64,000 nt of DNA from Rhizobium etli 8C-3 (GTDB taxonomy: Bacteria; Pseudomonadota; Alphaproteobacteria; Rhizobiales; Rhizobiaceae), in NCBI RefSeq assembly GCF_001908375.1, contig NZ_CP017244.1, forward strand, positions 620,001-684,000. The letters run 5' to 3'. Every line of letters starts with the position of its first letter. Position 1 is the stretch's first letter. A program made the position numbers and the translations under genes. The notes under the pieces were generated by a model. The model ran no database searches. It saw only the letters and a list, made by a program, of their open reading frames with translations, and was not told the origin of the DNA. Below are positions 1 to 64,000 of the stretch, one piece after another.

Positions 1-322
1 AAAGCAGAAGGTCCGCTTCGATGTGACGGCGGATGTCCTTCGCCTCACCCGCGATCCGAAGGACATGCATCATATCGTTTCTTACGACCTCATCATGGAC
101 GGCATAAGGGCGATCGTCAGCCGTGGTCATGTCGAACTGGTTGAAACGCTTGCCGAGCAGGCTGCAGCGTTCATCCTTGAGAACCCCCGTGTGGCTCGTG
201 TCGTCGTGCGAGTAGAAAAGCTGGAACTCGGACCGGGCGGCGTTGGCGTGCAGATCGAGCGCAAGAGGGAAAGCGCCCGATTGTCGAAGCCGCTTCGCGT
301 CGTAGCGGCAAGGGCCGATTGA
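1..322 (+). CDS. FolB-like dihydroneopterin aldolase family protein (5' end outside window)
   Basis: The reading frame is open from base 2, so the gene starts upstream of the window. The visible 106 residues match the second half of the FolB fold: a segment HIVSYDLIMDGIRAIV, then a helix around LVETLAEQAAAFIL, then the strand VARVVVRVEK and the closing VGVQIERKR. The Lys in VRVEK sits where FolB enzymes carry their catalytic Lys. FolB cleaves dihydroneopterin in folate synthesis. In H4MPT gene clusters a FolB-like protein is expected to act on the pterin part of H4MPT, which is an inference here. It is followed 14 bases later by the AAK-family kinase, so it belongs to the same operon. The internal GTG at 23 is unlikely to be the true start because homology-like sequence continues upstream. 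Confidence 0.75.
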   Translation, partial: KQKVRFDVTADVLRLTRDPKDMHHIVSYDLIMDGIRAIVSRGHVELVETLAEQAAAFILENPRVARVVVRVEKLELGPGGVGVQIERKRESARLSKPLRVVAARAD

Positions 323-336
323 GCAAGGAAAGTGAT

Positions 337-975
337 ATGAAGCCGCTGGTCGTCAAGCTTGGAGGAAGCACGGCCGGCCGCATCGAGATGGAACAATGGA
401 TTTCAGTGCTGGCATCGGCGCGCTTGCCATTGGTGATCGTTCCCGGCGGCGGACCGTTTGCCGACCAGGTGCGCGTTTCGCAAAATACCATGCATTTCTC
501 AAATGCTGCGGCACATGCGATGGCCATTCTCGCGATGGATCAGTTCGGCATCGTGATCGCCGAGCGGCATCCGCGCTTTCAACCGGCCCGGTCGCTGCGC
601 GACCTCGAGGCCATTCTTGCGCAAGGCGCGATACCGGTATGGCTGCCATCCCAGATGACCCGCAACGCCGACATCGCACAGTCTTGGGATGTGACGTCGG
701 ATTCCCTTGCGGCCTGGCTGTGCAGGCAGATCGGAAGTCGAAAATTGCTATTGTGCAAGCAGGTCGATCCGGAAATGGTTCCAAACCATCTGGAAGCGCT
801 CGTTGACAATGGCGTCGTCGATGCCATGCTGCCGCACTTGCTAGGGAAGGAGACTGTCTTGTACATTGCGGGGCCTTCGTCGCTACGTTTGCAACTGCTA
901 GCGCTACCCATGACCCGCATACCCGGGCGCCGCGTCGGGTTGGCCGATGAAGCTCGCACAGAGACGTGCCGATGA
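337..975 (+). CDS. Amino-acid-kinase-family protein, MfnE-like (methylofuran synthesis)
   Basis: The 212-residue product has the amino acid kinase (AAK) fold signatures: VVKLGGS near residues 5-11, VIVPGGGPF near 33-41, and WDVTSDSLAAWL near 117-128, which is the usual nucleotide and aspartate region. In methanogens the AAK protein MfnE phosphorylates 5-(aminomethyl)-3-furanmethanol phosphate on the way to methanofuran. In methylotrophs the same family sits in H4MPT clusters and probably does the equivalent step for methylofuran, the cofactor of the Fhc complex. That assignment is inferred from context. I chose ATG 337 because an AAGGAA ribosome site lies seven bases before it; a TTG at 319 is also in frame. 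The stop overlaps the next start (ATGA), showing tight translational coupling. Confidence 0.72.
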   Translation: MKPLVVKLGGSTAGRIEMEQWISVLASARLPLVIVPGGGPFADQVRVSQNTMHFSNAAAHAMAILAMDQFGIVIAERHPRFQPARSLRDLEAILAQGAIPVWLPSQMTRNADIAQSWDVTSDSLAAWLCRQIGSRKLLLCKQVDPEMVPNHLEALVDNGVVDAMLPHLLGKETVLYIAGPSSLRLQLLALPMTRIPGRRVGLADEARTETCR

Positions 976-1523
976 CGCGGCTTCGAACGCCGCGATGGGC
1001 CTGGGTGCTGACCGGGTCAGGTCATTTCTTCGTCGAATGCTTCGAGTTGATCCGCTCGCTCGATGATTGCGACGTGTTCGTGACCAAGGCCGCAGACGAG
1101 GTTCTCAGGATGTATGGGCTGAAGCTCGATTTTTCAGACACGACACGCGTGCTTCACGACAAGACGGCAAGCGCAGTCCCTGTCGGCGAATTCTATCACG
1201 GCGTCTATCATAGCGTCGTGATCGCGCCTGCCACGTCCAATACCGTTGCCAAATGCGTGGCGGGAATCTCCGACACGATCGCTACAAATGTCTACGCACA
1301 GGCCGGCAAATGCCGCCTTCCATCAATCGTCTTTGCCTGCGACACCGCCCCCGAGCTGGAGACAATGGCCCCGCATGGAATGGTGAAGGTCTATCCGCGG
1401 CCGATCGATCTTGAGAACACGGCCCGTCTTAGGACCTTCGAGCGCACACAGGTCGTAGAATCCTTTGTGGATCTGGAGCTGGCGGTGGCGCGGCGGAAAG
1501 GAGAGATCGACGGTCGTGGCTGA
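972..1523 (+). CDS. Archaeal-type flavoprotein, putative dihydromethanopterin reductase (DmrB/DmrX-like)
   Basis: This 183-residue protein looks like the HFCD/archaeoflavoprotein family. It has an N-terminal TGSGHFF phosphate-binding loop (residues 14-20) and a VIAPATSNTVAKCVAGISD segment near residue 78, the flavin-binding PASANTIAK-type motif of the family. The archaeal DmrB and Burkholderia DmrX proteins of this family reduce dihydromethanopterin to H4MPT, the last step of cofactor synthesis. Its place among H4MPT genes supports that role. The start ATG overlaps the preceding stop by four bases. A GTG at 966 is the alternative. A DmrA (DHFR-type) reductase is not seen in the window, so this flavoprotein could be the only such reductase here. 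Confidence 0.68.
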   Translation: MTRLRTPRWAWVLTGSGHFFVECFELIRSLDDCDVFVTKAADEVLRMYGLKLDFSDTTRVLHDKTASAVPVGEFYHGVYHSVVIAPATSNTVAKCVAGISDTIATNVYAQAGKCRLPSIVFACDTAPELETMAPHGMVKVYPRPIDLENTARLRTFERTQVVESFVDLELAVARRKGEIDGRG

Positions 1524-2913
1524 GCATCTCGTCTTCCTGACCGGGCACCTGGCAAAGGCCAGGCTTGAAAACATTCTCGCCGGATTGGGAAAAACCCCCT
1601 TCACCTACGAGATCATCGACATCGGCGTGAAGGTTGCCGCCCTGATGACGGAAGAAATCGTCAGCCGTCGCTTGCCTCGGCCGTTGAAGGCGGACCGAGT
1701 GGTCTTGCCGGGTCGGTTCAGAGGTCGGCTGGAACTGTTGGGCGACGAATTCGGCATCCCTTTCGTGCGCGGACCTGACGAGGTGGCGGATCTGCCCATT
1801 TACCTTGGCCGGGCAGGAAAGCCACCGGATCTGTCGCGCCACGAGATGCGCATCTTCGCTGAAATCGTCGACGCATCGACCCTGTCGCTTGAGGCGCTGC
1901 TAACAAGAGCTCGAGCGCTTGCAAACGGCGGCGCCGATGTGATCGACCTGGGCTGCCTTCCAGATACGCCCTTTGCCCATCTGGAAGAAGCCATCGGGCG
2001 GATCAAGGCCGAGGGGCTTTGCGTCAGCGTCGACTCAGCAAATGCCGATGAACTGGAACTCGCCGCCCGCTCCGGCGCCGATTATCTTCTGAGCCTCAAC
2101 GAAAGAACCATCGCAATTGCCACGCGTCACAAGGCCAAACCGGTTCTCGTTCCAGCCGTGCCCGGCGACCTCCTTTCTCTCGGCCGTGCCATCGAAGCGG
2201 CGCAAAGCGCCGGTATATCCTTTATCGCTGATCCAGTTCTCGACCCAATTCATTTCGGCTTCGCCGCCTCGCTTGGACGCTTCATCGAGGCCCGCCGACG
2301 CTGGCCGGATATCGAGATGATGATGGGCACCGGCAACCTGACCGAACTGACCGACGCCGACACGTCGGGAATAACGGCCATCCTCGCGGGCCTTTGCTCG
2401 GAGCTTTCCATCGGTAACGTGCTGGTCGTCAACGTCAGCCCGCATACCGTGCGCACGGTGGAAGAACATGACCGGGCGCGGCGCATCATGTATGCCGCCA
2501 AGCGAGATCATGCGTTGCCTCGCGGCTATGACGCAGCCCTCCTGCAAGTACACGAGCGCGCGCCCTTTGCGAGCTCCATTGCCGATATCGAGGCGCTTGC
2601 GCAGGACGTGCGCGACGCCAATTTTCGCATCATGACTGCTTCTGACGGCATCCATGTCTTCAGCAAAGCCGGCCACTGGAAGAGCGACAACGCCTTCGAC
2701 CTCTTTCCTGTGCTCAATGTCGAACAGGATGGCCCGCATGCTTTTTATCTGGGAGCGGAATTGATGAAGGCGGAAATTGCCTGGAAGCTCGGCAAACGCT
2801 ATTCGCAGGACGAGCCCCTTAGCTGGGGCGTGGCGAGCCCGGGAGCGGACGAGGACCGCACACGGCTTGCAGGGGCAGGCCATACGCTGCGCGCAAAGAA
2901 GGACGGTCCATGA
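1516..2913 (+). CDS. DHPS-like pterin-binding-domain protein (DUF6513 type)
   Basis: The product is 465 residues from the GTG at 1516, which lies about 12 bases after an AAGGAGA site and overlaps the upstream gene by 8 bases. The middle part resembles the dihydropteroate-synthase TIM barrel: GADVIDLGCLP, then VSVDSANADELELAARSGADYLLSLN, then ADPVLDP. N- and C-terminal domains have no counterpart in ordinary FolP. Proteins of this kind occur in methanogens and in H4MPT-using bacteria. They were proposed as pterin-binding proteins of H4MPT synthesis, with no settled reaction. It is therefore probably involved in joining or modifying the pterin and arylamine parts of H4MPT, but this is not proven. 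The stop overlaps the next start. Confidence 0.7.
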   Translation: MAEHLVFLTGHLAKARLENILAGLGKTPFTYEIIDIGVKVAALMTEEIVSRRLPRPLKADRVVLPGRFRGRLELLGDEFGIPFVRGPDEVADLPIYLGRAGKPPDLSRHEMRIFAEIVDASTLSLEALLTRARALANGGADVIDLGCLPDTPFAHLEEAIGRIKAEGLCVSVDSANADELELAARSGADYLLSLNERTIAIATRHKAKPVLVPAVPGDLLSLGRAIEAAQSAGISFIADPVLDPIHFGFAASLGRFIEARRRWPDIEMMMGTGNLTELTDADTSGITAILAGLCSELSIGNVLVVNVSPHTVRTVEEHDRARRIMYAAKRDHALPRGYDAALLQVHERAPFASSIADIEALAQDVRDANFRIMTASDGIHVFSKAGHWKSDNAFDLFPVLNVEQDGPHAFYLGAELMKAEIAWKLGKRYSQDEPLSWGVASPGADEDRTRLAGAGHTLRAKKDGP

Positions 2914-3473
2914 GCTTCATCCGCGAAACAATCGTAACGACGGTGAATGCCGAGGGCCGGGTGCATATCGCGCCACTCGGTATCATCGCGCAGGATGACG
3001 GCTGGGTCATTGCGCCGTTCCGCCCCTCCGCAACCCTCGATAATCTCACCGCCGTGCCGTTTGCCATTGCCAATTATACCGACGACATGCGGATCTTCGC
3101 GGGCTGTCTCACCGGGCGGCGGAAATGGCCGCTGGTTGCGGTGCAAGATTGCCCTGTCCCGCGTCTTCAGGCAGCACTCAGTCATTCCGTCTTGCAGGTC
3201 GTTTCCGTCACGCAGGACGAGACCCGCCCCCGCTATTTCTGCCGGATTGTTTCTGAGGCCACGCATGCGCCGTTCACAGGCATGAACCGGGCCAAGGCGG
3301 CCGTTCTCGAGCTCGCGATCCTGGTGAGCAGGCTGCATATGCTGCCCAAGCAAAAAGTCGATTCCGAGATTGCATATCTGTCGATTGCCATCGAGAAAAC
3401 GGCTGGTGCTGACGAGCGGCAGGCCTGGGACTGGCTGATGGAGCGCGTGAACGCCCATTCGACCGGAGACTGA
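2910..3473 (+). CDS. DUF447-family flavin-reductase-like protein
   Basis: This 187-residue protein starts at ATG 2910, overlapping the upstream stop by four bases. Its N-terminal half (IRETIVTTVNAEGRVHIAPLG, then a FRPSATLDNL segment) is typical of DUF447, a split-barrel flavin-binding fold shared by methanogens and H4MPT-using bacteria. The C-terminal half is helical, with YFCRIVSEATHAPFTGMNRAKAAVLE. The family has no settled function. Its constant presence in H4MPT clusters suggests a part in cofactor synthesis. It is the last gene of the plus-strand unit starting before base 1, and it converges on the hydantoinase-like gene 30 bases downstream. Confidence 0.72.
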   Translation: MSFIRETIVTTVNAEGRVHIAPLGIIAQDDGWVIAPFRPSATLDNLTAVPFAIANYTDDMRIFAGCLTGRRKWPLVAVQDCPVPRLQAALSHSVLQVVSVTQDETRPRYFCRIVSEATHAPFTGMNRAKAAVLELAILVSRLHMLPKQKVDSEIAYLSIAIEKTAGADERQAWDWLMERVNAHSTGD

Positions 3474-3503
3474 CGAATTCCCGGCAGTTCGGCCCACAGC
3501 GTT

Positions 3504-4562
3504 TTACGGTTTCGACCACAGTAGCGCAACGGCAGCGGCCGGCGCTGCCTTGCTTGCCTGGTCGCGGATCTCGTTTGCTGCTGCTGGAATGAGCATGCCG
3601 AAGTCGACGTAGGGCCGCTCCAGGCGTTTGGCGAGCTGCATGATCTGCGGGCGACCGATCCCCGCGCCCACCACCGGTGCGACTGGGTCGAGCCCGGCAT
3701 TGCCGCACACCCTGAACGCAGCGTCGTGGATCATGCGCAATTGATGCTCGCCGAACCAGCGGGCGACATCGATCCATTCGCCTTCGCTAAGATCGGTGCC
3801 GTCACGTCCGACCATGCGAGCGATGCGGCCAATCGATCCAGCGCGCGACTTGGCTCTGCGGTCGGCGGCGGGGTAGTGGTCGTCGGCCTCATCCAATGTT
3901 CCTAGAATGCGACCGAGATCGGCGGTATTGGCAAAATACTCATTCATCAGCGGCGTCATCGTGCCGCGCACCGGAACTCTATCGGCAATTCCGATCAGCG
4001 CCGAGCGCGTAAAACCCGTGTAGACGAGTTCGCCAGTCAACAGGCGCTCCGCATCGGAGTAGCCATTGTTGCAGAGCCGTTTGTTCTGAAACGCGAGGAT
4101 GTCGGTGGTTGTCGAACCCATGTCGACGAAGAGACCTTCTCCTTTGATCCTGGCGCTCAACGCAGCCGTGGCATGCCAATTGGCCGAGGCGATATCGGGG
4201 CCGAGCCCGTAGGCGTCTGAAACATCGACGAAGCCGGCACGGCCGGCATAAACCTTGAGATGGGCGCCGCCGAATTCCGCTTTGATGAAATCCAGGATAT
4301 GGCGAACCCCGGCGTCTCGTGATGGGAAGCCATCCGAAAGCTCTCCCGTCATCGTGAAGACATGGATGGGACTGCCTTGAAAAAGCGGGCGGAACTGGTC
4401 CAGGGCATCGCGCACCTGATCGAGCCCGAGCCACATCGGCGCCTTGACGGTCCTGGCATGGGTAACTTGGCCATTTTCGGACCGCGCCATTTTCAAATGT
4501 GCGCCACCGATGTCCCAGCCGATAATTGTTTGCTTTTCTTCTGCTGCCATTCCGGCTTTCAT
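3504..4562 (-). CDS. Hydantoinase/oxoprolinase-like H4MPT-linked C1 protein (MfnF-like)
   Basis: The 352-residue product has the ASKHA/oxoprolinase nucleotide signatures: IIGWDIGGAHLKMA near the N terminus, GLFVDMGSTTTDI in the middle and GAGIGRPQIMQLA near the end. This is the family called H4MPT-linked C1 transfer pathway protein. Its methanogen relative MfnF condenses the furan unit with the tyramine-glutamate unit of methanofuran. The likely role is the matching condensation in methylofuran synthesis (inferred). The start is uncertain: ATG 4562 (MKAGMAAEEK) and ATG 4550 (MAAEEK) are both possible, and neither has a strong ribosome site. It is divergent from the HisA-like gene, whose start is only 31 bases away, so both promoters must share or overlap this short gap. 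Confidence 0.75.
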   Translation of the reverse strand: MKAGMAAEEKQTIIGWDIGGAHLKMARSENGQVTHARTVKAPMWLGLDQVRDALDQFRPLFQGSPIHVFTMTGELSDGFPSRDAGVRHILDFIKAEFGGAHLKVYAGRAGFVDVSDAYGLGPDIASANWHATAALSARIKGEGLFVDMGSTTTDILAFQNKRLCNNGYSDAERLLTGELVYTGFTRSALIGIADRVPVRGTMTPLMNEYFANTADLGRILGTLDEADDHYPAADRRAKSRAGSIGRIARMVGRDGTDLSEGEWIDVARWFGEHQLRMIHDAAFRVCGNAGLDPVAPVVGAGIGRPQIMQLAKRLERPYVDFGMLIPAAANEIRDQASKAAPAAAVALLWSKP

Positions 4563-4593
4563 GTGGGTGATCGTTTCTGCCGAGGTTTGACCA

Positions 4594-5346
4594 TTGCTTA
4601 TCATTCCCGTTCTCGACGTCAAAGACGGCCATGTGGTGCGCGCGCAGATGGGCATGCGCGATACCTATAGACCCATAAAGACGCCGCTCAGCGCGATATC
4701 GGCGATCAGCAGTGTCGCCGAAGGCCTGCGCCAAATCCACCCGTTTTCGATCTTTTACGTGGCCGACCTCGATGCCATCGAGAGCGGTTCGAGCCATTTT
4801 TCTGCCGCCGCGCCTCTATCTCTTTTGAAGCCGAGGCCGGACGTCTGGCTCGATGCAGGATTTCGAAGAAAAACCGACGTCAGGCAGGTGCTTTCCAACG
4901 CGCAGATCTTTGCGGTCCTGGGCTCCGAAAGCCAGGCCGATACCGACGTTCTCAGCGCGTTCGCTACGCATCAGAGACTGATCCTTTCCCTTGACTTTCG
5001 CGGTGATGCCTTCCTCGGGCCGCCGGCCATCATGTCAACGCCTGACCTGTGGCCGAGACGGGTGATCGTGATGACACTGGACAAGGTTGGCGCGCGCTGC
5101 GGGCCCGACTTCGATCGCCTGCGATCGATCAAGGCCATCGCCGGAAACCGCGACATCATCGCCGCAGGCGGGATCCGCAACGTCAATGACCTGGAACGGC
5201 TGAGCGACATGGGCATTGCTGGTGCACTGGTTGCAACATCGCTGCATAGCGGCGAACTTACCGCAACTGATGTCTCGGCCGTTATGGGAGCAGCGGGAAT
5301 TCAAGAGAAGAGGCGCCCTGCCTCTTCTCTCTATCCTGAAGCCTAA
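4594..5346 (+). CDS. HisA/HisF-like TIM-barrel protein of H4MPT clusters
   Basis: The 250-residue product starts at TTG 4594 (LLIIPVLDVKDGHVV), resembling the HisA N terminus with its conserved Asp in VLDVKDG. It ends with IIAAGGIRNVNDLERL, the second phosphate-binding strand of the HisA barrel. True HisA isomerises ProFAR in histidine synthesis. A distinct HisA/HisF-related group is found in methanogens and H4MPT methylotrophs and is likely a cofactor-synthesis enzyme; no reaction is established that I know of. The last 14 codons run through a perfect inverted repeat (5304-5330), so the C-terminal tail RRPASSLYPEA may be poorly conserved. The ribosome site is weak (CGAGGT). Confidence 0.65.
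   Translation: MLIIPVLDVKDGHVVRAQMGMRDTYRPIKTPLSAISAISSVAEGLRQIHPFSIFYVADLDAIESGSSHFSAAAPLSLLKPRPDVWLDAGFRRKTDVRQVLSNAQIFAVLGSESQADTDVLSAFATHQRLILSLDFRGDAFLGPPAIMSTPDLWPRRVIVMTLDKVGARCGPDFDRLRSIKAIAGNRDIIAAGGIRNVNDLERLSDMGIAGALVATSLHSGELTATDVSAVMGAAGIQEKRRPASSLYPEA
5304..5330. repeat. 11-bp perfect inverted repeat inside the 3' end of the HisA-like gene
   Basis: AGAGAAGAGGC at 5304-5314 pairs perfectly with GCCTCTTCTCT at 5320-5330 across a five-base loop. It lies 16 bases before the stop codon of the HisA-like gene and upstream of the convergent fae gene. There is no T-run on either side, so a simple intrinsic terminator is not clear. It could limit read-through toward fae. Confidence 0.55.
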
Positions 5347-5471
5347 GCACTGCCATCTCAACCGTTGGCGCTTGAAGATGGCGTGCCGCTGAAGCCTAAA
5401 AGCTTCGCCAACCGGCGCAACAGGCCGCCTGTTCTTTCGGCGGACTCGCCCTGTGCGGGGTTGCTTCGTGT

Positions 5472-5978
5472 CTAGGCGCTGAAAGGATGCTTGACGGTGT
5501 CGCGCTGAGCTGTTGCCTCGGCCGCGGTCGGCTTGCCGGTGACTGCGCGCTCAATCGCTTCCTTCGTTGCCCTGTAGTTATAATCTTGGATCTTGGCGTC
5601 GTCTTCCGCTTCCCAGTGGATGAAGACGCCGACGCAGATGAAGATATCATCGGCTTCGTCTGCGGGAATGATGCCTTCGGCTACGCTGTCTTGGACTGCC
5701 TTTGCCACCGCATGTTGTGCCGGGCCGAACATCTGCACGGCTTGCTTGGCACCCTTGATCGTCACCTTGTTGAACAATATCGTATTCGGCTTGCAGGCCA
5801 GGTTCGGGGCGATGACCGCCAGAAGTGACGTAAACCCGTCCTTGTTGTTCGTAAGCGCATTGCAAAATGCCGTTTCCACGGCGCTTCCACGCGGTCCGAT
5901 CAGCAGATCGATATGCGCAACTTCATTTCCCTCGCCAACGAGCGACTCACCAACCATTACCTTGCTAATCTTTGCCAC
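5472..5978 (-). CDS. fae: Formaldehyde-activating enzyme
   Basis: The 168-residue protein closely fits Fae, which condenses formaldehyde with H4MPT to methylene-H4MPT and is the entry point of the pathway. Recognisable parts are [21 protein letters not shown], where the His after VA is the family's catalytic His, then [43 protein letters not shown] and [15 protein letters not shown] chose GTG 5978 (MAKISKV) because GGGAGG lies eight bases upstream and known Fae proteins start MAKITKV. The TTG at 5984 would sit too close to that site. The gene is separated from the next minus-strand gene by about 160 bases and probably has its own promoter, as expected for a protein needed in large amount. Confidence 0.95.
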
Positions 5979-6138
5979 GGCCAATTCCTCCCTTGTACCG
6001 TATGGTCAAAAAGTTTCGTCCAAAGAAGCCGTACCACACGAGACACGACGCTCGATGGACAGCTATCCTTGTTCGCAGCACCCTTGACTGGGTCGGTTGG
6101 CCAGATAGCAGCGAGTAAGATTTATTCGCCGGCCAAAT

Positions 6139-7002
6139 TCAAACATCTAAGCTGCGATTATGCAAGCCGAACTTCATGTTGCAGACAAAAAGCGTCGCAA
6201 CCGTGAGATCGGCGGAGGTTCCGGGGTTGATATTCCGGTGCTTCAGCCGTCTGTCGAAGTCCAGCAGTATTTCCTCCCGGACCGGCAAGCGCGTTTCATC
6301 CATCACCTGACGGCGAATTGTGACTGCCTCTTTCGCGATTTCGGCAGCGAGATCGGTCCCGTATTTGCGCCCGATATGACTGTCGGGAAACGAGGACAGG
6401 AAGTAAAGATAGACAAAGATTGTCGGCCACATGTCCTGTTCGCCGCGGGCGGCCACTTCTCTCCACTCCGACAGACCGCCGGTGAAGATATCTTCAAAGC
6501 CGTTCGTATATTGTCTGGCGATCGCGTCGCGGTCGGCCGCCATCGCCATGGCGGTGACGAGAGACACCGTCGGCTCGTCTTTGACGTCATGTTTTTCGGC
6601 GCTGCCGAGCCCTCCCGGGCCGGTGAGCCGGATTGCGGCGAACACGTCGCGGGCATCGTCCGCATCCATTTCATCCAATGTCTGCGTGAGGCCCTTGCGC
6701 AAATCCGAAGACGTGCTCTCGGCCGCCTTGGCAAGCGGCGCGCAAAGCAGGAGGATGCCGAGATTGGTGTTCGTTCCCACGCTGTTGCGAGTGGCGGTTA
6801 CCGCACGAAGAACGCGCTGACCGACCGATGCAAGCGGTTCGGTCACCGATAGCGAGCTGACGGCAGCACTTTGGATGAATTGATCCGCCGTCATCCGGTG
6901 GCCGTCTGCGAAGCGGTGCACGTTGCCCGGCTTTAACGCGTCGATCTCGGCGCGGCAGGCGTCGAGGTAAGCTGCCATAATGTCTTGCCGCGCCAGCGTC
7001 AT
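6139..7002 (-). CDS. CitG-like (triphosphoribosyl-dephospho-CoA synthase family) H4MPT-cluster protein
   Basis: The 287-residue product resembles the CitG/MdcB family. It has LKPGNVHRFADGHRMTADQFIQSA near the N terminus, NTNLGILLLCAPLA in the middle, and GPGGLGSAEKHDV. CitG makes the prosthetic-group precursor of citrate lyase from dephospho-CoA and ATP. A CitG-like gene is a regular member of H4MPT clusters in methylotrophs, where it probably attaches a phosphoribosyl-type or other nucleotide unit during cofactor synthesis; its exact reaction is not known to me. ATG 7002 overlaps the upstream stop by four bases (ATGA), so it is the last gene of the minus-strand unit mptG-mtdB-ATP-grasp-mch-ATP-grasp-citG-like. 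Confidence 0.75.
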   Translation of the reverse strand: MTLARQDIMAAYLDACRAEIDALKPGNVHRFADGHRMTADQFIQSAAVSSLSVTEPLASVGQRVLRAVTATRNSVGTNTNLGILLLCAPLAKAAESTSSDLRKGLTQTLDEMDADDARDVFAAIRLTGPGGLGSAEKHDVKDEPTVSLVTAMAMAADRDAIARQYTNGFEDIFTGGLSEWREVAARGEQDMWPTIFVYLYFLSSFPDSHIGRKYGTDLAAEIAKEAVTIRRQVMDETRLPVREEILLDFDRRLKHRNINPGTSADLTVATLFVCNMKFGLHNRSLDV

Positions 7003-7931
7003 GCTGCGGGCCTTTCGGTTGCCTGCGGACTGACAAGCGCGACCATTGCCTGAGCGATGCAATCGGCGACGCGGACGGGGACAACGGATTGCAAGCCGGT
7101 CCAGGCCGGCATGCTGTTGACTTCCAGCACGAGAAGATTGCCTTCGCATCCCTGTACGATATCGATGCCCGCAAAGTCGGTTGCGACGGCGGCCGCTGCG
7201 GCAAGTGCAAGTTCGGCAAGTTTCGAGCGCAGCGGCCCGACCACCAACTCGGCTTTCGCGCCGCGGGCGATATTGGTGATCCAGCCGTCCGCGCAACGGC
7301 CCATCATGCCGAGAATTTCACCGTTGCTGACAAATATCCGGTAATCCCGATAGGGCGGTCCGGAGCGCAGGACAAGGCGCTGCAGGTAATAGACATTGTC
7401 GACCTCGTCCGGGTCAGGCAGATCGTCGATCGAACGAATGAGCCTTATTCCGCGCCCCTGCGATCCAAACAGTGGTTTCAGCACCAGCAGGCCGTGCGGC
7501 ACCTCGCGTTTAACGACGGCCCTGGCATTGGCGTGACCTTCCACTGCGAAGGTTTCCGGCGTCGGCACTCCGGCGGCCGCAAGCAGAAACGTCGTCGTCG
7601 ATTTGTCGACGCAACGCTCGATTGCTTTGGCGGAGTTCCAGACCGGCACGCCAAGCTGCGTCAGCGCGTGCAAAATGCCGAGACGGCGTGTGATCGCTTC
7701 AAAGCTGCCGCCGGAGATGGAGCGGACGATCACACCGGCCGGAAGTTTTCCATCAAGCGTCGGGATGGCGATGCCTGAGGGATATCGGGTATCGAACGCG
7801 ATATCGGCAAGCGGGCAGAAGATCGTCTCCGTGCCGAGTTTTGCGAAGGCGCGGCGTAACTGTCTCACTTGGCGGTCTGGTTTGTCGGAAAGGATGAGAA
7901 TCTTGTCTGAAATCACCGTCTGTTCAACCAA
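6999..7931 (-). CDS. RimK-type ATP-grasp ligase of the H4MPT cluster
   Basis: The 310-residue product has ATP-grasp features: KSTTTFLLAAAGVPTPET, then VLKPLFGSQGRGIRLI (ATP-binding loop), then DYRIFVSNGEILGMM and LLVLEVNSMPAWTGLQ with the Mg-binding Glu-x-Asn. RimK-type enzymes add glutamate residues to an acceptor. In the archaea, MptN-type RimK ligases add glutamate to H4MPT, and methylofuran of Methylobacterium carries a polyglutamate chain. Glutamyl ligation to H4MPT or methylofuran is therefore a fair inference. The start is probably TTG 7931, because GGAG lies seven bases upstream inside the end of mch. It overlaps mch by eight bases. Confidence 0.72.
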   Translation of the reverse strand: MVEQTVISDKILILSDKPDRQVRQLRRAFAKLGTETIFCPLADIAFDTRYPSGIAIPTLDGKLPAGVIVRSISGGSFEAITRRLGILHALTQLGVPVWNSAKAIERCVDKSTTTFLLAAAGVPTPETFAVEGHANARAVVKREVPHGLLVLKPLFGSQGRGIRLIRSIDDLPDPDEVDNVYYLQRLVLRSGPPYRDYRIFVSNGEILGMMGRCADGWITNIARGAKAELVVGPLRSKLAELALAAAAAVATDFAGIDIVQGCEGNLLVLEVNSMPAWTGLQSVVPVRVADCIAQAMVALVSPQATERPAA

Positions 7932-8883
7932 GGGAATGCTCCAGCATCTCTTTGTTCCATTCACCGGCGCGGAAGGTGTCGCCTGTCTCGATGGCCGTAA
8001 CGATCACTTCGGCCGGGCTGAAGAGATGCGGATCAATCGCGTAGAAGTCGCCGTTGAACTTCTTGAAGATTTCCGCAAAAGGTTGCCCATAGTCGCGCGA
8101 CCTGCAACTCGGCAGCTCTTCGGCGAGCGCGCGCGCGTCGTCGGCGCTGCCTAGAACGAATAGCTGCACCAATCCGCCATAGATGATGGCATCGTTCGTC
8201 CGCCCCATGGCCTTCAGGAAGTCGGGATGAGGCGCTGGAACGGGCGCGCATCCGGTTCCGTCGACAATGGCGTTCAGCGGAAAATTGAGGCTGTGAGCCT
8301 TGTGAAGAGCGACCTCCAGGGAGCGCCCGATAATCTGGATGGAGCCGGCGAGACTTTGGGTCGGGGCGTAGATGAAAGTCAAAGCGTCAGGTTCCAGTCC
8401 TGTCGCGCTCGATACCTTCTCAACAACGGCTGGCGGCGGAGGTCTGTCCGTTTCAAGAAGAAGAACTGATGTCGAAGCATCTGTTTCGCTGTAGGCAATT
8501 TCCTCGAAAATCGGCTCCACGCGCGCCAGCAGACGCGCCGGGCCCGAGCCCATGGCGAAATATTTCTCATGCGAAAGCCGCCAACCCGCATACTGGCTGG
8601 CGAGGCAGGCAAGGACCGGTTGCGAGGAATGGACGGTAACGCTCAACGGCCAGTTTTCGTTATGACGATCGAGCGCCATCGAGACGGTTCCCAGGCCGCC
8701 CATGCAGATTTCCGCCATCCGCAGACCCACTTCGAGACCTCCGGGGCTTGCCGCGCCGGCGTCGATGAGATGCTCTCCAAGCGAGCCGCGGCCACATGCG
8801 ACGCCAAATCTTTCGTCGTCGGCAATAATTTGATCGACGATCCGTTGCGCATTCCTGTTGAGATGGGCCATTCCGTTCTTCAT
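7924..8883 (-). CDS. mch: Methenyltetrahydromethanopterin cyclohydrolase
   Basis: The 319-residue protein fits Mch, which hydrolyses methenyl-H4MPT to formyl-H4MPT in the cytoplasm, between MtdB and the Fhc complex. Characteristic stretches are LGEHLIDAGAASPGGLEVGLRMAEICMGGLG, then YFAMGSGPARLLA and LNAIVDGTGCAPVPAPHPDFLKAMGRTNDAI. The length agrees with the roughly 320 residues usual for the family. ATG 8883 follows a good GGAAGGA site. Its start overlaps the end of the preceding ATP-grasp gene by four bases and its end overlaps the next ATP-grasp gene, so the three are translationally coupled. Confidence 0.95.
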   Translation of the reverse strand: MKNGMAHLNRNAQRIVDQIIADDERFGVACGRGSLGEHLIDAGAASPGGLEVGLRMAEICMGGLGTVSMALDRHNENWPLSVTVHSSQPVLACLASQYAGWRLSHEKYFAMGSGPARLLARVEPIFEEIAYSETDASTSVLLLETDRPPPPAVVEKVSSATGLEPDALTFIYAPTQSLAGSIQIIGRSLEVALHKAHSLNFPLNAIVDGTGCAPVPAPHPDFLKAMGRTNDAIIYGGLVQLFVLGSADDARALAEELPSCRSRDYGQPFAEIFKKFNGDFYAIDPHLFSPAEVIVTAIETGDTFRAGEWNKEMLEHSLG

Positions 8884-10019
8884 AGGAATTCTTCCTTCCA
8901 ATGCTGCGCGACTTCGATGACACGACGTTTGACAGCGCGCTCTGCAGCGCAGGCGGATCGGGCATGCGCCAGGACAGTGCAAACCGGATCGCCGGGGCTG
9001 AGGGCCGAACCCGGCCTTTGATGGTCGGCCGTCAGGTTCGGCCACTTCACATCGGGGAAGCAGGTGATGGAACGAGAGGTGTAGGCAATCGCCGCAGCCG
9101 CAGCTCCGCGATAGACCGGCACGTCGATGCTTTCCCCGCGCACGGCCCGCAAATGCTCAATGAGGAGGGGTGCGCTGTCGGTGTCGAAGATATCCAGCGT
9201 TGCGCCAGGCCGTGGGTTGATTTCGATGAGATGAAGCCCCTCCGGCCCATCTATGAAATCGGCGCTGCAGAGACCCAAAAGGCCGCAGTGGCGTGTCAGC
9301 TTGTCGAGCCAGCAGGCGATTTGCATTTTCTTTTGCCGGTCAAATCGCATGAAACGGACGGCGCCGCCATATCGAAATGGTGACGTCGGCGAAGGCGACG
9401 ACCATTGCCGGCTGATGCCGATGATGCGGGCGGCACCATTTCGGGCCAGGAAAAGGGCCGAGATGCTGCGGCCGGCAATACGCTGCTGATAATAATAGCC
9501 TGGTTCGGCAGGCATCGTTGCCACCGGTCTGACATGCGAGCCGCCCGCACCGCCGCCAAGCTTCGTAAGCCAGCCCTCTGGTTTGTCTGGTGACGAGAAC
9601 TGGATCGCCGGATGCGGGATGTCCAGGCTTCGGCAAAGTTGGGAAAGGTTGGCGGGATCCTTGACCGCCCGCACGGTGTCGGCGCAGTTGCCGGCAAGCG
9701 GAAACACTCGATCAAGTGCGTCGATGACATCGGGCCGACCTTCAAAGCCGGAGCCGTAAACCAACGCGGCCGGTTCCTCATCGCCCGTAAGGCGAGACAA
9801 TATGCCGATGATTTTTTCGCGGTCTATTCCCTCGCTTATACTGCCCGACAGGCGCGCCGTCCTTTCGGAAAGGGCAATCGTGTCGCAATCGCAGAACAGA
9901 TCGGCCACCAGAGGCCGATACCCGGCACGGCGCGCTGCTGCGGCAAGTGACCGGCCGGAAATGGCCGCGATCAAAATCGCAGGGCTATTTTTCGATGCTG
10001 CGGGCAAGGGTGAAAGCAT
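8880..10019 (-). CDS. ATP-grasp carboligase of the H4MPT cluster (COG2232-like)
   Basis: The 379-residue product has an ATP-grasp core: KLGGGAGGSHVRP (glycine-rich loop), GYYYQQRIAGRSISALFLA, and HLIEINPRPGATLDIF, which holds the metal-binding Glu and Asn. It is of the biotin-carboxylase-related carboligase type seen in methanogens and H4MPT methylotrophs. In methanofuran synthesis the ATP-grasp enzyme MfnD joins tyramine to glutamate, and this gene could do the corresponding step for methylofuran (inferred). The start is uncertain. ATG 10019 and ATG 10031 both overlap the end of mtdB, and the first conserved segment begins only near residue 15. Confidence 0.68.
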   Translation of the reverse strand: MLSPLPAASKNSPAILIAAISGRSLAAAARRAGYRPLVADLFCDCDTIALSERTARLSGSISEGIDREKIIGILSRLTGDEEPAALVYGSGFEGRPDVIDALDRVFPLAGNCADTVRAVKDPANLSQLCRSLDIPHPAIQFSSPDKPEGWLTKLGGGAGGSHVRPVATMPAEPGYYYQQRIAGRSISALFLARNGAARIIGISRQWSSPSPTSPFRYGGAVRFMRFDRQKKMQIACWLDKLTRHCGLLGLCSADFIDGPEGLHLIEINPRPGATLDIFDTDSAPLLIEHLRAVRGESIDVPVYRGAAAAAIAYTSRSITCFPDVKWPNLTADHQRPGSALSPGDPVCTVLAHARSACAAERAVKRRVIEVAQHWKEEFL

Positions 10020-10881
10020 CCTGAAAATCATAAACTACCGGTTTTTCAGCGCCGATCATCTGTTTGAACAGCCCCGACTGTGTCTTGTACTTGACATTGC
10101 CGATCGAAAGCGGACCGATGCCGACCGCGGCAGTTTCCCCGAGCTTGTCGGCTTTTGCATGGACCGCCAGGCCTTCGATGCCTGCCGGCGGCACGGCGTT
10201 GACATCTGCCGCAACAAGCAGATTTGTCGCCTGGCGCAGTTGTTCGGCGGAGATCACCTTGACGCCGGCCTTGGCCGCGGCCAGCACCACTTCGGCCTGG
10301 CGCAGCAATTTTGTCTTCTTTTCTTCCGTGGAACCGTCCGCCGCCGTGACAGTGACGCCGAAGCGGGCCTTGATGGCACCGGCGATGGCTTGGACACGCG
10401 CAATTCCATCGTGACCGACCAGCGTAACGTTTGCGCCCTGCTTGGCAGAGATCACGGCGGTGCAGTAGCCGACGACACCGGTCGCGCCGAAAATGGTCAC
10501 TTCCGTTCCCGCCAGCTCTCTATTGTGCAGTTTTCCAAGCGTTTTCTCGACTCTGGCGACCATCGCTGCGGCGGTGGTAAACGAGCCGGCAGGATCGGCG
10601 AAGACAGAAACCTCGAAAGGAGGCACCATTGCCTGCTTTGCGGCATCGATCATGTCGAGTGCCAGGATCGTATCTCGCCCGGCAATAAAAATGCCGGTGG
10701 CAACGCCTGCATCCGGCGGACGCGAGAAGACCGCATCTTGGATAAGGCCTGCTATGTCGGCAAGCTCTACGTCCGTGTAAGGAACGACATGATCATAGCC
10801 CGCGTCAAGGGCCATATTGACGTCGAACGGGCTCATCTGCCTCAATGGTGTAAGCATATGGAGAATGGTTTTCCGGCTCAT
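9985..10881 (-). CDS. mtdB: NAD(P)-dependent methylenetetrahydromethanopterin dehydrogenase
   Basis: The 298-residue protein matches MtdB, which oxidises methylene-H4MPT to methenyl-H4MPT. The N-terminal segment LTPLRQMSPFDVNMALDAGYD is typical of the MtdA/MtdB family. It is followed by a Rossmann nucleotide-binding loop FGATGVVG at residues 131-138 and by LVAADVNAVPPAGIEGL. The context of Fae, Mch and Fhc supports MtdB over the H4folate enzyme MtdA. ATG 10881 lies 14 bases after the stop of the beta-RFAP synthase gene, so the two are co-transcribed. Confidence 0.93.
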   Translation of the reverse strand: MSRKTILHMLTPLRQMSPFDVNMALDAGYDHVVPYTDVELADIAGLIQDAVFSRPPDAGVATGIFIAGRDTILALDMIDAAKQAMVPPFEVSVFADPAGSFTTAAAMVARVEKTLGKLHNRELAGTEVTIFGATGVVGYCTAVISAKQGANVTLVGHDGIARVQAIAGAIKARFGVTVTAADGSTEEKKTKLLRQAEVVLAAAKAGVKVISAEQLRQATNLLVAADVNAVPPAGIEGLAVHAKADKLGETAAVGIGPLSIGNVKYKTQSGLFKQMIGAEKPVVYDFQDAFTLARSIEK

Positions 10882-10895
10882 TTGGCTCGCCTTGT

Positions 10896-11879
10896 CTAGT
10901 ATGTTTCCCGACCCAGTTCGAATTGCTGCAGTGCCCTCGTTCGCGCGATCTGCGCCCCCGCATTTCTGCCGGCGACGATGCGGATTGTGGTTTGTGTGTC
11001 CTTTAGCGCAGCTGAAGCGACAATCCTCTCGGCAGCTGCCTGAGATGCGGCAAAGGCAAAGCCGGTCGGTCCCCAGGAACTTTGCCCGATGCCGACGGCT
11101 CCGCATTCGGCAAGCCTTGCAACCGTCCGTTTGACGGCAGGACTGGTAAAACGGCCGCCTTGGGCCGGAGCAAAATAATCGCCGAGCGTCTGCTGGATTG
11201 CCGTCACCGCATTGCCGAAGGTCGCAATGTCCTTTTCGATCGCGGCAGGCATGATTTCCATCAGCGCATGGCGACAGATCGAAGCCGAGCCGGCTGCTGG
11301 AAACGGCGCCAGAGCGCGGAAAGCCTTGATTTCGGCGTCTCCGTGAATGCCCTGGGCAAAACTGTCCAGAACGAGAATGATGCGCCATTCGCTCGGGAAC
11401 GGAATGCGGCAAATGACGGTCGGGGTCAGATCGTCCCTTGCCTTGCCCGCATCGAAGATCAGACCGCCTTCTTCGAAGGCCGCAATGCCGATTCCCGATC
11501 GTGCGCCGCGCCCCAGGAAGGCCGCATCTTCGCGGATGTGAAACGGCAAATCATGCAATCTTCGAAGCGCTGCGGAAACGGCGAGCGCCAGCTGGGTTCC
11601 AGATCCCAACCCGGCATGTGCCGGGATTGTCTCTCGAACCATCACGCGGTGGTGGCCTGGAAGCTTGAGGTGAGACCGCAGGGCCGTCAGGTGCGCAAAA
11701 AGCCTAACGCTTTCGGGTCCATGGACGCTGGTTTCGGCTGCCCGCGAAATATCCAGCCGCGTCGATATGCCGTCCAGCGGCAAACCGATACTGCCGAAAC
11801 GCGAGCTGTCCTTGCCAGGGATGTCCAGGAATCCGAGGTGCAAGCGTCCAGGAACTTGAATGGAGACGGAGTCCGACAT
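10896..11879 (-). CDS. mptG: Beta-ribofuranosylaminobenzene 5'-phosphate synthase
   Basis: The 327-residue product is a GHMP-fold protein of the beta-RFAP synthase group. RLHLGFLDIPG lies near residue 12, the glycine-rich loop IPAHAGLGSGTQLALAVSAAL near 85-105, and GVGIGQSSWGPTGFAF-type residues are near the C terminus (AVGIGQSSWGPTGFAF). This enzyme joins PRPP and 4-aminobenzoate with loss of CO2, the first committed step of H4MPT synthesis. It heads the minus-strand operon and is divergent from the pterin dehydratase gene. The shared gap of about 115 bases must hold both promoters. Confidence 0.92.
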   Translation of the reverse strand: MSDSVSIQVPGRLHLGFLDIPGKDSSRFGSIGLPLDGISTRLDISRAAETSVHGPESVRLFAHLTALRSHLKLPGHHRVMVRETIPAHAGLGSGTQLALAVSAALRRLHDLPFHIREDAAFLGRGARSGIGIAAFEEGGLIFDAGKARDDLTPTVICRIPFPSEWRIILVLDSFAQGIHGDAEIKAFRALAPFPAAGSASICRHALMEIMPAAIEKDIATFGNAVTAIQQTLGDYFAPAQGGRFTSPAVKRTVARLAECGAVGIGQSSWGPTGFAFAASQAAAERIVASAALKDTQTTIRIVAGRNAGAQIARTRALQQFELGRETY

Positions 11880-11994
11880 CGGTTCTATTTCTGAACTTTT
11901 TGATAATCGGGCCCTGGGAGTTATGTTATCGTATTTTGCTACCAGCGCAAGTCTGGGTGACGAGCCGGGAGAAAGAACCGAAGGAGCAGCTGCG

Positions 11995-12387
11995 ATGAGC
12001 GAGGAGACGGAACGGAAACGGGAGCGCGTATATTCCGAGGACGAAATCGTTTCGAAGCTGCAGGCGGAGCTTCCGCATTGGCGCTACGAAAACGGCTGGA
12101 TTCGCCGCAGATACAAGACGCACGGCTGGAAATCCACCCTTATGGTCATCAACACAGTTGGACATCTGGCAGAGGCAGCCTGGCACCATCCCGATCTCAA
12201 GGCATCCTATGCGTGGGTGGAGGTGTTGTTGATGAACCATGCCGCTAAAGGCGTGACCGACAAGGATTTCGAACTCGCCAAAAAGATCGAGGACGTCGTC
12301 CAATGGCAGCCAAGCAAGGCGCAGGGCGCTCTTGAAGGCACGCCCAATGCCGATCAGCGATTTGCTTACCTGAAATATGATAGCTGA
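11995..12387 (+). CDS. Pterin-4a-carbinolamine dehydratase family protein
   Basis: The 130-residue product has the PCD/DCoH signature AEAAWHHPDLKASYAWVEV with HHPD at residues 64-67, followed by a downstream His and Asp (NHAAKGVTDKD). PCD enzymes dehydrate 4a-hydroxytetrahydrobiopterin. Here there is no aromatic hydroxylase nearby, and similar genes occur in H4MPT clusters, so it may act on an H4MPT-related pterin or scavenge damaged cofactor (inferred). I chose ATG 11995 because AAGGAG lies eight bases before it; the frame is open further upstream. The C-terminal 30 residues extend beyond the usual PCD length of about 100. Confidence 0.82.
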   Translation: MSEETERKRERVYSEDEIVSKLQAELPHWRYENGWIRRRYKTHGWKSTLMVINTVGHLAEAAWHHPDLKASYAWVEVLLMNHAAKGVTDKDFELAKKIEDVVQWQPSKAQGALEGTPNADQRFAYLKYDS

Positions 12388-12468
12388 GCGGTATTTTTCG
12401 TCGAATGGACTTCACATTTGACGAAGAACAGATAAATTCACGACGGCACCAGAAAGTTTCGGAGTGTG

Positions 12469-13554
12469 ATGGTTGCATGGATCGGCAGCCAAACAGTTCC
12501 TTTGCCGGCTGCAATTGAGCAGGTGGCAAAGCTTCTGGCAAAAAGCCGCTGCCCGGTATTTTCCATAGAATCGGATGTCCATGGTACCCGCAGCCTGATT
12601 GCGCTGGCGGAGCGGGTCGGGGCGACCTACGACCACGTGAATGGCCGAAATCTCCTTCATGAGGTGGCACTTCACACGGATATCGGGGGTTTTTTTGCAA
12701 CGGCGACGGAAGTGCGACGCCGCGCCGACCTCGTCATCATCGTGGGCGATATTCCAGCGGCTCATCACGATCTGCTTTCATCGCTTGCGTCAACGGCGGC
12801 GGATCTTACTTCGTCCAGCCGAAGGCGCTGGCTTCGGATCAAAGGCAAGGCGTCGACTGCCCTCGGCGATCCTGTGCGGCGTGTGAAAGCGGTCGAAGTG
12901 GGCTCGTCCGATTTTGCCATCGATGCCGTGCTCGCAAGCCTCAGGGCGATCCTGGCGGGAAGGAAAGCATCCGCCCCCCTCGCCAATGTCGATTCCTTTT
13001 TAAGCGAAATGGCGAGCGCGCGTTTTCCCGTCTTCGTCTTTTCCCATCTCAACGACCCGGCCAGTCTGGGGATGCTGCAAGGCATGCTGGCCGACATCAA
13101 CAGAGCCCGGCGAGCGACGGCTCTTTTCCTGCCATCCGACGACGACGCCTGGGGCATGGTCTTGGCATCGGCCTGGATGACGGGCTTTCCGCCGCGGACG
13201 GGTTTTTCGACCGGCTCACCCATCCATGATCCGTGGCTTTGCGACATCGAGCGGATGATTGCAGAAGGGGAGGCGGATCTGCATTTGTTTGTATCGGAGC
13301 GTGACGAGGCGCGTCCGTCGAAGCGCAGCAGGGTGCCCACGATCGCGCTGGTGAGAAGTGAACGGCCCGCTGCCGGGGCGTTGGTCACCGTTCGCATCGG
13401 CAAGGCTGGCCTTGATCATGACGGTGTGGTCTATTCGAGCCGCATTGGAACCTTAAGATCCGTTGCCGCATCGGTGCCTTCCGCTCTCCCCAGCATTTCC
13501 AACATCGTCGGGCAACTCCAGCATGCCCTGCAGGAAGAGGGTTTGCCATCATGA
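12469..13554 (+). CDS. fhcB: Formyltransferase/hydrolase complex subunit B (FwdB-like)
   Basis: The 361-residue product resembles bacterial FhcB, a shortened relative of formylmethanofuran dehydrogenase subunit B. Typical parts are ALAERVGATYDHVNGRNLLHEV, ADLVIIVGDIPAAHHDLL and WMTGFPPRTGFSTGSP. I see no cysteine cluster for an iron-sulphur centre and no molybdopterin-type catalytic Cys. That fits the known loss of redox function in the methylotroph complex, where Fhc only transfers and hydrolyses the formyl group. ATG 12469 follows CGGAG; GTG 12466 is the adjacent alternative. The stop overlaps fhcA by four bases. Confidence 0.9.
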   Translation: MVAWIGSQTVPLPAAIEQVAKLLAKSRCPVFSIESDVHGTRSLIALAERVGATYDHVNGRNLLHEVALHTDIGGFFATATEVRRRADLVIIVGDIPAAHHDLLSSLASTAADLTSSSRRRWLRIKGKASTALGDPVRRVKAVEVGSSDFAIDAVLASLRAILAGRKASAPLANVDSFLSEMASARFPVFVFSHLNDPASLGMLQGMLADINRARRATALFLPSDDDAWGMVLASAWMTGFPPRTGFSTGSPIHDPWLCDIERMIAEGEADLHLFVSERDEARPSKRSRVPTIALVRSERPAAGALVTVRIGKAGLDHDGVVYSSRIGTLRSVAASVPSALPSISNIVGQLQHALQEEGLPS

Positions 13555-15182
13555 TCATCCGTGTTGCAGGTGGGGAGGTGGTGGATCCGGTGAATGGTTT
13601 CCCCGGCAAGCGCGACGTCTGGATCAAGGATGGCTTCATCATCGAAAAGCCGGTCTCAAAGAGAGCCGACAAAACCTATGAGGTTTCCGGCTGCGTCGTC
13701 ATGGCCGGTGCAATTGACATCCATTCGCATATCGGCGGCGGCAACGTGAATACGGCCCGACTTCTGTTGCCCGAGCAACATGCCGCCCACCTCAAGCGGC
13801 CGTTGCACACGCCTCTTGCAAACGCCGGTTGGTCGACCTTCAACACGGGATGCCTTTACGCTCAAATGGGTTTTACCACCGTGGTAGAGCCCGCCATGTC
13901 GCCTACGAATGCGCTTCATACCCATATGGAGCTTGCCGACATTCCGATCATCGATAAGGCAACGCTTGCAATTCTCGGCAATGACGATTTCCTTCTGTCG
14001 ATGATCAGGGACAATGCCTCGTCGGCGATGATCGACGACTACGTGGCGTGGACGGTGTCGACGGCAAGATCGCTCGGCGTTAAGGTGATCAATGCAGGCG
14101 CAGCCGCCGCCTTTAAGGAAAACATCCGCAGCTTCGCCTTAGACGACGTCATTCCATCCTACGGTGTCACTTCCCGCAAGATCGTCGAGACGCTGCAGTC
14201 GGCCGTCGGCCGTCTGGGAATTCCTCACCCTCTCCATGTTCACGCCAATAATCTTGGCATTGCCGGAAACGCCGCAACGGCTGCTGAGACTATTCGCGCA
14301 TCGCAAGGCCAACCAATCCATCTGGCGCACCTGCAGTTTTACGGTTATGGCACCGAAGGCAAACGCGGCTTTTCTTCTGAAGCTGCCCGTCTTGCCGATC
14401 TCGTCAACAACACGGAAAATGTGACGATCGACGTCGGCCAGGTGATGTTCGGCCAGACGGTGACGATCTCGTCCGACGTCACAAGGCAATATTCCGGCAT
14501 GCGAACCGCGAGCCCGAAAAAGTCCATTCTCTTCGACGGCGACGGAAACGGCGGCGGCATCGTCCCCTATCGCTATCGCAAGGACTACTATGGTTCGCTG
14601 CAATGGGCGGTGGGGCTCGAGCTGTTCTTGCTGATCAACGATCCATGGCGGGTTTTCTTCACCACCGACCATCCGAACGGCGCCCCCTTTACAGCCTATC
14701 CCGAATTGTTCGAGTTGCTGATGCGCCGCGATGTCCGCCATGCCAAGATGGAGGAGCTCGACCACTCCGCGCTGGAGCTTACCACACTCGCCTCGATCTC
14801 CCGTGAATATACCCTTGAGGAGGTGGCTGTCATGACACGAGCAGCGCCGGCGAAGCTGCTTGGCCTCGACGATCGCGGGCATCTCGGCCCCGGCGCAATC
14901 GCGGATATCGCCGTCTACCGGAAAGGGCAGGACGTCCAAAAGATGTTCCGCGATGCAGCTCTTGTGTTCAAGAACGGCGACCTGGTCGTCGAAGACGGCG
15001 TCGTCACGCACTATCGTTGGGGAAAGACGATGCACCTCAATCCGCCGCTCGACAAGGCCATCATCAAGCGCATGCAAGCCTATCACGAAGATCGCTACGG
15101 GCTGTCGCTCGATTGGTTCACCTTTTCGGATTCAGCGATCTGTCGCGAAACTCCCTTTGCGGAGGTCGCATGCAAGAGCTGA
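13551..15182 (+). CDS. fhcA: Formyltransferase/hydrolase complex subunit A (FwdA-like amidohydrolase)
   Basis: The 543-residue product is an amidohydrolase-fold protein. AIDIHSHIGGGNVNTARLLLPEQH carries the metal-binding His-x-His at residues 58 and 60. FFTTDHPNGAPFTAYPELFELLMRR lies near residue 370 and TRAAPAKLLGL near 430. FhcA hydrolyses formyl-methylofuran to formate, the last step of H4MPT-linked formaldehyde oxidation. Its length and motifs agree with FwdA/FhcA. The gene is coupled to fhcB by an ATGA overlap and overlaps fhcD by 13 bases, giving the order fhcB-A-D-C. Confidence 0.95.
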   Translation: MIIRVAGGEVVDPVNGFPGKRDVWIKDGFIIEKPVSKRADKTYEVSGCVVMAGAIDIHSHIGGGNVNTARLLLPEQHAAHLKRPLHTPLANAGWSTFNTGCLYAQMGFTTVVEPAMSPTNALHTHMELADIPIIDKATLAILGNDDFLLSMIRDNASSAMIDDYVAWTVSTARSLGVKVINAGAAAAFKENIRSFALDDVIPSYGVTSRKIVETLQSAVGRLGIPHPLHVHANNLGIAGNAATAAETIRASQGQPIHLAHLQFYGYGTEGKRGFSSEAARLADLVNNTENVTIDVGQVMFGQTVTISSDVTRQYSGMRTASPKKSILFDGDGNGGGIVPYRYRKDYYGSLQWAVGLELFLLINDPWRVFFTTDHPNGAPFTAYPELFELLMRRDVRHAKMEELDHSALELTTLASISREYTLEEVAVMTRAAPAKLLGLDDRGHLGPGAIADIAVYRKGQDVQKMFRDAALVFKNGDLVVEDGVVTHYRWGKTMHLNPPLDKAIIKRMQAYHEDRYGLSLDWFTFSDSAICRETPFAEVACKS

Positions 15183-16078
15183 TCCGCAACGGCATTGAGA
15201 TCGACGACACGTTTGCGGAGGCATTCGGCATGCGTGCGACCGCAATCATCATCACCGCGCCGAGCCTGAAATGGGCGCGTCAGGCGGCGACGACCATGAC
15301 GGGCTTTGCGACCTCCGTCATAGGCTGTGGCTGCGAGGCGGCGATCGACATCGATATTCCGGCGTCCGCGACGCCGGATGGGCGTCCGGGTTGCCGTGTC
15401 ATGATCTTTGCGATGGGGACGGACGAGCTGCAGAAGCAGTTGAAAACCAGGCTCGGTCAGTGTGTTCTGACCTCCCCCGGCAGCGCCTGTTTTTCCGGGC
15501 TCGAAGGCAGCGCCTCGCTCGATCTCGGATCATCCCTGCGCTATTTCGGCGACGGATGGCAGATCTCCAAGAAGTTCGGCGGCAAGCACTATTGGCGGGT
15601 GCCGGTCATGGACGGCGAATTTCTTTGCGAGGCGAAGACGGGTCTGACGAAAGAGGCAGTTGGCGGCGGAAATCTCTTCCTGCTCGCCGCAGACGGCGAA
15701 AGGGCGCTGGCGGCCGCCGAACGCGCCGTGGCGGCGATCGAAAAGATTCCCGGCGCGATCATGCCGTTCCCCGGCGGCATCGTGCGCTCCGGCTCGAAAA
15801 TCGGCGGCAAATACAAGGGAATGATGGCTTCGACCAATGATGCCTATGCGCCCACACTGCGGGGGGTGACCAAGAGCGCGCTTGGTCCTGGCATCAATGC
15901 AATCCTTGAAATCGTCATCGACGGGCAGACGAGCGAGGCGGTGGCCGCGGCTATGCGGGCCGGGCTGAAGGCCGTCATCAATTTCGGACCGAAGCGCGGC
16001 GCCTTGCGCATCAGCGCGGGAAATTATGGCGGCAAACTCGGCAAGTTCCACTATCATCTAAGGGATCTCCTGCCATGA
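15170..16078 (+). CDS. fhcD: Formylmethanofuran:H4MPT formyltransferase subunit
   Basis: The 302-residue product matches the Ftr/FhcD family, which moves the formyl group from formyl-H4MPT to methylofuran. Recognisable stretches are EIDDTFAEAFGMRATAIIITAP, VIGCGCEAAIDI, CVLTSPGSACFSGL, and MPFPGGIVRSGSKIGGKYKGM. ATG 15170 follows a GGAGG site and overlaps the fhcA end by 13 bases. The stop overlaps fhcC by four bases. The length is close to archaeal Ftr (about 300 residues). Confidence 0.95.
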   Translation: MQELIRNGIEIDDTFAEAFGMRATAIIITAPSLKWARQAATTMTGFATSVIGCGCEAAIDIDIPASATPDGRPGCRVMIFAMGTDELQKQLKTRLGQCVLTSPGSACFSGLEGSASLDLGSSLRYFGDGWQISKKFGGKHYWRVPVMDGEFLCEAKTGLTKEAVGGGNLFLLAADGERALAAAERAVAAIEKIPGAIMPFPGGIVRSGSKIGGKYKGMMASTNDAYAPTLRGVTKSALGPGINAILEIVIDGQTSEAVAAAMRAGLKAVINFGPKRGALRISAGNYGGKLGKFHYHLRDLLP

Positions 16079-16887
16079 AGCCGCTGACCTTCACCCTTCG
16101 CTCCGAACCGGATGAAAGGCTCGACCTATCCGGCTTGACACCCCATAAACTCCACGGCATGCAACCTGCCGACATCGCCAGATTGCCGATCGGAACGAGC
16201 CGGCGTCCCGCCTCGGTCGGCGATGTCTTCAAGGTTGCGGGCAAGGATATCTCGAACATCGTGTTTTCAGGCGGCAGCGCTCGCTTCGACTTCGTCGGAG
16301 CGGAGATGGCGACGGGACAGATCCGCGTCGAGGGCGATGTCGGCGCCCGCGCCGGTCGGCGCATGAGTGGCGGCCTTCTGAACATCGAAGGCAATGCCGG
16401 ATTGCAGGCGGGCTCGGGAATGAAGAACGGGCGCATCGAGATCGGCGGTGATGCAGGCGACGGCCTTGGTGGGCCGATGGCGGGAGAGATCCACGGCATG
16501 GCGGGCGGGCTTGTGATCGTTGGCGGCAGGGCCGGCCATCGCCCCGGCGATAAAATGCGGCGAGGCGTCATCGCGCTTTTGAAAGGATGCGGCGATTATG
16601 CCGGTTTCGGCATGACCGCCGGGACGATCGTTGCGATCGGGCGCGTCGGTCTTTATCCCGGCCATTTGATGAAACGCGGCTCGCTTCTGTTCGACCGGCG
16701 ACCGGCGGCACTTTCGCCGACCTTCATCGATTGCGGCCGCGTGGACATCGTCTTTCCGACCCTGTTTGATCGCTATCTGATGGAAGACAAAATTCTCGAT
16801 CGGCCGCTGCTCGGCAAAAAACCCTTCCGTTTCGGCGGCGACAATGCAGTCTTGGGCAAGGGCGAGATTATGTTTCCGCGAGGTTGA
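16075..16887 (+). CDS. fhcC: Formyltransferase/hydrolase complex subunit C
   Basis: The 270-residue product has the GXGXG beta-helix repeat of FwdC/FhcC, related to the glutamate synthase C-terminal domain. Successive turns read IRVEGDVGARAGRRMSGG, LNIEGNAGLQAGSGMKNG, IEIGGDAGDGLGGPMAGE, and VIVGGRAGHRPGDKMRRG. The subunit is structural and helps hold the A and D active sites together, with the cofactor moving between them. It closes the fhcBADC operon and converges on cbbR 37 bases downstream. Confidence 0.93.
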   Translation: MKPLTFTLRSEPDERLDLSGLTPHKLHGMQPADIARLPIGTSRRPASVGDVFKVAGKDISNIVFSGGSARFDFVGAEMATGQIRVEGDVGARAGRRMSGGLLNIEGNAGLQAGSGMKNGRIEIGGDAGDGLGGPMAGEIHGMAGGLVIVGGRAGHRPGDKMRRGVIALLKGCGDYAGFGMTAGTIVAIGRVGLYPGHLMKRGSLLFDRRPAALSPTFIDCGRVDIVFPTLFDRYLMEDKILDRPLLGKKPFRFGGDNAVLGKGEIMFPRG

Positions 16888-16923
16888 GCCGTGACCACCC
16901 GGTTCGAGATCGGCCGAAGGTCT

Positions 16924-17874
16924 TCAATCGGATTGCTGCAGCATCGGGTAAAGCTTGTCGAAGAGGGGCAGGCATTGGGCTCCCCGCTCCCGCAGGAACA
17001 CCTGAAAGGCACTCATCGCCGGCGAGATCGTTCTGTCCGTTCGCGTTACCGAAAACCATTGCCTGCGGATCGGCATGCCGATGACGTCGAGCGTGACGAG
17101 TTTGCCGAACTCCAGTTCCATGGCGATTGTGTGAGCCGAAATGAAAGCGATTCCGAGACCCGCCATGACGGCCTGCTTGATCGTCTCGTTCGACGACATC
17201 TCGGTTCCCAGTTCATCCAACCTGCCAGGAATTTCGCCGAGGAAGATTTCCAGAGATATGCGCGTGCCCGAACCGGGTTCTCGGACAAGAAAATGTTCCT
17301 TTGCGATTTCCTCTTTGGTGATGTCCCGTTTCCTTGCCAGGGGATGGTCGGGCGGCGCGACCATCACCAGCGGATGGTCACCGAATCCCACCGAGTGCAA
17401 CGGCATGTCCCTGGGCGGACGGCCCATCAGGGCGATGTCGACGTCATGGTTCTTGAGCTTTGTGATGATTTCGGCCCGGTTGCCGATTGCGAGCGAAACG
17501 GCAATGCCGGGATGGCTCTTGCGGAAGGTCGCCATCATGTTTGGCGCGAAGTATTTGGCGGTCGAGACGACACCGAGGGCGAGGGTGCCGGTGCGCACGC
17601 CCTTGATCGCATCGACTTCGTCGTCCAGTTGGCGCAGCCGTTCCTCGATCGACTGGGCGGCATCGATGAAAGCAAGACCCGCCGCCGTTGGTCGAATTCC
17701 GTCATTTGTCCGGTCGAATAGGAGGATGCCCGCATCCTCCTCAATCTGCTTGAGCTGGATGGTAACGGCCGAGGGGGTAAGGCCGAGAGCATTGGCTGCC
17801 CGCACGATCGTTCCGTGCCGTGCTATCTCCTGCGTTGCACGCAGATGTCGAAGCGTGAGGTTCTTCATTGTCAC
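16924..17874 (-). CDS. cbbR: LysR-type regulator of the cbb operon
   Basis: The 316-residue product is a LysR-type regulator. A winged helix-turn-helix lies in the first 60 residues (LRHLRATQEIARHGTIVRAANALGLTPSAVTIQLKQIEEDAG), and a periplasmic-binding-type effector domain follows. Divergent placement before cbbF is the classic cbbR arrangement, and CbbR proteins activate cbb operons in response to metabolites such as PEP, RuBP or NADPH depending on species. The gap to cbbF contains two inverted repeats that are good operator candidates. The start MTMKN at 17874 has an in-frame ATG two codons later (MKN). Confidence 0.93.
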   Translation of the reverse strand: MTMKNLTLRHLRATQEIARHGTIVRAANALGLTPSAVTIQLKQIEEDAGILLFDRTNDGIRPTAAGLAFIDAAQSIEERLRQLDDEVDAIKGVRTGTLALGVVSTAKYFAPNMMATFRKSHPGIAVSLAIGNRAEIITKLKNHDVDIALMGRPPRDMPLHSVGFGDHPLVMVAPPDHPLARKRDITKEEIAKEHFLVREPGSGTRISLEIFLGEIPGRLDELGTEMSSNETIKQAVMAGLGIAFISAHTIAMELEFGKLVTLDVIGMPIRRQWFSVTRTDRTISPAMSAFQVFLRERGAQCLPLFDKLYPMLQQSD

Positions 17875-17984
17875 AACTTAATTTTTTAAGCTAACTAGTA
17901 AATACAATAAATTTTACTTAACGCGTAATTCCTGTTTCGATGTTTGCCATGCCCGGCAGTGAGGAGCGGGCGGGGAGGAAGGCC
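17875..17984. promoter_or_regulatory. cbbR-cbbF divergent control region with candidate CbbR sites
   Basis: This AT-rich gap stands out from its GC-rich surroundings. It contains CTTAA-TTTT-TTAAG (17877-17890, perfect arms) and TTAC-N7-GTAA (17914-17928, perfect arms). LysR-type regulators bind such interrupted dyads of the T-N11-A kind, so these are the likely CbbR sites. The first dyad lies within a few bases of the cbbR start, which suggests autorepression. A GGGGAGGAAGG ribosome site before the cbbF ATG at 17985 ends the region. Confidence 0.65.
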
Positions 17985-19034
17985 ATGACTTCGTCGACGC
18001 TAGACAGTTTTTTGAGTTCCCATACCAGCAGCGGGGGGCGCCATTGCGAAGCTGCCGTCGTCACCATCCGGCAGCTGGCTGCCGCTGCGGTCACGCTCTA
18101 CAGCACGATCAATCAGGGTGCGCCCGGCAGGGCCTTTTCCAGAGAGCGCGGTCATGTTGGTCCAGGCGGCGACATAACAAAGGATCTCGACGTTCTGGCT
18201 GATGCCCTGTTCATCGACGCCATGCGGGAGGCGCCTGTCAGCCTCTACGCCTCCGAGGAGCTCGATGAGGCAGCTCTTCTCGATCCGAAAGCGCCGCTTG
18301 CAGTCGCCATCGATCCGCTGGACGGCTCCTCGAACATCGACATAAACGTCTCCATCGGGACGATCTTCTCCATCCTCCCAACAGCTGGTGATCCGGTCGG
18401 CGAGCCTAACGCCTCCTTCTTCCAAAAGGGAGACGCCCAGCTCGCCGCCGGCTTTTTCATCTACGGACCACAGCTTGCGCTGGTTCTCAGCCTTGGCAGC
18501 GGCACCCATGTCTTCGTCTTTTCCTCCGGTGGCGGCGTATTCGTGCAGGTCCACGAAAGCGTCATCATTCCACCGCGGACACAGGAATTCGCGATCAATG
18601 CCTCCAACTATCGTCATTGGGACGAAGCCGTAAGGCTCTATGTCGACGATTGCCTGAAGGGGACGGAAGGGCCGCGTGAGAAGGAATTCAATATGCGGTG
18701 GATCGCGGCCGTTGCTGCCGATGCTTATCGCATCCTCATGCGCGGCGGCATTTATCTCTATCCCGGCGATACGCGAAGGGGCTATGGCGAGGGTCGCCTG
18801 CGGCTGGTCTACGAGGCCAATCCGATCGCCTTCCTCATTGAGCAGGCCGGCGGAGCCGCCACCGACACGATCAGCCGTATTCTGGACCTGATGCCCACGT
18901 CACTGCACCAGCGCGTTCCGTTGGTCTTCGGCTCGCAGCGGGAGGTCTTGCGCATCTCGCGTTACCACACCGAGCCGAGCAATATTGCCGAGCGGGCGCC
19001 GCTCTTCAGCAATCGCGGTCTCTTCAGGGCCTGA
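17985..19034 (+). CDS. cbbF: Class I fructose-1,6-bisphosphatase
   Basis: The 349-residue product is a class I fructose/sedoheptulose bisphosphatase, with the metal site AIDPLDGSSNIDINVSIGTIF and the substrate region ASNYRHWDEAVRLYVDDC. It removes the 1-phosphate in the regenerative part of the Calvin cycle. It is the first gene of cbbFPTALSXE, as in other rhizobial cbb operons. I chose ATG 17985 because a strong GGGGAGGAAGG site precedes it. The open frame continues 15 codons upstream to 17940 but without a ribosome site and into the operator region. Confidence 0.95.
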   Translation: MTSSTLDSFLSSHTSSGGRHCEAAVVTIRQLAAAAVTLYSTINQGAPGRAFSRERGHVGPGGDITKDLDVLADALFIDAMREAPVSLYASEELDEAALLDPKAPLAVAIDPLDGSSNIDINVSIGTIFSILPTAGDPVGEPNASFFQKGDAQLAAGFFIYGPQLALVLSLGSGTHVFVFSSGGGVFVQVHESVIIPPRTQEFAINASNYRHWDEAVRLYVDDCLKGTEGPREKEFNMRWIAAVAADAYRILMRGGIYLYPGDTRRGYGEGRLRLVYEANPIAFLIEQAGGAATDTISRILDLMPTSLHQRVPLVFGSQREVLRISRYHTEPSNIAERAPLFSNRGLFRA

Positions 19035-19048
19035 TCGGAGAACAAGAC

Positions 19049-19921
19049 ATGTCCGCAAGGCATCCCATCATTTCGATTACCGGATCGTCGGGCGCCGGAA
19101 CCACCTCGGTCAAGCGGATTTTCGAGCAGATCTTCCGGCGCGAGAATATCGAAGCGGCCTTCATCGAGGGAGACGCATTTCACCGCTATGACCGGCAGGC
19201 CATGAAGGAAAAGGTGGCCCAGGAGGAACGAAACGGCAATCCAAATTTCACCCATTTCAACGCAGACGCTAACGAACTGGAGACGCTCGAGGCCGTTTTC
19301 GAAGAATATGGTCGCAGCGGCACGGGCCACACACGGACCTATATCCACGATGAACAGGAGGCCGCACGTTTTGACGTCCCCCCGGGCAGCTTCACGCCAT
19401 GGCGCGATTTTCCCAAAAGCGACCTGCTCTTTTATGAAGGGCTGCATGGATGCGCGGTGACGGACAAGGTCAATCTCGCCCGTCACGCCGACCTGAAGAT
19501 CGGCGTCGTGCCTGTCATCAATCTCGAATGGATCCAGAAGATCCACCGTGATCGCGAAGCGCGCGGCTATTCCACGGAAGCGGTCATGGACGTCATCTTG
19601 CGGCGCATGCCCGACTATGTACGTTACATCACGCCGCAGTTCACGCTGACCGATATCAATTTCCAGCGGGTGCCGATCGTCGACACATCCAACCCGTTCA
19701 TCGCCCGCTGGATTCCGACGCCTGACGAATCGATGCTCGTCATCCGCTTCGCCAGACCGCGCGGCATCGATTTCCCCTATCTGCTGTCGATGATCCACGA
19801 CTCGTTCATGTCGCGCGCCAATTCCATCGTGGTGCCGGGAAACAAGCTCGATCTCGCCATGCAGCTGATCCTGACACCCCTGATCATGCAACTGATCGAA
19901 CGCAAAAACCGCGCCTCATGA
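19049..19921 (+). CDS. cbbP: Phosphoribulokinase
   Basis: The 290-residue product is a proteobacterial-type phosphoribulokinase making ribulose-1,5-bisphosphate from ribulose-5-phosphate and ATP. The P-loop is GSSGAGTTS at residues 12-20. [21 protein letters not shown] (Walker B-like) and [16 protein letters not shown] follow. The length is usual for the octameric bacterial enzyme, about 290 residues. It starts 14 bases after cbbF and its stop overlaps the first possible start of cbbT. Confidence 0.96.
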
Positions 19922-21945
19922 GGATGAAAGCCATGAACACGCAACTCCAGACGCAGGACATTATCGAGTCTGCTATCATAACGGAACAAGACATGGCCGA
20001 TGCAATCAGAGCGCTTGCCATGGATGGTGTTCAAAAAGCCAACTCCGGCCATCCTGGCATGCCGATGGGCATGGCCGACGTCGCAACCGTGCTGTTCAGC
20101 CGCTTCATCAAGATCGATCCTTCGCACCCCGATTGGCCCGATCGCGATCGCTTCGTTCTTTCGGCCGGCCATGGTTCGATGCTGCAATATGCGCTTCACT
20201 ACCTGATCGGCTATGAGGACATGACGGTTGAGGAGCTGCAGCGCTTCCGCCAGCTTGGCGCCAGGACTGCCGGGCATCCCGAGTACGGTCACGCCCTCGG
20301 CATCGAGACGACCACTGGTCCATTGGGCCAGGGTATCGCAACGGCGGTCGGAATGGCGCTTGCAGAGCGCGTTTCCAATGCGCGCTATGGCGACGGGGTC
20401 GTTGATCACTATACCTATGTCATTGCCGGTGACGGATGCCTGCAGGAGGGCATCAGCCATGAAGCGATTGACCTTGCCGGCCATTTGAAGCTGTCGCGGC
20501 TGATCGTGTTCTGGGACAACAATTCCATCTCGATCGACGGTCCCACCAGCCTCTCGACCTCGATGAACCAGCTTGCACGCTTCCAGGCGGCGGGCTTCGA
20601 CGTGCAGGAGATCGATGGGCACGATTTCGATGCGATCGGCCGGGCGATTGCGCGGGCAAGGGCTTCGAACAAGCCGTCGCTCATTTCCTGCCGTACAATC
20701 ATCGGCAAGGGCGCCCCAAATCTTCAGGGGTCGGAGAAGACGCATGGCGCGCCACTTGGCGAAGCCGAAGTTGCCGCGGCACGACACGCCTTGAAATGGA
20801 GATCGGCGCCGTTCGAGGTTCCTGAGGCTATCTTGGAGCGCTGGCGCGATGCGGCTGCACGCGGGGCAGCCGAGCGGGTCAAATGGCTTAATCGCGTTGC
20901 CTCCGCTCCCGAAGGCGCCGCCTTCCTGAGAACCGTCGATCGTCAGATCGACACGTCACTGTTCGATGAACTTGCCGAGTTTCGTAAAACGCACCAGGCC
21001 AAGGCGACCAAGGTCGCCACGCGCAAGGCCTCCGAGATGGTTCTTGGCATCATCAACGCCGCGACGGATCTGACGATCGGCGGCTCGGCGGACCTGACCC
21101 ATTCCAACCTGACGCTTACCGCGGGAATGGAGCCGATCAAGCCGGGAAGTTACGCCGGCCGCTATATTCATTATGGCATCCGCGAACACGCAATGTCGGC
21201 TGCGATGAACGGCCTTGCCCTGCATGGCGGGTTCATTCCCTATGGCGGCACATTTCTCGTCTTCTCCGACTACGCGCGCGGCGCCATCCGCCTTTCGGCG
21301 CTCATGGGCCAGCAGGTCATCTACGTCATGACGCATGACTCGATCGGCCTTGGAGAAGACGGGCCGACCCATCAACCGATCGAGCACTTGGCAATGCTGC
21401 GGGCGACACCCAACTTGAACGTCTATCGTCCGTGCGACATCATCGAGACGGCCGAATGTTGGGAACAGGCCCTCAAGGACTGCAATCGTCCGAGCGTGAT
21501 TGTGCTGTCGCGGCAGAACCTGCCAATGTGTCGTTCGGCCAATAGCGAAGAAAACCGTTCTGCGCGTGGAGCCTACATCCTGCGCGCGACCTCGCAACCA
21601 TCCCCCGTCACGCTCCTCGCGACCGGTTCCGAGGTCGAAATTGCCTGCGTTGCTGCCGACATGCTTTCAGCCGAACACGGCATCGGGGCGAAGGTGGTGT
21701 CCATGCCGTGCTGGGAGCTATTCGAACGGCAGCCGTCAGAATACCGACAGGCAGTGCTCGGAACGGCTCCGCGGATCGGCATCGAAGCGGCGGCCCGTCT
21801 CGGTTGGGATCGATATCTCGGAAACGGTGGCATTTTCATCGGCATGGAGGGCTTTGGTGCCAGCGCTCCTGCCGCCGCACTCTATGAGCATTTCGCCATC
21901 ACCCCCAAAGCCGTCGTGGAGGCGGCGCTGAGACTTGCGGCCTGA
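19918..21945 (+). CDS. cbbT: Transketolase
   Basis: The product of up to 675 residues is a transketolase. [16 protein letters not shown] lies near the N terminus. The thiamine-diphosphate motif begins [19 protein letters not shown] and ends [25 protein letters not shown] holds the catalytic Glu region, and [15 protein letters not shown] follows. It moves two-carbon units in the Calvin-cycle regeneration steps. Three in-frame ATGs are possible (19918, 19924, 19933). The first overlaps the cbbP stop, while the last has GAGG nine bases upstream and may be the true start. Confidence 0.95.
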
Positions 21946-21992
21946 GGTCTGATCAGGCCGGCCGGACAGTTCAACGTGAAAGGAGCAGGCTG

Positions 21993-24568
<2,576 letters not shown>

Positions 24569-24578
24569 GAGAGCTAAC

Positions 24579-24998
24579 ATGCATATCACCCAGGGAGCAT
24601 TCTCGTTCCTGCCGCCGCTGACGGACGAGCAGATCGCCCGGCAGGCGCAATACTGCATCGATAACGGCTGGGCGACGAGCCTCGAATTCACCGATGATCC
24701 CCATCCCCGCAATACCTATTGGGACATGTGGGGCCATCCGATGTTCGACAACGCTGACGCAGCCGCGCTGATAATGGAGCTTCACGAGTGCCGGAAGGTC
24801 TATGGCGACCGCTACATCCGCCTCGTCGCCTTCGACAGCAGCCACGGATGGGAGTCCGTTCGCCTCTCCTTCATCGTCAATCGTCCGGCGCAAGAGCCGG
24901 GGTTCCGGCTTGAGCGGCAGGAGGCGGCCGGCAGACGGCTCCATTACACCACGCGTTCCTATGCGGCAAACCGGCCGGCGGGAGAACGTTATGGCTGA
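24579..24998 (+). CDS. cbbS: RuBisCO small subunit (red-type)
   Basis: The 139-residue small subunit starts [19 protein letters not shown] and contains NPRNTYW-like [17 protein letters not shown]. Its C-terminal extension ([32 protein letters not shown]) forms the beta-hairpin that lines the central channel in red-type RuBisCO and replaces the long beta-A/B loop of green-type enzymes. It begins ten bases after cbbL and its end overlaps cbbX by eight bases. Confidence 0.96.
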
Positions 24999-25929
24999 TG
25001 CGGTCCACCTGAGGCCCGAGATCGATGACGCGGAGCCCTCAGTCATCGATCTGCGGGCGGAATATGTCGATTCCGGTGTCAAGGAGCTCGTCGACGAGCT
25101 GGATAGTTCTCTCATCGGCCTTGCACCAGTCAAGCAGCGGATCAAGGAGACCGCGGCCCTGCTTTTGGTCGAGCGTGCGCGCAGGCGCCTCGGTCTCGCT
25201 CATGAAACGCCGACGCTACATATGAGCTTCAGCGGCAATCCCGGGACGGGAAAAACCACAGTTGCTTTGCGCATGGCCAACCTGCTCCATCGCCTTGGCT
25301 ACATAAGAAAGGGGCATCTGGTGTCGGTGACGCGCGACGACCTGGTGGGCCAATATATTGGCCACACGGCACCGAAGACGAAGGAAATCCTGAAAAAGGC
25401 GATGGGGGGTGTCCTCTTCATCGACGAGGCCTATTACCTCTACAGGAAGGAAAACGAGCGCGACTACGGCCAGGAAGCGATCGAGATCCTCCTGCAGGTC
25501 ATGGAGCACCAACGTGATGACTTCGTCGTCATACTGGCCGGTTATGCCGATCGGATGGAGCGCTTCTTCGAAAGCAATCCAGGCTTTCGTTCGCGTATTG
25601 CCCATCATATAGATTTTCCCGATTACACCGATGACGAATTGCTGCAGATCGCCGAGGCGACACTTTCCAAGCAGAACTACCGTTTCGACGCCAAGGCCAG
25701 GGCGGCCATGGAAGAGTATATCGCCCTTCGGCGCCGCCAACCGCATTTTGCCAATGCGCGCTCCATCCGCAACGCCCTCGATCGGGCGCGCCTGCGGCAG
25801 GCAAACCGGCTCTTCGAGACTTCGGTCGGTCCGATTGATGCCAAGGTGCTGTCCACCATCATTGCCAAGGACATCCGGGCCAGTCGCGTTTTCAAAACCG
25901 CTGCAAGAAAAGAAGAGGCCACGCCATGA
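24991..25929 (+). CDS. cbbX: Red-type RuBisCO activase, AAA+ ATPase
   Basis: The 312-residue AAA+ protein has Walker [11 protein letters not shown] (81-90), Walker [12 protein letters not shown] (141-151) and a sensor/arginine region ending SNPGFRSRI. CbbX pulls on the C terminus of the large subunit to release inhibitory sugar phosphates from red-type RuBisCO. It is activated by RuBP in Rhodobacter. ATG 24991 lies within the last codons of cbbS. Upstream in-frame sequence is out of the family and belongs to the cbbS shadow. Confidence 0.95.
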
Positions 25930-26615
25930 GCCGCAAAACGATCATTGCTCCCTCCATCCTTTCGGCAGATTTTTCCCGGTTGGGCAATGAAGTCGAGGAG
26001 GTCGTGAAGGCGGGCGCAGACTGGATCCATCTCGATGTCATGGATGGTCATTTCGTGCCCAACATCACCTTCGGGCCGCCGGTCGTCAAATCGATCCGCA
26101 ATCGGACGGACGCGGTTTTCGACTGTCATCTCATGATCGCGCCGGTCGATCCCTATATCGCCGCCTTCGCCGATGCCGGCTGCGATTACATTACGGTCCA
26201 TGCGGAGGCCGGTCCCCATCTTGATCGAACGCTTCAGGCGATCCGAAATCTCGGCAAGAAGGCAGGCGTCGCGCTCAATCCGTCGACGCCCGAAAGCGTA
26301 ATCGAATACGTGCTCGACAGGCTGGACCTCGTTCTGCTGATGACCGTCAATCCAGGCTTTGGCGGTCAGGCCTTCATTCCGGCGGTTGCCGAAAAGGTGC
26401 GCCGCGTGGCCGCCTTGATCGGGCATCGCCCGATCCATATCGAAGTCGATGGCGGCATTACGGCCGAAACCGCGCCGCTGATCGCAGCTGCCGGTGCGGA
26501 CGTGCTGGTTTCGGGATCGGCCATTTTCGCTGGCAATGACGCGTCGGCCTATGCGGGCAATATCGAAGTGATCCGCCGACAGGCAGACAAGGCGCTGGCG
26601 CAGCAGGCAGCGTAA
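25926..26615 (+). CDS. cbbE: Ribulose-phosphate 3-epimerase
   Basis: The 229-residue TIM-barrel protein has the full epimerase pattern: [53 protein letters not shown], and [14 protein letters not shown] with the catalytic Asp. It interconverts xylulose-5-phosphate and ribulose-5-phosphate, feeding phosphoribulokinase. It is the final gene of the cbb operon, coupled to cbbX by an ATGA overlap and followed by a strong hairpin 20 bases after the stop. Confidence 0.96.
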
Positions 26616-26634
26616 ATCGTGCACGGCAAGGAGA

Positions 26635-26670
26635 GGATGTGACCGCCGGCGACAGCCGGCGGTCACATCC
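26635..26670. terminator. Bidirectional terminator between cbbE and the cytochrome c gene
   Basis: GGATGTGACCGCCGGC (26635-26650) and its perfect complement at 26655-26670 form a 16-bp stem with the four-base loop GACA. A TTTATTGTTTC stretch follows on the plus strand. It lies between two convergent genes, ending one base before the stop codon of the cytochrome gene, so it should stop transcripts from both sides. Confidence 0.85.
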
Positions 26671-26671
26671 T

Positions 26672-27064
26672 TTATTGTTTCTTCTGGAATTGCCCGAGAT
26701 AGGCGAGGAGATTGGCAATGTCGCCATCGTCCTTCAGGCCTGCAAAAGCCATCTTGGTGCCCTTCACCTTTGCCTTCGGATTGTGGAGGTAGTCGCGCAA
26801 CGATGCCTCGTCCCACTTGAGGCCGGCCTTGCCCGCATCGATCATTGCCTTGGAATAGGAAAACCCGGGATGCGAGCCGGCAACCCTGCCGATCACTCCG
26901 TTCAAAGAAGGGCCGACCTTGTTCTGGTCAGTGTCGGCACTGTGACAGATCTTGCACTTGTTGAACACCGTTGCGCCTGCGTTGGAATCTCCCTCCTGAG
27001 CATTGGCCCCGCAGGCAGCAAAGATCGCAACTGATACACCGATCAGAAGGATATGGTATTTCAT
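26672..27064 (-). CDS. Exported class I cytochrome c (c2/c550-like)
   Basis: The 130-residue product has an N-terminal export signal, the haem-binding CKICH motif (Cys37, Cys40, His41), and a likely axial Met105 in GTKMAFAGL. The body (GPSLNGVIGRVAGSHPGFSYSKAM) is that of small soluble cytochrome c2/c550. Cleavage after ANA (residue 22) would give a soluble periplasmic protein. An alternative lipobox-like FAAC at Cys18 leaves a membrane-anchored form possible. Such cytochromes take electrons from XoxG to a terminal oxidase, which fits the xox genes 3 kb away, though this link is inferred. Confidence 0.9.
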   Translation of the reverse strand: MKYHILLIGVSVAIFAACGANAQEGDSNAGATVFNKCKICHSADTDQNKVGPSLNGVIGRVAGSHPGFSYSKAMIDAGKAGLKWDEASLRDYLHNPKAKVKGTKMAFAGLKDDGDIANLLAYLGQFQKKQ

Positions 27065-27402
27065 GCTATTTCCTCATTCGCCAAGGGTGCCCTTTGACGA
27101 AGGCAGGCGCTGCTGTTCCTCCACCGGCGCCAGCCATTTTGGATCGCATGGCCTTGCGTACAGTGACGGTAGACCTGCGATCCGGCAAAAACTTACCTGC
27201 CAGAGAACGTAAGTCAACCCTTCGACAGGCCACTGAACCCTCATCGACCGCACAGGACGAAGGTCGCGATTGACGCGCCGGGGTGAAGCTCTTAGCTTCT
27301 TCTTACCTGTTCCAGCACTGCGCAGCGGCTGGTTGGCGGTCGCGGCCACGGCGCCCGAGAAAATATCGGCGCGGCGCGGCCACGTTGGGCGAAGGGTGCG
27401 AC
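27065..27402. other. Intergenic, no supported gene
   Basis: This 338-base stretch upstream of the cytochrome c start holds only short open frames with no recognisable product or ribosome site. It probably contains the cytochrome promoter on the minus strand, but I cannot point to clear -35/-10 boxes. Confidence 0.4.
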
Positions 27403-27612
27403 ATGTTATTTATCGAACTCGTCTTGACAATCTGTATTGAGGACAGGCCCTCGAGCTGCCGGGATGAACATCTTCATCTCGAAAACAGGGGAAGCCTGAT
27501 GGCCTGTATGGTCCAAGCGCCTCCTCAGATTGCCAGGTGGTCTGAGGAGCATCCGAACTTGCGCGTCGTAAGATGGCGGTGCGAATACCCACCGAAGGAC
27601 ACAGAAATCTAA
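27403..27612 (+). CDS. Small conserved rhizobial-type protein (69 aa)
   Basis: From ATG 27403, with AGGG seven bases upstream, the frame encodes 69 residues: a hydrophobic start MLFIELVLTICI, a Cys-containing middle (PSSCRDEHLHLENRGSLMACM), and a tail QIARWSEEHPNLRVVRWRCEYP. Short proteins with the pattern VLT.C-x-C-ACM-WxExHPxxxVxRWxC are, to my memory, common in Rhizobiaceae as hypothetical proteins. The three internal Cys plus the final Cys suggest disulphides and an extracytoplasmic place. No function is known. The longer upstream frame has no support. Confidence 0.6.
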   Translation: MLFIELVLTICIEDRPSSCRDEHLHLENRGSLMACMVQAPPQIARWSEEHPNLRVVRWRCEYPPKDTEI

Positions 27613-28289
27613 GATGAAAATCCGACGACCGCGTCGCCCGGAGAAGGGCTCCTTTCAGGCCTGCACGGTGCAATGGATAAATTGCAGCGGCCGCGAGGAG
27701 AAGGGTTGCGCATCGGAGGTCTTTCAGCTCCAGCGTCCTGAGCAGCTTGCAATAGGCGAGCCCAGCCTCACATAATCCTCGCATCACAGACCCGCGGTTA
27801 GTTCGACGCCTCGGCTGTCTGAAAGCGAGCGAACTGAGACTTCCTCACCCGTCGCTTTCGACGCCTGTGTTGACGGTGGGGCACGTTTCGCCAGCGTAAG
27901 CGAGGATAAGATCGTCCTTGTCTGGCCGCCCGCTTCATGTCCCGCTTGGCACCCGCGCTTTCACCGAATTCAGTTGTATTGAGAATGGGAAGAGCGCATG
28001 GTCTGTTATCAGCGGTCTTCATCTAGGAGGCTGCTGATCGATGGCCGCCACACGCCACCTCAAGGGAGGACAGGATTGTCTTCCGTGTTCGATCTTTCAT
28101 ACTTGCCTTCGTCCGAGCTCAACCATGCTTCGGGCGCAACTCCAATAAGCTGGCCGGCCGTCTAGCTCCCACGCGGGACCTCCAATTACTTGTCGCGGGA
28201 TCGTTCAACGAGGACTTCGAAATCGTCGTATCGGGATGTTGTGGTTCTGTCCTCACACATCGTTCCAACTTCAAAAAAGGATCGCACCA
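27613..28289. other. Intergenic, no supported gene
   Basis: The open frames here, including minus-strand ones of 125 and 74 codons, are rich in Arg and Cys, lack ribosome sites and match nothing I recognise. The region looks like non-coding or decayed sequence between the cbb and xox blocks. Confidence 0.4.
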
Positions 28290-28433
28290 ATGGCCAAAGG
28301 ACAAATAAGAGGTAACCGCGAAGCGCGGAAGCCGAAACAGGAAAAGTCTCCGATGAAGGTGGAGAGTACGTTCGCCAATCAGATCAAGGCCGCAACGAAA
28401 AGCAACGCACAGGGCGGCAAACATAAGAGCTGA
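28290..28433 (+). CDS. Small basic protein MAKGQ family (47 aa)
   Basis: ATG 28290 follows AAAAAAGG by nine bases and opens a 47-residue basic protein starting MAKGQIRGNREARKPKQEK and ending in a Lys-rich tail. Short proteins starting MAKGQ.RSNREA.KPK are widespread hypothetical proteins in Alphaproteobacteria. The high charge suggests binding to nucleic acid or a ribosome-related role, but none is established. The gene stands alone in a gene-poor stretch. Confidence 0.65.
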   Translation: MAKGQIRGNREARKPKQEKSPMKVESTFANQIKAATKSNAQGGKHKS

Positions 28434-28685
28434 ACGCGATTGGAGAATGAGCCAGGTATTGGCGCCATTCTTTTCCCTAGCGATTCATTCGAGGCGATGT
28501 TCCATAAAAGTCGGGAGGTGTAACAACGGTGCCGCTTCGCGCGCTCTATCGGGTTGATTACCCGTCGGTTCTCATCAGATCCGCGGTCGTGATAAGCTGG
28601 CGCGATACGTGGTAAAGCCAATCAGTAAACACCAGCCCCAGCAAGGGCGCGCGATGTCTTCCACTCCATCGCCGACCATATGTCG

Positions 28686-28934
28686 TCAGTGCGACGAGCG
28701 TCGTGGCGCTGCGTTCAAGGCATCGAGCAGGGCGGACATGCCTTCGTTTGCCGCCAGTGCCAGCATATGATTATCGGCAAGATCCAAGACGGCGACAATT
28801 GCCTCACGTTCGTTCCAGCCGACGGCAACGGCCGCCGCTATCAGGTCGAGGAAGGCGAATTGCAAGGCCTCCTGGCAGTGTACGTGCCTTTCGAGATTGT
28901 CATCAGTGGCGAACGGCCGTGAAATATCGCGCAT
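28686..28934 (-). CDS. Possible small helical protein (82 aa)
   Basis: The minus-strand frame encodes 82 residues with a clear amphipathic pattern: EALQFAFLDLIAAAVAVGWNEREAIVAVLDLADNHMLALAANE. The AGW-xxxEA-xAxxxLADN layout resembles short hypothetical proteins of rhizobia. There is no good ribosome site before the ATG, and the plus strand carries an overlapping 80-codon frame, so coding strand and start are uncertain. I favour the minus strand because the composition is protein-like. Confidence 0.45.
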   Translation of the reverse strand: MRDISRPFATDDNLERHVHCQEALQFAFLDLIAAAVAVGWNEREAIVAVLDLADNHMLALAANEGMSALLDALNAAPRRSSH

Positions 28935-29387
28935 AGACCGATAGTGTCCGATTCCCTTTGGCGAGACTACGGCATTTCAACGATTGCTGATAAAGTCCAC
29001 AGGATTGCAGAAGCGGCACCACTTTGTTCTTCCGAGATGGAGCTACCGACTTGCCGGCATCGTTCGCGCAGAAGATGCCAGAGCTGGAACCTTTTGCAAG
29101 CGCAGCGGGTTGGCTTTGACGGATTGACGCCCCTGGCGTTTTTCATCGGGGGCAGTGTTCGCCAACTCAAGGTCGTTTTGTCATATTGGCCAGCTAGCTT
29201 CCGGCGGTTTTGGAGCGGCAGCGCCTTTGGGTTTTCATCTTTTTAACGCCGCCGATAGAACAATGAAACCAGCAGCTATCGTGGTCCAGAGGTTTGTCAG
29301 AAGTGCCACGACACCTGCGTGTGCGGCGAAAACCTGCGGGGTCGGACCGTGAAAATTCCCGGCTCGGTCCGTAAACCAAAAGCCGGT
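28935..29387. other. Intergenic, no supported gene
   Basis: No open frame here has a ribosome site together with a protein-like composition. The stretch lies downstream of the secreted Cys protein gene and may include its terminator, though no strong hairpin with a T-run was seen. Confidence 0.4.
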
Positions 29388-29738
29388 TCAAAAGCATCGT
29401 ATGTCCGCTTCGGCCTGTGCTCTTCTCAACTCCGCCGTCGCGGCCTTTGCCGGGGCGCTTTCGCGGAACAACGCGCTGTTTTCACCGGTGAGGAGCCCCA
29501 TCTGTTTGAAGGTTGAGGCCGCCTCGTAGCGTTCATAGGGCAGAATGGATTCGATGACGTCGATCGAACACGAGCAACGGTCAAGGACGGCCCGATTCTC
29601 GCCGTTGGCCTTCATGCAGGCATAGACGTATTCTGCAATGACGTTGGTCGGATAACGTGTTCCCGCGGCCGCCGGAAACGCAAAACCGATTGCTGCAAGT
29701 GCGAAGGTCGCGATCCCGAGGGTCTTAATGGCAATCAT
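29388..29738 (-). CDS. Small secreted four-Cys protein beside xoxF
   Basis: From ATG 29738, with AAAGGA six bases upstream, the frame encodes 116 residues. A typical signal peptide (MIAIKTLGIATFALAAIGFAFPAAAG) is followed by EYVYACMKANG, DRCSCSIDVIESILPYERYEAA and a final DIRCF. That gives four cysteines that could form two disulphides in the periplasm. It is divergent from xoxF with about 420 bases between them. Proteins of this look occur near PQQ alcohol dehydrogenase genes in my memory, but I know no function. Two upstream in-frame ATGs are less likely starts. Confidence 0.75.
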   Translation of the reverse strand: MIAIKTLGIATFALAAIGFAFPAAAGTRYPTNVIAEYVYACMKANGENRAVLDRCSCSIDVIESILPYERYEAASTFKQMGLLTGENSALFRESAPAKAATAELRRAQAEADIRCF

Positions 29739-30158
29739 GGCGATTCCTTTCATGCAGCGCATTTTTCAGCCGTTCGAAGAACATGTATAGTGTTATTGTA
29801 GCATAATTTCAATGATGTCGATGCGTCGTCAGTAGTTTTATAGTAACCTTCCAGCTTTAATATTGCAACGCACAAAAATTGATGCTGCGATGCAGCGTAC
29901 ATTGCTGAACAAACACGCTTGCGGAAAGCAAATCTATCTCTTATGGTCTATTTGTTTCCGGCTTCAAGGACGTTACCGTCAAGGGAGTGGTGACTGTCTT
30001 CGTAGGCCAAGCGGGTGGGCGGTAACGGTGCCCTCCGCGCGCCTGGCTTAGGTCGTGACACGCTGCCGGAAATACTTCCCACACGCTGAACCGATGACGC
30101 GGGTCGCTGAACAGGCGCCGTTTTAACTCGTCATCCTTGCGAACTTAGGGAGGACTAA
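29739..30158. promoter_or_regulatory. xoxF upstream region
   Basis: This 420-base AT-richer gap separates the divergent secreted-protein gene and xoxF. It must hold the xoxF promoter and any lanthanide-responsive control. A short dyad GCTGC-GAT-GCAGC lies at 29884-29896. I cannot identify definite promoter boxes. A GGGAGG site precedes the xoxF ATG. Confidence 0.45.
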
Positions 30159-32060
30159 ATGCGTGTACGTGCAAGCTTCATTAAAACGGCATTGGTGACG
30201 ACTGCGGTATCTATGTCATTGGCGGGAGGAGTTACTGCCAACGACGAGGTCCAAAAATTGATCTCCGATTCCAAAAACTGGGCGATTCCGACGGGTGACT
30301 ATGCCAATACCCGGTTTTCGAAATTGAACCAGATCAACAAGGACAATGTGAAGAACCTCCAGGTCAAATGGACATTCTCGACCGGCGTGCTGCGCGGTCA
30401 TGAAGGTGGACCTCTGGTGATCGGCGACGTGATGTATGTCCATGCGCCGTTCCCAAATACGGTATATGCTCTCGATCTCAACAATGACGGCAAGATCCTC
30501 TGGAAGTATGAGCCCAAGCAGGATCCAAACGTCATCGCGATCATGTGCTGCGACACGGTCAATCGTGGCGTTGCCTATGGCGACGGCAAGATCATCCTCA
30601 ACCAGGCCGACACGACAGTCGTTGCACTCGACGCCAAGACCGGCAAGGTCGTGTGGTCGGTGAAGAACGGCGAGGATACGGCCGGCGGCAAGGGCGAGAG
30701 CGGGACGAGTGCACCCATGGTCTTCAAGGACAAGGTGCTGATCGGCATATCGGGCGGCGAGTACGGTGTGCGTGGCCATGTGACCGCCTATAACCTGAAA
30801 GACGGTACGGTTGCCTGGAAGGCATATTCGACCGGTCCTGACGCGGAAACCCTGATGGATGGTGAAAAGACCACCCAGCTCGGCAAGCCGGTCGGCAAGG
30901 ATTCGGGCGTCACCAGCTGGGAAGGTGAACAGTGGAAGCAGGGTGGCGGAACGACCTGGGGCTGGTATGCCTTCGATCCGAAGCTCAACCTGGTCTACTA
31001 CGGGACTGGCAACCCGTCGACCTGGAACCCGGTTCAGCGACCGGGGGACAATAAATGGTCGATGACGATATTCGCACGTGATGCGGATACAGGCATGGCC
31101 AAATGGGTCTACCAAATGACTCCCCATGACGAATGGGACTTCGATGGCGTCAACGAGATGATCCTCGTGGACGGCATGGACATCAGCGGCCAGAAACGCG
31201 ACGTGCTGGTGCACTTCGATCGCAACGGCTTCGCCTATACGCTGGATCGCGGAAACGGCGAGCTGCTCGTTGCAAAGAAATACGATCCGGCCGTCAACTG
31301 GGCGACGGAAGTCGTCATGGATCCGAAGAGCAAGGAGTATGGCCGCCCGCAGGTGGTTGCAAAGTACTCGACGCAGCAGAATGGCGAGGACACCAATACA
31401 ACGGGGGTCTGCCCGGCCGCACTTGGAACAAAAGACCAGCAGCCGGCCACCTACTCGCCGAAGACCGGGTTGTTCTACGTTCCGACCAACCATGTCTGCA
31501 TGGACTACGAGCCTTATCAGGTCAGCTATACCGCCGGTCAGCCCTATGTGGGGGCAACGGTATCGATGTACCCGGCTCCCAACAGCCATGGCGGAATGGG
31601 CAACTTCATTGCCTGGGATGCCGCCAAGGGTGAGATCGTTTGGTCGAAGCCCGAGCAGTTCTCTGTGTGGTCGGGCGCACTGTCGACCGATGGCGACGTC
31701 ATCTTCTACGGCACGTTGGAAGGCTACATCAAGGCTGTCGATAAGGACGGGAAGGAACTTTACAAGTTCAAGACCCCATCCGGCATTATCGGCAACATCA
31801 ACACCTTCGAGCACAAGGGCAAGCAGTATGTTGCCGTGCTGTCGGGTGTTGGCGGATGGGCCGGCATCGGACTTGCCGGCGGTCTTTTGGGCGCGGAAGG
31901 TGCTGCAGCCTGGCAGCAGGCCGTTGCCGGCCAGAAGGCTCCGACCGAGGAAGAAAAGTCGATCTCAACGGCCGGTCTAGGCGCTGTCGGCGGCTACGCT
32001 GCACTTGCCGACTACACGACGCTGGGCGGTCAGCTCACCGTCTTCGGTCTCCCGGACTGA
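30159..32060 (+). CDS. xoxF: Lanthanide-dependent PQQ methanol dehydrogenase
   Basis: The 633-residue product is a PQQ eight-bladed propeller enzyme with a signal peptide probably cut after residue 27. It has the vicinal disulphide pair Cys130-Cys131 ([10 protein letters not shown]). By alignment with characterised XoxF the metal ligands are Glu201 (SGGEYGVRG), Asn285 (GTGNPSTWN), Asp327 and the extra Asp329 in [11 protein letters not shown]. Calcium-type MxaF has Ala at the place of Asp329, so this is a rare-earth XoxF. It oxidises methanol in the periplasm and passes electrons to XoxG. It opens xoxFGJ, with pqqABCDE just downstream. Confidence 0.97.
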
Positions 32061-32115
32061 TCTGCGGGAACCCATAGCAAGCCGACCTCTTGGTCGAGGC
32101 GGCAAGGCAGAGAAA

Positions 32116-32155
32116 CGAGGGCCTGCAAAACCGGGATTTCCCCGGCAGGCCCTCG
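32116..32155 (+). promoter_or_regulatory. Hairpin between xoxF and xoxG
   Basis: CGAGGGCCTGC (32116-32126) and GCAGGCCCTCG (32145-32155) form a perfect 11-bp stem, and the loop carries a nested CCGGG/CCCGG pair. It sits in the 181-base gap after the xoxF stop and lacks a T-run. It could stabilise the xoxF message or reduce read-through so that xoxF is made in excess over xoxG and xoxJ. Confidence 0.65.
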
Positions 32156-32241
32156 AATTCGCCACGCAAACCACAACTCTCCTGTCAACGCCGCATCGCG
32201 ACAGCACGGCTGTATTGGTGGCGAATGAGAAAGAGGTCCGA

Positions 32242-32760
32242 ATGTCAGTGCGCAAAACGATCTTAGTGCTTGCAATGTCTCTTATTGGTTCCAGCGTCAT
32301 CCTTGCTGCCGATGACAAGCAGAAAGCCGCAGCCGTCAGCGAACAGGATGGCAAATATGTCGATGCGGAAGGCAATCCAACATTCAAGATCCAGGATGAC
32401 GGGACCGTCGACTGGTATACGTTCAGCGGCTACCGGCGCTATCATTCCGACTGTCATGTGTGCCATGGACCCGACGGCGTCGGCTCGAGCTATGCGCCTG
32501 CGCTTGCCAACTCGATGAAAAACATGGACTACGCAACCTTTCTGTCGATCGTTGCCGAGGGCCGCAAGAATGTCGGCGGCGGCAAGGAAAACGTCATGCC
32601 GGCATTCGGCGAAAACAAGAACGTCTACTGCTACCTCGACGACATCTACGTCTATCTGCGCGCCCGGGCCGTCGGCGACGCGCCGCGCGGTCGTCCGCCC
32701 AAGAAGGCTGACAAGCCGCAAGCGGCGAAAGACCACGAAAAATCCTGTATGGGGAGCTGA
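32242..32760 (+). CDS. xoxG: Cytochrome c electron acceptor of XoxF
   Basis: The 172-residue product has a signal peptide (cut near residue 22-23, ILAADD) and one haem site CHVCH (Cys71, Cys74, His75). A likely Met ligand lies in ENVMPAFGENKNVYCYLDDIYVYLRAR. This layout fits the cytochrome c-L type partners of methanol dehydrogenase. It accepts electrons from XoxF in the periplasm. ATG 32242 follows AAAGAGG. The in-frame sequence upstream lies in the hairpin region and is not coding. The C-terminal tail is Lys/Pro rich and carries one extra Cys. Confidence 0.92.
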   Translation: MSVRKTILVLAMSLIGSSVILAADDKQKAAAVSEQDGKYVDAEGNPTFKIQDDGTVDWYTFSGYRRYHSDCHVCHGPDGVGSSYAPALANSMKNMDYATFLSIVAEGRKNVGGGKENVMPAFGENKNVYCYLDDIYVYLRARAVGDAPRGRPPKKADKPQAAKDHEKSCMGS

Positions 32761-32764
32761 ACCA

Positions 32765-33622
32765 ATGTCGCCGAACAAATCGTGCGCTCGCCGTATTCTG
32801 TTTATGATCGCGGTGGTTGCCGCAACCCCCACAGGGGTATTTGCGCAAGGTGCCGGGATCGGCGCGGCGGGCGAACTGGTCGATCCGGACGTGCTGCGCG
32901 TTTGCGCCGATCCCTCGAACATGCCATTTACGGATCAAAGCGGCGAAGGCTTCGAAAACAAGCTGGCTGAACTGGTGGCTGCCAAAACGCAACGCAAATC
33001 GGTCTCCTATACATGGTATCCGATGGCCACCGGCTTTGTCCGCAATACGCTGAGAGCCAATCGGTGCGATGTCATCATGGGTTATGCCCAAGGCGACGAA
33101 CTGGTGCAGAACACCAACGCCTATTACCGATCCACCTACGTGATGATCTTCAAGAAGGGCAGCGGTCTGGACGGCTTGGAAAGCCTCGAGGATCCGAAAC
33201 TGGCCGACAAGCGGATCGGGATCGTCGCGAGAACTCCGCCGAGCGCCAACCTGGCGAGGGCCAAGCTGATGCGCAACGCGAAGACCTATCCGTTGATGGT
33301 TGATACCCGCTCGACGCCGTCCATGGCCGAAGTCATGCTGAAGGACCTCGAAAAGGACATCATCGACGTCGCTGTCCTCTGGGGACCGATGGCCGGCTAT
33401 TACGTCAAGGAGATCAATCCGGACCTTGTCATGGTGCCACTTCTCAAGGAAAAGACCGGCCGTATGTCCTATCGCATCACCATGGGCGTGCGTCCGTCCG
33501 ATCAGGAGTGGAAACGGACGCTGAACAAGGTGATTCGGGAAAACCAATCGGAAATTAACCAGATTCTGATGCAATACCAGGTCCCGCTCATCGACGAAGC
33601 CGGTAACCAGATCAAGGGATAG
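32765..33622 (+). CDS. xoxJ: Periplasmic solute-binding-fold protein XoxJ
   Basis: The 285-residue product has a signal peptide ending TGVFAQ and a periplasmic-binding-protein fold: LRVCADPSNMPFTDQSGEGFENKLAELVA, then MGYAQGDELVQNT and DVAVLWGPMAGYYVKE. This is the MxaJ/XoxJ family. XoxJ is thought to help activate XoxF or aid cofactor loading rather than bind a transported solute. It starts four bases after xoxG with GGGGAG upstream, so both are expressed together. Confidence 0.92.
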   Translation: MSPNKSCARRILFMIAVVAATPTGVFAQGAGIGAAGELVDPDVLRVCADPSNMPFTDQSGEGFENKLAELVAAKTQRKSVSYTWYPMATGFVRNTLRANRCDVIMGYAQGDELVQNTNAYYRSTYVMIFKKGSGLDGLESLEDPKLADKRIGIVARTPPSANLARAKLMRNAKTYPLMVDTRSTPSMAEVMLKDLEKDIIDVAVLWGPMAGYYVKEINPDLVMVPLLKEKTGRMSYRITMGVRPSDQEWKRTLNKVIRENQSEINQILMQYQVPLIDEAGNQIKG

Positions 33623-33757
33623 CAGTAACGGCGTTCGGATTTTCTCCACAATGGCAGAATGCGAATGTTGTTGAGATTTCAGAGCTTGCGCCGAAAGGCG
33701 CACGATGCCGGGAGGAGATCAGTGGTTGATCTCGGGCAGAGCAAAGAGGAGAAACTT

Positions 33758-33853
33758 ATGAAGAAAAGCTGGAAGAAGCCGACGACATGCGTCGTTTGCG
33801 TCGGAATGGAAATGTCACGTTACCGTTCCGCTGAACTTAAGGCTAAGAAATAA
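33758..33853 (+). CDS. pqqA: PQQ precursor peptide
   Basis: The 31-residue peptide contains WKKPTTCVVCVGMEMSRYRSAEL. The conserved Glu16 and Tyr20 (E-x3-Y) supply the backbone of PQQ after cross-linking by PqqE with PqqD as chaperone. ATG 33758 follows AAAGAGGAG. The peptide is unusual in having two Cys close to the cross-link site and a Lys-rich tail. The frame extends upstream to 33659, but only the short form looks like PqqA. Confidence 0.92.
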   Translation: MKKSWKKPTTCVVCVGMEMSRYRSAELKAKK

Positions 33854-33862
33854 GCGCATCTC

Positions 33863-33893
33863 CCGCTCCATGCGGCTTGTCCGCGTGGAGCGG
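33863..33893 (+). promoter_or_regulatory. Hairpin between pqqA and pqqB
   Basis: CCGCTCCATGCGG (33863-33875) pairs with CCGCGTGGAGCGG (33881-33893) across a five-base loop, with a single G-T pair in the 13-bp stem. It lies ten bases after the pqqA stop and has no T-run. An intercistronic hairpin here would let the pqqA peptide message be more abundant than pqqBCDE, as reported for pqqA in other bacteria. Confidence 0.75.
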
Positions 33894-33919
33894 CTGCCGC
33901 CGGAAGGAAGCACCATCAC

Positions 33920-34858
33920 ATGCGGCTGAAGATCCTCGGCTCCGCGGCAGGGGGCGGATTCCCCCAGTGGAACTGCAACTATCGGCTGAGCCGCGCCGTC
34001 CGCAATGGTGAAGGCGGCTTTCGGCGTCGGACCCAATCGAGTCTTGGCGTATCCGCCGACGGCGAGAACTGGATTGTCTTCAACGCATCTCCGGATATTG
34101 GGGAACAGATTGCCGCCGCTCCGGAGCTGCAGCCGATGGAGGAGGGCCCGTTGCGGGCTTCGCCCATCCAGGCTGTCGTCCTGACCAATGCAGATGTCGA
34201 CCATATAGCCGGACTATTGAGCCTGCGCGAGCGGCATCGCTTTGTCATTTATGCAACCGCCCGGGTGCTTCGGGTAATCGAGGAGAACAGCATCTTCAAT
34301 GTCCTTGACAGGCAATTGGTGGAGCGCCGGGAACTTTTGCTCGACGTGCCGACCCCCGTTGCGGACTGGCAGGGCAAGCCGACATCCGTAGTGATCGAAG
34401 CCTTTTCAGTTCCGGGCAAGATTGCGCTGTTTCTTGAAGATGCGGGCAGGGCGCAGGAAGGGTTCGGCACCCAAGAAGGCGATACTGTGGGGGTGCGTAT
34501 TGTCCAGGAGGGCGGTCACTCCTCCGCATTGTATATTCCTGGTTGTGCGGCCATCGACGCTGACCTGAGAAGGAGGGTTGCTGCGTCATCGTGTCTGCTC
34601 TTCGACGGTACAGTCTACACCGATGATGAGATGTTGAGCGCCGGCGTCGGGGCGAAGACCGGCCGGCGTATGGGACACTTGCACATCGCCGGCTCCGACG
34701 GCTCCATGGCCATGCTTGCCGCTGTCGCGCCCACGCGCCGCATCTATGTTCATATCAATAACACCAATCCGATCCTTGATGAGAGCTCTCCCGAAGCGGC
34801 AGCTGTGAGGGCAGCGGGATGGGAGATCGGCTACGACGGGATGGAGATCGGCATATGA
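33920..34858 (+). CDS. pqqB: PQQ synthesis protein B, metallo-beta-lactamase fold
   Basis: The 312-residue product starts KILGSAAGGGFPQWNCNYRLS and carries the metal-binding pattern NADVDHIAGLLSLRE. Both are typical of PqqB. The family belongs to the metallo-beta-lactamase fold and hydroxylates the cross-linked Glu-Tyr intermediate. It has the expected length. The stop overlaps pqqC by four bases. Confidence 0.96.
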   Translation: MRLKILGSAAGGGFPQWNCNYRLSRAVRNGEGGFRRRTQSSLGVSADGENWIVFNASPDIGEQIAAAPELQPMEEGPLRASPIQAVVLTNADVDHIAGLLSLRERHRFVIYATARVLRVIEENSIFNVLDRQLVERRELLLDVPTPVADWQGKPTSVVIEAFSVPGKIALFLEDAGRAQEGFGTQEGDTVGVRIVQEGGHSSALYIPGCAAIDADLRRRVAASSCLLFDGTVYTDDEMLSAGVGAKTGRRMGHLHIAGSDGSMAMLAAVAPTRRIYVHINNTNPILDESSPEAAAVRAAGWEIGYDGMEIGI

Positions 34859-35610
34859 GCGAGTTTGCAGACGCGGCGCGAAATGGACTGACGCCCGCCG
34901 CACTGGAAGCAACGCTGCGTCGGGTGGGGGAGGAGCGATACCACAACAAGCACCCCTTCCATCACAGAATGATGGCAGGCGCGTTGACCAGGACGGAGCT
35001 TCAGGCATGGGCGCTCAACCGGTACTGTTACCAGGCCATGATCCCGCGCAAGGATGCGATGATTGTCAGTCGGACGGAGGACCCGGAATTGCGCGCGGAA
35101 TGGCGCCGAAGGATCGAGGATCATGATGGGGCAACCGGTTGGGATGGCGGCATCGCCCGCTGGCTCAAGCTGGCAAGTGGGCTGGGGCTTAACGAGGAAC
35201 TGGTAAGGAGCGAGAGCCGTGCTCTGCCTGCGACCCGCTTTGCCGTGGGAGCTTATCTGTCTTTCTGCACCAATCGCAGCCTTTTGGAAGCCATCGCCTC
35301 CTCACTGACGGAGTTGTTCGCCCCTGTGATCATCGGCGAGCGGGTTCCTGCCATGCTGGCAAAATACAGCTATGTGACTGAAGATACCCTGGCCTACTTT
35401 ACGCCGAGGCTGAAGCAGGCGCCGCGCGATTCTGATTTTGCGCTTGCCTATGTCCTTTCGCATGCGACGGAGCCGGAAAAGCAGCAGGCCGTCATAAATG
35501 CGCTCGTTTTCAAATGCGATGTCTTGTGGGCGATGCTGGATGCACTCGACTATGCCTATAGAGACGGCGGCAACATACCGCCGGGCGCTTTCGTGCCGGA
35601 GGTAAGATGA
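34855..35610 (+). CDS. pqqC: Pyrroloquinoline-quinone synthase
   Basis: The 251-residue all-helical oxidase matches PqqC, which performs ring closure and the final eight-electron oxidation to PQQ. Conserved stretches are YHNKHPFHHRMMAGALT, WALNRYCYQAMIPRKDA, and YVLSHATEPEKQQAVINAL with its Tyr and His residues. The ATG overlaps the pqqB stop and the end overlaps pqqD by four bases, so the operon is tightly coupled. Confidence 0.96.
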   Translation: MSEFADAARNGLTPAALEATLRRVGEERYHNKHPFHHRMMAGALTRTELQAWALNRYCYQAMIPRKDAMIVSRTEDPELRAEWRRRIEDHDGATGWDGGIARWLKLASGLGLNEELVRSESRALPATRFAVGAYLSFCTNRSLLEAIASSLTELFAPVIIGERVPAMLAKYSYVTEDTLAYFTPRLKQAPRDSDFALAYVLSHATEPEKQQAVINALVFKCDVLWAMLDALDYAYRDGGNIPPGAFVPEVR

Positions 35611-35906
35611 TGCAGAGCCGCCGCCAGCGTGCCGTCTTGTCCGCGCAGTCGAGGCCGCAACTGAAGCGTCACGTCCGACTGCAGTTTGATCCGGTGCGCA
35701 ACGCCTGGGCGGTCTTGTCGCCGGAAAAGGTGTTCTGGCCGGATGAGGTCAGTCTAGATATCCTGAGACTGTGCGATGGCCAGCACACGGTGCCGCAAAT
35801 GGTCGACGAACTTGCCGGCCAATATGATGCGCCTCGCCAGGACATTGCGCCCGATGTCGAAGAATTCCTCCAGGACTGGTCCGACAGATTTCTGGTGACG
35901 CTATGA
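35607..35906 (+). CDS. pqqD: PqqA-binding chaperone
   Basis: The 99-residue product contains RHVRLQFDPVRNAWAVLSPEKVFWPDEVSLDILRLCDG, the PqqD core that forms the RRE-type peptide-binding site, then helices ending VEEFLQDWSDRFLV. PqqD binds PqqA and presents it to the radical SAM enzyme PqqE. Overlaps of four bases join it to both pqqC and pqqE. Confidence 0.95.
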   Translation: MMQSRRQRAVLSAQSRPQLKRHVRLQFDPVRNAWAVLSPEKVFWPDEVSLDILRLCDGQHTVPQMVDELAGQYDAPRQDIAPDVEEFLQDWSDRFLVTL

Positions 35907-37009
35907 ATGAACGAATTCTGCCGCCAATCAGCATGCTGGCCGAGCTTACGCATCGCTGTCCCCTGCAATGCGTCTACTGCTCCAACCCGCTCGAATTGTT
36001 GAAGGCGGACAGGGAGCTTTCGACAGACGCATGGCGGGCTCTCTTCGAAGAGGCAGCCGATCTTGGGGTCCTACAGGTTCATCTGTCCGGTGGAGAGCCG
36101 ACCGTTAGGCCCGATCTTGAAAAGCTTGTAGGCTGTCTGACAAGACGTGGCGTCTACACTAATCTCATTACGGCAGGGATCGGGATACCGGAAGGGCGGC
36201 TCGAGGCGCTGCAGGACGTGGGTCTCGATCATGTCCAGTTAAGCATTCAGGGTGCGAACGCGCCGACGACCGAGAAAATCGGCAATCACCGTGGCGCGCA
36301 CGAAAAGAAGCTTCAGACTGCGAGGCGGGTCGTGGAGATCGGCCTGCCGCTGACGATCAATGCTCCGATCCATCGCCACAACATAGAGGAAGTGCCGGCT
36401 TTCATCGATCTTGCGCTTTCGCTTGGGGCAGAAAGATTGGAGATCGCCAATGTTCAGTATGGAGGCTGGGCTCTTCTTAACCGCAATGCCCTCATGCCCG
36501 ATCGAGCGTCGGTGGAGCGCCAAGTGGAGATTGTCGAAGAAGCCCAGTCACGGTTGCAGGGAGTTCTTGCGATCGACTTTGTCGCTCCCGATTATTTCGC
36601 AGTCTATCCGAAACCCTGCATGGGTGGCTGGGCGCGTGATGCGTTCATGGTAGCCCCGGATGGCACGGCACTTCCATGCCACGCCGCTGCCACCATCCCG
36701 TCCTTGCATTTCGAACGGTTCGGCGAATGGAGTCTGACGGATATCTGGCTTAATTCTCCGGCATTCAATGCATTCCGCGGCGACGACTGGATGCTGGAAC
36801 CTTGCAGAAGCTGCGAGCGGCGTGACATCGATTGGGGCGGCTGCAGATGCCAGGCAATGGCAATAGCCGGTGATGCTGCAGCCACCGATCCCGCTTGTGT
36901 CAAATCACCCCTTCATAGCCGTATGGCAACGCTCATCAGCCAAGCCAATTCCGCTCCTTCGACCAGCTCCGACAATTTCCGTTATCGCCGCATCGGACGG
37001 ACCCTGTAG
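35903..37009 (+). CDS. pqqE: Radical SAM PqqA Glu-Tyr cross-linking enzyme
   Basis: The 368-residue product has the radical SAM CxxxCxxC motif (Cys19, Cys23, Cys26) in THRCPLQCVYCSNP and an SPASM-type C-terminal domain with Cys-rich segments (YPKPCMGGWARDAF, ALPCHAAATIP, EPCRSCERRDIDWGGCRCQ). It joins the Glu and Tyr side chains of PqqA. It is the last gene of pqqABCDE. No pqqF or pqqG peptidase gene lies in the window, so a host protease must trim PqqA. Confidence 0.96.
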   Translation: MNERILPPISMLAELTHRCPLQCVYCSNPLELLKADRELSTDAWRALFEEAADLGVLQVHLSGGEPTVRPDLEKLVGCLTRRGVYTNLITAGIGIPEGRLEALQDVGLDHVQLSIQGANAPTTEKIGNHRGAHEKKLQTARRVVEIGLPLTINAPIHRHNIEEVPAFIDLALSLGAERLEIANVQYGGWALLNRNALMPDRASVERQVEIVEEAQSRLQGVLAIDFVAPDYFAVYPKPCMGGWARDAFMVAPDGTALPCHAAATIPSLHFERFGEWSLTDIWLNSPAFNAFRGDDWMLEPCRSCERRDIDWGGCRCQAMAIAGDAAATDPACVKSPLHSRMATLISQANSAPSTSSDNFRYRRIGRTL

Positions 37010-37143
37010 CCGGGCCGGACTATCATCATCGCAGATCGGCTGACAGTCGCCACGCCGATCGTTTCATCCGGTCCTAAGATCAGGCTTGCGCTGCCGCGCC
37101 GGTCACACCAGTCCTTGAGGGTTGGCTTCTGGTCGTCCCGGAG

Positions 37144-38208
37144 CTAGCCCATGGCATGGCGAATGGTTTTCGACAGGCGCAGCAGGAAGGCAGGTCTCGA
37201 AGAGGCGACAAGCTTCCACGACAAGAGAGCCTTTGCCATGCGCCGGGGAAGTAGGCCGACGGAGAGAAACCAGGCCGCGAGGACGGCACGCCGTCTGAGC
37301 GAAGCATTCATTTCCAGGCTCGCCACGGCACCTGCAGCGCCCAGAGTGAACCTGGAATCGTCGGGAACGGGATGCAGTTGGCGGTCTATGCAAAGCGATG
37401 CCAAGCGCTCTTCGAGGTGCACCGTATCATGAAGAGCGACGTCCGGCGACACCGTCAAGCCGACATCGGCGGCCTGATCTGACAAGGCTTCCATCCGGCG
37501 GAAGTCATGCTCCACTCGCCAGCGTGCCCGCTGGCCAAGTTTTTCTGCAAAGACGGAATGATTGGCGCCATGCATGCGGTAGGCGCCAAGGCAGGAATCG
37601 ATCGACGTCACCTCTCCATGGAGAGGCGCGACAGTAACCAGATATCCGTCCGCCCCCTGGCGAAACTCCATCTCGGGGATAGGCATGATCGCCTCCAGAA
37701 CCGAACGCCTGAAGGCAAGCCCGCTTGTGACGGTCGTTTGATAGCGTCCCTTCTGCAGCAGCTGCGGAGTGACGTCACCTGAATCGAAGGGGAGCTCGTG
37801 AGGCGGAAACACATCCTTGATGCGTTGGCGCTCGTCGACGATGTGCAATCTGAATTGCACCTGGGCGGTATTGCCGTCGCATGACTCGATTATCTGCGAT
37901 ACGGCGTTCGGATAGAGATAGTCGTCGGCGTCGAGAAACAGAACGATCTCGCCTCGGCTGACCGCAAATCCCGTGTTGAAGGCAGCCGCGTGGCCGCCAT
38001 TGCGCTCTCGTGGGACAGCTGTGATCCTGGACCCATATGCCGCAATCACACAAGCGCTGTCGTCAGCCGATGCGTCGTCGACAACGATGACCTCTACGTT
38101 GTCATGATCTTGCGCCAGCGCGCTGTCGATGCAGCGCTTTAAGAAGCGCGCATAGTTGTAATTCGCAATGATGATCGAAACTGGAACGTCATCTTGGATG
38201 GAATGCAT
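37144..38208 (-). CDS. Family 2 glycosyltransferase
   Basis: The 354-residue product is a GT-A glycosyltransferase. VSIIIANYNYARFLKRC near the N terminus, VIVVDDASADDS, and the DxD-type metal site VLFLDADD support it. The C-terminal 130 residues are helical and basic. Its sugar donor and acceptor cannot be told. I chose ATG 38208 (MHSIQDDVPVSI), since the 43 codons before it are not protein-like. It is alone, convergent with pqqE and divergent from the kinase, and appears unrelated to the C1 genes. Confidence 0.85.
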   Translation of the reverse strand: MHSIQDDVPVSIIIANYNYARFLKRCIDSALAQDHDNVEVIVVDDASADDSACVIAAYGSRITAVPRERNGGHAAAFNTGFAVSRGEIVLFLDADDYLYPNAVSQIIESCDGNTAQVQFRLHIVDERQRIKDVFPPHELPFDSGDVTPQLLQKGRYQTTVTSGLAFRRSVLEAIMPIPEMEFRQGADGYLVTVAPLHGEVTSIDSCLGAYRMHGANHSVFAEKLGQRARWRVEHDFRRMEALSDQAADVGLTVSPDVALHDTVHLEERLASLCIDRQLHPVPDDSRFTLGAAGAVASLEMNASLRRRAVLAAWFLSVGLLPRRMAKALLSWKLVASSRPAFLLRLSKTIRHAMG

Positions 38209-38804
38209 CGCATAGAACCTCGCACTTCTGCTTTGGTCACGGCGAACCTTCTCATTCAGGTCCTGTTTGTAATGTCCGTCTGGGCAAGAACGGCGCTTCA
38301 ACGCTGAAGAAAGCCGCTGCACCGACACGCCGGCCACGTACCCAGCAAAGATCGTGCTTTGATCAAATCGGTGCGCTCATCAGCCTGCGCAGCTTTATGG
38401 CTTTTGAAAGACACGTTGCTGTAACATTGGCCAGCAGCGGTTGAAAGCGATGGGTTTGTGCGGATCGTCCGCCGCGCCTGACCGAAGACCGCTCCAACAT
38501 GTTTTACCGATTCGCGAGTGAACACCTTTTCGTTCGCCGCGAAGGCGTTCATGGTCGCGGCCACTCGGGCAAGGTCCATGTGGACCCCATGTTGTTTGCT
38601 GAATTCCTTCTGCCTTTCACTGCCTGAAGCACACCTCAGGTTGGCGGCAATAACGCCCAGCATCCTAGCCAAACAGCCCCAACAGCGCCCGGTATTGATA
38701 TGGTCGCTCCGACTCCTGAATGAGGCGGGCAAGCTTGAGCTATCCGTCGATGTCGTTTCATATATAAGCATGCCCAGGTGAGAAGGTGGCAGGGAGGCAG
38801 GCTT
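38209..38804. other. Intergenic between glycosyltransferase and kinase, no supported gene
   Basis: This gap of 596 bases has no open frame with convincing composition. It probably contains the two divergent promoters. A T/A-richer patch (ATATAAGCATGCCC) lies about 45 bases before the kinase start, but I cannot define a promoter. Confidence 0.4.
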
Positions 38805-40196
38805 ATGAACCTTAGACATCAGATTGTGGCATTGGCCATCATCCCATTGATCCTGGCCATCCTGATTGTCACAGCGTTCATCACCTGGCAGTCGGCCACA
38901 CTTGTGCGCAGCAGCATCGACACCTTCGAGCGAAACATGCTGAAGGCCAAGCAAACGGAACTCCTCAATCTCACAAATCTTGCGCTCTCAGCCATTCATG
39001 ACATTTACGAAGCCGCCGGTCCGGACGACGAAGGAGCAAAGGAGAAGGTTCGCGCCATCCTGACCGCTCTCGACTATGGCAAGGATGGCTACTTCTTTGT
39101 CTATGATTACGACGGTAACAATGTCGTCCATCCGCGTCAAACGTTCCGGCCTGGTCACAACTGGCTCGATCTTACCGATCCTGATGGCGATCGGGTTATT
39201 GCCAATCTAATCCAGAAGGCCAAGGAGGGCGGCGGGCTCCACCAGTACAAGTGGCAGAAGCCGTCCTCGGGGGAGGTGGCCGACAAGCTGTCCTTCGCGG
39301 CCGGACTCGACAAGTGGAAATGGATGCTGGGAACGGGCGTTTATCTTGACGACGTCTTCGCACAGACCGCCGCAGCAAACGCAGATTTCCGTGCCAATGT
39401 GCGCAAGACATTTCTGATCATTGCGCTGATCGCGGTGCCTGCGGTTCTCATCGTCTTTGCCACCGGCATGCTGCTGACGTTGAGAGAACGTCGCCTTGCA
39501 GACAGCAAGCTTAAACAGCTCGCGCAGCGCATTATCGACACGCAGGAAGAGGAAAGGACGCGCCTTGCCCGTGAACTGCATGATGGAATCTCGCAGAACC
39601 TCATCGGCGTCCGCTATGCGATCGATCTGGCGAGCCGCAAGGTCGCAAGCCAGGCCGAAGATGCGGCCCGCGCAATCGATCGCGGAGCAGAGGCGCTGAA
39701 CGGGGCGATCAAGGAGGTACGCCGCCTTTCCCATGACCTGCGTCCGCGAGCGCTTGATGATCTTGGCCTGACGCCGGCGCTCAAGGCACTTTGCGACAAC
39801 TTCTCGGAGCGGACGGGCATCGAGACCAGACTGGAGGCGCTTCCCTTCAAGAACATGCTGAAGTCCGAGGCGAGCACGGCGCTGTATCGAGTTGCGCAGG
39901 AGGCGTTGAACAATGTGGAGCGGCATTCGGGAGCCTCCCGCGTCGACATCAGGATTTGGAGCGTTGGCGGCCGTGTCCGCATGACGATCTCTGACAACGG
40001 AAACGGTTTCGATGAAACAATGGCCGAGGGAAAGAAAGCGCTCGGCGGCGGGCTCGGACTGCGCAATATGCAGGAGCGCCTGGCCCATTTCGGCGGACTG
40101 CTGCTGATCAAGACGACATCGGCGGGCACCATCCTGACCGCGATGCTTCCAAGGTCGGCTACGGTGAACCGCGCACAACTCGAGGACGCAGCATGA
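38805..40196 (+). CDS. Cache-domain sensor histidine kinase (NarX-type)
   Basis: The 463-residue product has membrane segments at about 6-28 and 202-226 with a Cache domain between them (DGYFFVYDYDGNNVVHPR, GTGVYLDDVF). A HisKA_3 dimerisation segment follows with the phosphoacceptor His259 in RLARELHDGISQN, then a HATPase domain (ISDNGNGFDE, GGGLGLRNMQERL). It would sense a small organic ligand, probably a carboxylate, outside the membrane. The next gene is its regulator (ATGA overlap), and the TRAP transporter follows, so it likely controls uptake of the TRAP substrate. ATG 38805 has a GGGAGG site. Confidence 0.9.
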   Translation: MNLRHQIVALAIIPLILAILIVTAFITWQSATLVRSSIDTFERNMLKAKQTELLNLTNLALSAIHDIYEAAGPDDEGAKEKVRAILTALDYGKDGYFFVYDYDGNNVVHPRQTFRPGHNWLDLTDPDGDRVIANLIQKAKEGGGLHQYKWQKPSSGEVADKLSFAAGLDKWKWMLGTGVYLDDVFAQTAAANADFRANVRKTFLIIALIAVPAVLIVFATGMLLTLRERRLADSKLKQLAQRIIDTQEEERTRLARELHDGISQNLIGVRYAIDLASRKVASQAEDAARAIDRGAEALNGAIKEVRRLSHDLRPRALDDLGLTPALKALCDNFSERTGIETRLEALPFKNMLKSEASTALYRVAQEALNNVERHSGASRVDIRIWSVGGRVRMTISDNGNGFDETMAEGKKALGGGLGLRNMQERLAHFGGLLLIKTTSAGTILTAMLPRSATVNRAQLEDAA

Positions 40197-40837
40197 GCGG
40201 CAGAAAAAATATAAAGGTTCTTTTGATCGACAACCATCCCCTGGTTCTCGACGGGTTGGGGGCCGTTTTGGAAACCTATGAACACATTGAGATCGTCGGT
40301 ACCGCCGGATTGGCACGCGCAGGGCTTGAGATTGCACTGAGGGAAAAGCCAGCAGTGGTCCTGATGGACATCAACATGCCGCAGCTCAGCGGCATAGACG
40401 CGATCGAGCTCTTCAAGGAGCAACTGCCCGAAGCACGCATCCTGATGCTGTCGATGCACGACAGTCGCGAATATATTTCGACATCGGTGTTGCATGGGGC
40501 ATCCGGTTACATACTCAAGGATGTCTCCACCGACGAGATCATCGCCGCGATCGAAGCCGTGGCAGACGGCAAAAGCTACTTTTCTTCCGGTGTCTCCGAT
40601 GTTCTCCTCGAGCGAAGGGAGGCGCCGGATGCGCTTCCTCTAACGACACGCGAGCATGATGTTCTACTGTTGCTGGCGGCAGGAAAAAGCAATCGCGATA
40701 TTGCGCAGTTACTCGGTCTCTCAGCCGCCACGGTCGAGACGCATCGCAAGAACATCAAGAAGAAGCTCAACATCGCGACGACGGCTGGGCTGACGCGCTA
40801 TGCCATCGCGAACGGATTGACCTGGGCCGAGAGTTGA
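40193..40837 (+). CDS. NarL/FixJ-type response regulator
   Basis: The 214-residue product has a receiver domain with Asp59 in VVLMDINMP as the phosphorylation site and a LuxR-type HTH (TTREHDVLLLLAAGKSNRDIAQLLGLSAATVETHRKNIKKKL). It is coupled to the kinase by a four-base overlap. A perfect 18-bp palindrome five bases after its stop, upstream of the TRAP genes, is its probable target. It likely activates the TRAP operon when the kinase detects substrate. Confidence 0.92.
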   Translation: MSGRKNIKVLLIDNHPLVLDGLGAVLETYEHIEIVGTAGLARAGLEIALREKPAVVLMDINMPQLSGIDAIELFKEQLPEARILMLSMHDSREYISTSVLHGASGYILKDVSTDEIIAAIEAVADGKSYFSSGVSDVLLERREAPDALPLTTREHDVLLLLAAGKSNRDIAQLLGLSAATVETHRKNIKKKLNIATTAGLTRYAIANGLTWAES

Positions 40838-40841
40838 GCAC

Positions 40842-40859
40842 CTACCCAGTACTGGGTAG
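40842..40859. promoter_or_regulatory. 18-bp perfect palindrome, probable response-regulator operator
   Basis: CTACCCAGTACTGGGTAG is a perfect palindrome lying between the regulator stop and the TRAP genes, about 106 bases before the DctQ start. NarL-type regulators bind such short inverted TACC/GGTA-type repeats. Its position fits an activator site for the TRAP promoter. Confidence 0.7.
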
Positions 40860-40921
40860 AGCCGCGTATTTTGCCGATTTTCGGTCTTGTTCCTAAAGTT
40901 TCCGCGCAATACCAGTTGCCC

Positions 40922-40949
40922 GGGTCACGTCGCCAAGAGCCTGTGACCC
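40922..40949 (+). promoter_or_regulatory. Leader hairpin just before the TRAP ribosome site
   Basis: GGGTCAC (40922-40928) and GTGACCC (40943-40949) form a 7-bp stem with a 14-base loop. The stem ends one base before the GGGAGG ribosome site of the DctQ gene. It could affect translation start or mRNA stability. Confidence 0.45.
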
Positions 40950-40964
40950 TGGGAGGATTACATC

Positions 40965-41513
40965 ATGGCTGGCTTGCTGTCGCTGTCGCGCGTCATTGAC
41001 GCGATCAATATCTTTTTGGGTAAATCCGTTTCATGGTTGTTGCTGGCAGCAGTGCTGATCAGCGCGATCAACGCGACCATCCGCAAACTGTTCAACTTGA
41101 GTTCGAACGCCTGGCTCGAAGCTCAGTGGTACTTGTTTTCGGCCGTATTTCTCATCGCCGCAGCATGGACGCTTTTAAGTAGCGAACATGTCAAGGTCGA
41201 CCTTGTCTACGGTCAGTTGCCGCGACGCGCGCAGCTTTGGATCGAAATCCTCGGCACGATCTTCTTTCTCTTGCCGTTCTGTCTGATCACGATTTACCTG
41301 TCCTGGCCGATCGTCGTATCGAAATTCGTCAGCGGCGAAATATCGAACAATACCGGCGGCCTGCTCCTGTGGCCCGTATGGGCACTTATTCCTGCCGGCT
41401 TCGGCTTGCTGGCACTCCAGGGCATTTCGGAACTCATCAAACGCATCGCGATCCTGAAGGGCGATCTTCCGGATGCGATCGCGCTTGCCGACGCTGAAGC
41501 ACAAACTCTCTAG
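40965..41513 (+). CDS. TRAP transporter small permease (DctQ family)
   Basis: The 182-residue membrane protein has about four hydrophobic helices (VSWLLLAAVLISAINATI, WYLFSAVFLIAAAWTLL, IEILGTIFFLLPFCLITIYL, WPVWALIPAGFGLLALQGI) and the DctQ-type SSNAWLEAQWYLF and HVKVDLVY segments. It forms the membrane complex with the DctM-type protein that follows 12 bases later. It is first in a three-gene TRAP operon with a GGGAGG ribosome site. Confidence 0.93.
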   Translation: MAGLLSLSRVIDAINIFLGKSVSWLLLAAVLISAINATIRKLFNLSSNAWLEAQWYLFSAVFLIAAAWTLLSSEHVKVDLVYGQLPRRAQLWIEILGTIFFLLPFCLITIYLSWPIVVSKFVSGEISNNTGGLLLWPVWALIPAGFGLLALQGISELIKRIAILKGDLPDAIALADAEAQTL

Positions 41514-41525
41514 GCAGGAAAATCC

Positions 41526-43103
41526 ATGTTTGCTTTCTTTGCGGAAAATCTCGCGCCCATCATGTTCCTGTCGCTGATCGTCGTGCTTTTGCTCGGCTAT
41601 CCCGTGGCGTTTGCACTGGCCTTCGTCGGCTTTGTGTTCGGTTTCGTCGGCATCGAGATGGGCCTGCTGCCGATCAACCTGTTCGGGGCAATCCCCGACC
41701 GCATCTTCGGACAGATGTCCAATGAGACGCTGCTTGCAATTCCGTTCTTCACGTTCATGGGACTGATCCTCGAGCGAAGCGGTATGGCGGAGGATTTGTT
41801 GGACACGATCGGACAACTGTTCGGGCCTGTGCGCGGCGGCCTTGCCTTCGCTGTGATCTTTGTCGGCGCCATCCTTGCTGCGACGACCGGCGTCGTTGCC
41901 GCCTCCGTCATCTCTATGGGTCTGATCTCGCTGCCGATCATGCTTCGCTACGGTTATGATCGCCGCGTTGCCGCCGGCACCATCGCCGCGTCGGGGACGC
42001 TTGCGCAGATCATTCCGCCAAGCCTCGTCCTGATTATTCTGGCAGATCAGCTCGGTCGGTCGGTCGGCGACATGTACAAGGGCGCTCTCGTGCCAGGCCT
42101 TCTGCTGGTGGCAGTCTATTCGGCCTACATCATCGTAATGTCCATTCTTCGGCCCGCCAGCGTTCCCGCGCTACCGGCAGAAGCGCGTTTGCTGCGAGGC
42201 TGGAAGCTCGCCGGAAGAGTTGTGACATCGCTCGTGCCGCCCCTGGTGCTGATCTTCCTGGTGCTCGGAACGATTTTCATTGGTCTTGCGACCCCCACCG
42301 AAGGTGGCGCGATGGGTGCCGTCGGTGCCCTGATCCTTGCCGCATTCAATCGTCGCCTCGATCTCAAAATGATCAAGGCGGCGCTGTATTCGACGGCGAA
42401 GCTCTCGTCTTTCGTGATCTTCATCCTGTTGGGTGCACGCGTCTTTTCGCTGACCTTTTATGGCGTCAACGGCCACGTTTGGGTCGAGCATCTGATGACG
42501 TCGATCCCGGGCGGTGAAATCGGCTTTCTGATTGTCGCCAACCTGCTGGTCTTCTTCCTAGCCTTCTTCCTCGATTATTTCGAGCTCGCCTTCATCATCA
42601 TTCCGCTGCTCGCGCCTGTTGCCGACAGCCTTGGTATCGACCTGATCTGGTTTGGCGTGATGCTGGCGATCAACATGCAGACCTCGTTCATGCACCCGCC
42701 ATTCGGTTTCTCGCTGTTTTATCTGCGGTCTGTCGCGCCGAGCCGGGCTTATAAGGACCGAATTTCGGGCGCGACCATCCAGCCGGTCACCTCGGGGCAG
42801 ATCTATATGGGCGCCTTGCCGTTCCTGGGGATCCAGCTTGCGATGGTCATTGTCGTCATCGCGTTCCCCCAGCTCGTCACCCACTACAAGGCCGGCCAGG
42901 TCACCGTCGATCCGTCGACCATCCAATTGAACGTCCCGATGCCGGATGCTGGCGCAGAAAATCCATTCGGCACGCCTGCCCAACCGTTCGGCGCTCCTGA
43001 ACCGTCAGACGGTGCGCCGGCCGCACCTGGTTTTGGAGCACCCGCGCCCAATTTTGGATCGCCGACGCCAAGCTTTGGCGCGCCCTCCGAACCCGGCAAG
43101 TAA
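41526..43103 (+). CDS. TRAP transporter large permease (DctM family) with FG-rich tail
   Basis: The 525-residue protein has the many hydrophobic helices of DctM, with NETLLAIPFFTFMGLILERSGMAEDLL, the ASGTLAQIIPPSLVLIILAD motif and LFLATPTEGGAMGA-like TPTEGGAMGA. It carries substrate inward using a sodium or proton gradient. The roughly 50 residues after the last helix are unusual. They are Pro/Gly/Ala-rich with five Phe-Gly steps (NPFG, QPFG, PGFG, PNFG, PSFG), while most DctM proteins end soon after the last helix. Related TakP-linked permeases are somewhat longer, so the tail may be family-specific. Confidence 0.92.
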   Translation: MFAFFAENLAPIMFLSLIVVLLLGYPVAFALAFVGFVFGFVGIEMGLLPINLFGAIPDRIFGQMSNETLLAIPFFTFMGLILERSGMAEDLLDTIGQLFGPVRGGLAFAVIFVGAILAATTGVVAASVISMGLISLPIMLRYGYDRRVAAGTIAASGTLAQIIPPSLVLIILADQLGRSVGDMYKGALVPGLLLVAVYSAYIIVMSILRPASVPALPAEARLLRGWKLAGRVVTSLVPPLVLIFLVLGTIFIGLATPTEGGAMGAVGALILAAFNRRLDLKMIKAALYSTAKLSSFVIFILLGARVFSLTFYGVNGHVWVEHLMTSIPGGEIGFLIVANLLVFFLAFFLDYFELAFIIIPLLAPVADSLGIDLIWFGVMLAINMQTSFMHPPFGFSLFYLRSVAPSRAYKDRISGATIQPVTSGQIYMGALPFLGIQLAMVIVVIAFPQLVTHYKAGQVTVDPSTIQLNVPMPDAGAENPFGTPAQPFGAPEPSDGAPAAPGFGAPAPNFGSPTPSFGAPSEPGK

Positions 43104-43162
43104 CGTAGCAGCCATCAGCGCTTTGCCAAGTGCTGCAAATCCCATCAACAGAGGAGGATATG

Positions 43163-44278
43163 ATGACAGATCAACTGAGCCGCCGTAATTTTCTGACCAG
43201 GGGAGCGCTCGGTGGCGCTGCCACGGTGGCAGGAGCAGCGCTGGCGGCCCCGGCCGTGGCGCAGGAACTGCCGACGATCAAGTGGCGCTTGACGTCCGGC
43301 TTCCCGAACAATCTCGATACGATCTATGGCGGGGCGGTGGTCATGGCCGATGCCCTTTCCAAGATCACGGAGGGTAAATTTCAGATCCAGGTCTTTCAAG
43401 CCGGCGAGATAGTTCCCGGCCCGCAGGCGATCGATGCGGTCCAGGCAAATACCGTCGAAATCGCCCATACCTGCGGATATTACTTTACCGGCAAGAATCC
43501 GACTTTTGCCATCGGTTCAACGATCCCCTTCGGTCTCAATGCCCGCCAGCAAAACGCCTGGCTCTATCACGGCGGCGGCAACGAGCTCTATGACGAGTTT
43601 CTTTCTGAATACGGCATCATCGGCAAGCCCGGCGGTGGCACGGGCGCCCAGATGGGTGGCTGGTTCCGCAAGGAGATCAACAGCACTGCAGACCTCAACG
43701 GCGTCAAGATGCGTATTGCCGGTGTCGCCGGCCAGGTGATGTCGCGTCTCGGTGTCGTTCCGCAACAGCTGCCCGGCGGCGATATCTATCCGGCGCTCGA
43801 ACGCGGTACGATCGACGCAGCCGAATGGGTTGGACCCTACGATGACGAGCGCCTCGGCTTCTACCAGATCGCCCCCTATTACTATTATCCCGCATATTGG
43901 GAAGGTGGTCTGACCATCCACTTCTTCATCAACAAGGCGCAGTATGAAGGCTTGCCGGACGCTTACAAGGCAGCGCTCGACACCGCCTGCAAGGCGGCCA
44001 ATGTCAACATGCAGGCGCTTTATGACGTCAAGAACACCAAGGCGATCCGATCGCTGGTCGGCAAGGGGGTGAAACTTCGTCCGCTTCCGCGTGACGTCAT
44101 GGATGCGGCCTATAAGGCGACGTTTGAACTCTATGGCGAGTACAGTGCCAAGTATCCGGCCTGGGCGAAGATCTATCCGGCCTGGAAGAAATTTCGCGAC
44201 GAATCCTTCGAGTGGTTCCGTGTCGCCGAATACAGCTACGACAGCTACATGTACGCCGCACAGGCCGCCGGCAAGTGA
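43163..44278 (+). CDS. TRAP substrate-binding protein, TakP-like (Tat exported)
   Basis: The 371-residue product has a twin-arginine signal (LSRRNFLTRGALGG) and a cut near AVAQELP. The mature part IKWRLTSGFPNNLDTIYGGA, ALVQAGEIV-like QAGEIVPGPQAIDAVQANTVEIAHTCGYY and PFGLNARQQNAWLYHGGG resembles TakP of Rhodobacter, which binds 2-oxo acids such as pyruvate with a metal ion. The likely substrate is therefore a 2-oxo acid or related carboxylate (inferred). ATG 43163 has GAGGAGGA upstream; ATG 43160 is adjacent. A hairpin terminator follows the gene. Confidence 0.9.
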   Translation: MTDQLSRRNFLTRGALGGAATVAGAALAAPAVAQELPTIKWRLTSGFPNNLDTIYGGAVVMADALSKITEGKFQIQVFQAGEIVPGPQAIDAVQANTVEIAHTCGYYFTGKNPTFAIGSTIPFGLNARQQNAWLYHGGGNELYDEFLSEYGIIGKPGGGTGAQMGGWFRKEINSTADLNGVKMRIAGVAGQVMSRLGVVPQQLPGGDIYPALERGTIDAAEWVGPYDDERLGFYQIAPYYYYPAYWEGGLTIHFFINKAQYEGLPDAYKAALDTACKAANVNMQALYDVKNTKAIRSLVGKGVKLRPLPRDVMDAAYKATFELYGEYSAKYPAWAKIYPAWKKFRDESFEWFRVAEYSYDSYMYAAQAAGK

Positions 44279-44285
44279 CACTCAG

Positions 44286-44313
44286 GCGGCTGGAGATCTG
44301 GCCAGCCGCTTTT
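44286..44313 (+). terminator. Intrinsic terminator of the TRAP operon
   Basis: GCGGCTGG (44286-44293) and CCAGCCGC (44302-44309) form a perfect 8-bp stem with an eight-base loop, followed by TTTT. It begins seven bases after the binding-protein stop codon. Confidence 0.8.
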
Positions 44314-44453
44314 CTCACCGTTACTGCAGCGTTTGCAGGGGCCTTTAACCGCGCTGCGGGATCGTTTATGACCCCAGCAAGGACGAGGTCAAAAGGTGCC
44401 TTAATGACGAGAGATGTCAGCCAGGCCCTGTCATCGTGTGATGGTCGGGAGCC

Positions 44454-44484
44454 CCGGAGCGCCCAGTGGCCTTGGACGCTCCGG
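44454..44484 (-). terminator. Hairpin downstream of the minus-strand sugar-binding protein
   Basis: CCGGAGCG (44454-44461) and CGCTCCGG (44477-44484) form a perfect 8-bp stem located just after the stop of the minus-strand gene that ends at 44493. There is no clear U-run on that strand, so termination strength is uncertain. Confidence 0.5.
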
Positions 44485-44492
44485 CCCAGGCG

Positions 44493-45479
44493 TTATTTCT
44501 GGATGCAGGTGTCGACTGTGTCCTTGGTGCATTCGTCGAGCCCGGTAAACACCGGATCCTCGACCGGCTTTCCGGCGATCAGGTCCATCATCACGGAGGG
44601 TGCCTTATAGCCCATTTCGAAGGGACGCTGGCCGACCAGAGCGGTGACAAGGCCCTCCTTGGCTATCGCCACTTCGTCGCCGATCGTGTCGGCGGCGCCG
44701 ATGACGAACTCGTTCTTGGCGATCTTGTCGGCCATTGGCTTGAACAGGTCGCGGTAGGGCTGGGGAGCGCCGAAGAGCGGCCAGCCGCCCATGATGCCGA
44801 AGCCGGCAAGGTCGGGATTGGCGGCGAGGATGTCAGTCATCGCCTGCACGCCCTTGGCGCCGTCGTCATTGGTGAACACCGGGCAGCCGGCGACCTCGGT
44901 CCAGCCGCCTTCGCCCTTGAGCTCGCTCAGCCCTTCCTTGCCCGACAGCGAATCGCGCCAGCCCTGTGCGCGGCGCAGAATGTTGTCGGCGCCGGGATTA
45001 CCCTGGATCGAGCAGACCTTGCCGCCATCCGGTTTAGCCTCTTTCATGTAGTCGCCTATGCGCTTGCCCATGAGATAGTTGTCAGTGCCCAGATAGGTCT
45101 TCCGCAAAGCAGCGTCTTCCTGGGCGAGGTCGGCGTCGAGCGTCATTACCGGAACGCTCGGATTGGCTGTTTTGAGCGTCTGGGCGATTAGCTTGGCATT
45201 CGACGGCGAGATGGCAATCGCAGCCGTGTCGGCCTTGCCTAGCATGTCCTGGACGATCTGGGCCTCGCCGGCTTCATCGGATGTCGATGCCGGGCCCGTG
45301 TAGAAGCACTCATATTCCGAGTCCGGATTTTCCTTGTTCCATTTCTGGCAACCCTGGTTGATCGCTTCGAAGAACGGGTTGTCGAGACCTTTGACGACGA
45401 TCACGAGCTGCTTCTTGGCAAGCGCCGGGCCGGCGGTGAGTGCCAAGGCTGTGAATGCAAGTAACAATGCCTTCCTCAT
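44493..45479 (-). CDS. Sugar ABC transporter substrate-binding protein (RbsB/Peripla_BP_4 type)
   Basis: The 328-residue product has a signal peptide (cut near ALAKKQ) and the RbsB-like layout: LVIVVKGLDNPFFEAINQGC, AIAISPSNAKLIAQ, PVMTLDADL, YLGTDNYLMGKRIGDYM and GFGIMGGWPLF. Such proteins capture sugars or related compounds for CUT2 importers. Its ligand is unknown. It contains several Cys (ECFYTG, CSIQG, GCPVF, DECTK, DTCIQ), more than usual for the family and able to form disulphides. Its ATPase and permease partners are encoded on the other strand from 46765. ATG 45479 follows GGGAGGAAACC. Confidence 0.88.
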   Translation of the reverse strand: MRKALLLAFTALALTAGPALAKKQLVIVVKGLDNPFFEAINQGCQKWNKENPDSEYECFYTGPASTSDEAGEAQIVQDMLGKADTAAIAISPSNAKLIAQTLKTANPSVPVMTLDADLAQEDAALRKTYLGTDNYLMGKRIGDYMKEAKPDGGKVCSIQGNPGADNILRRAQGWRDSLSGKEGLSELKGEGGWTEVAGCPVFTNDDGAKGVQAMTDILAANPDLAGFGIMGGWPLFGAPQPYRDLFKPMADKIAKNEFVIGAADTIGDEVAIAKEGLVTALVGQRPFEMGYKAPSVMMDLIAGKPVEDPVFTGLDECTKDTVDTCIQK

Positions 45480-45527
45480 GGTTTCCTCCCTTGAAACAGA
45501 CGGGCGCGACGCGACCGCCATACCAAA

Positions 45528-46508
45528 TCAACCCGGGTACCAGACAATGCGACGGTCATCGTGCGAACGCTCGTATTGCCAGGCCGAGTCGATAAGCCTT
45601 TCCAGATCATAGCTGGGCTGCCAATCCAGCAGGTATCTGGCCTTGCTGTTATCCATCCAATTCGAGTGGTACTGGCTTGGGATGTCGACAGCCCCAAGAT
45701 TTCGCGTCTGCGCCAGATAGGCTGCGACCTCGCCATAGTCGACCGGCCGGTCCATACAGATATTGAACAGCTGGCGTTTTGCCCGTGGATTGTCGATAGC
45801 TGCCAGAATTGCCGATACGAGATCATCCACATGCACGAAATTACGCTTCAGCGGGCGTCCGTTGGCGTCGCGCAGCAGCGGCACTGTGCCAGCTTCCGCA
45901 TAACGCCTCGCATCGTCTTGCGGGACCAGCGTCTTCCAGTCGGGTCCGCCGAAAACATCATCGCCGAAGGACAGCGTATATTTGAAATCATCCTTCTCCA
46001 TGATCCACGGTGCGCGAAGGCAGCAGCTGTTGAGGCCGTACTGGATAGCGAACTGTTCAAGCATTACCTCCTCGAGAACTTTGGAAAGCGCGTAACTGCC
46101 AGGATAAGCGCGATGCGGCGTATCCTCGGTGATCGGTCCGTCGTGGCGATAGTAGAAATGGCCGATACCGGCATCACCGCCGATGAGGATGAACTGCTGT
46201 GCGGTAGCGCTCGTCCGAAAGGCTTCGAGTAGCCAGAAAAGACCCTTGACCGTGACGTCCATGACGGCGGAAGGCGTTTCCTTGCAGGTGGCAAGATGCA
46301 GAACGTGGGTAACATCTTTCATTGCGGCTGCCGCGACATGCTGGTCGGCGATCGAGCCCTTTGTGACTTCGATACGGCTGGTCTCAGGAAGCAAACGATT
46401 ATGGCACAGCGCGCGGATGCGTGCTTTCGTAAATCTCGGATCGTCAAGCAGCCCAGCAATGAAGCGCCGCCCGACCTTGCCCGTCGCACCGGTGACAAGG
46501 ATCAGCAT
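45528..46508 (-). CDS. Extended SDR / NAD-dependent epimerase-dehydratase
   Basis: The 326-residue product has the Rossmann start LILVTGATGKVGRRF, a conserved HLATCKE region, and the active-site pair in YALSKVLEE (Tyr-x3-Lys). NFVHVDDLVSAILAAIDN follows, typical of sugar-nucleotide epimerase-like SDRs. It probably oxidises or epimerises the sugar brought in by the adjacent ABC system; similar SDRs act as uronate or lactone-forming sugar dehydrogenases. It is co-transcribed with the binding-protein gene 48 bases downstream. Confidence 0.85.
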   Translation of the reverse strand: MLILVTGATGKVGRRFIAGLLDDPRFTKARIRALCHNRLLPETSRIEVTKGSIADQHVAAAAMKDVTHVLHLATCKETPSAVMDVTVKGLFWLLEAFRTSATAQQFILIGGDAGIGHFYYRHDGPITEDTPHRAYPGSYALSKVLEEVMLEQFAIQYGLNSCCLRAPWIMEKDDFKYTLSFGDDVFGGPDWKTLVPQDDARRYAEAGTVPLLRDANGRPLKRNFVHVDDLVSAILAAIDNPRAKRQLFNICMDRPVDYGEVAAYLAQTRNLGAVDIPSQYHSNWMDNSKARYLLDWQPSYDLERLIDSAWQYERSHDDRRIVWYPG

Positions 46509-46561
46509 GCTCTCTCTCCCACTAACAGCTAATATCCGCTCGCTTCGCCCGTCAACGAGTA

Positions 46562-46574
46562 TTTGTCATACAAA
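46562..46574. promoter_or_regulatory. Candidate operator TTTGT-CAT-ACAAA
   Basis: TTTGT-CAT-ACAAA at 46562-46574 is a perfect inverted repeat in the divergent gap between the SDR and the ABC ATPase. A related imperfect site (TCGTCGGACAA, 46600-46610) lies nearby. The TTGT-N3-ACAA pattern is typical of GntR/FadR-family operators. No GntR gene is adjacent; the one at 60970 is far away. Confidence 0.5.
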
Positions 46575-46764
46575 ACAGATTTTTGTGATGTCAGCTTGAT
46601 TCGTCGGACAATTGATTGACGCTTTCGCAAGGTTTTGCGTAAATGCGGTGGAATCGCTTTGCTGGGAGGACATCGGCAAGGCGAGATTGCGGGCATCCAT
46701 CCCTTCGACGACATCTGAGGGGCAATTGGGGCAAGCCTGCAGGTTTTGGGAGGTCAGCAGGCTG

Positions 46765-47505
46765 GTGGCGGTTCTCGAACTCACCAACATTTCCAAACAT
46801 TTCGGTGCCATCCAGGCAGTCAACGACGTTTCGCTTTCGCTTCAGGCGGGGCAGGTCGTCGGTCTCATGGGCGATAACGGCGCTGGAAAATCGACACTGG
46901 TCAAGATGATTGCCGGCAACTTCCGGCCGAGCGAGGGCACCATACGCCTCGATGGCGCGGAAATCGTCATGCACCGGCCGGTGGAGGCGCGCCAGCACGG
47001 CATCGAGATCGTTCACCAGGATCTGGCGCTCTGCAATAATCTCACGGCAGCGGCGAACGTGTTCCTCGGGCGCGAGCTGCGGCGCGGCATCGGTCCACTG
47101 AAAGTCCTGGACTACAAGACCATGTATAGGCGTGCCGGCGAAATTTTCAGGGAGCTGAAGTCGGAGACGCGTCCCCGGGACCTCGTAAGGCAGATGTCAG
47201 GCGGCCAGCGGCAGGCGGTGGCGATTGCGCGCACGATGCTTTCGGAGGCAAAGATCGTGCTGATGGACGAGCCGACTGCGGCAATTTCCGTTCGCCAGGT
47301 GGCGGAGGTCCTCAATCTGATCCGCCAACTGCGAGATCGCGGCATTGCCGTTGTCCTGATCAGCCATCGCATGCCGGACGTCTTTACGGTTGCCGACCGC
47401 GTCATTGTCTTGCGGCGAGGCAGAAAAGTTGCCGACAAGCCGATTGAGGCAAGTTCGCCAGAGGAAGTCACAGGGCTTATCACCGGCGCGATCGAACAGG
47501 TGTGA
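46765..47505 (+). CDS. Sugar ABC transporter ATPase, single-domain CUT2 type
   Basis: The 246-residue product carries one nucleotide-binding domain: Walker A GDNGAGKST, the signature MSGGQRQAVA, Walker B IVLMDEPTAA and the switch His in LISHRM. CUT2 ATPases are often double (about 500 residues), but single-domain forms such as the rhizobial fructose transporter FrcA exist. GTG 46765 (VAVLELTNIS) is the probable start, with GGAGG eleven bases upstream. The longer upstream frame is not protein-like. A permease follows 35 bases later. Confidence 0.9.
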   Translation: MAVLELTNISKHFGAIQAVNDVSLSLQAGQVVGLMGDNGAGKSTLVKMIAGNFRPSEGTIRLDGAEIVMHRPVEARQHGIEIVHQDLALCNNLTAAANVFLGRELRRGIGPLKVLDYKTMYRRAGEIFRELKSETRPRDLVRQMSGGQRQAVAIARTMLSEAKIVLMDEPTAAISVRQVAEVLNLIRQLRDRGIAVVLISHRMPDVFTVADRVIVLRRGRKVADKPIEASSPEEVTGLITGAIEQV

Positions 47506-47540
47506 ACGCGCTGCTTGGATAGTGGAAAAAATGAAGGTCG

Positions 47541-48542
47541 ATGATGGCTGTTACTCTTGACCAGACAATTGCACAGAAGCAGCGGAACTGGATTGCATCA
47601 GTCGTGGGCGGGCAGACCTTCTGGGTCCTGATCGCAGTCATCCTCGCCTGTCTTTTCCTGTCTGCGGCAACCGACTCCTTCGCCACGGCGAAGAACCTCT
47701 ACAACATCACCCGCAACGTCACTTTCGTTGCGATCATTGCGCTCGGCATGACGCTGGTCATCATCACCGGCGGAATCGACCTGTCCGTTGGGTCGGTGCT
47801 CTGCCTTTGCAGTATGGTCCTGGCGGTGGTGATGCATGCCGGCTACAGCATCGAAGTCGGTATTGCCGCGTCGATCGGCACCGCCCTAATAATCGGGGCC
47901 TTCAACGGGCTTTTGATCGCCTATCTCGACTTCCCGCCGTTCGTCGTGACACTCGGCATGCTGTCGATCGCGCGCAGTCTTGCAATGGTCGCATCTAACA
48001 ATACCGTGGTCTTCCAATTCGGACCGGATCACGACACGCTCCTGGCACTCGGCGGCGGCGCGTGGTTTCTCGGCATCGCCAACCCGGTGCTCTACATGAT
48101 CATTCTGGCCCTGCTGACCGGTTTCGTGCTGCGCTGGACGAGGTTCGGGCGCTATGTTTTTGCGATCGGCGGCAATGAGCATGCCGCAACGTTGACCGGC
48201 GTTCCCGTACGCAGGATCAAGGTGGCAGTTTATATGATATCCGCCCTATCGGCGGGGATTGCCGGCATTGTTCAAACCGGCTGGCTGGGCGCCGTCACCA
48301 CCAATATAGGTGCCGGAATGGAGCTTCAGGTCATCGCCGCCGCCGTCATTGGTGGCGCCAATCTGGCAGGCGGCGTCGGTACCGCTCTCGGCGCGTTGGT
48401 CGGAGCTGCGCTGATCGAAGTGATCCGCAACAGTCTCGGCCTGCTCGGCATCAACGCTTTCTGGCAGGGGACCTTCATTGGGGGCGCCATCGTGCTTGCC
48501 GTGCTTTTCGACAGGATCCGCAACTTCCGGCAAAGCGAATAA
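47541..48542 (+). CDS. Sugar ABC transporter permease (RbsC family)
   Basis: The 333-residue membrane protein has the RbsC family motifs: ALGMTLVIITGGIDLSVGSVL, LIAYLDFPPFVVTLGMLSIARSLA, TRFGRYVFAIGGNEHAATLTGVPVRRIKVAVY and MELQVIAAAVIGGANLAGGVGT. It forms the membrane channel for the sugar importer with the upstream ATPase and the binding protein at 44493. ATG 47541 is followed at once by a second ATG. Confidence 0.93.
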   Translation: MMAVTLDQTIAQKQRNWIASVVGGQTFWVLIAVILACLFLSAATDSFATAKNLYNITRNVTFVAIIALGMTLVIITGGIDLSVGSVLCLCSMVLAVVMHAGYSIEVGIAASIGTALIIGAFNGLLIAYLDFPPFVVTLGMLSIARSLAMVASNNTVVFQFGPDHDTLLALGGGAWFLGIANPVLYMIILALLTGFVLRWTRFGRYVFAIGGNEHAATLTGVPVRRIKVAVYMISALSAGIAGIVQTGWLGAVTTNIGAGMELQVIAAAVIGGANLAGGVGTALGALVGAALIEVIRNSLGLLGINAFWQGTFIGGAIVLAVLFDRIRNFRQSE

Positions 48543-48657
48543 TGGTCTTGCTTGAGCCTGGGCCTTGGATGTCTTGTTCTCGTTCCCGGATTGCCGGCAG
48601 AGGGGTGCAAACCGCTCAATCGCGCCTTCTGCGCGGAGTAAAGCGTGAAATGGTGGG

Positions 48658-49401
48658 CTAATCGGAGTGGGAGACATACAGAAAGCGCGGCTCACTATTG
48701 CCAGCAATAACGACGGCCGACAGGCGTCCCGTGCGATACGCCCCTGTATCGATCGCTATTCGGTTCGAATGGACCTCCGGAAGTTCCGATTCCGTTATTG
48801 TATGGCCATGCACCACGACCTTTTCGAGCGGGTCTGAGACATCGAGAAAGCGTTCGCGTATTTCGCGAAGATCCCGCTCGTCCTGGTGGGCAAGAGGTTT
48901 CTTCGGGTCGATCCCGGCGTGAACGAGGCAGTAGCCATTCACGATGACCATATCTGCGGCTCGATTGAGCAGTGCCAGATGATGGGAATAGCGGGGAAGC
49001 AGCAGGTCCGGCAGCTCTCCTGCCCAGCCCGGCATGCGGTGACTGTACGATCGAAGGGTCGACTTTCCGCCCATGCCTGACAGCCAATGATCGAGCGCCG
49101 GATCGCCGAGGTGGTTGTTCAATGCCTCGCGAAACAGGTAGTCGTGATTTCCGAGAATGAAGTGCGATCCCTCACGTTCTTGAAGCGTCGCATGGACGAT
49201 TTCCATCGCTCGCCGGCTGTCGGGCCCTCTGTCGACGATGTCGCCGAGGAATACGACCCGCGGCTTCGCATCACATCTGTGGGCATCGTCGTCAATGGTC
49301 GCTAACAGAAGCTCGAGCAGGCTGGCCATCCCATGAACATCGCCAATGGCATAAACGGGCGAGACACAGAACTGGCTAACTCGACGATTTTCATTTGGCA
49401 T
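48658..49401 (-). CDS. Calcineurin-like serine/threonine protein phosphatase
   Basis: The 247-residue product has the metallophosphatase motifs VYAIGDVHG, VFLGDIVDRGPDS, FILGNHDYLF, VHAGIDP and VVHGHTI, with the metal-binding Asp, His and Asn all present. This is the bacterial PPP/PrpA-like type that also covers bis(5'-nucleosyl) tetraphosphatases, so the substrate is uncertain. The start is uncertain: ATG 49401 (MPNENRR) or ATG 49422 (MLVPRLS), neither with a strong ribosome site. It converges with the permease gene and is likely a single-gene unit. Confidence 0.85.
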   Translation of the reverse strand: MPNENRRVSQFCVSPVYAIGDVHGMASLLELLLATIDDDAHRCDAKPRVVFLGDIVDRGPDSRRAMEIVHATLQEREGSHFILGNHDYLFREALNNHLGDPALDHWLSGMGGKSTLRSYSHRMPGWAGELPDLLLPRYSHHLALLNRAADMVIVNGYCLVHAGIDPKKPLAHQDERDLREIRERFLDVSDPLEKVVVHGHTITESELPEVHSNRIAIDTGAYRTGRLSAVVIAGNSEPRFLYVSHSD

Positions 49402-49719
49402 ACTCAGACGCGGTACAAGCATCACTCTGTGTTCATCTGAGGTGATGCAGCTCTGCTGGCAAGGGATGGAGCCCGGCAAGTGCCTGTTGTGGTGTATGAA
49501 ACGTCAATCCTGTTTTCGATACGTCGCATCGAAAAACAGTTTCATATCGGTGCTCGGTTGATCCGTTTTCTCTTCGACTTTCGCATCGACGTGAAAGCAG
49601 ATTCGGCTCTTCCGGCTTGTGCTGCACTGTGACCAGCCATATTTTAGAGGAATGCCGGGCGCCGCAGGAAAGCGGTGACGCTTTCGCGTGCGTGGAGCTT
49701 GCTCATCAGGAACGAAAGC
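49402..49719. other. Intergenic, no supported gene
   Basis: A divergent gap of about 318 bases between the phosphatase and the HtrA-like gene. No open frame or clear hairpin is convincing. It should hold both promoters. Confidence 0.4.
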
Positions 49720-50625
49720 ATGAACATCGACAGGATTTTGCGGTCCGTTGTGGCCGTCCGTTCTTCAATTCCGGAAGATGCCTTCACGGCGATGACCCTC
49801 GGTACCCAAAGAGAGGGAAGCGGCGTGGTGATCGGTGAAAACGGGCTGGTGGTCACAATCGGCTATCTGATCACCGAGGCCGAGGAAGTGTGGCTGACGC
49901 GCAATGATGGCTATGTCGTTCCTGCGCATGCCCTTGCCTATGATCAGGAAACCGGCTTCGGCCTGGTGCAGGCGCTCGGGCCGCTTTACGTTCCCGCATT
50001 AGATCTTGGGGATGCAATTGCAGCGAAGGTCGGCGATCCGGTTATGCTTGCTGACGGCATCGGTCAGTTTGTGCAGGCTGCGATTGTCGCCAAGCAGGAA
50101 TTCGCCGGTTACTGGGAATATCTGCTCGAAGAGGCGATTTTCATCGCGCCGGCTCACCCTTCCTGGGGAGGTGCGGCACTCATCGGCTCCGACGGCAAAC
50201 TTCTCGGCATTGGCTCGCTGCGCCTGCAAATGAGCCAAAGGGGACAGGCCGCCGACATCAACATGGTTGTACCGATCAACCTGCTGCCACCCATTCTTGA
50301 TGATCTGCTCACGCGCGGCCAAGTGAATAAGCCGCCGCGTCCCTGGCTCGGGGCCTTTTCTGCCGAAAGCAATGGCGACGTGGTGGTCATGAGCGTGGCT
50401 GAAGGGGGCCCGGCGGCTCAAGCGGGCTTGCGTGAGGGAGATATCATCTCGGAGATAAGGGATGGAGAGGTCGCCGGTCTTGCCGACTTTTACCGCAAGC
50501 TATGGAGGAGCGGTCCCGCCGGTGTGGAAATCCCAATGAGGATATTGCGCGATGGTCGTGAAGCTTGGCTGCGTGTCAAGTCGGCCGACCGCAACAGCTT
50601 TCTTCGAAAGCCGCAGCTGCAGTAA
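49720..50625 (+). CDS. HtrA/DegP-like protein with degenerate catalytic triad plus PDZ domain
   Basis: The 301-residue product has the trypsin-like half followed by a PDZ domain (PWLGAFSAESNGDVVVMSVAEGGPAAQAGLREGDIISEI). The catalytic positions are lost. The His motif (usually TNNHVV) reads VVTIGYLITEAEEV, the Asp motif reads YDQETGFGLVQAL, and the Ser motif (usually GNSGGP) reads AHPSWGGAALI. There is no signal peptide. It is therefore a probable inactive protease, perhaps a binding or scaffold protein. ATG 49720 (MNIDRILRSVVAV) is favoured over an upstream 15-codon extension. Confidence 0.82.
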   Translation: MNIDRILRSVVAVRSSIPEDAFTAMTLGTQREGSGVVIGENGLVVTIGYLITEAEEVWLTRNDGYVVPAHALAYDQETGFGLVQALGPLYVPALDLGDAIAAKVGDPVMLADGIGQFVQAAIVAKQEFAGYWEYLLEEAIFIAPAHPSWGGAALIGSDGKLLGIGSLRLQMSQRGQAADINMVVPINLLPPILDDLLTRGQVNKPPRPWLGAFSAESNGDVVVMSVAEGGPAAQAGLREGDIISEIRDGEVAGLADFYRKLWRSGPAGVEIPMRILRDGREAWLRVKSADRNSFLRKPQLQ

Positions 50626-50704
50626 TGAAGCTTTGCGATTGTTTGGCCGTAGATAACCGGGTCGACAGTCCGCTTGACTCAAAAAGGGATCGGTGAACTA
50701 AATG

Positions 50705-50730
50705 GTAAATCGGTTTACTAAAGCGGTTTA
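50705..50730. promoter_or_regulatory. Tandem LacI-type operators before the LacI gene
   Basis: GTAAA-TCGG-TTTAC (50705-50718) is a perfect 14-bp dyad, and TAAA-GCGG-TTTA (50719-50730) is a second one directly next to it. Both have the central CG-containing layout of LacI-family operators. They end six bases before the ATG of the LacI gene, so they point to autoregulation and to control of the genes that follow. Confidence 0.75.
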
Positions 50731-50736
50731 CAAGCG

Positions 50737-51795
50737 ATGGGAAACGAGCGTGTCACCAGTCTGAAGGATGTCGCCGGTGCTGCCGGCGTTTCCGTGACGA
50801 CAGTCTCGCGGCTGCTGAACGGCTCGCTCGAGCTTCCCCACGAGACGAAGAAGAGGATCGAGGATGCGATCCGTGATCTCAATTATCAGCCCAATCCGCA
50901 TGCCCGGCGCCTAAGCCGCGGGCGCTCGGATACGATCGGTCTCGTGGTGCCCGACATCGCCAATCCGTTCTTCGCAACCCTTGTGGCGGCGGTGGAGGAG
51001 GAGGCGGATCGCCGCGGGCTTGCCGTCTCGCTGTATGCGACGCTGAACCGCTCCGGTCGCGAGGTCGCCTATCTTCAGCTGATAGAACGCAACCACGTCG
51101 ATGGATTGATCTTCGTTACAAATCATCCCGATGACGGGCAACTGGGGGCGCTCATCAACCGCACCGGCAAGGTCGTCGTCGTCGACGAAGACGTTCCGGA
51201 CGCGCTGGCACCGAAGCTCTTCTGCGACAATGACAGGGGTGGCTATCTTGCGGGAACGCATCTTGCGCAAATGGGGCATCGCCGCGTCCTATTCATCGGT
51301 GGACCCGAACGGATGATCAGCGCACAGCGACGGTTCCAGGGGCTGGAAAGGGCAATGCACGAACTGTGGGGTGCTGATGCTGTGTTGCTCAACTATAAGG
51401 GCGAATACACCGTCGCCTTCGGGCGCGAAGCTGCCAAGCGCTTCATAGCCGATGGCATGCCTGCGAGCGCGATCTTCGCGAGTTCGGATGAAATCGCCAT
51501 CGGCCTTATTGAAGTCTTGCGCAGCCAAGGCATTTCGATTCCTCAGGACGTCTCGATCGTTGGTTTCGACGACGTCGGGCCGCTGCATCTTTTTGCGCCG
51601 CCGGTAACGGCCGTCCGCCAGCCCGTTCGGCAGATCGGCCAGCGCGCGCTGTCGTTGCTTCTTGAAACAAACTGGCAGGAGCGTGCCCCATGCGCTGTGG
51701 AAGAGCTCCTGCCGGTCGAGATCGTCGTGCGGAGTTCCGTTGCGCCGCCGGCGAATCCGAAAATCGCAATGGGCAAAAAAACAACCAGAGGATGA
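50737..51795 (+). CDS. LacI-family transcriptional regulator
   Basis: The 352-residue product has an N-terminal HTH (SLKDVAGAAGVSVTTVSRLLNG, then PHETKKRIEDAIRDLNYQPN) and a sugar-binding regulatory domain (IGLVVPDIANPFFATLVAAVEEEA, VSIVGFDDVG). It sits at the head of the ABC/PTE/BtpA cluster. Tandem operators before its own start suggest it represses the operon until a sugar-like inducer binds. The C-terminal tail ends in KKTTRG close to the next gene (4-base gap). Confidence 0.93.
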   Translation: MGNERVTSLKDVAGAAGVSVTTVSRLLNGSLELPHETKKRIEDAIRDLNYQPNPHARRLSRGRSDTIGLVVPDIANPFFATLVAAVEEEADRRGLAVSLYATLNRSGREVAYLQLIERNHVDGLIFVTNHPDDGQLGALINRTGKVVVVDEDVPDALAPKLFCDNDRGGYLAGTHLAQMGHRRVLFIGGPERMISAQRRFQGLERAMHELWGADAVLLNYKGEYTVAFGREAAKRFIADGMPASAIFASSDEIAIGLIEVLRSQGISIPQDVSIVGFDDVGPLHLFAPPVTAVRQPVRQIGQRALSLLLETNWQERAPCAVEELLPVEIVVRSSVAPPANPKIAMGKKTTRG

Positions 51796-51799
51796 GAAC

Positions 51800-52756
51800 A
51801 TGACTTGCACTATCAAACGCAGAACATTGACAGCCGCTCTCGGCTTCACCGCATTGGCCACCGCCTCGCTCGCAGGCTTCGGCGCCAGTGCACAGGAAAA
51901 GACCTTTGCGCTGGTACAGATCAACCAGCAGGCATTGTTTTTCAACCAGATGAACGAGGGCGCCCAGAAGGCGGCCGATGCAGCAGGCGTAAAGCTGGTG
52001 ATCTTCAATGCCAACAACGATCCGGCTGCCCAAAACAGTGCAATCGAAACCTACATTCAGCAAAAAGTCGCCGGTCTTGCAGTCGTTGCCATCGATGTCA
52101 ACGGCATCATGCCGGCCGTCAAGCAGGCGGCAGATGCCGGTATCCCTGTGGTCGCGATCGATGCAATCCTGCCTGAAGGGCCCCAAAAGGCCCAGATCGG
52201 CGTCGACAACGCCAAGGCCGGCGCTGATATGGGCAGGTTCTTTCTCGACTATGTCAAGGCGAACATGGACGGAAAGGCAAAGGTCGGTGTCGTCGGTGCG
52301 CTGAATTCGTTCATCCAGAACGTCCGCCAGCAGGGCTTTGAAAAGACGCTCGAGGGTGTCTCCGGCATCGAGAAGGCCGGGGTCGTCGATGGTCAGAACA
52401 TTCAGGACAATGCGCTTGCCGCCGCCGAGAACCTGATCACCGGCAATCCGGATATGACGGCCGTCTATGCGACCGGCGAGCCGGCGCTGATGGGAGCGAT
52501 CGCCGCTGTCGAAAGCCAGGGTAAGCAGGATGCCATAAAGGTGTTCGGTTGGGACCTCACTGCCCAGGCGATCGCCGGCATCGACGCCGGCTACGTCGCA
52601 GCCGTGATACAGCAGGATCCAGCCGCCATGGGTGCTGCGGCCGTCGACGCGCTGAAGAAGGTCTCGGATGGCGGTTCAGTCGACAAGAACATCGCAGTTC
52701 CCGTGACGATCGTCACCAAGGAGAATGTGGAACCATACAGGGCCGTTTTCAAATGA
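51800..52756 (+). CDS. Sugar ABC transporter substrate-binding protein (RbsB type)
   Basis: The 318-residue product has an export signal ending SASAQ-like GFGASAQEK and the RbsB layout: FALVQINQQALFFNQMNEGAQKAADAAG, LVIFNANNDPAAQNSAIETYIQQKVAGLAVVAID, GVDNAKAGADMG and VFGWDLTAQAIAGIDAGYVAAVIQQDP. It captures the substrate of the adjacent CUT2 importer. The family binds pentoses, ribosides and related small polyols, so no exact ligand can be named. It lies in a coupled run with the ATPase (ATGA overlap). Confidence 0.92.
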   Translation: MTCTIKRRTLTAALGFTALATASLAGFGASAQEKTFALVQINQQALFFNQMNEGAQKAADAAGVKLVIFNANNDPAAQNSAIETYIQQKVAGLAVVAIDVNGIMPAVKQAADAGIPVVAIDAILPEGPQKAQIGVDNAKAGADMGRFFLDYVKANMDGKAKVGVVGALNSFIQNVRQQGFEKTLEGVSGIEKAGVVDGQNIQDNALAAAENLITGNPDMTAVYATGEPALMGAIAAVESQGKQDAIKVFGWDLTAQAIAGIDAGYVAAVIQQDPAAMGAAAVDALKKVSDGGSVDKNIAVPVTIVTKENVEPYRAVFK

Positions 52757-53565
52757 TCGGGCACGGACAGCACCCAAGCGCTGTCTCCGGAACCGGGGGA
52801 GCCCTGCTTCCCCGGCAATCCGGGGTGGCGGCAATAAGGCCGCGCATATCGCTCCGCGATATCCGCAAGACCTTCGGCTCGCACCAGGCATTGCGAGGCG
52901 TCGACCTCGACCTTTTCCCCGGGGAATGCCTCGGCCTTGTAGGCGACAACGCGGCAGGCAAGTCAACGCTTACTAAAATTATCTCCGGCACCTATATTCC
53001 CGACGCTGGGACGATCTCGATCGATGGAGAAGAGGTGCGGTTTTCCGGTCCGGCCGAGGCGCGCTCGCGCAATATAGAGATGGTCTTCCAGGACCTGAGC
53101 CTCTGCGATCATATCGATGTGGTCGGCAATCTCTTTCTTGGCCGCGAAATCACCAAGGGACCTTTCCTCGATCGTGCGACCATGCTTGCCGAGGCGCGTA
53201 AGATGCTCGATGCGCTGGAAATTCGCATCCCGCGGCTGACTGCAAAGGTCGAAAAGCTTTCCGGTGGCCAGCGCCAGGCCATCGCAATTGCTCGGGCCGC
53301 CTCCTTCAGTCCCAAGGTTCTGATCATGGACGAGCCGACATCGGCACTTGCCGTTGCCGAGGTGGAAGCCGTGCTCTCGCTGATCAACCGCGTCAAGGCG
53401 AAGGGCGTTTGCGTCGTCCTTATCACCCATCGCCTGCAGGACCTCTTCCGGGTCTGCGACAGGATTGCCGTCATGTACGAAGGCACCAAAGTCGCCGAGC
53501 GCGAGATCGGCAAGACCGATCTGGAGGATCTCGTGAAGCTCATCGTCGGAGGAGAGCGGCCGTGA
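52753..53565 (+). CDS. Sugar ABC transporter ATPase, single-domain CUT2 type
   Basis: The 270-residue product has one nucleotide-binding domain: Walker A GDNAAGKST, signature LSGGQRQAIA, Walker B VLIMDEPTSAL and the switch His in LITHRL. The first 30 residues are a Gly/Ser/Ala-rich extension not seen in short FrcA-like ATPases. It is coupled to the binding-protein gene and to the permease, whose GTG start overlaps its stop. Confidence 0.92.
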   Translation: MIGHGQHPSAVSGTGGALLPRQSGVAAIRPRISLRDIRKTFGSHQALRGVDLDLFPGECLGLVGDNAAGKSTLTKIISGTYIPDAGTISIDGEEVRFSGPAEARSRNIEMVFQDLSLCDHIDVVGNLFLGREITKGPFLDRATMLAEARKMLDALEIRIPRLTAKVEKLSGGQRQAIAIARAASFSPKVLIMDEPTSALAVAEVEAVLSLINRVKAKGVCVVLITHRLQDLFRVCDRIAVMYEGTKVAEREIGKTDLEDLVKLIVGGERP

Positions 53566-54566
53566 CCGTCTATACCGAACGTGCCAAGGGCTCGCCGCTT
53601 GCCGACTTCTTTGCCGAGCATGCGCAGGTCCTGTCGATCGCCTTTTTCTTCCTCGCCTGCGTGGCCTTCTTTGCAGTCACGACCGATACATTCATGACCC
53701 TTGGAAATCTTCTGAATGTCGTGCGCCAGGCAGCACCGATTCTTGTTGTGGCCGTCGCGATGACCCTGGTTATCGTCACCGGCGGTATCGATCTGTCGGT
53801 CGGGTCGCAGGTGGCGCTCGTCAACGCCGTGGCGGCGATCATTCTTGCCATGGGGTACCCCTGGCCGATCGTTGTCGTGGGGATGCTGGCCTTCGGAGCG
53901 CTGCTGGGCATGGCGCAGGGCTGGTTCATTGCCTATCAGGGTATACCGGCCTTCATCGTCACGCTGGCGGGACTTTCGATCCTGCGCGGCCTGGCGCTTT
54001 ATCTGACGCAAGGCTATTCGATCCCGATCAGGGACGTGCCGGGCTTCTTCTGGCTGGGACGCGGCCAGTTTATCGGCTTGCCGGTCCCTGCGTTGATCGC
54101 CATTTTCGTCGCCGCCATCGGCTATGTCGTGATCTCCTCGACCAAATATGGACGGCAGGTCGTGGCCGTCGGCTCCAACATGGAAGCGGCACGCCGCGTC
54201 GGCATGCCGGCGCAATGGATCATTGCCTCGGTCTATCTCGTTTCCGGCGTGGCCTCGGCGCTGGCCGGGCTGTTGATCGCGGCGCGTCTTGGCTCCGGCT
54301 CGTCAAACGCAGCCGTCGGTTTCGAACTGCAGGTCGTCGCGGCCGTGGTTCTCGGCGGCACGTCGCTGATGGGTGGCCGCGGCACGATCCTCGGCACGGT
54401 GCTCGGAACGCTGACCATCGCGGTAATCGGCAATGGGCTCATCCTCATGCACGTCTCACCGTTCTTCACCCAGATCGTGACTGGTGCCATCATCCTCCTG
54501 GCGATCTGGCTCAATACCCGCATCTTCACCACCAGTTTTCGTTTCGGCGGCAAGAAGAAGGGCTGA
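53562..54566 (+). CDS. Sugar ABC transporter permease (RbsC family)
   Basis: The 334-residue membrane protein has RbsC motifs: AVAMTLVIVTGGIDLSVGSQVALVN, IAYQGIPAFIVTLAGLSILRGLA, SSTKYGRQVVAVGSNMEAARRVG and ELQVVAAVVLGGTSLMGGRGT. GTG 53562 follows GGAGGAGA and overlaps the ATPase stop. It completes the importer of the LacI-controlled cluster. Confidence 0.93.
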   Translation: MTVYTERAKGSPLADFFAEHAQVLSIAFFFLACVAFFAVTTDTFMTLGNLLNVVRQAAPILVVAVAMTLVIVTGGIDLSVGSQVALVNAVAAIILAMGYPWPIVVVGMLAFGALLGMAQGWFIAYQGIPAFIVTLAGLSILRGLALYLTQGYSIPIRDVPGFFWLGRGQFIGLPVPALIAIFVAAIGYVVISSTKYGRQVVAVGSNMEAARRVGMPAQWIIASVYLVSGVASALAGLLIAARLGSGSSNAAVGFELQVVAAVVLGGTSLMGGRGTILGTVLGTLTIAVIGNGLILMHVSPFFTQIVTGAIILLAIWLNTRIFTTSFRFGGKKKG

Positions 54567-54569
54567 GTG

Positions 54570-55637
54570 ATGGCAGGCGAGCTTTCCGAAGGCCATGTCC
54601 GATCCGGCAAGGTCATGACCGTTGCCGGCCCGGTCCGGGCTGACGCACTGGGCGTTACGCTGATGCACGAGCACGTCCTCAACGACTGCAGTTGCTGGTG
54701 GCATCCGCCAAAGACGCCGGAGCGGCAATATCTTGCCGAAGGGTTCGTTTGCATGGAGATTCTCGGTGAGCTGCGCCAGGACCCGTTCGTCAACAAGCAC
54801 AACATAGCGCTGGACGACGAGCCGCTGGCGATCGCCGAACTTGAGGATTTCGTGAAGGAAGGCGGCAGGACGGTCGTCGAGCCGACGTGTCAGGGCATCG
54901 GCCGCCGCCCCCTGGCTCTGCGGCGCATCGCCAAGGCAACGGGACTCAATATCGTGATGGGTGCGGGCTATTACCTTGCCTCGTCGCATCCGGCCAAGGT
55001 TGCTGGCATGAGTGCTGCAGAGATTGCCGACGAGATCGTCTGCGAGGCTCTTGAGGGTGCTCAAGGCACGGATGTGAAGATCGGTCTGATCGGCGAGATT
55101 GGCGTCTCTTCCGACTTCACCGCGCAGGAGGAAAAGTCGCTACGCGGTGCAACCCAAGCCCACCGCCGCACAGGGTTGCCGCTGATGGTCCATCTGCCCG
55201 GCTGGTGCCGGCTCGGCCACAAGGTGCTCGACATCGTGGCCGAGGAGGGAGGCGATCTGCGCCACACCGTGCTCTGCCACATGAATCCCTCGCATGACGA
55301 TCTCGGCTATCAGGGCGAGATCGCTTCGCGCGGTGCGTTTATCGAATACGACATGATCGGCATGGATTTCTTCTATGCCGATCAGCAGGTGCAATGCCCG
55401 AGCGACGAGGAGGCTGCACGCGCCATCGTCAAGCTCGTCGAGATGGGACACGCCGGGCGTATCCTGCTGTCGCATGACGTATTCCTGAAGATGATGCTGA
55501 CGAAGTACGGCGGCAACGGCTATGCCTACGTGCTCAGGCATTTCCTCCCGCGCCTCAAACGCCACGGCCTCAATGACCGGGTCATCGGCCAAATGATGCG
55601 CGACAATCCGCGGTCGGTCTTCCAGGCTTGTGCCTGA
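54570..55637 (+). CDS. Phosphotriesterase-family metal hydrolase (PHP-like)
   Basis: The 355-residue product is an amidohydrolase of the phosphotriesterase family: TLMHEHVLND with His-x-His, LIGEIGVS with a Glu bridging residue at the place of the carbamylated Lys, then MVHLPGWC, HMNPSHDD and ILLSHDV with the final Asp. The Glu instead of Lys is shared with E. coli PHP. Known family members act on sugar lactones, lactone phosphates and organophosphates, so a sugar-lactone hydrolase is plausible (inferred). GTG 54567 abuts the permease stop; ATG 54570 is favoured. Confidence 0.88.
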   Translation: MAGELSEGHVRSGKVMTVAGPVRADALGVTLMHEHVLNDCSCWWHPPKTPERQYLAEGFVCMEILGELRQDPFVNKHNIALDDEPLAIAELEDFVKEGGRTVVEPTCQGIGRRPLALRRIAKATGLNIVMGAGYYLASSHPAKVAGMSAAEIADEIVCEALEGAQGTDVKIGLIGEIGVSSDFTAQEEKSLRGATQAHRRTGLPLMVHLPGWCRLGHKVLDIVAEEGGDLRHTVLCHMNPSHDDLGYQGEIASRGAFIEYDMIGMDFFYADQQVQCPSDEEAARAIVKLVEMGHAGRILLSHDVFLKMMLTKYGGNGYAYVLRHFLPRLKRHGLNDRVIGQMMRDNPRSVFQACA

Positions 55638-55663
55638 CACCATCAAAGAAACGGTAAGGAACA

Positions 55664-56434
55664 ATGACAAAGAAAGTACTCCTCGTCGGTGAAAGCTGGA
55701 TCAGTTCGGCCACCCACTACAAGGGCTTCGACCAGTTCGGCAGCGTAACTTTCCATCTAGGCGCCGAACCGCTGGTCAAGGTGCTTCAGGGCAGCGAATT
55801 CGATCTGACCTACATGCCCGCGCACGAGGCGGTGGAAAAATTTCCCTTCGGCATGGCCGGGCTTGACGCCTATGACGCGGTCATCCTGTCAGACATCGGC
55901 GCGAACTCGCTGCTCCTGCCGCCAGCGGTCTGGCTGCACTCGCAGACGGTGCCGAACCGGCTGAAACTCATCAAGGCCTGGGTCGAGAAGGGGGGCGGGC
56001 TGTTGATGGTCGGCGGCTACTTCTCCTTTCAGGGGATCGACGGCAAGGCGCGCTGGCGCCGTACGCCAGTCGAAGATGTCTTGCCCGTCACCTGCCTTGC
56101 CAATGACGACCGCGTTGAAATGCCGGAAGGATCGACCGCCATTGTCCTGAGGCCGGAACATCCGGTCATGGCCGGGCTTGACGGCGAATGGCCGCTGCTT
56201 CTCGGCGTCAATGAAGTGGAAGCGCGCGACCGTGCCGATATCGAAGTGCTTGCCCGCCTGCCGGAAGATCAGGGGAGCCATCCGTTGCTGGTTCTGGGGT
56301 CGCACGGCAAGGGCCGAACGGCCGCCTGGACCTCTGATATCGGTCCCCATTGGCTGTCGCCGGCTTTTTGCGAGTGGGAAGGGTATGGACGCTTGTGGAC
56401 CAATCTCCTTGGCTGGTTGACCGAGGCGCGCTGA
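55664..56434 (+). CDS. GATase1-like protein (DUF1355/PF07090 type)
   Basis: The 256-residue product has the start KVLLVGESWISSATHYKGFDQF, AVILSDIGANSLLLP and a GLLMVGGYFSFQGIDGKARW segment typical of the glutamine-amidotransferase-like PF07090 family. The class I glutaminase nucleophile Cys is not visible at the usual turn, where GGYFSF stands. So it is unlikely to be an ordinary glutaminase. Members often sit in carbohydrate operons without known function. It follows the PTE gene by 26 bases and ends three bases before the stop of the antisense kinase gene. Confidence 0.78.
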   Translation: MTKKVLLVGESWISSATHYKGFDQFGSVTFHLGAEPLVKVLQGSEFDLTYMPAHEAVEKFPFGMAGLDAYDAVILSDIGANSLLLPPAVWLHSQTVPNRLKLIKAWVEKGGGLLMVGGYFSFQGIDGKARWRRTPVEDVLPVTCLANDDRVEMPEGSTAIVLRPEHPVMAGLDGEWPLLLGVNEVEARDRADIEVLARLPEDQGSHPLLVLGSHGKGRTAAWTSDIGPHWLSPAFCEWEGYGRLWTNLLGWLTEAR

Positions 56435-56437
56435 AGC

Positions 56438-57334
56438 TCAGGCGGCGAGAATGGCACGAAGTTCGCCATTGGTGGGAAACGCAGATCGGGTGCCCCGCCG
56501 GCTGACAGTTAAGGCAGCAGCTGCGGTCGCGTGGCCTATGGCGCGGGCGTCAAGCGGCACGCCCCGCAGCGCACAAGAGGCAAGTGCCGTGCCCATGAAG
56601 GTGTCGCCGGCGCCCGTGGTATCGATAGCGATGGCGGGGGCTGCCGGGATCTCAAGGGTGCCTGCCCGGCTTGCGAGCATTGCGCCTTCGGCCCCGAGTG
56701 TCAGGACAGCATATTTGACCCCCGCAGAGATCAGGGCCGAGGCGGCAGCTTGGCCGCCGGTTCCAGTTAAGCTCTCGGCTTCACCTTTATTCACAAAGGC
56801 AATGTCGATGAGCGGCCAGAGATCGGCGAAAAAGCGACGAAGGGGTGAGGGGTTGAATGCGGTGACCAGCTGTCGGCGCCTGGCTTCTTCAAGAATGCCG
56901 CGGGTAACGTCGTCGGAAAGGTTGCCCTGCAGGACAACGAGATCGCCAGCGGCAGTTTCGGCAAGCGGCCGAATGGCATCCGAAATGGTCAGCGAACCGG
57001 CAGAATCGGAGGTCGTGACGATGGCATTCTCGCCATCGGGGGTGGTGAAGATGATGGAGAAATCGCTCGCCTTTCCGGCGAGCCGGACCAGTCGCGCATC
57101 GACCGGCTCTTCGGCCAACTGGCTGCGAATGATCTCAGCGCGAAAATCATCGCCGACGGCTGCAACAAGGATGGAGGCAAGACCGGCACGGCCCATCACC
57201 ACGGCCTGGTTTGCGCCTTTGCCGCCAAGATCACGGGTTTGCTGGCGGCCGAGGATCGAAGCGCCTGCCTCAGGCATGGCCGATACGGAAATAGTTTCGT
57301 CCACTGTGACGTTGCCGATGACATAAGCACGCAT
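56438..57334 (-). CDS. PfkB-family carbohydrate/nucleoside kinase, antisense to the operon
   Basis: The 298-residue product is a ribokinase-type PfkB kinase: YVIGNVTVDETISV, RDLGGKGANQAVVMG and DTTGAGDTFMGTALASC with the anion-hole GAGD and catalytic Asp. It would phosphorylate a sugar or nucleoside of this pathway. Unlike every neighbour it lies on the minus strand, between two plus-strand genes. Its ATG is only 24 bases from the BtpA start, and its stop is three bases from the GATase1-like stop. The leader on the minus strand therefore must run inside the BtpA gene or be very short. Confidence 0.9.
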   Translation of the reverse strand: MRAYVIGNVTVDETISVSAMPEAGASILGRQQTRDLGGKGANQAVVMGRAGLASILVAAVGDDFRAEIIRSQLAEEPVDARLVRLAGKASDFSIIFTTPDGENAIVTTSDSAGSLTISDAIRPLAETAAGDLVVLQGNLSDDVTRGILEEARRRQLVTAFNPSPLRRFFADLWPLIDIAFVNKGEAESLTGTGGQAAASALISAGVKYAVLTLGAEGAMLASRAGTLEIPAAPAIAIDTTGAGDTFMGTALASCALRGVPLDARAIGHATAAAALTVSRRGTRSAFPTNGELRAILAA

Positions 57335-57340
57335 GACTGG

Positions 57341-57350
57341 CTTTCGAAAG
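57341..57350. promoter_or_regulatory. 10-bp palindrome between the PfkB and BtpA starts
   Basis: CTTTCGAAAG is a perfect palindrome in the 24-base gap between the divergent start codons. AAAGGGA, the BtpA ribosome site, overlaps its 3' end. It could be a short regulator site or simply a ribosome-site coincidence on both strands. Confidence 0.4.
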
Positions 57351-57358
57351 GGAAACAG

Positions 57359-58201
57359 ATGCAGGAAATATCCGACAAGACCTCAAGCGCCATACGGGAA
57401 ATATTCGGGACTGACAAGGCGCTGATCGGCATGATCCATTGCCCCGCCTTTCCCGGCGCCCCGCGTTACCACGGCAAAGAGATGAACGCCATCTATGAAG
57501 CCTGCCTTCGCGACGCCGAGGCACTGATAGAGGGTGGTATGCACGGCCTGATTATCGAAAATCATGGCGACATCCCGTTCTCGAAACCGGAGGATATCGG
57601 CCCGGAGACCGCGGCTTTCATGTCGGTTGTCACCGATCGCATCGCACGCGCAGTTGGCGTCCCGATCGGGATCAACGTCCTTGCGAATGCGCCGATCCCA
57701 TCATTCGCCATCGCCATGGCCGGCGGCGCGAAGTTCATCCGGGTCAACCAGTGGGCCAACGCCTATGTAGCGAATGAGGGCTTCATGGAGGGCCGTGCGG
57801 CGCAGGCGATGCGCTACCGGTCGATGTTGAGAGCCGAGCACATCAAGGTTTTCGCCGACAGCCACGTCAAGCATGGCGCACACGCCATCACCGCCGACCG
57901 CACGATCGAGGAACTGACCCGCGACCTTGCTTTCTTCGACGCCGATGCCGTGATCGCCACGGGACAGCGCACCGGTGACACGGCGAGCATCGATGAAATT
58001 GAAGCAATCGGCGCAGCGACCCACCTGCCCTTGCTGGTCGGTTCCGGCGTCAGCAAGGACAATATCGTCGAAATCCTGAAGCGCACCAACGGCGTCATCG
58101 TCGCCTCCTCGCTGAAGCACGGCGGACTGTGGTGGAACCCGGTCGACGTCGAGCGCGTGAAGGCCTTCGTTGCAGCCGCCGGACCGGCTTTGAAGGGATG
58201 A
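57359..58201 (+). CDS. BtpA/SgcQ-family TIM-barrel protein
   Basis: The 280-residue product matches the BtpA/SgcQ family: ALIGMIHCPAFPGAPRY, LIEGGMHGLIIENHGDIPFSK, AVGVPIGINVLANAPIPSFAIA, FIRVNQWANAYVANEGFMEG and PLLVGSGVSKDNIVEILKRTNGVIVASSLK. The second-to-last stretch is like a phosphate-binding TIM-barrel end. Some relatives are annotated as nucleosidases or linked to photosystem assembly; none fits by biology here. The true start is ATG 57359 after AAAGGGA. The gene ends overlapping the TenA-like gene region. Confidence 0.85.
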   Translation: MQEISDKTSSAIREIFGTDKALIGMIHCPAFPGAPRYHGKEMNAIYEACLRDAEALIEGGMHGLIIENHGDIPFSKPEDIGPETAAFMSVVTDRIARAVGVPIGINVLANAPIPSFAIAMAGGAKFIRVNQWANAYVANEGFMEGRAAQAMRYRSMLRAEHIKVFADSHVKHGAHAITADRTIEELTRDLAFFDADAVIATGQRTGDTASIDEIEAIGAATHLPLLVGSGVSKDNIVEILKRTNGVIVASSLKHGGLWWNPVDVERVKAFVAAAGPALKG

Positions 58202-58206
58202 ATGAT

Positions 58207-58851
58207 ATGCGGCAGAGCTTGTCGGACCAGATCATCCGGGAAAACCGGTCCGTCTTCGAGGCGATGGTCGGTCATCGATTTGTCGAGGACATCAAGGCCG
58301 GTCGCCTGTCGAAGGAAGTGTTCGACAGGTACCTCGTTTATGAGGGTGCCTTTGTCGAAACAGCCATCTCCATCTTCGCCCTGGCTACGGCCAGGGCAGA
58401 GACCATTGCGCAGAAGCGATGGCTGATCGATGTGCTTCACGTGCTCGCCAATCAGCAGCTTGCCTATTTCGAGAAGACCTTCGCCGCACGCGGGATCGAT
58501 CCCGCGGCCTTCGATGTGGATCGGCCGGAGGTGGCGAACTTCTGCAACGGCATGCTGGAGATTGCAAGATCTGGAAGCTTCCACGACACGATCGCCGCCA
58601 TGTTTGCTGCTGAATGGATGTATTGGACCTGGTCAAGTGAGGCGGCCGAATTCCGGATCGACGATCCATTGCTCAAGGAATGGGTGGACCTCCACGCGCA
58701 TGAGGGTTTTGCCGCCCAGGCGCGCTGGCTTAAGGCGGAACTCGACCTTGCGGCCGATCGCCTCGATCGCGCCGAGCGCTCGCGGCTCAGCAGCGTCTTC
58801 GGCCGGGTCCAGCAGCTGGAGATCGATTTTCACGACGCTGCCTATCGATGA
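58207..58851 (+). CDS. TenA-family protein lacking the catalytic Cys (TenA_E-like)
   Basis: The 214-residue all-helical product fits TenA/thiaminase II: FVEDIKAGRLSKEVFDRYLVYEGAFVE, FEKTFAARG, NFCNGMLEIARSGSFHDTIAAMFAAEWMYWTW and a C-terminal LEIDFHDAAY with the conserved Glu. In TenA_C the active-site Cys stands in LLPCxWxY, whereas here it is MFAAEWMY, so the Cys is missing and the protein is TenA_E-like. TenA_E proteins elsewhere salvage thiamin pyrimidines. Its place in a sugar operon argues for another N-glycoside or amide substrate. AAGGG is nine bases before ATG 58207; ATG 58198 is the alternative. Confidence 0.82.
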   Translation: MRQSLSDQIIRENRSVFEAMVGHRFVEDIKAGRLSKEVFDRYLVYEGAFVETAISIFALATARAETIAQKRWLIDVLHVLANQQLAYFEKTFAARGIDPAAFDVDRPEVANFCNGMLEIARSGSFHDTIAAMFAAEWMYWTWSSEAAEFRIDDPLLKEWVDLHAHEGFAAQARWLKAELDLAADRLDRAERSRLSSVFGRVQQLEIDFHDAAYR

Positions 58852-59081
58852 TGCCCACGACAAGGCGGCTGCCAGTTTCTTCGCACGGCACAGGCTCGAT
58901 GGCATTGCCGCAATCGGGGTATGTCGAGGCGCTGACTGCCAATGGCTACGGACGATCCTCAAGGTGAAGCTGCCAGAAGCCATCGGACCGGGAACAATAC
59001 CGCTGCCTGCAGGTTGATCTTGCTTCAACACAAGACCGCAGAGGTTGACGCTTGAGGCAGCAAGATGAATGGAGAAGCGCC
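58852..59081. other. Intergenic between TenA-like and PEBP genes
   Basis: The 230-base gap has no supported gene. A plus-strand frame reading GVCRGADCQWLRTILKVKLPEAIGPG has no start near a ribosome site. A GGAGAAGC site begins the next gene. Confidence 0.35.
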
Positions 59082-59546
59082 ATGGCACTGACCCTGATGA
59101 GCCCGGCATTTACACAGGACAATCCCATTCCCAAGAAATATGCGCGCTCCGGCGAAAATCTGCTTCCGCCTCTCAAATGGGGCGGGGCTCCGCAAGGGAC
59201 GAGAAGCTTTGCCTTGATCGTCGAAGACCCGGACGCGCCACATGGCACCTTCCGCCATTGCGGCATTGCCAATATCCCTTCCGATTGGGACGCTCTGGCC
59301 GAAAGCGCTGATACCGCACCGCAAAACGCGCCACGCTTTTATGCCAATGATTTCGGAAACGTCCGCTATGATGGTCCGCAGCCGCCACGGGGCGACCAGG
59401 CGCATCACTACGTTTTTCGCCTTGCCGCGCTCGACGTCCCGAGTCTTTCGGTTCCCGGCGAGGCCGGTATCGCTACTATGTGGAAGGAAGCAAGGAAACA
59501 TATGCTCGCCGAGGCAACCATTACCGGCACATATCAGACCTCGTAG
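59082..59546 (+). CDS. YbhB/YbcL family PEBP-like protein
   Basis: The 154-residue product has the PEBP pattern: ENLLPPLKWGGAPQGTRSFALIVEDPDAPHGTFRHCGIANIPSD with the DPDAP motif, and DQAHHYVFRLAALD. Bacterial YbhB-type proteins are cytoplasmic ligand-binding proteins whose role is unknown; some affect kinase signalling or lipid handling. ATG 59082 follows GGAGAAGC. It is a single gene next to other small stress-type genes. Confidence 0.9.
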   Translation: MALTLMSPAFTQDNPIPKKYARSGENLLPPLKWGGAPQGTRSFALIVEDPDAPHGTFRHCGIANIPSDWDALAESADTAPQNAPRFYANDFGNVRYDGPQPPRGDQAHHYVFRLAALDVPSLSVPGEAGIATMWKEARKHMLAEATITGTYQTS

Positions 59547-59642
59547 GCTGAGCTGATTTGATTTCCGACTTGGCAAGTGCGATCGCAAAGCACCATGCGA
59601 CGAAGGTCCCGGTGAGATGGACCGTGGTTGCGTGTTCCGTTG

Positions 59643-60083
59643 CTATCTTACGCCGACGCTGTCGGGCCACAAAGCTTGGATTTCCTTGGGCAGTGCGTCG
59701 CGCACTTTCGCCGATTGGCCGAGATCGATATGACGGGCAAGAACGTGGAAAACCGATTTCGCCGCATCGGCGGGATCGACCGGACGAATGGATTTCAGAC
59801 CTTCGGCGACACGCGCGAGGAACTCATCGCGCGAACGTGTCTTGTCCGGCATTTGGGACGGTCGATATTGATCGTAGTAAATGCCGCGAACGATGAGCGG
59901 CAGTTCCGCGCCGAGATGGGCCGCAAGGTCCGGCGAAAGCCTGTCGCGCAGGGCCTTAAGGACGGCGCCCAGAATATGCCATGCGACGTGGCGGTCGGGA
60001 CCATGGTCGGCCATGATTTCGTTCAGCCAGATATTGGTGGTTTGCAGCGTCTTGTCGAAGACATCGAGACCGGTTGTGCTCAT
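59643..60083 (-). CDS. DUF2267 family protein
   Basis: The 146-residue product has the DUF2267 helical pattern: DKTLQTTNIWLNEIMADHG, HVAWHILGAVLKALRDRLSPDLAAHLGAELPLIVRGIYYDQYRP and FLARVAEGL. The family is often next to CBS-domain or stress genes, as it is here. No function is established. GGAAGGAGGGTGTGAAG provides a strong ribosome site before ATG 60083. It is divergent from the CBS gene 246 bases away. Confidence 0.9.
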   Translation of the reverse strand: MSTTGLDVFDKTLQTTNIWLNEIMADHGPDRHVAWHILGAVLKALRDRLSPDLAAHLGAELPLIVRGIYYDQYRPSQMPDKTRSRDEFLARVAEGLKSIRPVDPADAAKSVFHVLARHIDLGQSAKVRDALPKEIQALWPDSVGVR

Positions 60084-60328
60084 CTTCACACCCTCCTTCC
60101 TATGCAAGGCCCCTCGAACCCCGGACATTGCTTCTCAAAGAGCACAACTGCAATTGGCTGCAATTGTTTCGCCCATGGTGAAGAAAACCGGTTGAGCGTC
60201 CAGTGCGGACAATGCCTGACGCAGCGGGCAATTGGCGACGGTGACGTTAATCGACGCTGTGTGGAACATTGCCGAGCCAGAGACGTTCGACTTTTGTAGA
60301 AATCCATACAAGGCGGAGGATAAAAATC

Positions 60329-60772
60329 ATGAAAGTGAGCGAAGTGATGACGCGCGACGTCCGGCTCGTCAGGCCGGATGACACGATACAGGAAGCGGCA
60401 AGGATGATGGCCGAACTCGACGCCGGGGTGGTGCCGGTTCAGGATAATGACCGGCTGGTCGGCATGCTGACGGATCGCGACATCGCGGTGCGCGCCATTG
60501 CCAGAGGCCAGGGGCCTGAGGCGAAGGTCGGCGATATCATGACGTCCGAAGTCAGATACTGCTTCGATGATCAGGACACTGACGAAGTCTGCAAGAATCT
60601 TGCCGATCAACAGATCAGGCGCATCCCGGTGGTTAATCGCGACAAGCGGCTGGTTGGAATATTGTCGCTTGGTGATCTGGCAACAGTCGCCGAAAAGGGA
60701 GCGGCCGGCGCAGCGCTTGCGGGCATATCGCGGCACGGAGGCCAACATTCGCAGTCGAGCGGCCTTCACTGA
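60329..60772 (+). CDS. CBS-domain pair protein
   Basis: The 147-residue product consists of two CBS domains: KVSEVMTRDVRLVRPDDTIQEAARMMAELDAGVVPVQDNDRLVGMLTDRDIAVRA and VGDIMTSEV..., VCKNLADQQIRRIPVVNRDKRLVGILSLGDLA. CBS pairs bind adenosine nucleotides and often sense energy state or stress. It stands alone beside DUF2267. ATG 60329 has GGCGGAGG upstream. The C-terminal tail is short and His/Gln/Ser-rich. Confidence 0.92.
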   Translation: MKVSEVMTRDVRLVRPDDTIQEAARMMAELDAGVVPVQDNDRLVGMLTDRDIAVRAIARGQGPEAKVGDIMTSEVRYCFDDQDTDEVCKNLADQQIRRIPVVNRDKRLVGILSLGDLATVAEKGAAGAALAGISRHGGQHSQSSGLH

Positions 60773-60795
60773 CGGGCCACGCGATGAGTGAAGAT

Positions 60796-60831
60796 GCGGG
60801 AAAATGGCGCCGTGGCGCCCTCTTTTCCCGC
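60796..60831 (+). terminator. Hairpin terminator after the CBS gene
   Basis: GCGGGAAAA (60796-60804) pairs perfectly with TTTTCCCGC (60823-60831), and two GGCGCC units lie in the loop, able to pair with one another. It starts 24 bases after the CBS gene stop. The A/T part of the stem gives a TTTT on the plus strand. Confidence 0.7.
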
Positions 60832-60931
60832 CAATGCGCACTGCAGGCCGTAATGCTGCGCATGCAACCTCTATGGTGCGATGCAGCGACGATTGCCTCT
60901 TGACGCCCGAGCTACTGTGACCTTTACTCAA

Positions 60932-60960
60932 CTGATCTGGTGGACCAACCAGTGGATCAG
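60932..60960. promoter_or_regulatory. Candidate GntR/FadR operator before the GntR gene
   Basis: CTGATC (60932-60937) and GATCAG (60955-60960) are an outer inverted repeat. Inside lie CTGGT...ACCAG (60937-60952) and TGGT-GG-ACCA (60938-60947), which resemble the TGGT-Nx-ACCA core bound by FadR-type GntR regulators. The nested dyads end ten bases before the GntR start, consistent with autorepression. Confidence 0.7.
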
Positions 60961-60969
60961 TGAGTGGTG

Positions 60970-61713
60970 ATGGACGAGAGCCCGATCTTGACGCAGGTAC
61001 CGAATGTCGGGCGAAGCCTGGCGCGCCAGACGGCGCGCGACGTCATCGCTGAAAAACTGATGGTCCTGATTGCCACGAACATGCTGCGGCCAGGCGACGA
61101 GCTGCCGGGTGAGCGCGAGCTTGCCAATGTTCTTCATGTCAGCAGGGAAACGGTGCGCGGCGCAATCCAGATGCTTGCTGCCCAAGGCATCATCGAAGTC
61201 TCGCACGGCAGCCGCAGCCGCGTCGGAAAGGTCGATCTCAGCCACATCACCGTCACCATCGCATCCCCGAACGCCATCGACAGCTACGATTTGGAATCGG
61301 TTCATGCGGCGCGCCTGCATATCGAACTGAAGGTCGTCGGCGATGCCGCCGAAAGGATCGACGCCGAAACGCTGACTAAACTGCAGGGCCTCATCGAAGC
61401 GCAGCGTCTGGGTGGCGACGATGCAATGCGCTTTCTCATCTGTGACCGTGAATTCCACGTCGCAATCTATCGCGCTTGCGGAAACCCGCTGCTCGCCGAT
61501 TTTGTCACCGATCTATACACCTACATGATGGACCACCGACGCAAGGCAATGTCGAAGCCTGGCGCCATTAAGGCCAGCTATGCCGATCACGTTGCGATTG
61601 CCGAGGCTCTTGAACGGCATGACCGAGAGGCCGTGATCGCCGCATTTCGCCATCATCTGACGCGGATTTACGAAACAACCAGGGCTCTTTTGAGCGCCGG
61701 CAGTCCGGCGTGA
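60970..61713 (+). CDS. GntR/FadR-family transcriptional regulator
   Basis: The 247-residue product has an N-terminal winged HTH (ELPGERELANVLHVSRETVRGAIQMLAAQGIIEVSHGSRSRVG) and an FCD effector domain (FHVAIYRACGNPLLADFVTDLY, SYADHVAIAEALERHDREA) with His and Asp metal ligands. FCD regulators bind organic acids through a metal. It sits in front of DenD-like and SDR genes and likely represses them. ATG 60970 is chosen; GTGs at 60964 and 60967 are adjacent. Confidence 0.9.
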   Translation: MDESPILTQVPNVGRSLARQTARDVIAEKLMVLIATNMLRPGDELPGERELANVLHVSRETVRGAIQMLAAQGIIEVSHGSRSRVGKVDLSHITVTIASPNAIDSYDLESVHAARLHIELKVVGDAAERIDAETLTKLQGLIEAQRLGGDDAMRFLICDREFHVAIYRACGNPLLADFVTDLYTYMMDHRRKAMSKPGAIKASYADHVAIAEALERHDREAVIAAFRHHLTRIYETTRALLSAGSPA

Positions 61714-61743
61714 GCCGGTATAGCATGAGGAGATTTGCCTGAT

Positions 61744-62727
61744 ATGCATGTGATGGTTATCGGCGCAGCCGGCATGGTCGGACGCAAACTGGTGGAGACG
61801 CTCGACTCCAACGCCGAAGCGCTCGGCCGCGGCATCGACAGGCTGACGCTCGTCGATGTCGTTGCTCCGCCTCTGCCTGCCGCACTTGCCTCCGTTTCCA
61901 ATGCGCTGGCGCTTGATCTTTCGGATGCCGGCGCCGCAGCCAGGCTTGCCTCCTTGCGGCCGGACCTGATCTTCCATCTCGCGGCCATCGTGTCAGGTGA
62001 GGCCGAGGCGGACTTCGACAAAGGCTACCGCATCAATCTTGACGGGACGCACTCGCTCTTTGAGGCGATCCGGTACGAAGGCCAAAAAGAGCCTTACATC
62101 CCGCGCCTGATCTTTGCGTCATCAATCGCCGTCTTCGGGCAGCCATTCCCGGAGAAGATCGAAGATGATTTCTTCACGACGCCGCTGACGAGCTACGGGA
62201 CGCAGAAGGCAATCTGCGAACTCCTGTTGGCCGATTATACACGGCGTGGCTTTTTCGACGGCATCGGCATTCGCCTTCCGACGATCTGCATTCGCCCTGG
62301 CAAGCCCAACAAGGCAGCCTCGGGATTTTTTTCCAACATCCTGCGCGAGCCGTTGGTCGGCCAGGAGGCCGTGCTCCCCGTCGAAGAGACCGTCCGTCAC
62401 TGGTTTGCAAGCCCCCGTTCGGCAGTTGGCTTCTTCGTCCATGCAGCGCGCATCGACACCAGCGAGATCGGGCCGCGCCGCAATCTGACCATGCCCGGCC
62501 TTTCTGCGCTCGTCGGCGAAGAGATCGAGGCGCTGCGCCGCGTTGCCGGCGACAAGGCCGTCAGACTCATCCGCCGCGAGGCCGACCCCACAATTCGTTC
62601 GATTGTTTCCGGCTGGGCAACCAATTTCAATGCGCAGCGCGCCGTCGCGCTCGGTTTCAAGGCGGAAACCAGTTTCGACGAAATCATCAAGATCCACATA
62701 GACGACGAACTCGGGGGTAAAATCTAA
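61744..62727 (+). CDS. DenD-like NAD-dependent epimerase/dehydrogenase (D-erythronate dehydrogenase type)
   Basis: The 327-residue product is an extended [138 protein letters not shown]. This closely resembles DenD, which oxidises D-erythronate at C2 for four-carbon acid catabolism. The Tyr-x3-Lys pair is YGTQK. Its neighbours differ from the usual denD-otnC-otnI set, so the true substrate could be another aldonate. ATG 61744 has GAGGAG upstream at a longer spacing; TTG 61735 is an alternative. Confidence 0.82.
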
Positions 62728-62728
62728 C

Positions 62729-63505
62729 ATGCCGCTATCCGCAACCCTGGAGAAAGGCAAGATCGCGCTCGTCACCGGCGGAGGCACCGGCATCGGCCGC
62801 AGCATCGCCCGGGCCTTGAGCGCTGAAGGCTATATCGTCGTCATCACCGGCCGCCGAAGCGATGTTCTGGAAAAAGCCGCCACAGAGCTTGCTGCCGAAA
62901 CCGGCGGCACGGTGCGCGCGATGTCCTGCGATATCGGCCTTGCCGAGCAGGTGGCGGACCTTTTTGGTCAGATCAAAGCCGAGTTCGCTAGGCTCGACCT
63001 TCTCGTCAACAATGCCGGCACCAATATTGCGGCAATTCCGCTGGAGGACGTGAGCTTCGATCAGTGGAGCGGGGTAGTCGCGGCCAACCTCACCGGCGCC
63101 TTTCTATGCACGCAGCAGGCTTTCAAGTTGATGAAATCGCAGGAGCCGCGTGGCGGCCGCATCATCAACAACGGATCGATTTCCGCCACGACGCCGAGGC
63201 CGAATTCCGCACCTTATACGACGACGAAGCATGCGATTACCGGCCTGACGAAGTCGGCCGCACTCGACGGGCGGCCGTACGATATCGCCTGCGGCCAGAT
63301 CGATATCGGCAATGCCGCAACGGATATGACATCGAAGATGAGCTCGGGAGTGCTGCAGGCGAATGGAGAGATTGCGAGCGAGCCGACGATCCCGTCCGAG
63401 CATATCGCCCGCGCCGTCGTCTATATGGCGAGCCTGCCGTTGGAGGCAAACGTGCTGACCATGACTGTGATGGCGACAAAAATGCCCCTGGTGGGCAGGG
63501 GATAG
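62729..63505 (+). CDS. Classical SDR oxidoreductase
   Basis: The 258-residue product is a classical short-chain dehydrogenase: [57 protein letters not shown] and the active-site [14 protein letters not shown] (Tyr-x3-Lys). It probably acts in the same sugar or aldonate pathway as the DenD-like enzyme one base upstream. The final GRG stop lies 91 bases before the ATPase gene. Confidence 0.88.
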
Positions 63506-63596
63506 GCATAACCCAAGTTGAATTGGCCTGCGCCCTTATCCTGAGGAGGGATGGCAGGCAGGCCAAAGGCGAAGACAAGGTCTGGGAGGGACTTTT

Positions 63597-64000
63597 ATGG
63601 CAGCTGTCGAGTTTGTCGATGTCAGAAAATCGTTCGGAGCGTTCCCCGTCATCAAGGGTGTGAACATCGAGATTGCCGACGGGGAGTTCGTGATCCTGGT
63701 CGGGCCGTCTGGGTGCGGAAAATCAACGCTTTTGAGAATGCTCGCTGGCCTCGAAAATATATCCGCCGGGCAAATTCGCATTGGCAGCCGCGTGGTCAAC
63801 GGGCTGGCGCCTGGAGAACGCGATATCGCCATGGTCTTTCAGAACTATGCGCTTTATCCGCACATGACGGTCGCCCAGAACATGGCGTTTTCGCTGATGC
63901 TCAAACGTGCGCCGAAGGTGGACATGGATCAGCGCGTCAACAAGGCCGCCGGCATCCTCGGCCTCACCAAACTACTCGACCGCTATCCACGGCAGCTTTC
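63597..64000 (+). CDS. Sugar/polyol ABC transporter ATPase, MalK/UgpC type (3' end outside window)
   Basis: From ATG 63597 the frame is open to the window edge, giving 134 residues of an ABC ATPase: [15 protein letters not shown], Walker [10 protein letters not shown], the Q-loop [19 protein letters not shown] and the start of the helical domain. The [11 protein letters not shown] stretch is typical of CUT1-type ATPases such as MalK, UgpC and MsmK. GGGAGGG is seven bases upstream. The signature and Walker B motifs are beyond the window. It suggests that a CUT1 importer belongs to the GntR-controlled unit. Confidence 0.85.

Follow-up and report, generated by a model that had tools for sequence, protein, structure and literature searches.

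Described systems that bear on the locus analyzed here include (i) the Frl and opine operons, (ii) the E. coli sgc locus, (iii) RbsABC-RbsK, and (iv) the Salmonella rikA cluster. The Frl and opine operons import a sugar-nitrogen compound, phosphorylate it with a PfkB kinase, and then cleave it. The sgc locus includes sgcQ, which encodes a BtpA protein, and we know of no substrate for it. To our knowledge, the BtpA/SgcQ family has no assigned role outside photosystem I biogenesis, no settled catabolic role exists for BtpA, PF07090, or Cys-less TenA proteins, and the roles of PTE and PfkB proteins are ambiguous; nor do we know of a substrate, product, or phenotype for any one of these five enzymes in the set. 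In Salmonella, STM3547-STM3550 (the rikA cluster) may, in its authors' view, form a pathway for a carbon source not yet identified, and its kinase RikA phosphorylates free ribose, according to the accessible text of the report (PMC13432705).

The locus lies in a 64,000-nucleotide stretch of Rhizobium etli 8C-3 DNA (the window) and comprises nine genes, whose reading frames and family names, as given by an earlier sequence-only reading, agree with the coordinates and Pfam matches. The first gene encodes a LacI-family regulator (50737..51795, +; PF00356 and Peripla_BP_3) and is followed by a CUT2 importer made up of an RbsB-type periplasmic substrate-binding protein (51800..52756, +; PF13407, Peripla_BP_4; best solved match 5hsg, E 1.7e-118), a 270-residue ATPase with one ATPase domain (52753..53565, +; PF00005, ABC_tran), and a permease (53562..54566, +; PF02653, BPD_transp_2). 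The enzyme genes encode a phosphotriesterase-family metallohydrolase (PTE; 54570..55637, +; PF02126; 3k2g, E 1.1e-169), a PF07090 GATase1-like protein (GAT; 55664..56434, +; E 5.9e-126; relatives 3soz and 2gk3), a PfkB/ribokinase-like sugar kinase (56438..57334, −; PF00294; 3i3y, E 5.3e-74), a BtpA/SgcQ-family TIM barrel (57359..58201, +; PF03437 and TIGR00259; model pLDDT 84), and a TenA-like protein of the Cys-less TenA_E type (58207..58851, +; PF03070, TENA_THI-4). By their coordinates, the LacI and binding-protein genes are separated by 4 nt, the binding-protein/ATPase and ATPase/permease pairs each overlap by 4 nt, and the gap between permease and PTE is 0–3 nt, PTE having two possible starts; the PTE-GAT and BtpA-TenA gaps are 26 and 5 nt. 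The run is not a single unbroken transcript because the PfkB gene points the other way, converging on GAT at a distance of 3 nt and diverging from BtpA with 24 nt separating the start codons.

Tandem operators had been noticed ahead of the LacI gene, and the motif scan recovers two operator-like sites there, at 50706..50717 (TAAATCGGTTTA) and, 13 bp from the first, at 50719..50730 (TAAAGCGGTTTA), neither assigned to a strand. Of 80 relatives, 74 have such sites in the 170 bp ahead of LacI, versus 41 of 4000 random 170-bp stretches. The regulator would control its own expression, and the run is most likely a LacI-controlled catabolic module with a clear repressor-operator arrangement. Riboswitch control is rejected, as a search of the window against Rfam gave nothing at gathering scores, the TPP riboswitch included. 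A sigma-70 promoter scan returned 0 sites versus 2.0 expected in shuffles, which is uninformative for a rhizobium.

Conservation was counted over 80 loci fetched by BtpA similarity. The LacI regulator, importer, and four core enzymes occur in 79 of these and all nine genes in 70, with the GAT match of L079 and the TenA match of L081, each in two pieces, scored as missing in these counts. The core set is also present in Pantoea. The gene set is retained beyond close relatives, being common to root-nodule bacteria and some distant relatives. Two genomes have PTE-GAT apart from PfkB-BtpA-TenA, and each of these two modules has an importer copy of its own. Locus L070 groups with type B, apparently since its best PTE and GAT matches come from a B-like half, and L139 has residues in just 48% of the columns used for the tree. 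No pathway for the gene set was found in searches of an open-access library, which, together with the conservation, supports the suggestion that the catabolic pathway is undescribed.

The favored though tentative reading is that the module degrades an imported pentose-type, probably ribosyl-like, sugar that is N-joined to a small amide-bearing aglycone. We infer the substrate, the reactions, and their order as follows. The importer would bring the intact conjugate into the cell, PfkB would phosphorylate its sugar, and BtpA would break or rearrange the bond between the phosphosugar and the aglycone. PTE, TenA, and, where present, an M20 amidase would hydrolyze the aglycone C-N bonds, and the phosphosugar would pass into pentose phosphate metabolism.

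The succession of kinase and BtpA was part of the sequence-only scheme and gains independent support from the BtpA neighborhoods, with the cleaving role of BtpA itself remaining a proposal. BtpA scores above the BtpA/SgcQ family cut-off (TIGR00259; 228.4 vs 153.4 bits) and below that for photosystem I biogenesis BtpA (NF045918; 200.5 vs 400 bits). A sugar-phosphorylating system adjoins BtpA in 20 of 20 surveyed places, some of them interrelated, versus a kinase in 1 of 20 control stretches; since the controls are arbitrary places rather than other sugar operons, the proximity partly reflects sugar-operon context. Among the controls, L150 has a PfkB match and L163 has M20-type matches. BtpA is not always accompanied by an amide step, as 8 of 19 survey loci have no M20-, M42-, GGT-, or TenA-type match. 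The predicted fold resembles phosphate-binding TIM barrels (VIA-align), which weakly backs the kinase-then-BtpA step; this barrel type is common and reveals no reaction, and no specific relative is claimed because many TIM barrels score at nearly equal Z.

The same neighborhoods bear on an Amadori- or opine-type alternative, in which the imported substrate would be a 1-amino-1-deoxy-pentulose or another sugar-amino acid conjugate; once PfkB had phosphorylated it, BtpA would deglycate it as FrlB-type SIS proteins do, with PTE, TenA, and M20 freeing the amino part. BtpA paralogues adjoin gamma-glutamyltranspeptidase or M42 peptidases, and on an Agrobacterium Ti plasmid a PF07090 gene lies near genes for hydantoinase/oxoprolinase A and B, an SIS protein, and fructoselysine 6-kinase. 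Both observations fit this alternative, which is nonetheless unlikely: none of the nine genes encodes an SIS deglycase, and the kinase scores 182.8 bits with the ribokinase model but only 40.6 bits with that for fructoselysine 6-kinase.

PTE matches its family at 231 bits (cut-off 22.4), and its predicted binuclear-metal ligands, H33, H35, E176, H208, H237, and D303, are at least 97% conserved in 96 sequences. It falls below the equivalog cut-offs for Php (154.6 vs 486 bits), phospho-furanose lactonase (58.7 vs 630 bits), and OPH (49.2 vs 500 bits). The earlier designation as a PHP-like phosphotriesterase holds for the family and otherwise needs correction, the protein being nearer to 3K2G from Rhodobacter sphaeroides and to a PTER chain than to Php. 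Several characterized PTE-family members are lactonases, and PTE could be a sugar-lactone or phospho-lactone hydrolase in the degradation of an oxidized pentose derivative, TenA and M20 being peripheral. This route is improbable, given that no sugar dehydrogenase is found among the nine genes and that the sole other family in more than 15 of the 80 loci is the M20 amidase. The low phospho-furanose lactonase score also counts against this route, and PTE could equally be an amidase. One of its three best solved matches is the PTER chain 9efa (E 7.1e-62), the metal ligands align, and PTER is the nearest characterized relative known to us. In the accessible text of its description, PTER is an N-acetyltaurine hydrolase, i.e., an amidase, which also argues against the lactone route; among structures, mouse PTER matches 3K2G best, and docking puts Arg204, Arg233, and His300 near the substrate (PMC11374699). 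PTER-like N-acetyltaurine hydrolysis by PTE is rejected because these three residues are unmatched, corresponding to Gly211/Trp212, Pro240, and Phe305 in a mapping that depends in part on the PTER numbering assumed.

GAT was said to have no visible nucleophile-elbow Cys, and GGYFSF indeed stands at that place, so the protein lacks the nucleophile of class I glutamine amidotransferases. Its C144 is conserved within these clusters and is Met in 3soz and 2gk3. As a guess, GAT catalyzes a step paired with that of PTE, because the pair stays together also where BtpA is lacking. In L115, one of ten genomes with a close PTE, GAT is present and the stretch has no BtpA or PfkB match.

The catalytic Asp of the kinase GAGD motif is D244, which is at least 97% conserved in 98 kinases. 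Accessory ribose utilization, in which importer and kinase would be divergent ribose proteins and the remaining genes bystanders, would accord with the RbsB-like importer, the ribokinase-like kinase, and the precedent of RikA; if the kinase acted on free ribose as RikA does, phosphorylation before cleavage would be needless. This account is quite improbable. The binding protein (106.2 bits vs 337 for RbsB, NF007936) and the kinase (182.8 bits vs 299.65 for RbsK, TIGR02152) fall below their equivalog cut-offs, and PTE-GAT and BtpA are left unexplained. Furthermore, RbsK Asn14 and Glu143, which we take to be ribose contacts, are replaced in the kinase, aligning to T10 and N138/G137, whereas a RikA-like kinase encoded on an E. 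coli plasmid (L107), which has an extra N-terminal region, retains the RbsK-like Asn and Glu.

In the TenA_E group a Glu replaces the Cys, and the assignment of the TenA-like protein to it stands: A134-A135-E136 occupies the Cys-less active site, E136 aligns with the Glu of 1z72 and 1rtw, and E46, E136, and E205 are at least 97% conserved in 76 sequences. By inspection, the conserved residues show no Glu/His pattern like that of haem-oxygenase-like diiron oxygenases, on which ground a diiron oxygenase reading of TenA is rejected. A carbamoylase-type M20 amidase gene, absent from the window and hence out of view of a reading confined to it, lies in or near 39 of the 80 loci, 8 of them without TenA. 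At least one of TenA and M20 occurs in all 80 loci (TenA of L081 being counted as present at a lower threshold). Strict replacement is ruled out, and the two are not simple substitutes, because both occur in 31 of 80 loci; in L070, one of the 31, the M20 gene is near and does not adjoin BtpA. L116 has no TenA or M20 match and L119 no TenA match. That TenA is the key enzyme of a salvage route for thiamin breakdown products or related aminopyrimidines is highly improbable. TenA_E-type proteins hydrolyze aminopyrimidine derivatives and Glu136 and Glu205 are conserved, but TenA escaped detection in 8 of the 80 type A loci and in all 12 type B loci, and it scores 56 bits vs the thiaminase II cut-off of 130 (TIGR04306). 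The window has no TPP riboswitch match at threshold, and no thiamin gene is regularly linked, M20 being the sole further neighbor to recur in more than 15 of 80 loci.

The R. leguminosarum protein pRL90221 (28.31 kDa) agrees in size and description with the GAT homologue (257 aa, 28.3 kDa). According to the accessible text of two reports, pRL90221 is less abundant in bacteroids of gmcA and gpxA mutants in pea nodules (PMC7105596, PMC7900000). If the identification is right, GAT is at least made in nodules, and the pathway substrate may be present there. A broader proposal, conceivable but on the doubtful side, is that pathways for phosphorylated sugar-nitrogen conjugates form a widespread class in which BtpA/SgcQ proteins do the cleaving, as deglycases or phosphoglycosidases; a kinase or PTS would feed them, often with an amide or peptide hydrolase alongside, and the operon in the window would be one such pathway and may act in legume nodules. 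The set joins BtpA, PF07090, Cys-less TenA, PTE, and PfkB proteins to an importer as a conserved unit, and one identified substrate would frame all five enzymes. Because this unit has an importer and its repressor-operator arrangement is clear, binding-protein ligands and the LacI inducer are directly screenable.

Relative to the described systems, the run would follow the logic of the Frl and opine operons, with BtpA having to fill the role of the SIS deglycase that the run lacks. It shares a LacI regulator, CUT2 importer, and ribokinase-like kinase with RbsABC-RbsK but adds PTE, GAT, BtpA, and TenA, has a single-domain ATPase, carries changed sugar-contact residues, and scores under the ribose cut-offs. 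An enterobacterial-looking, sgc-like locus (L138) combines BtpA with a sugar PTS and an M42 peptidase; unlike the run, it has a PTS rather than a kinase and an RPE-family epimerase, and its stretch has no PTE, GAT, or TenA match. The rikA cluster likewise unites a PfkB kinase, a PF07090 protein, and a PTE-family protein, but it uses a DMT transporter instead of a CUT2 ABC importer, and the accessible text names no BtpA or TenA (PMC13432705). A partial set of PfkB, GAT, PTE, and another transporter is thus already published in Salmonella, and what is new is the M20 amidase association, the pairing of BtpA with sugar-phosphorylating systems, and the separable PTE-GAT and PfkB-BtpA-TenA modules.

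The nine-gene cluster of the window is a real, widely conserved, unassigned catabolic module. It encodes a LacI regulator, a CUT2/RbsB-type importer (substrate-binding protein (SBP), ATPase, and permease), a phosphotriesterase-family protein (PTE), a PF07090 protein (GAT), PfkB, BtpA, and TenA, and these nine reading frames and their families agree with the sequence-only reading. The tandem operators that it noted for the LacI gene are conserved, with a TAAANCGGTTTA-like site at most 170 bp upstream of LacI in 74/80 relatives versus 41/4000 random stretches. The divergent starts of pfkB and btpA are separated by 24 nt (56438-57359), and the distance from the end of pfkB to GAT is 3 nt; a pfkB promoter would therefore need to sit within those 24 nt or inside btpA. 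Immediately upstream of the operator region lies a Trypsin/PDZ (DegP-like) protein (49675-50625), and a further ABC ATPase and CUT2-type permease (46612-48542) are encoded just upstream of the cluster. Downstream is a phosphatidylethanolamine-binding-protein (YbhB-like) gene (59052-59546); no such neighbor was seen to recur in more than 15 of the 80 relatives in a conserved-neighbor search. The host genome comprises 7.3 Mb in 4 contigs, and among the loci listed the nearest named relatives are R. mongolense by BtpA (95%) and R. gallicum by PTE (95.8%).

A BtpA protein scan of genome contigs gave at least 536 confirmed places, of which the best 80 loci (BtpA identity 78-95%) were taken. By tblastn, LacI, SBP, ATPase, permease, PTE, GAT, PfkB, and BtpA are present together in 79/80 of them and all nine genes in 70/80, counts that show linkage rather than frequency since the loci were picked by similarity. 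Of the ten incomplete loci, one has GAT in two pieces (L079), one has TenA in two pieces (L081), and eight lack TenA. The place of PfkB varies: some loci, like the window, have it in reverse orientation between GAT and BtpA, and others, such as that of R. leguminosarum 3841, have it in forward orientation behind TenA. A close BtpA (>530 bits) occurs in 3/24 other same-genus genomes, so the cluster is patchy.

The sole other neighbor family in more than 15/80 loci is an M20 carbamoylase-type amidase. Clustering places it in 38 loci, a median of 16 nt past the cluster and always in the same direction, while tblastn finds it in 39/80, 31 with TenA and eight without. In a quick tree built from a concatenation of four proteins these eight form one clade, and their M20 gene directly follows BtpA, at the usual place of TenA. 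TenA, M20, or both are present in 80/80 loci, a pattern that suggests C-N bond hydrolysis chemistry; because they coexist in 31 loci, the two are not plain substitutes for each other. The window's genome carries two M20 paralogues (33-40% identical) on another contig.

Two wider versions were found. Type B, seen in R. rhododendri, in Aureimonas, and in ten further genomes, combines a cupin-type regulator and the same importer with PTE-GAT-PfkB-BtpA; an M20 hydantoinase/carbamoylase-type amidase is present in 11/12, and TenA had no match among the 12. In type C, made up of Pantoea sp. At-9b (L097) and three genomes from other classes of the phylum (L117, L119, and L120), an ArgE/DapE-type M20 enzyme joins BtpA, PfkB, SBP, LacI, ATPase, permease, PTE, and GAT, and TenA is present in 3/4. 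Its binding proteins and kinases are 82-89% and 57-71% identical to the solved Klebsiella proteins 5hsg and 3i3y. Across 398 evenly sampled genomes of the phylum, a close PTE (>390 bits) occurs in 10; GAT adjoins it in 10/10, and BtpA exceeds the cut-off in 9/10 versus 19/398 overall. One close-PTE genome carries the set in two parts, each with its own importer copy: SBP-ATPase-permease-PTE-GAT (L118) and LacI-SBP-ATPase-permease-TenA-BtpA-PfkB (L139). Another locus (L070) holds two such halves. We read the PTE-GAT and PfkB-BtpA-TenA halves as two modules for one imported compound or close relatives of it. The order of steps proposed for the cluster is an inference.

PTE keeps the expected metal ligands across all cluster types. 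Its best solved matches include a chain of the N-acetyltaurine hydrolase PTER, reported to be an amidase (PMC11374699), whose taurine-contacting residues, however, are not kept in the cluster PTE. TenA is without the thiaminase Cys and has Glu136 and Glu205. GAT keeps E10, D23, D77, D149, R150, H229, and W230, which are shared with its solved relatives 3soz and 2gk3; this conservation argues that GAT is active, though not as a glutaminase. PfkB retains the catalytic Asp, but QGN replaces the QLE of ribokinase (RbsK) and a RikA-like kinase, so free ribose may not be what it acts on naturally.

PF07090 genes also occur in other settings. On a Rhodococcus plasmid (L106, 7147-12901), PF07090, LacI, PfkB, and PRPP synthase genes lie near luciferase-like monooxygenase, flavin reductase, and nicotinate phosphoribosyltransferase genes, a set that resembles pyridine-degradation clusters. 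On Klebsiella and Shinella plasmids (L104, 7078-10668; L105, 5074-10665), PF07090 adjoins a nitrilase-family gene, with an M24-family gene and an ABC importer alongside and, in Shinella, a carbamoylase-type M20 gene. The PF07090 gene of an Agrobacterium Ti plasmid (L108, 9004-16584) has genes for hydantoinase/oxoprolinase, a SIS protein, and fructoselysine 6-kinase nearby. E. coli and Klebsiella plasmids (L099, 9022-10056; L172, 6025-7056) carry PTE-family genes about 38% identical to that of the window, with insertion sequences close by and no GAT or kinase among the annotated neighbors. Downstream of its first cluster, L042 has a second one (12921-17766; similar in L036, L049, and L058 from about 12900). 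Its opening gene encodes a single protein that combines a LacI-type DNA-binding domain with a PfkB kinase (399 aa, PF00356 + PF00294); next come a PF07090 protein (68-70% against GAT of the window), an ABC ATPase, and two permease-type matches.

By size and description, the GAT homologue of R. leguminosarum (257 aa, 28.3 kDa) fits pRL90221, a protein listed as less abundant in nodule bacteroids when gmcA or gpxA is mutated (PMC7105596; PMC7900000). Although not a new type of system, the cluster joins several orphan families in a way that lets them be tested together. The claim of an undescribed pathway is supported: searches of an open-access library gave no published system closer than the set around Salmonella rikA (STM3547), whose product has ribose kinase activity according to a June 2026 paper (PMC13432705). 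That paper gives its predicted neighbors as a glutamine amidotransferase, a DMT transporter, and a phosphotriesterase, which with rikA may, per the authors, make up a pathway that uses an unknown carbon source; rikA is annotated there with an N-terminal DeoR-type domain, and the LacI-PfkB fusion of L042 recalls RikA.
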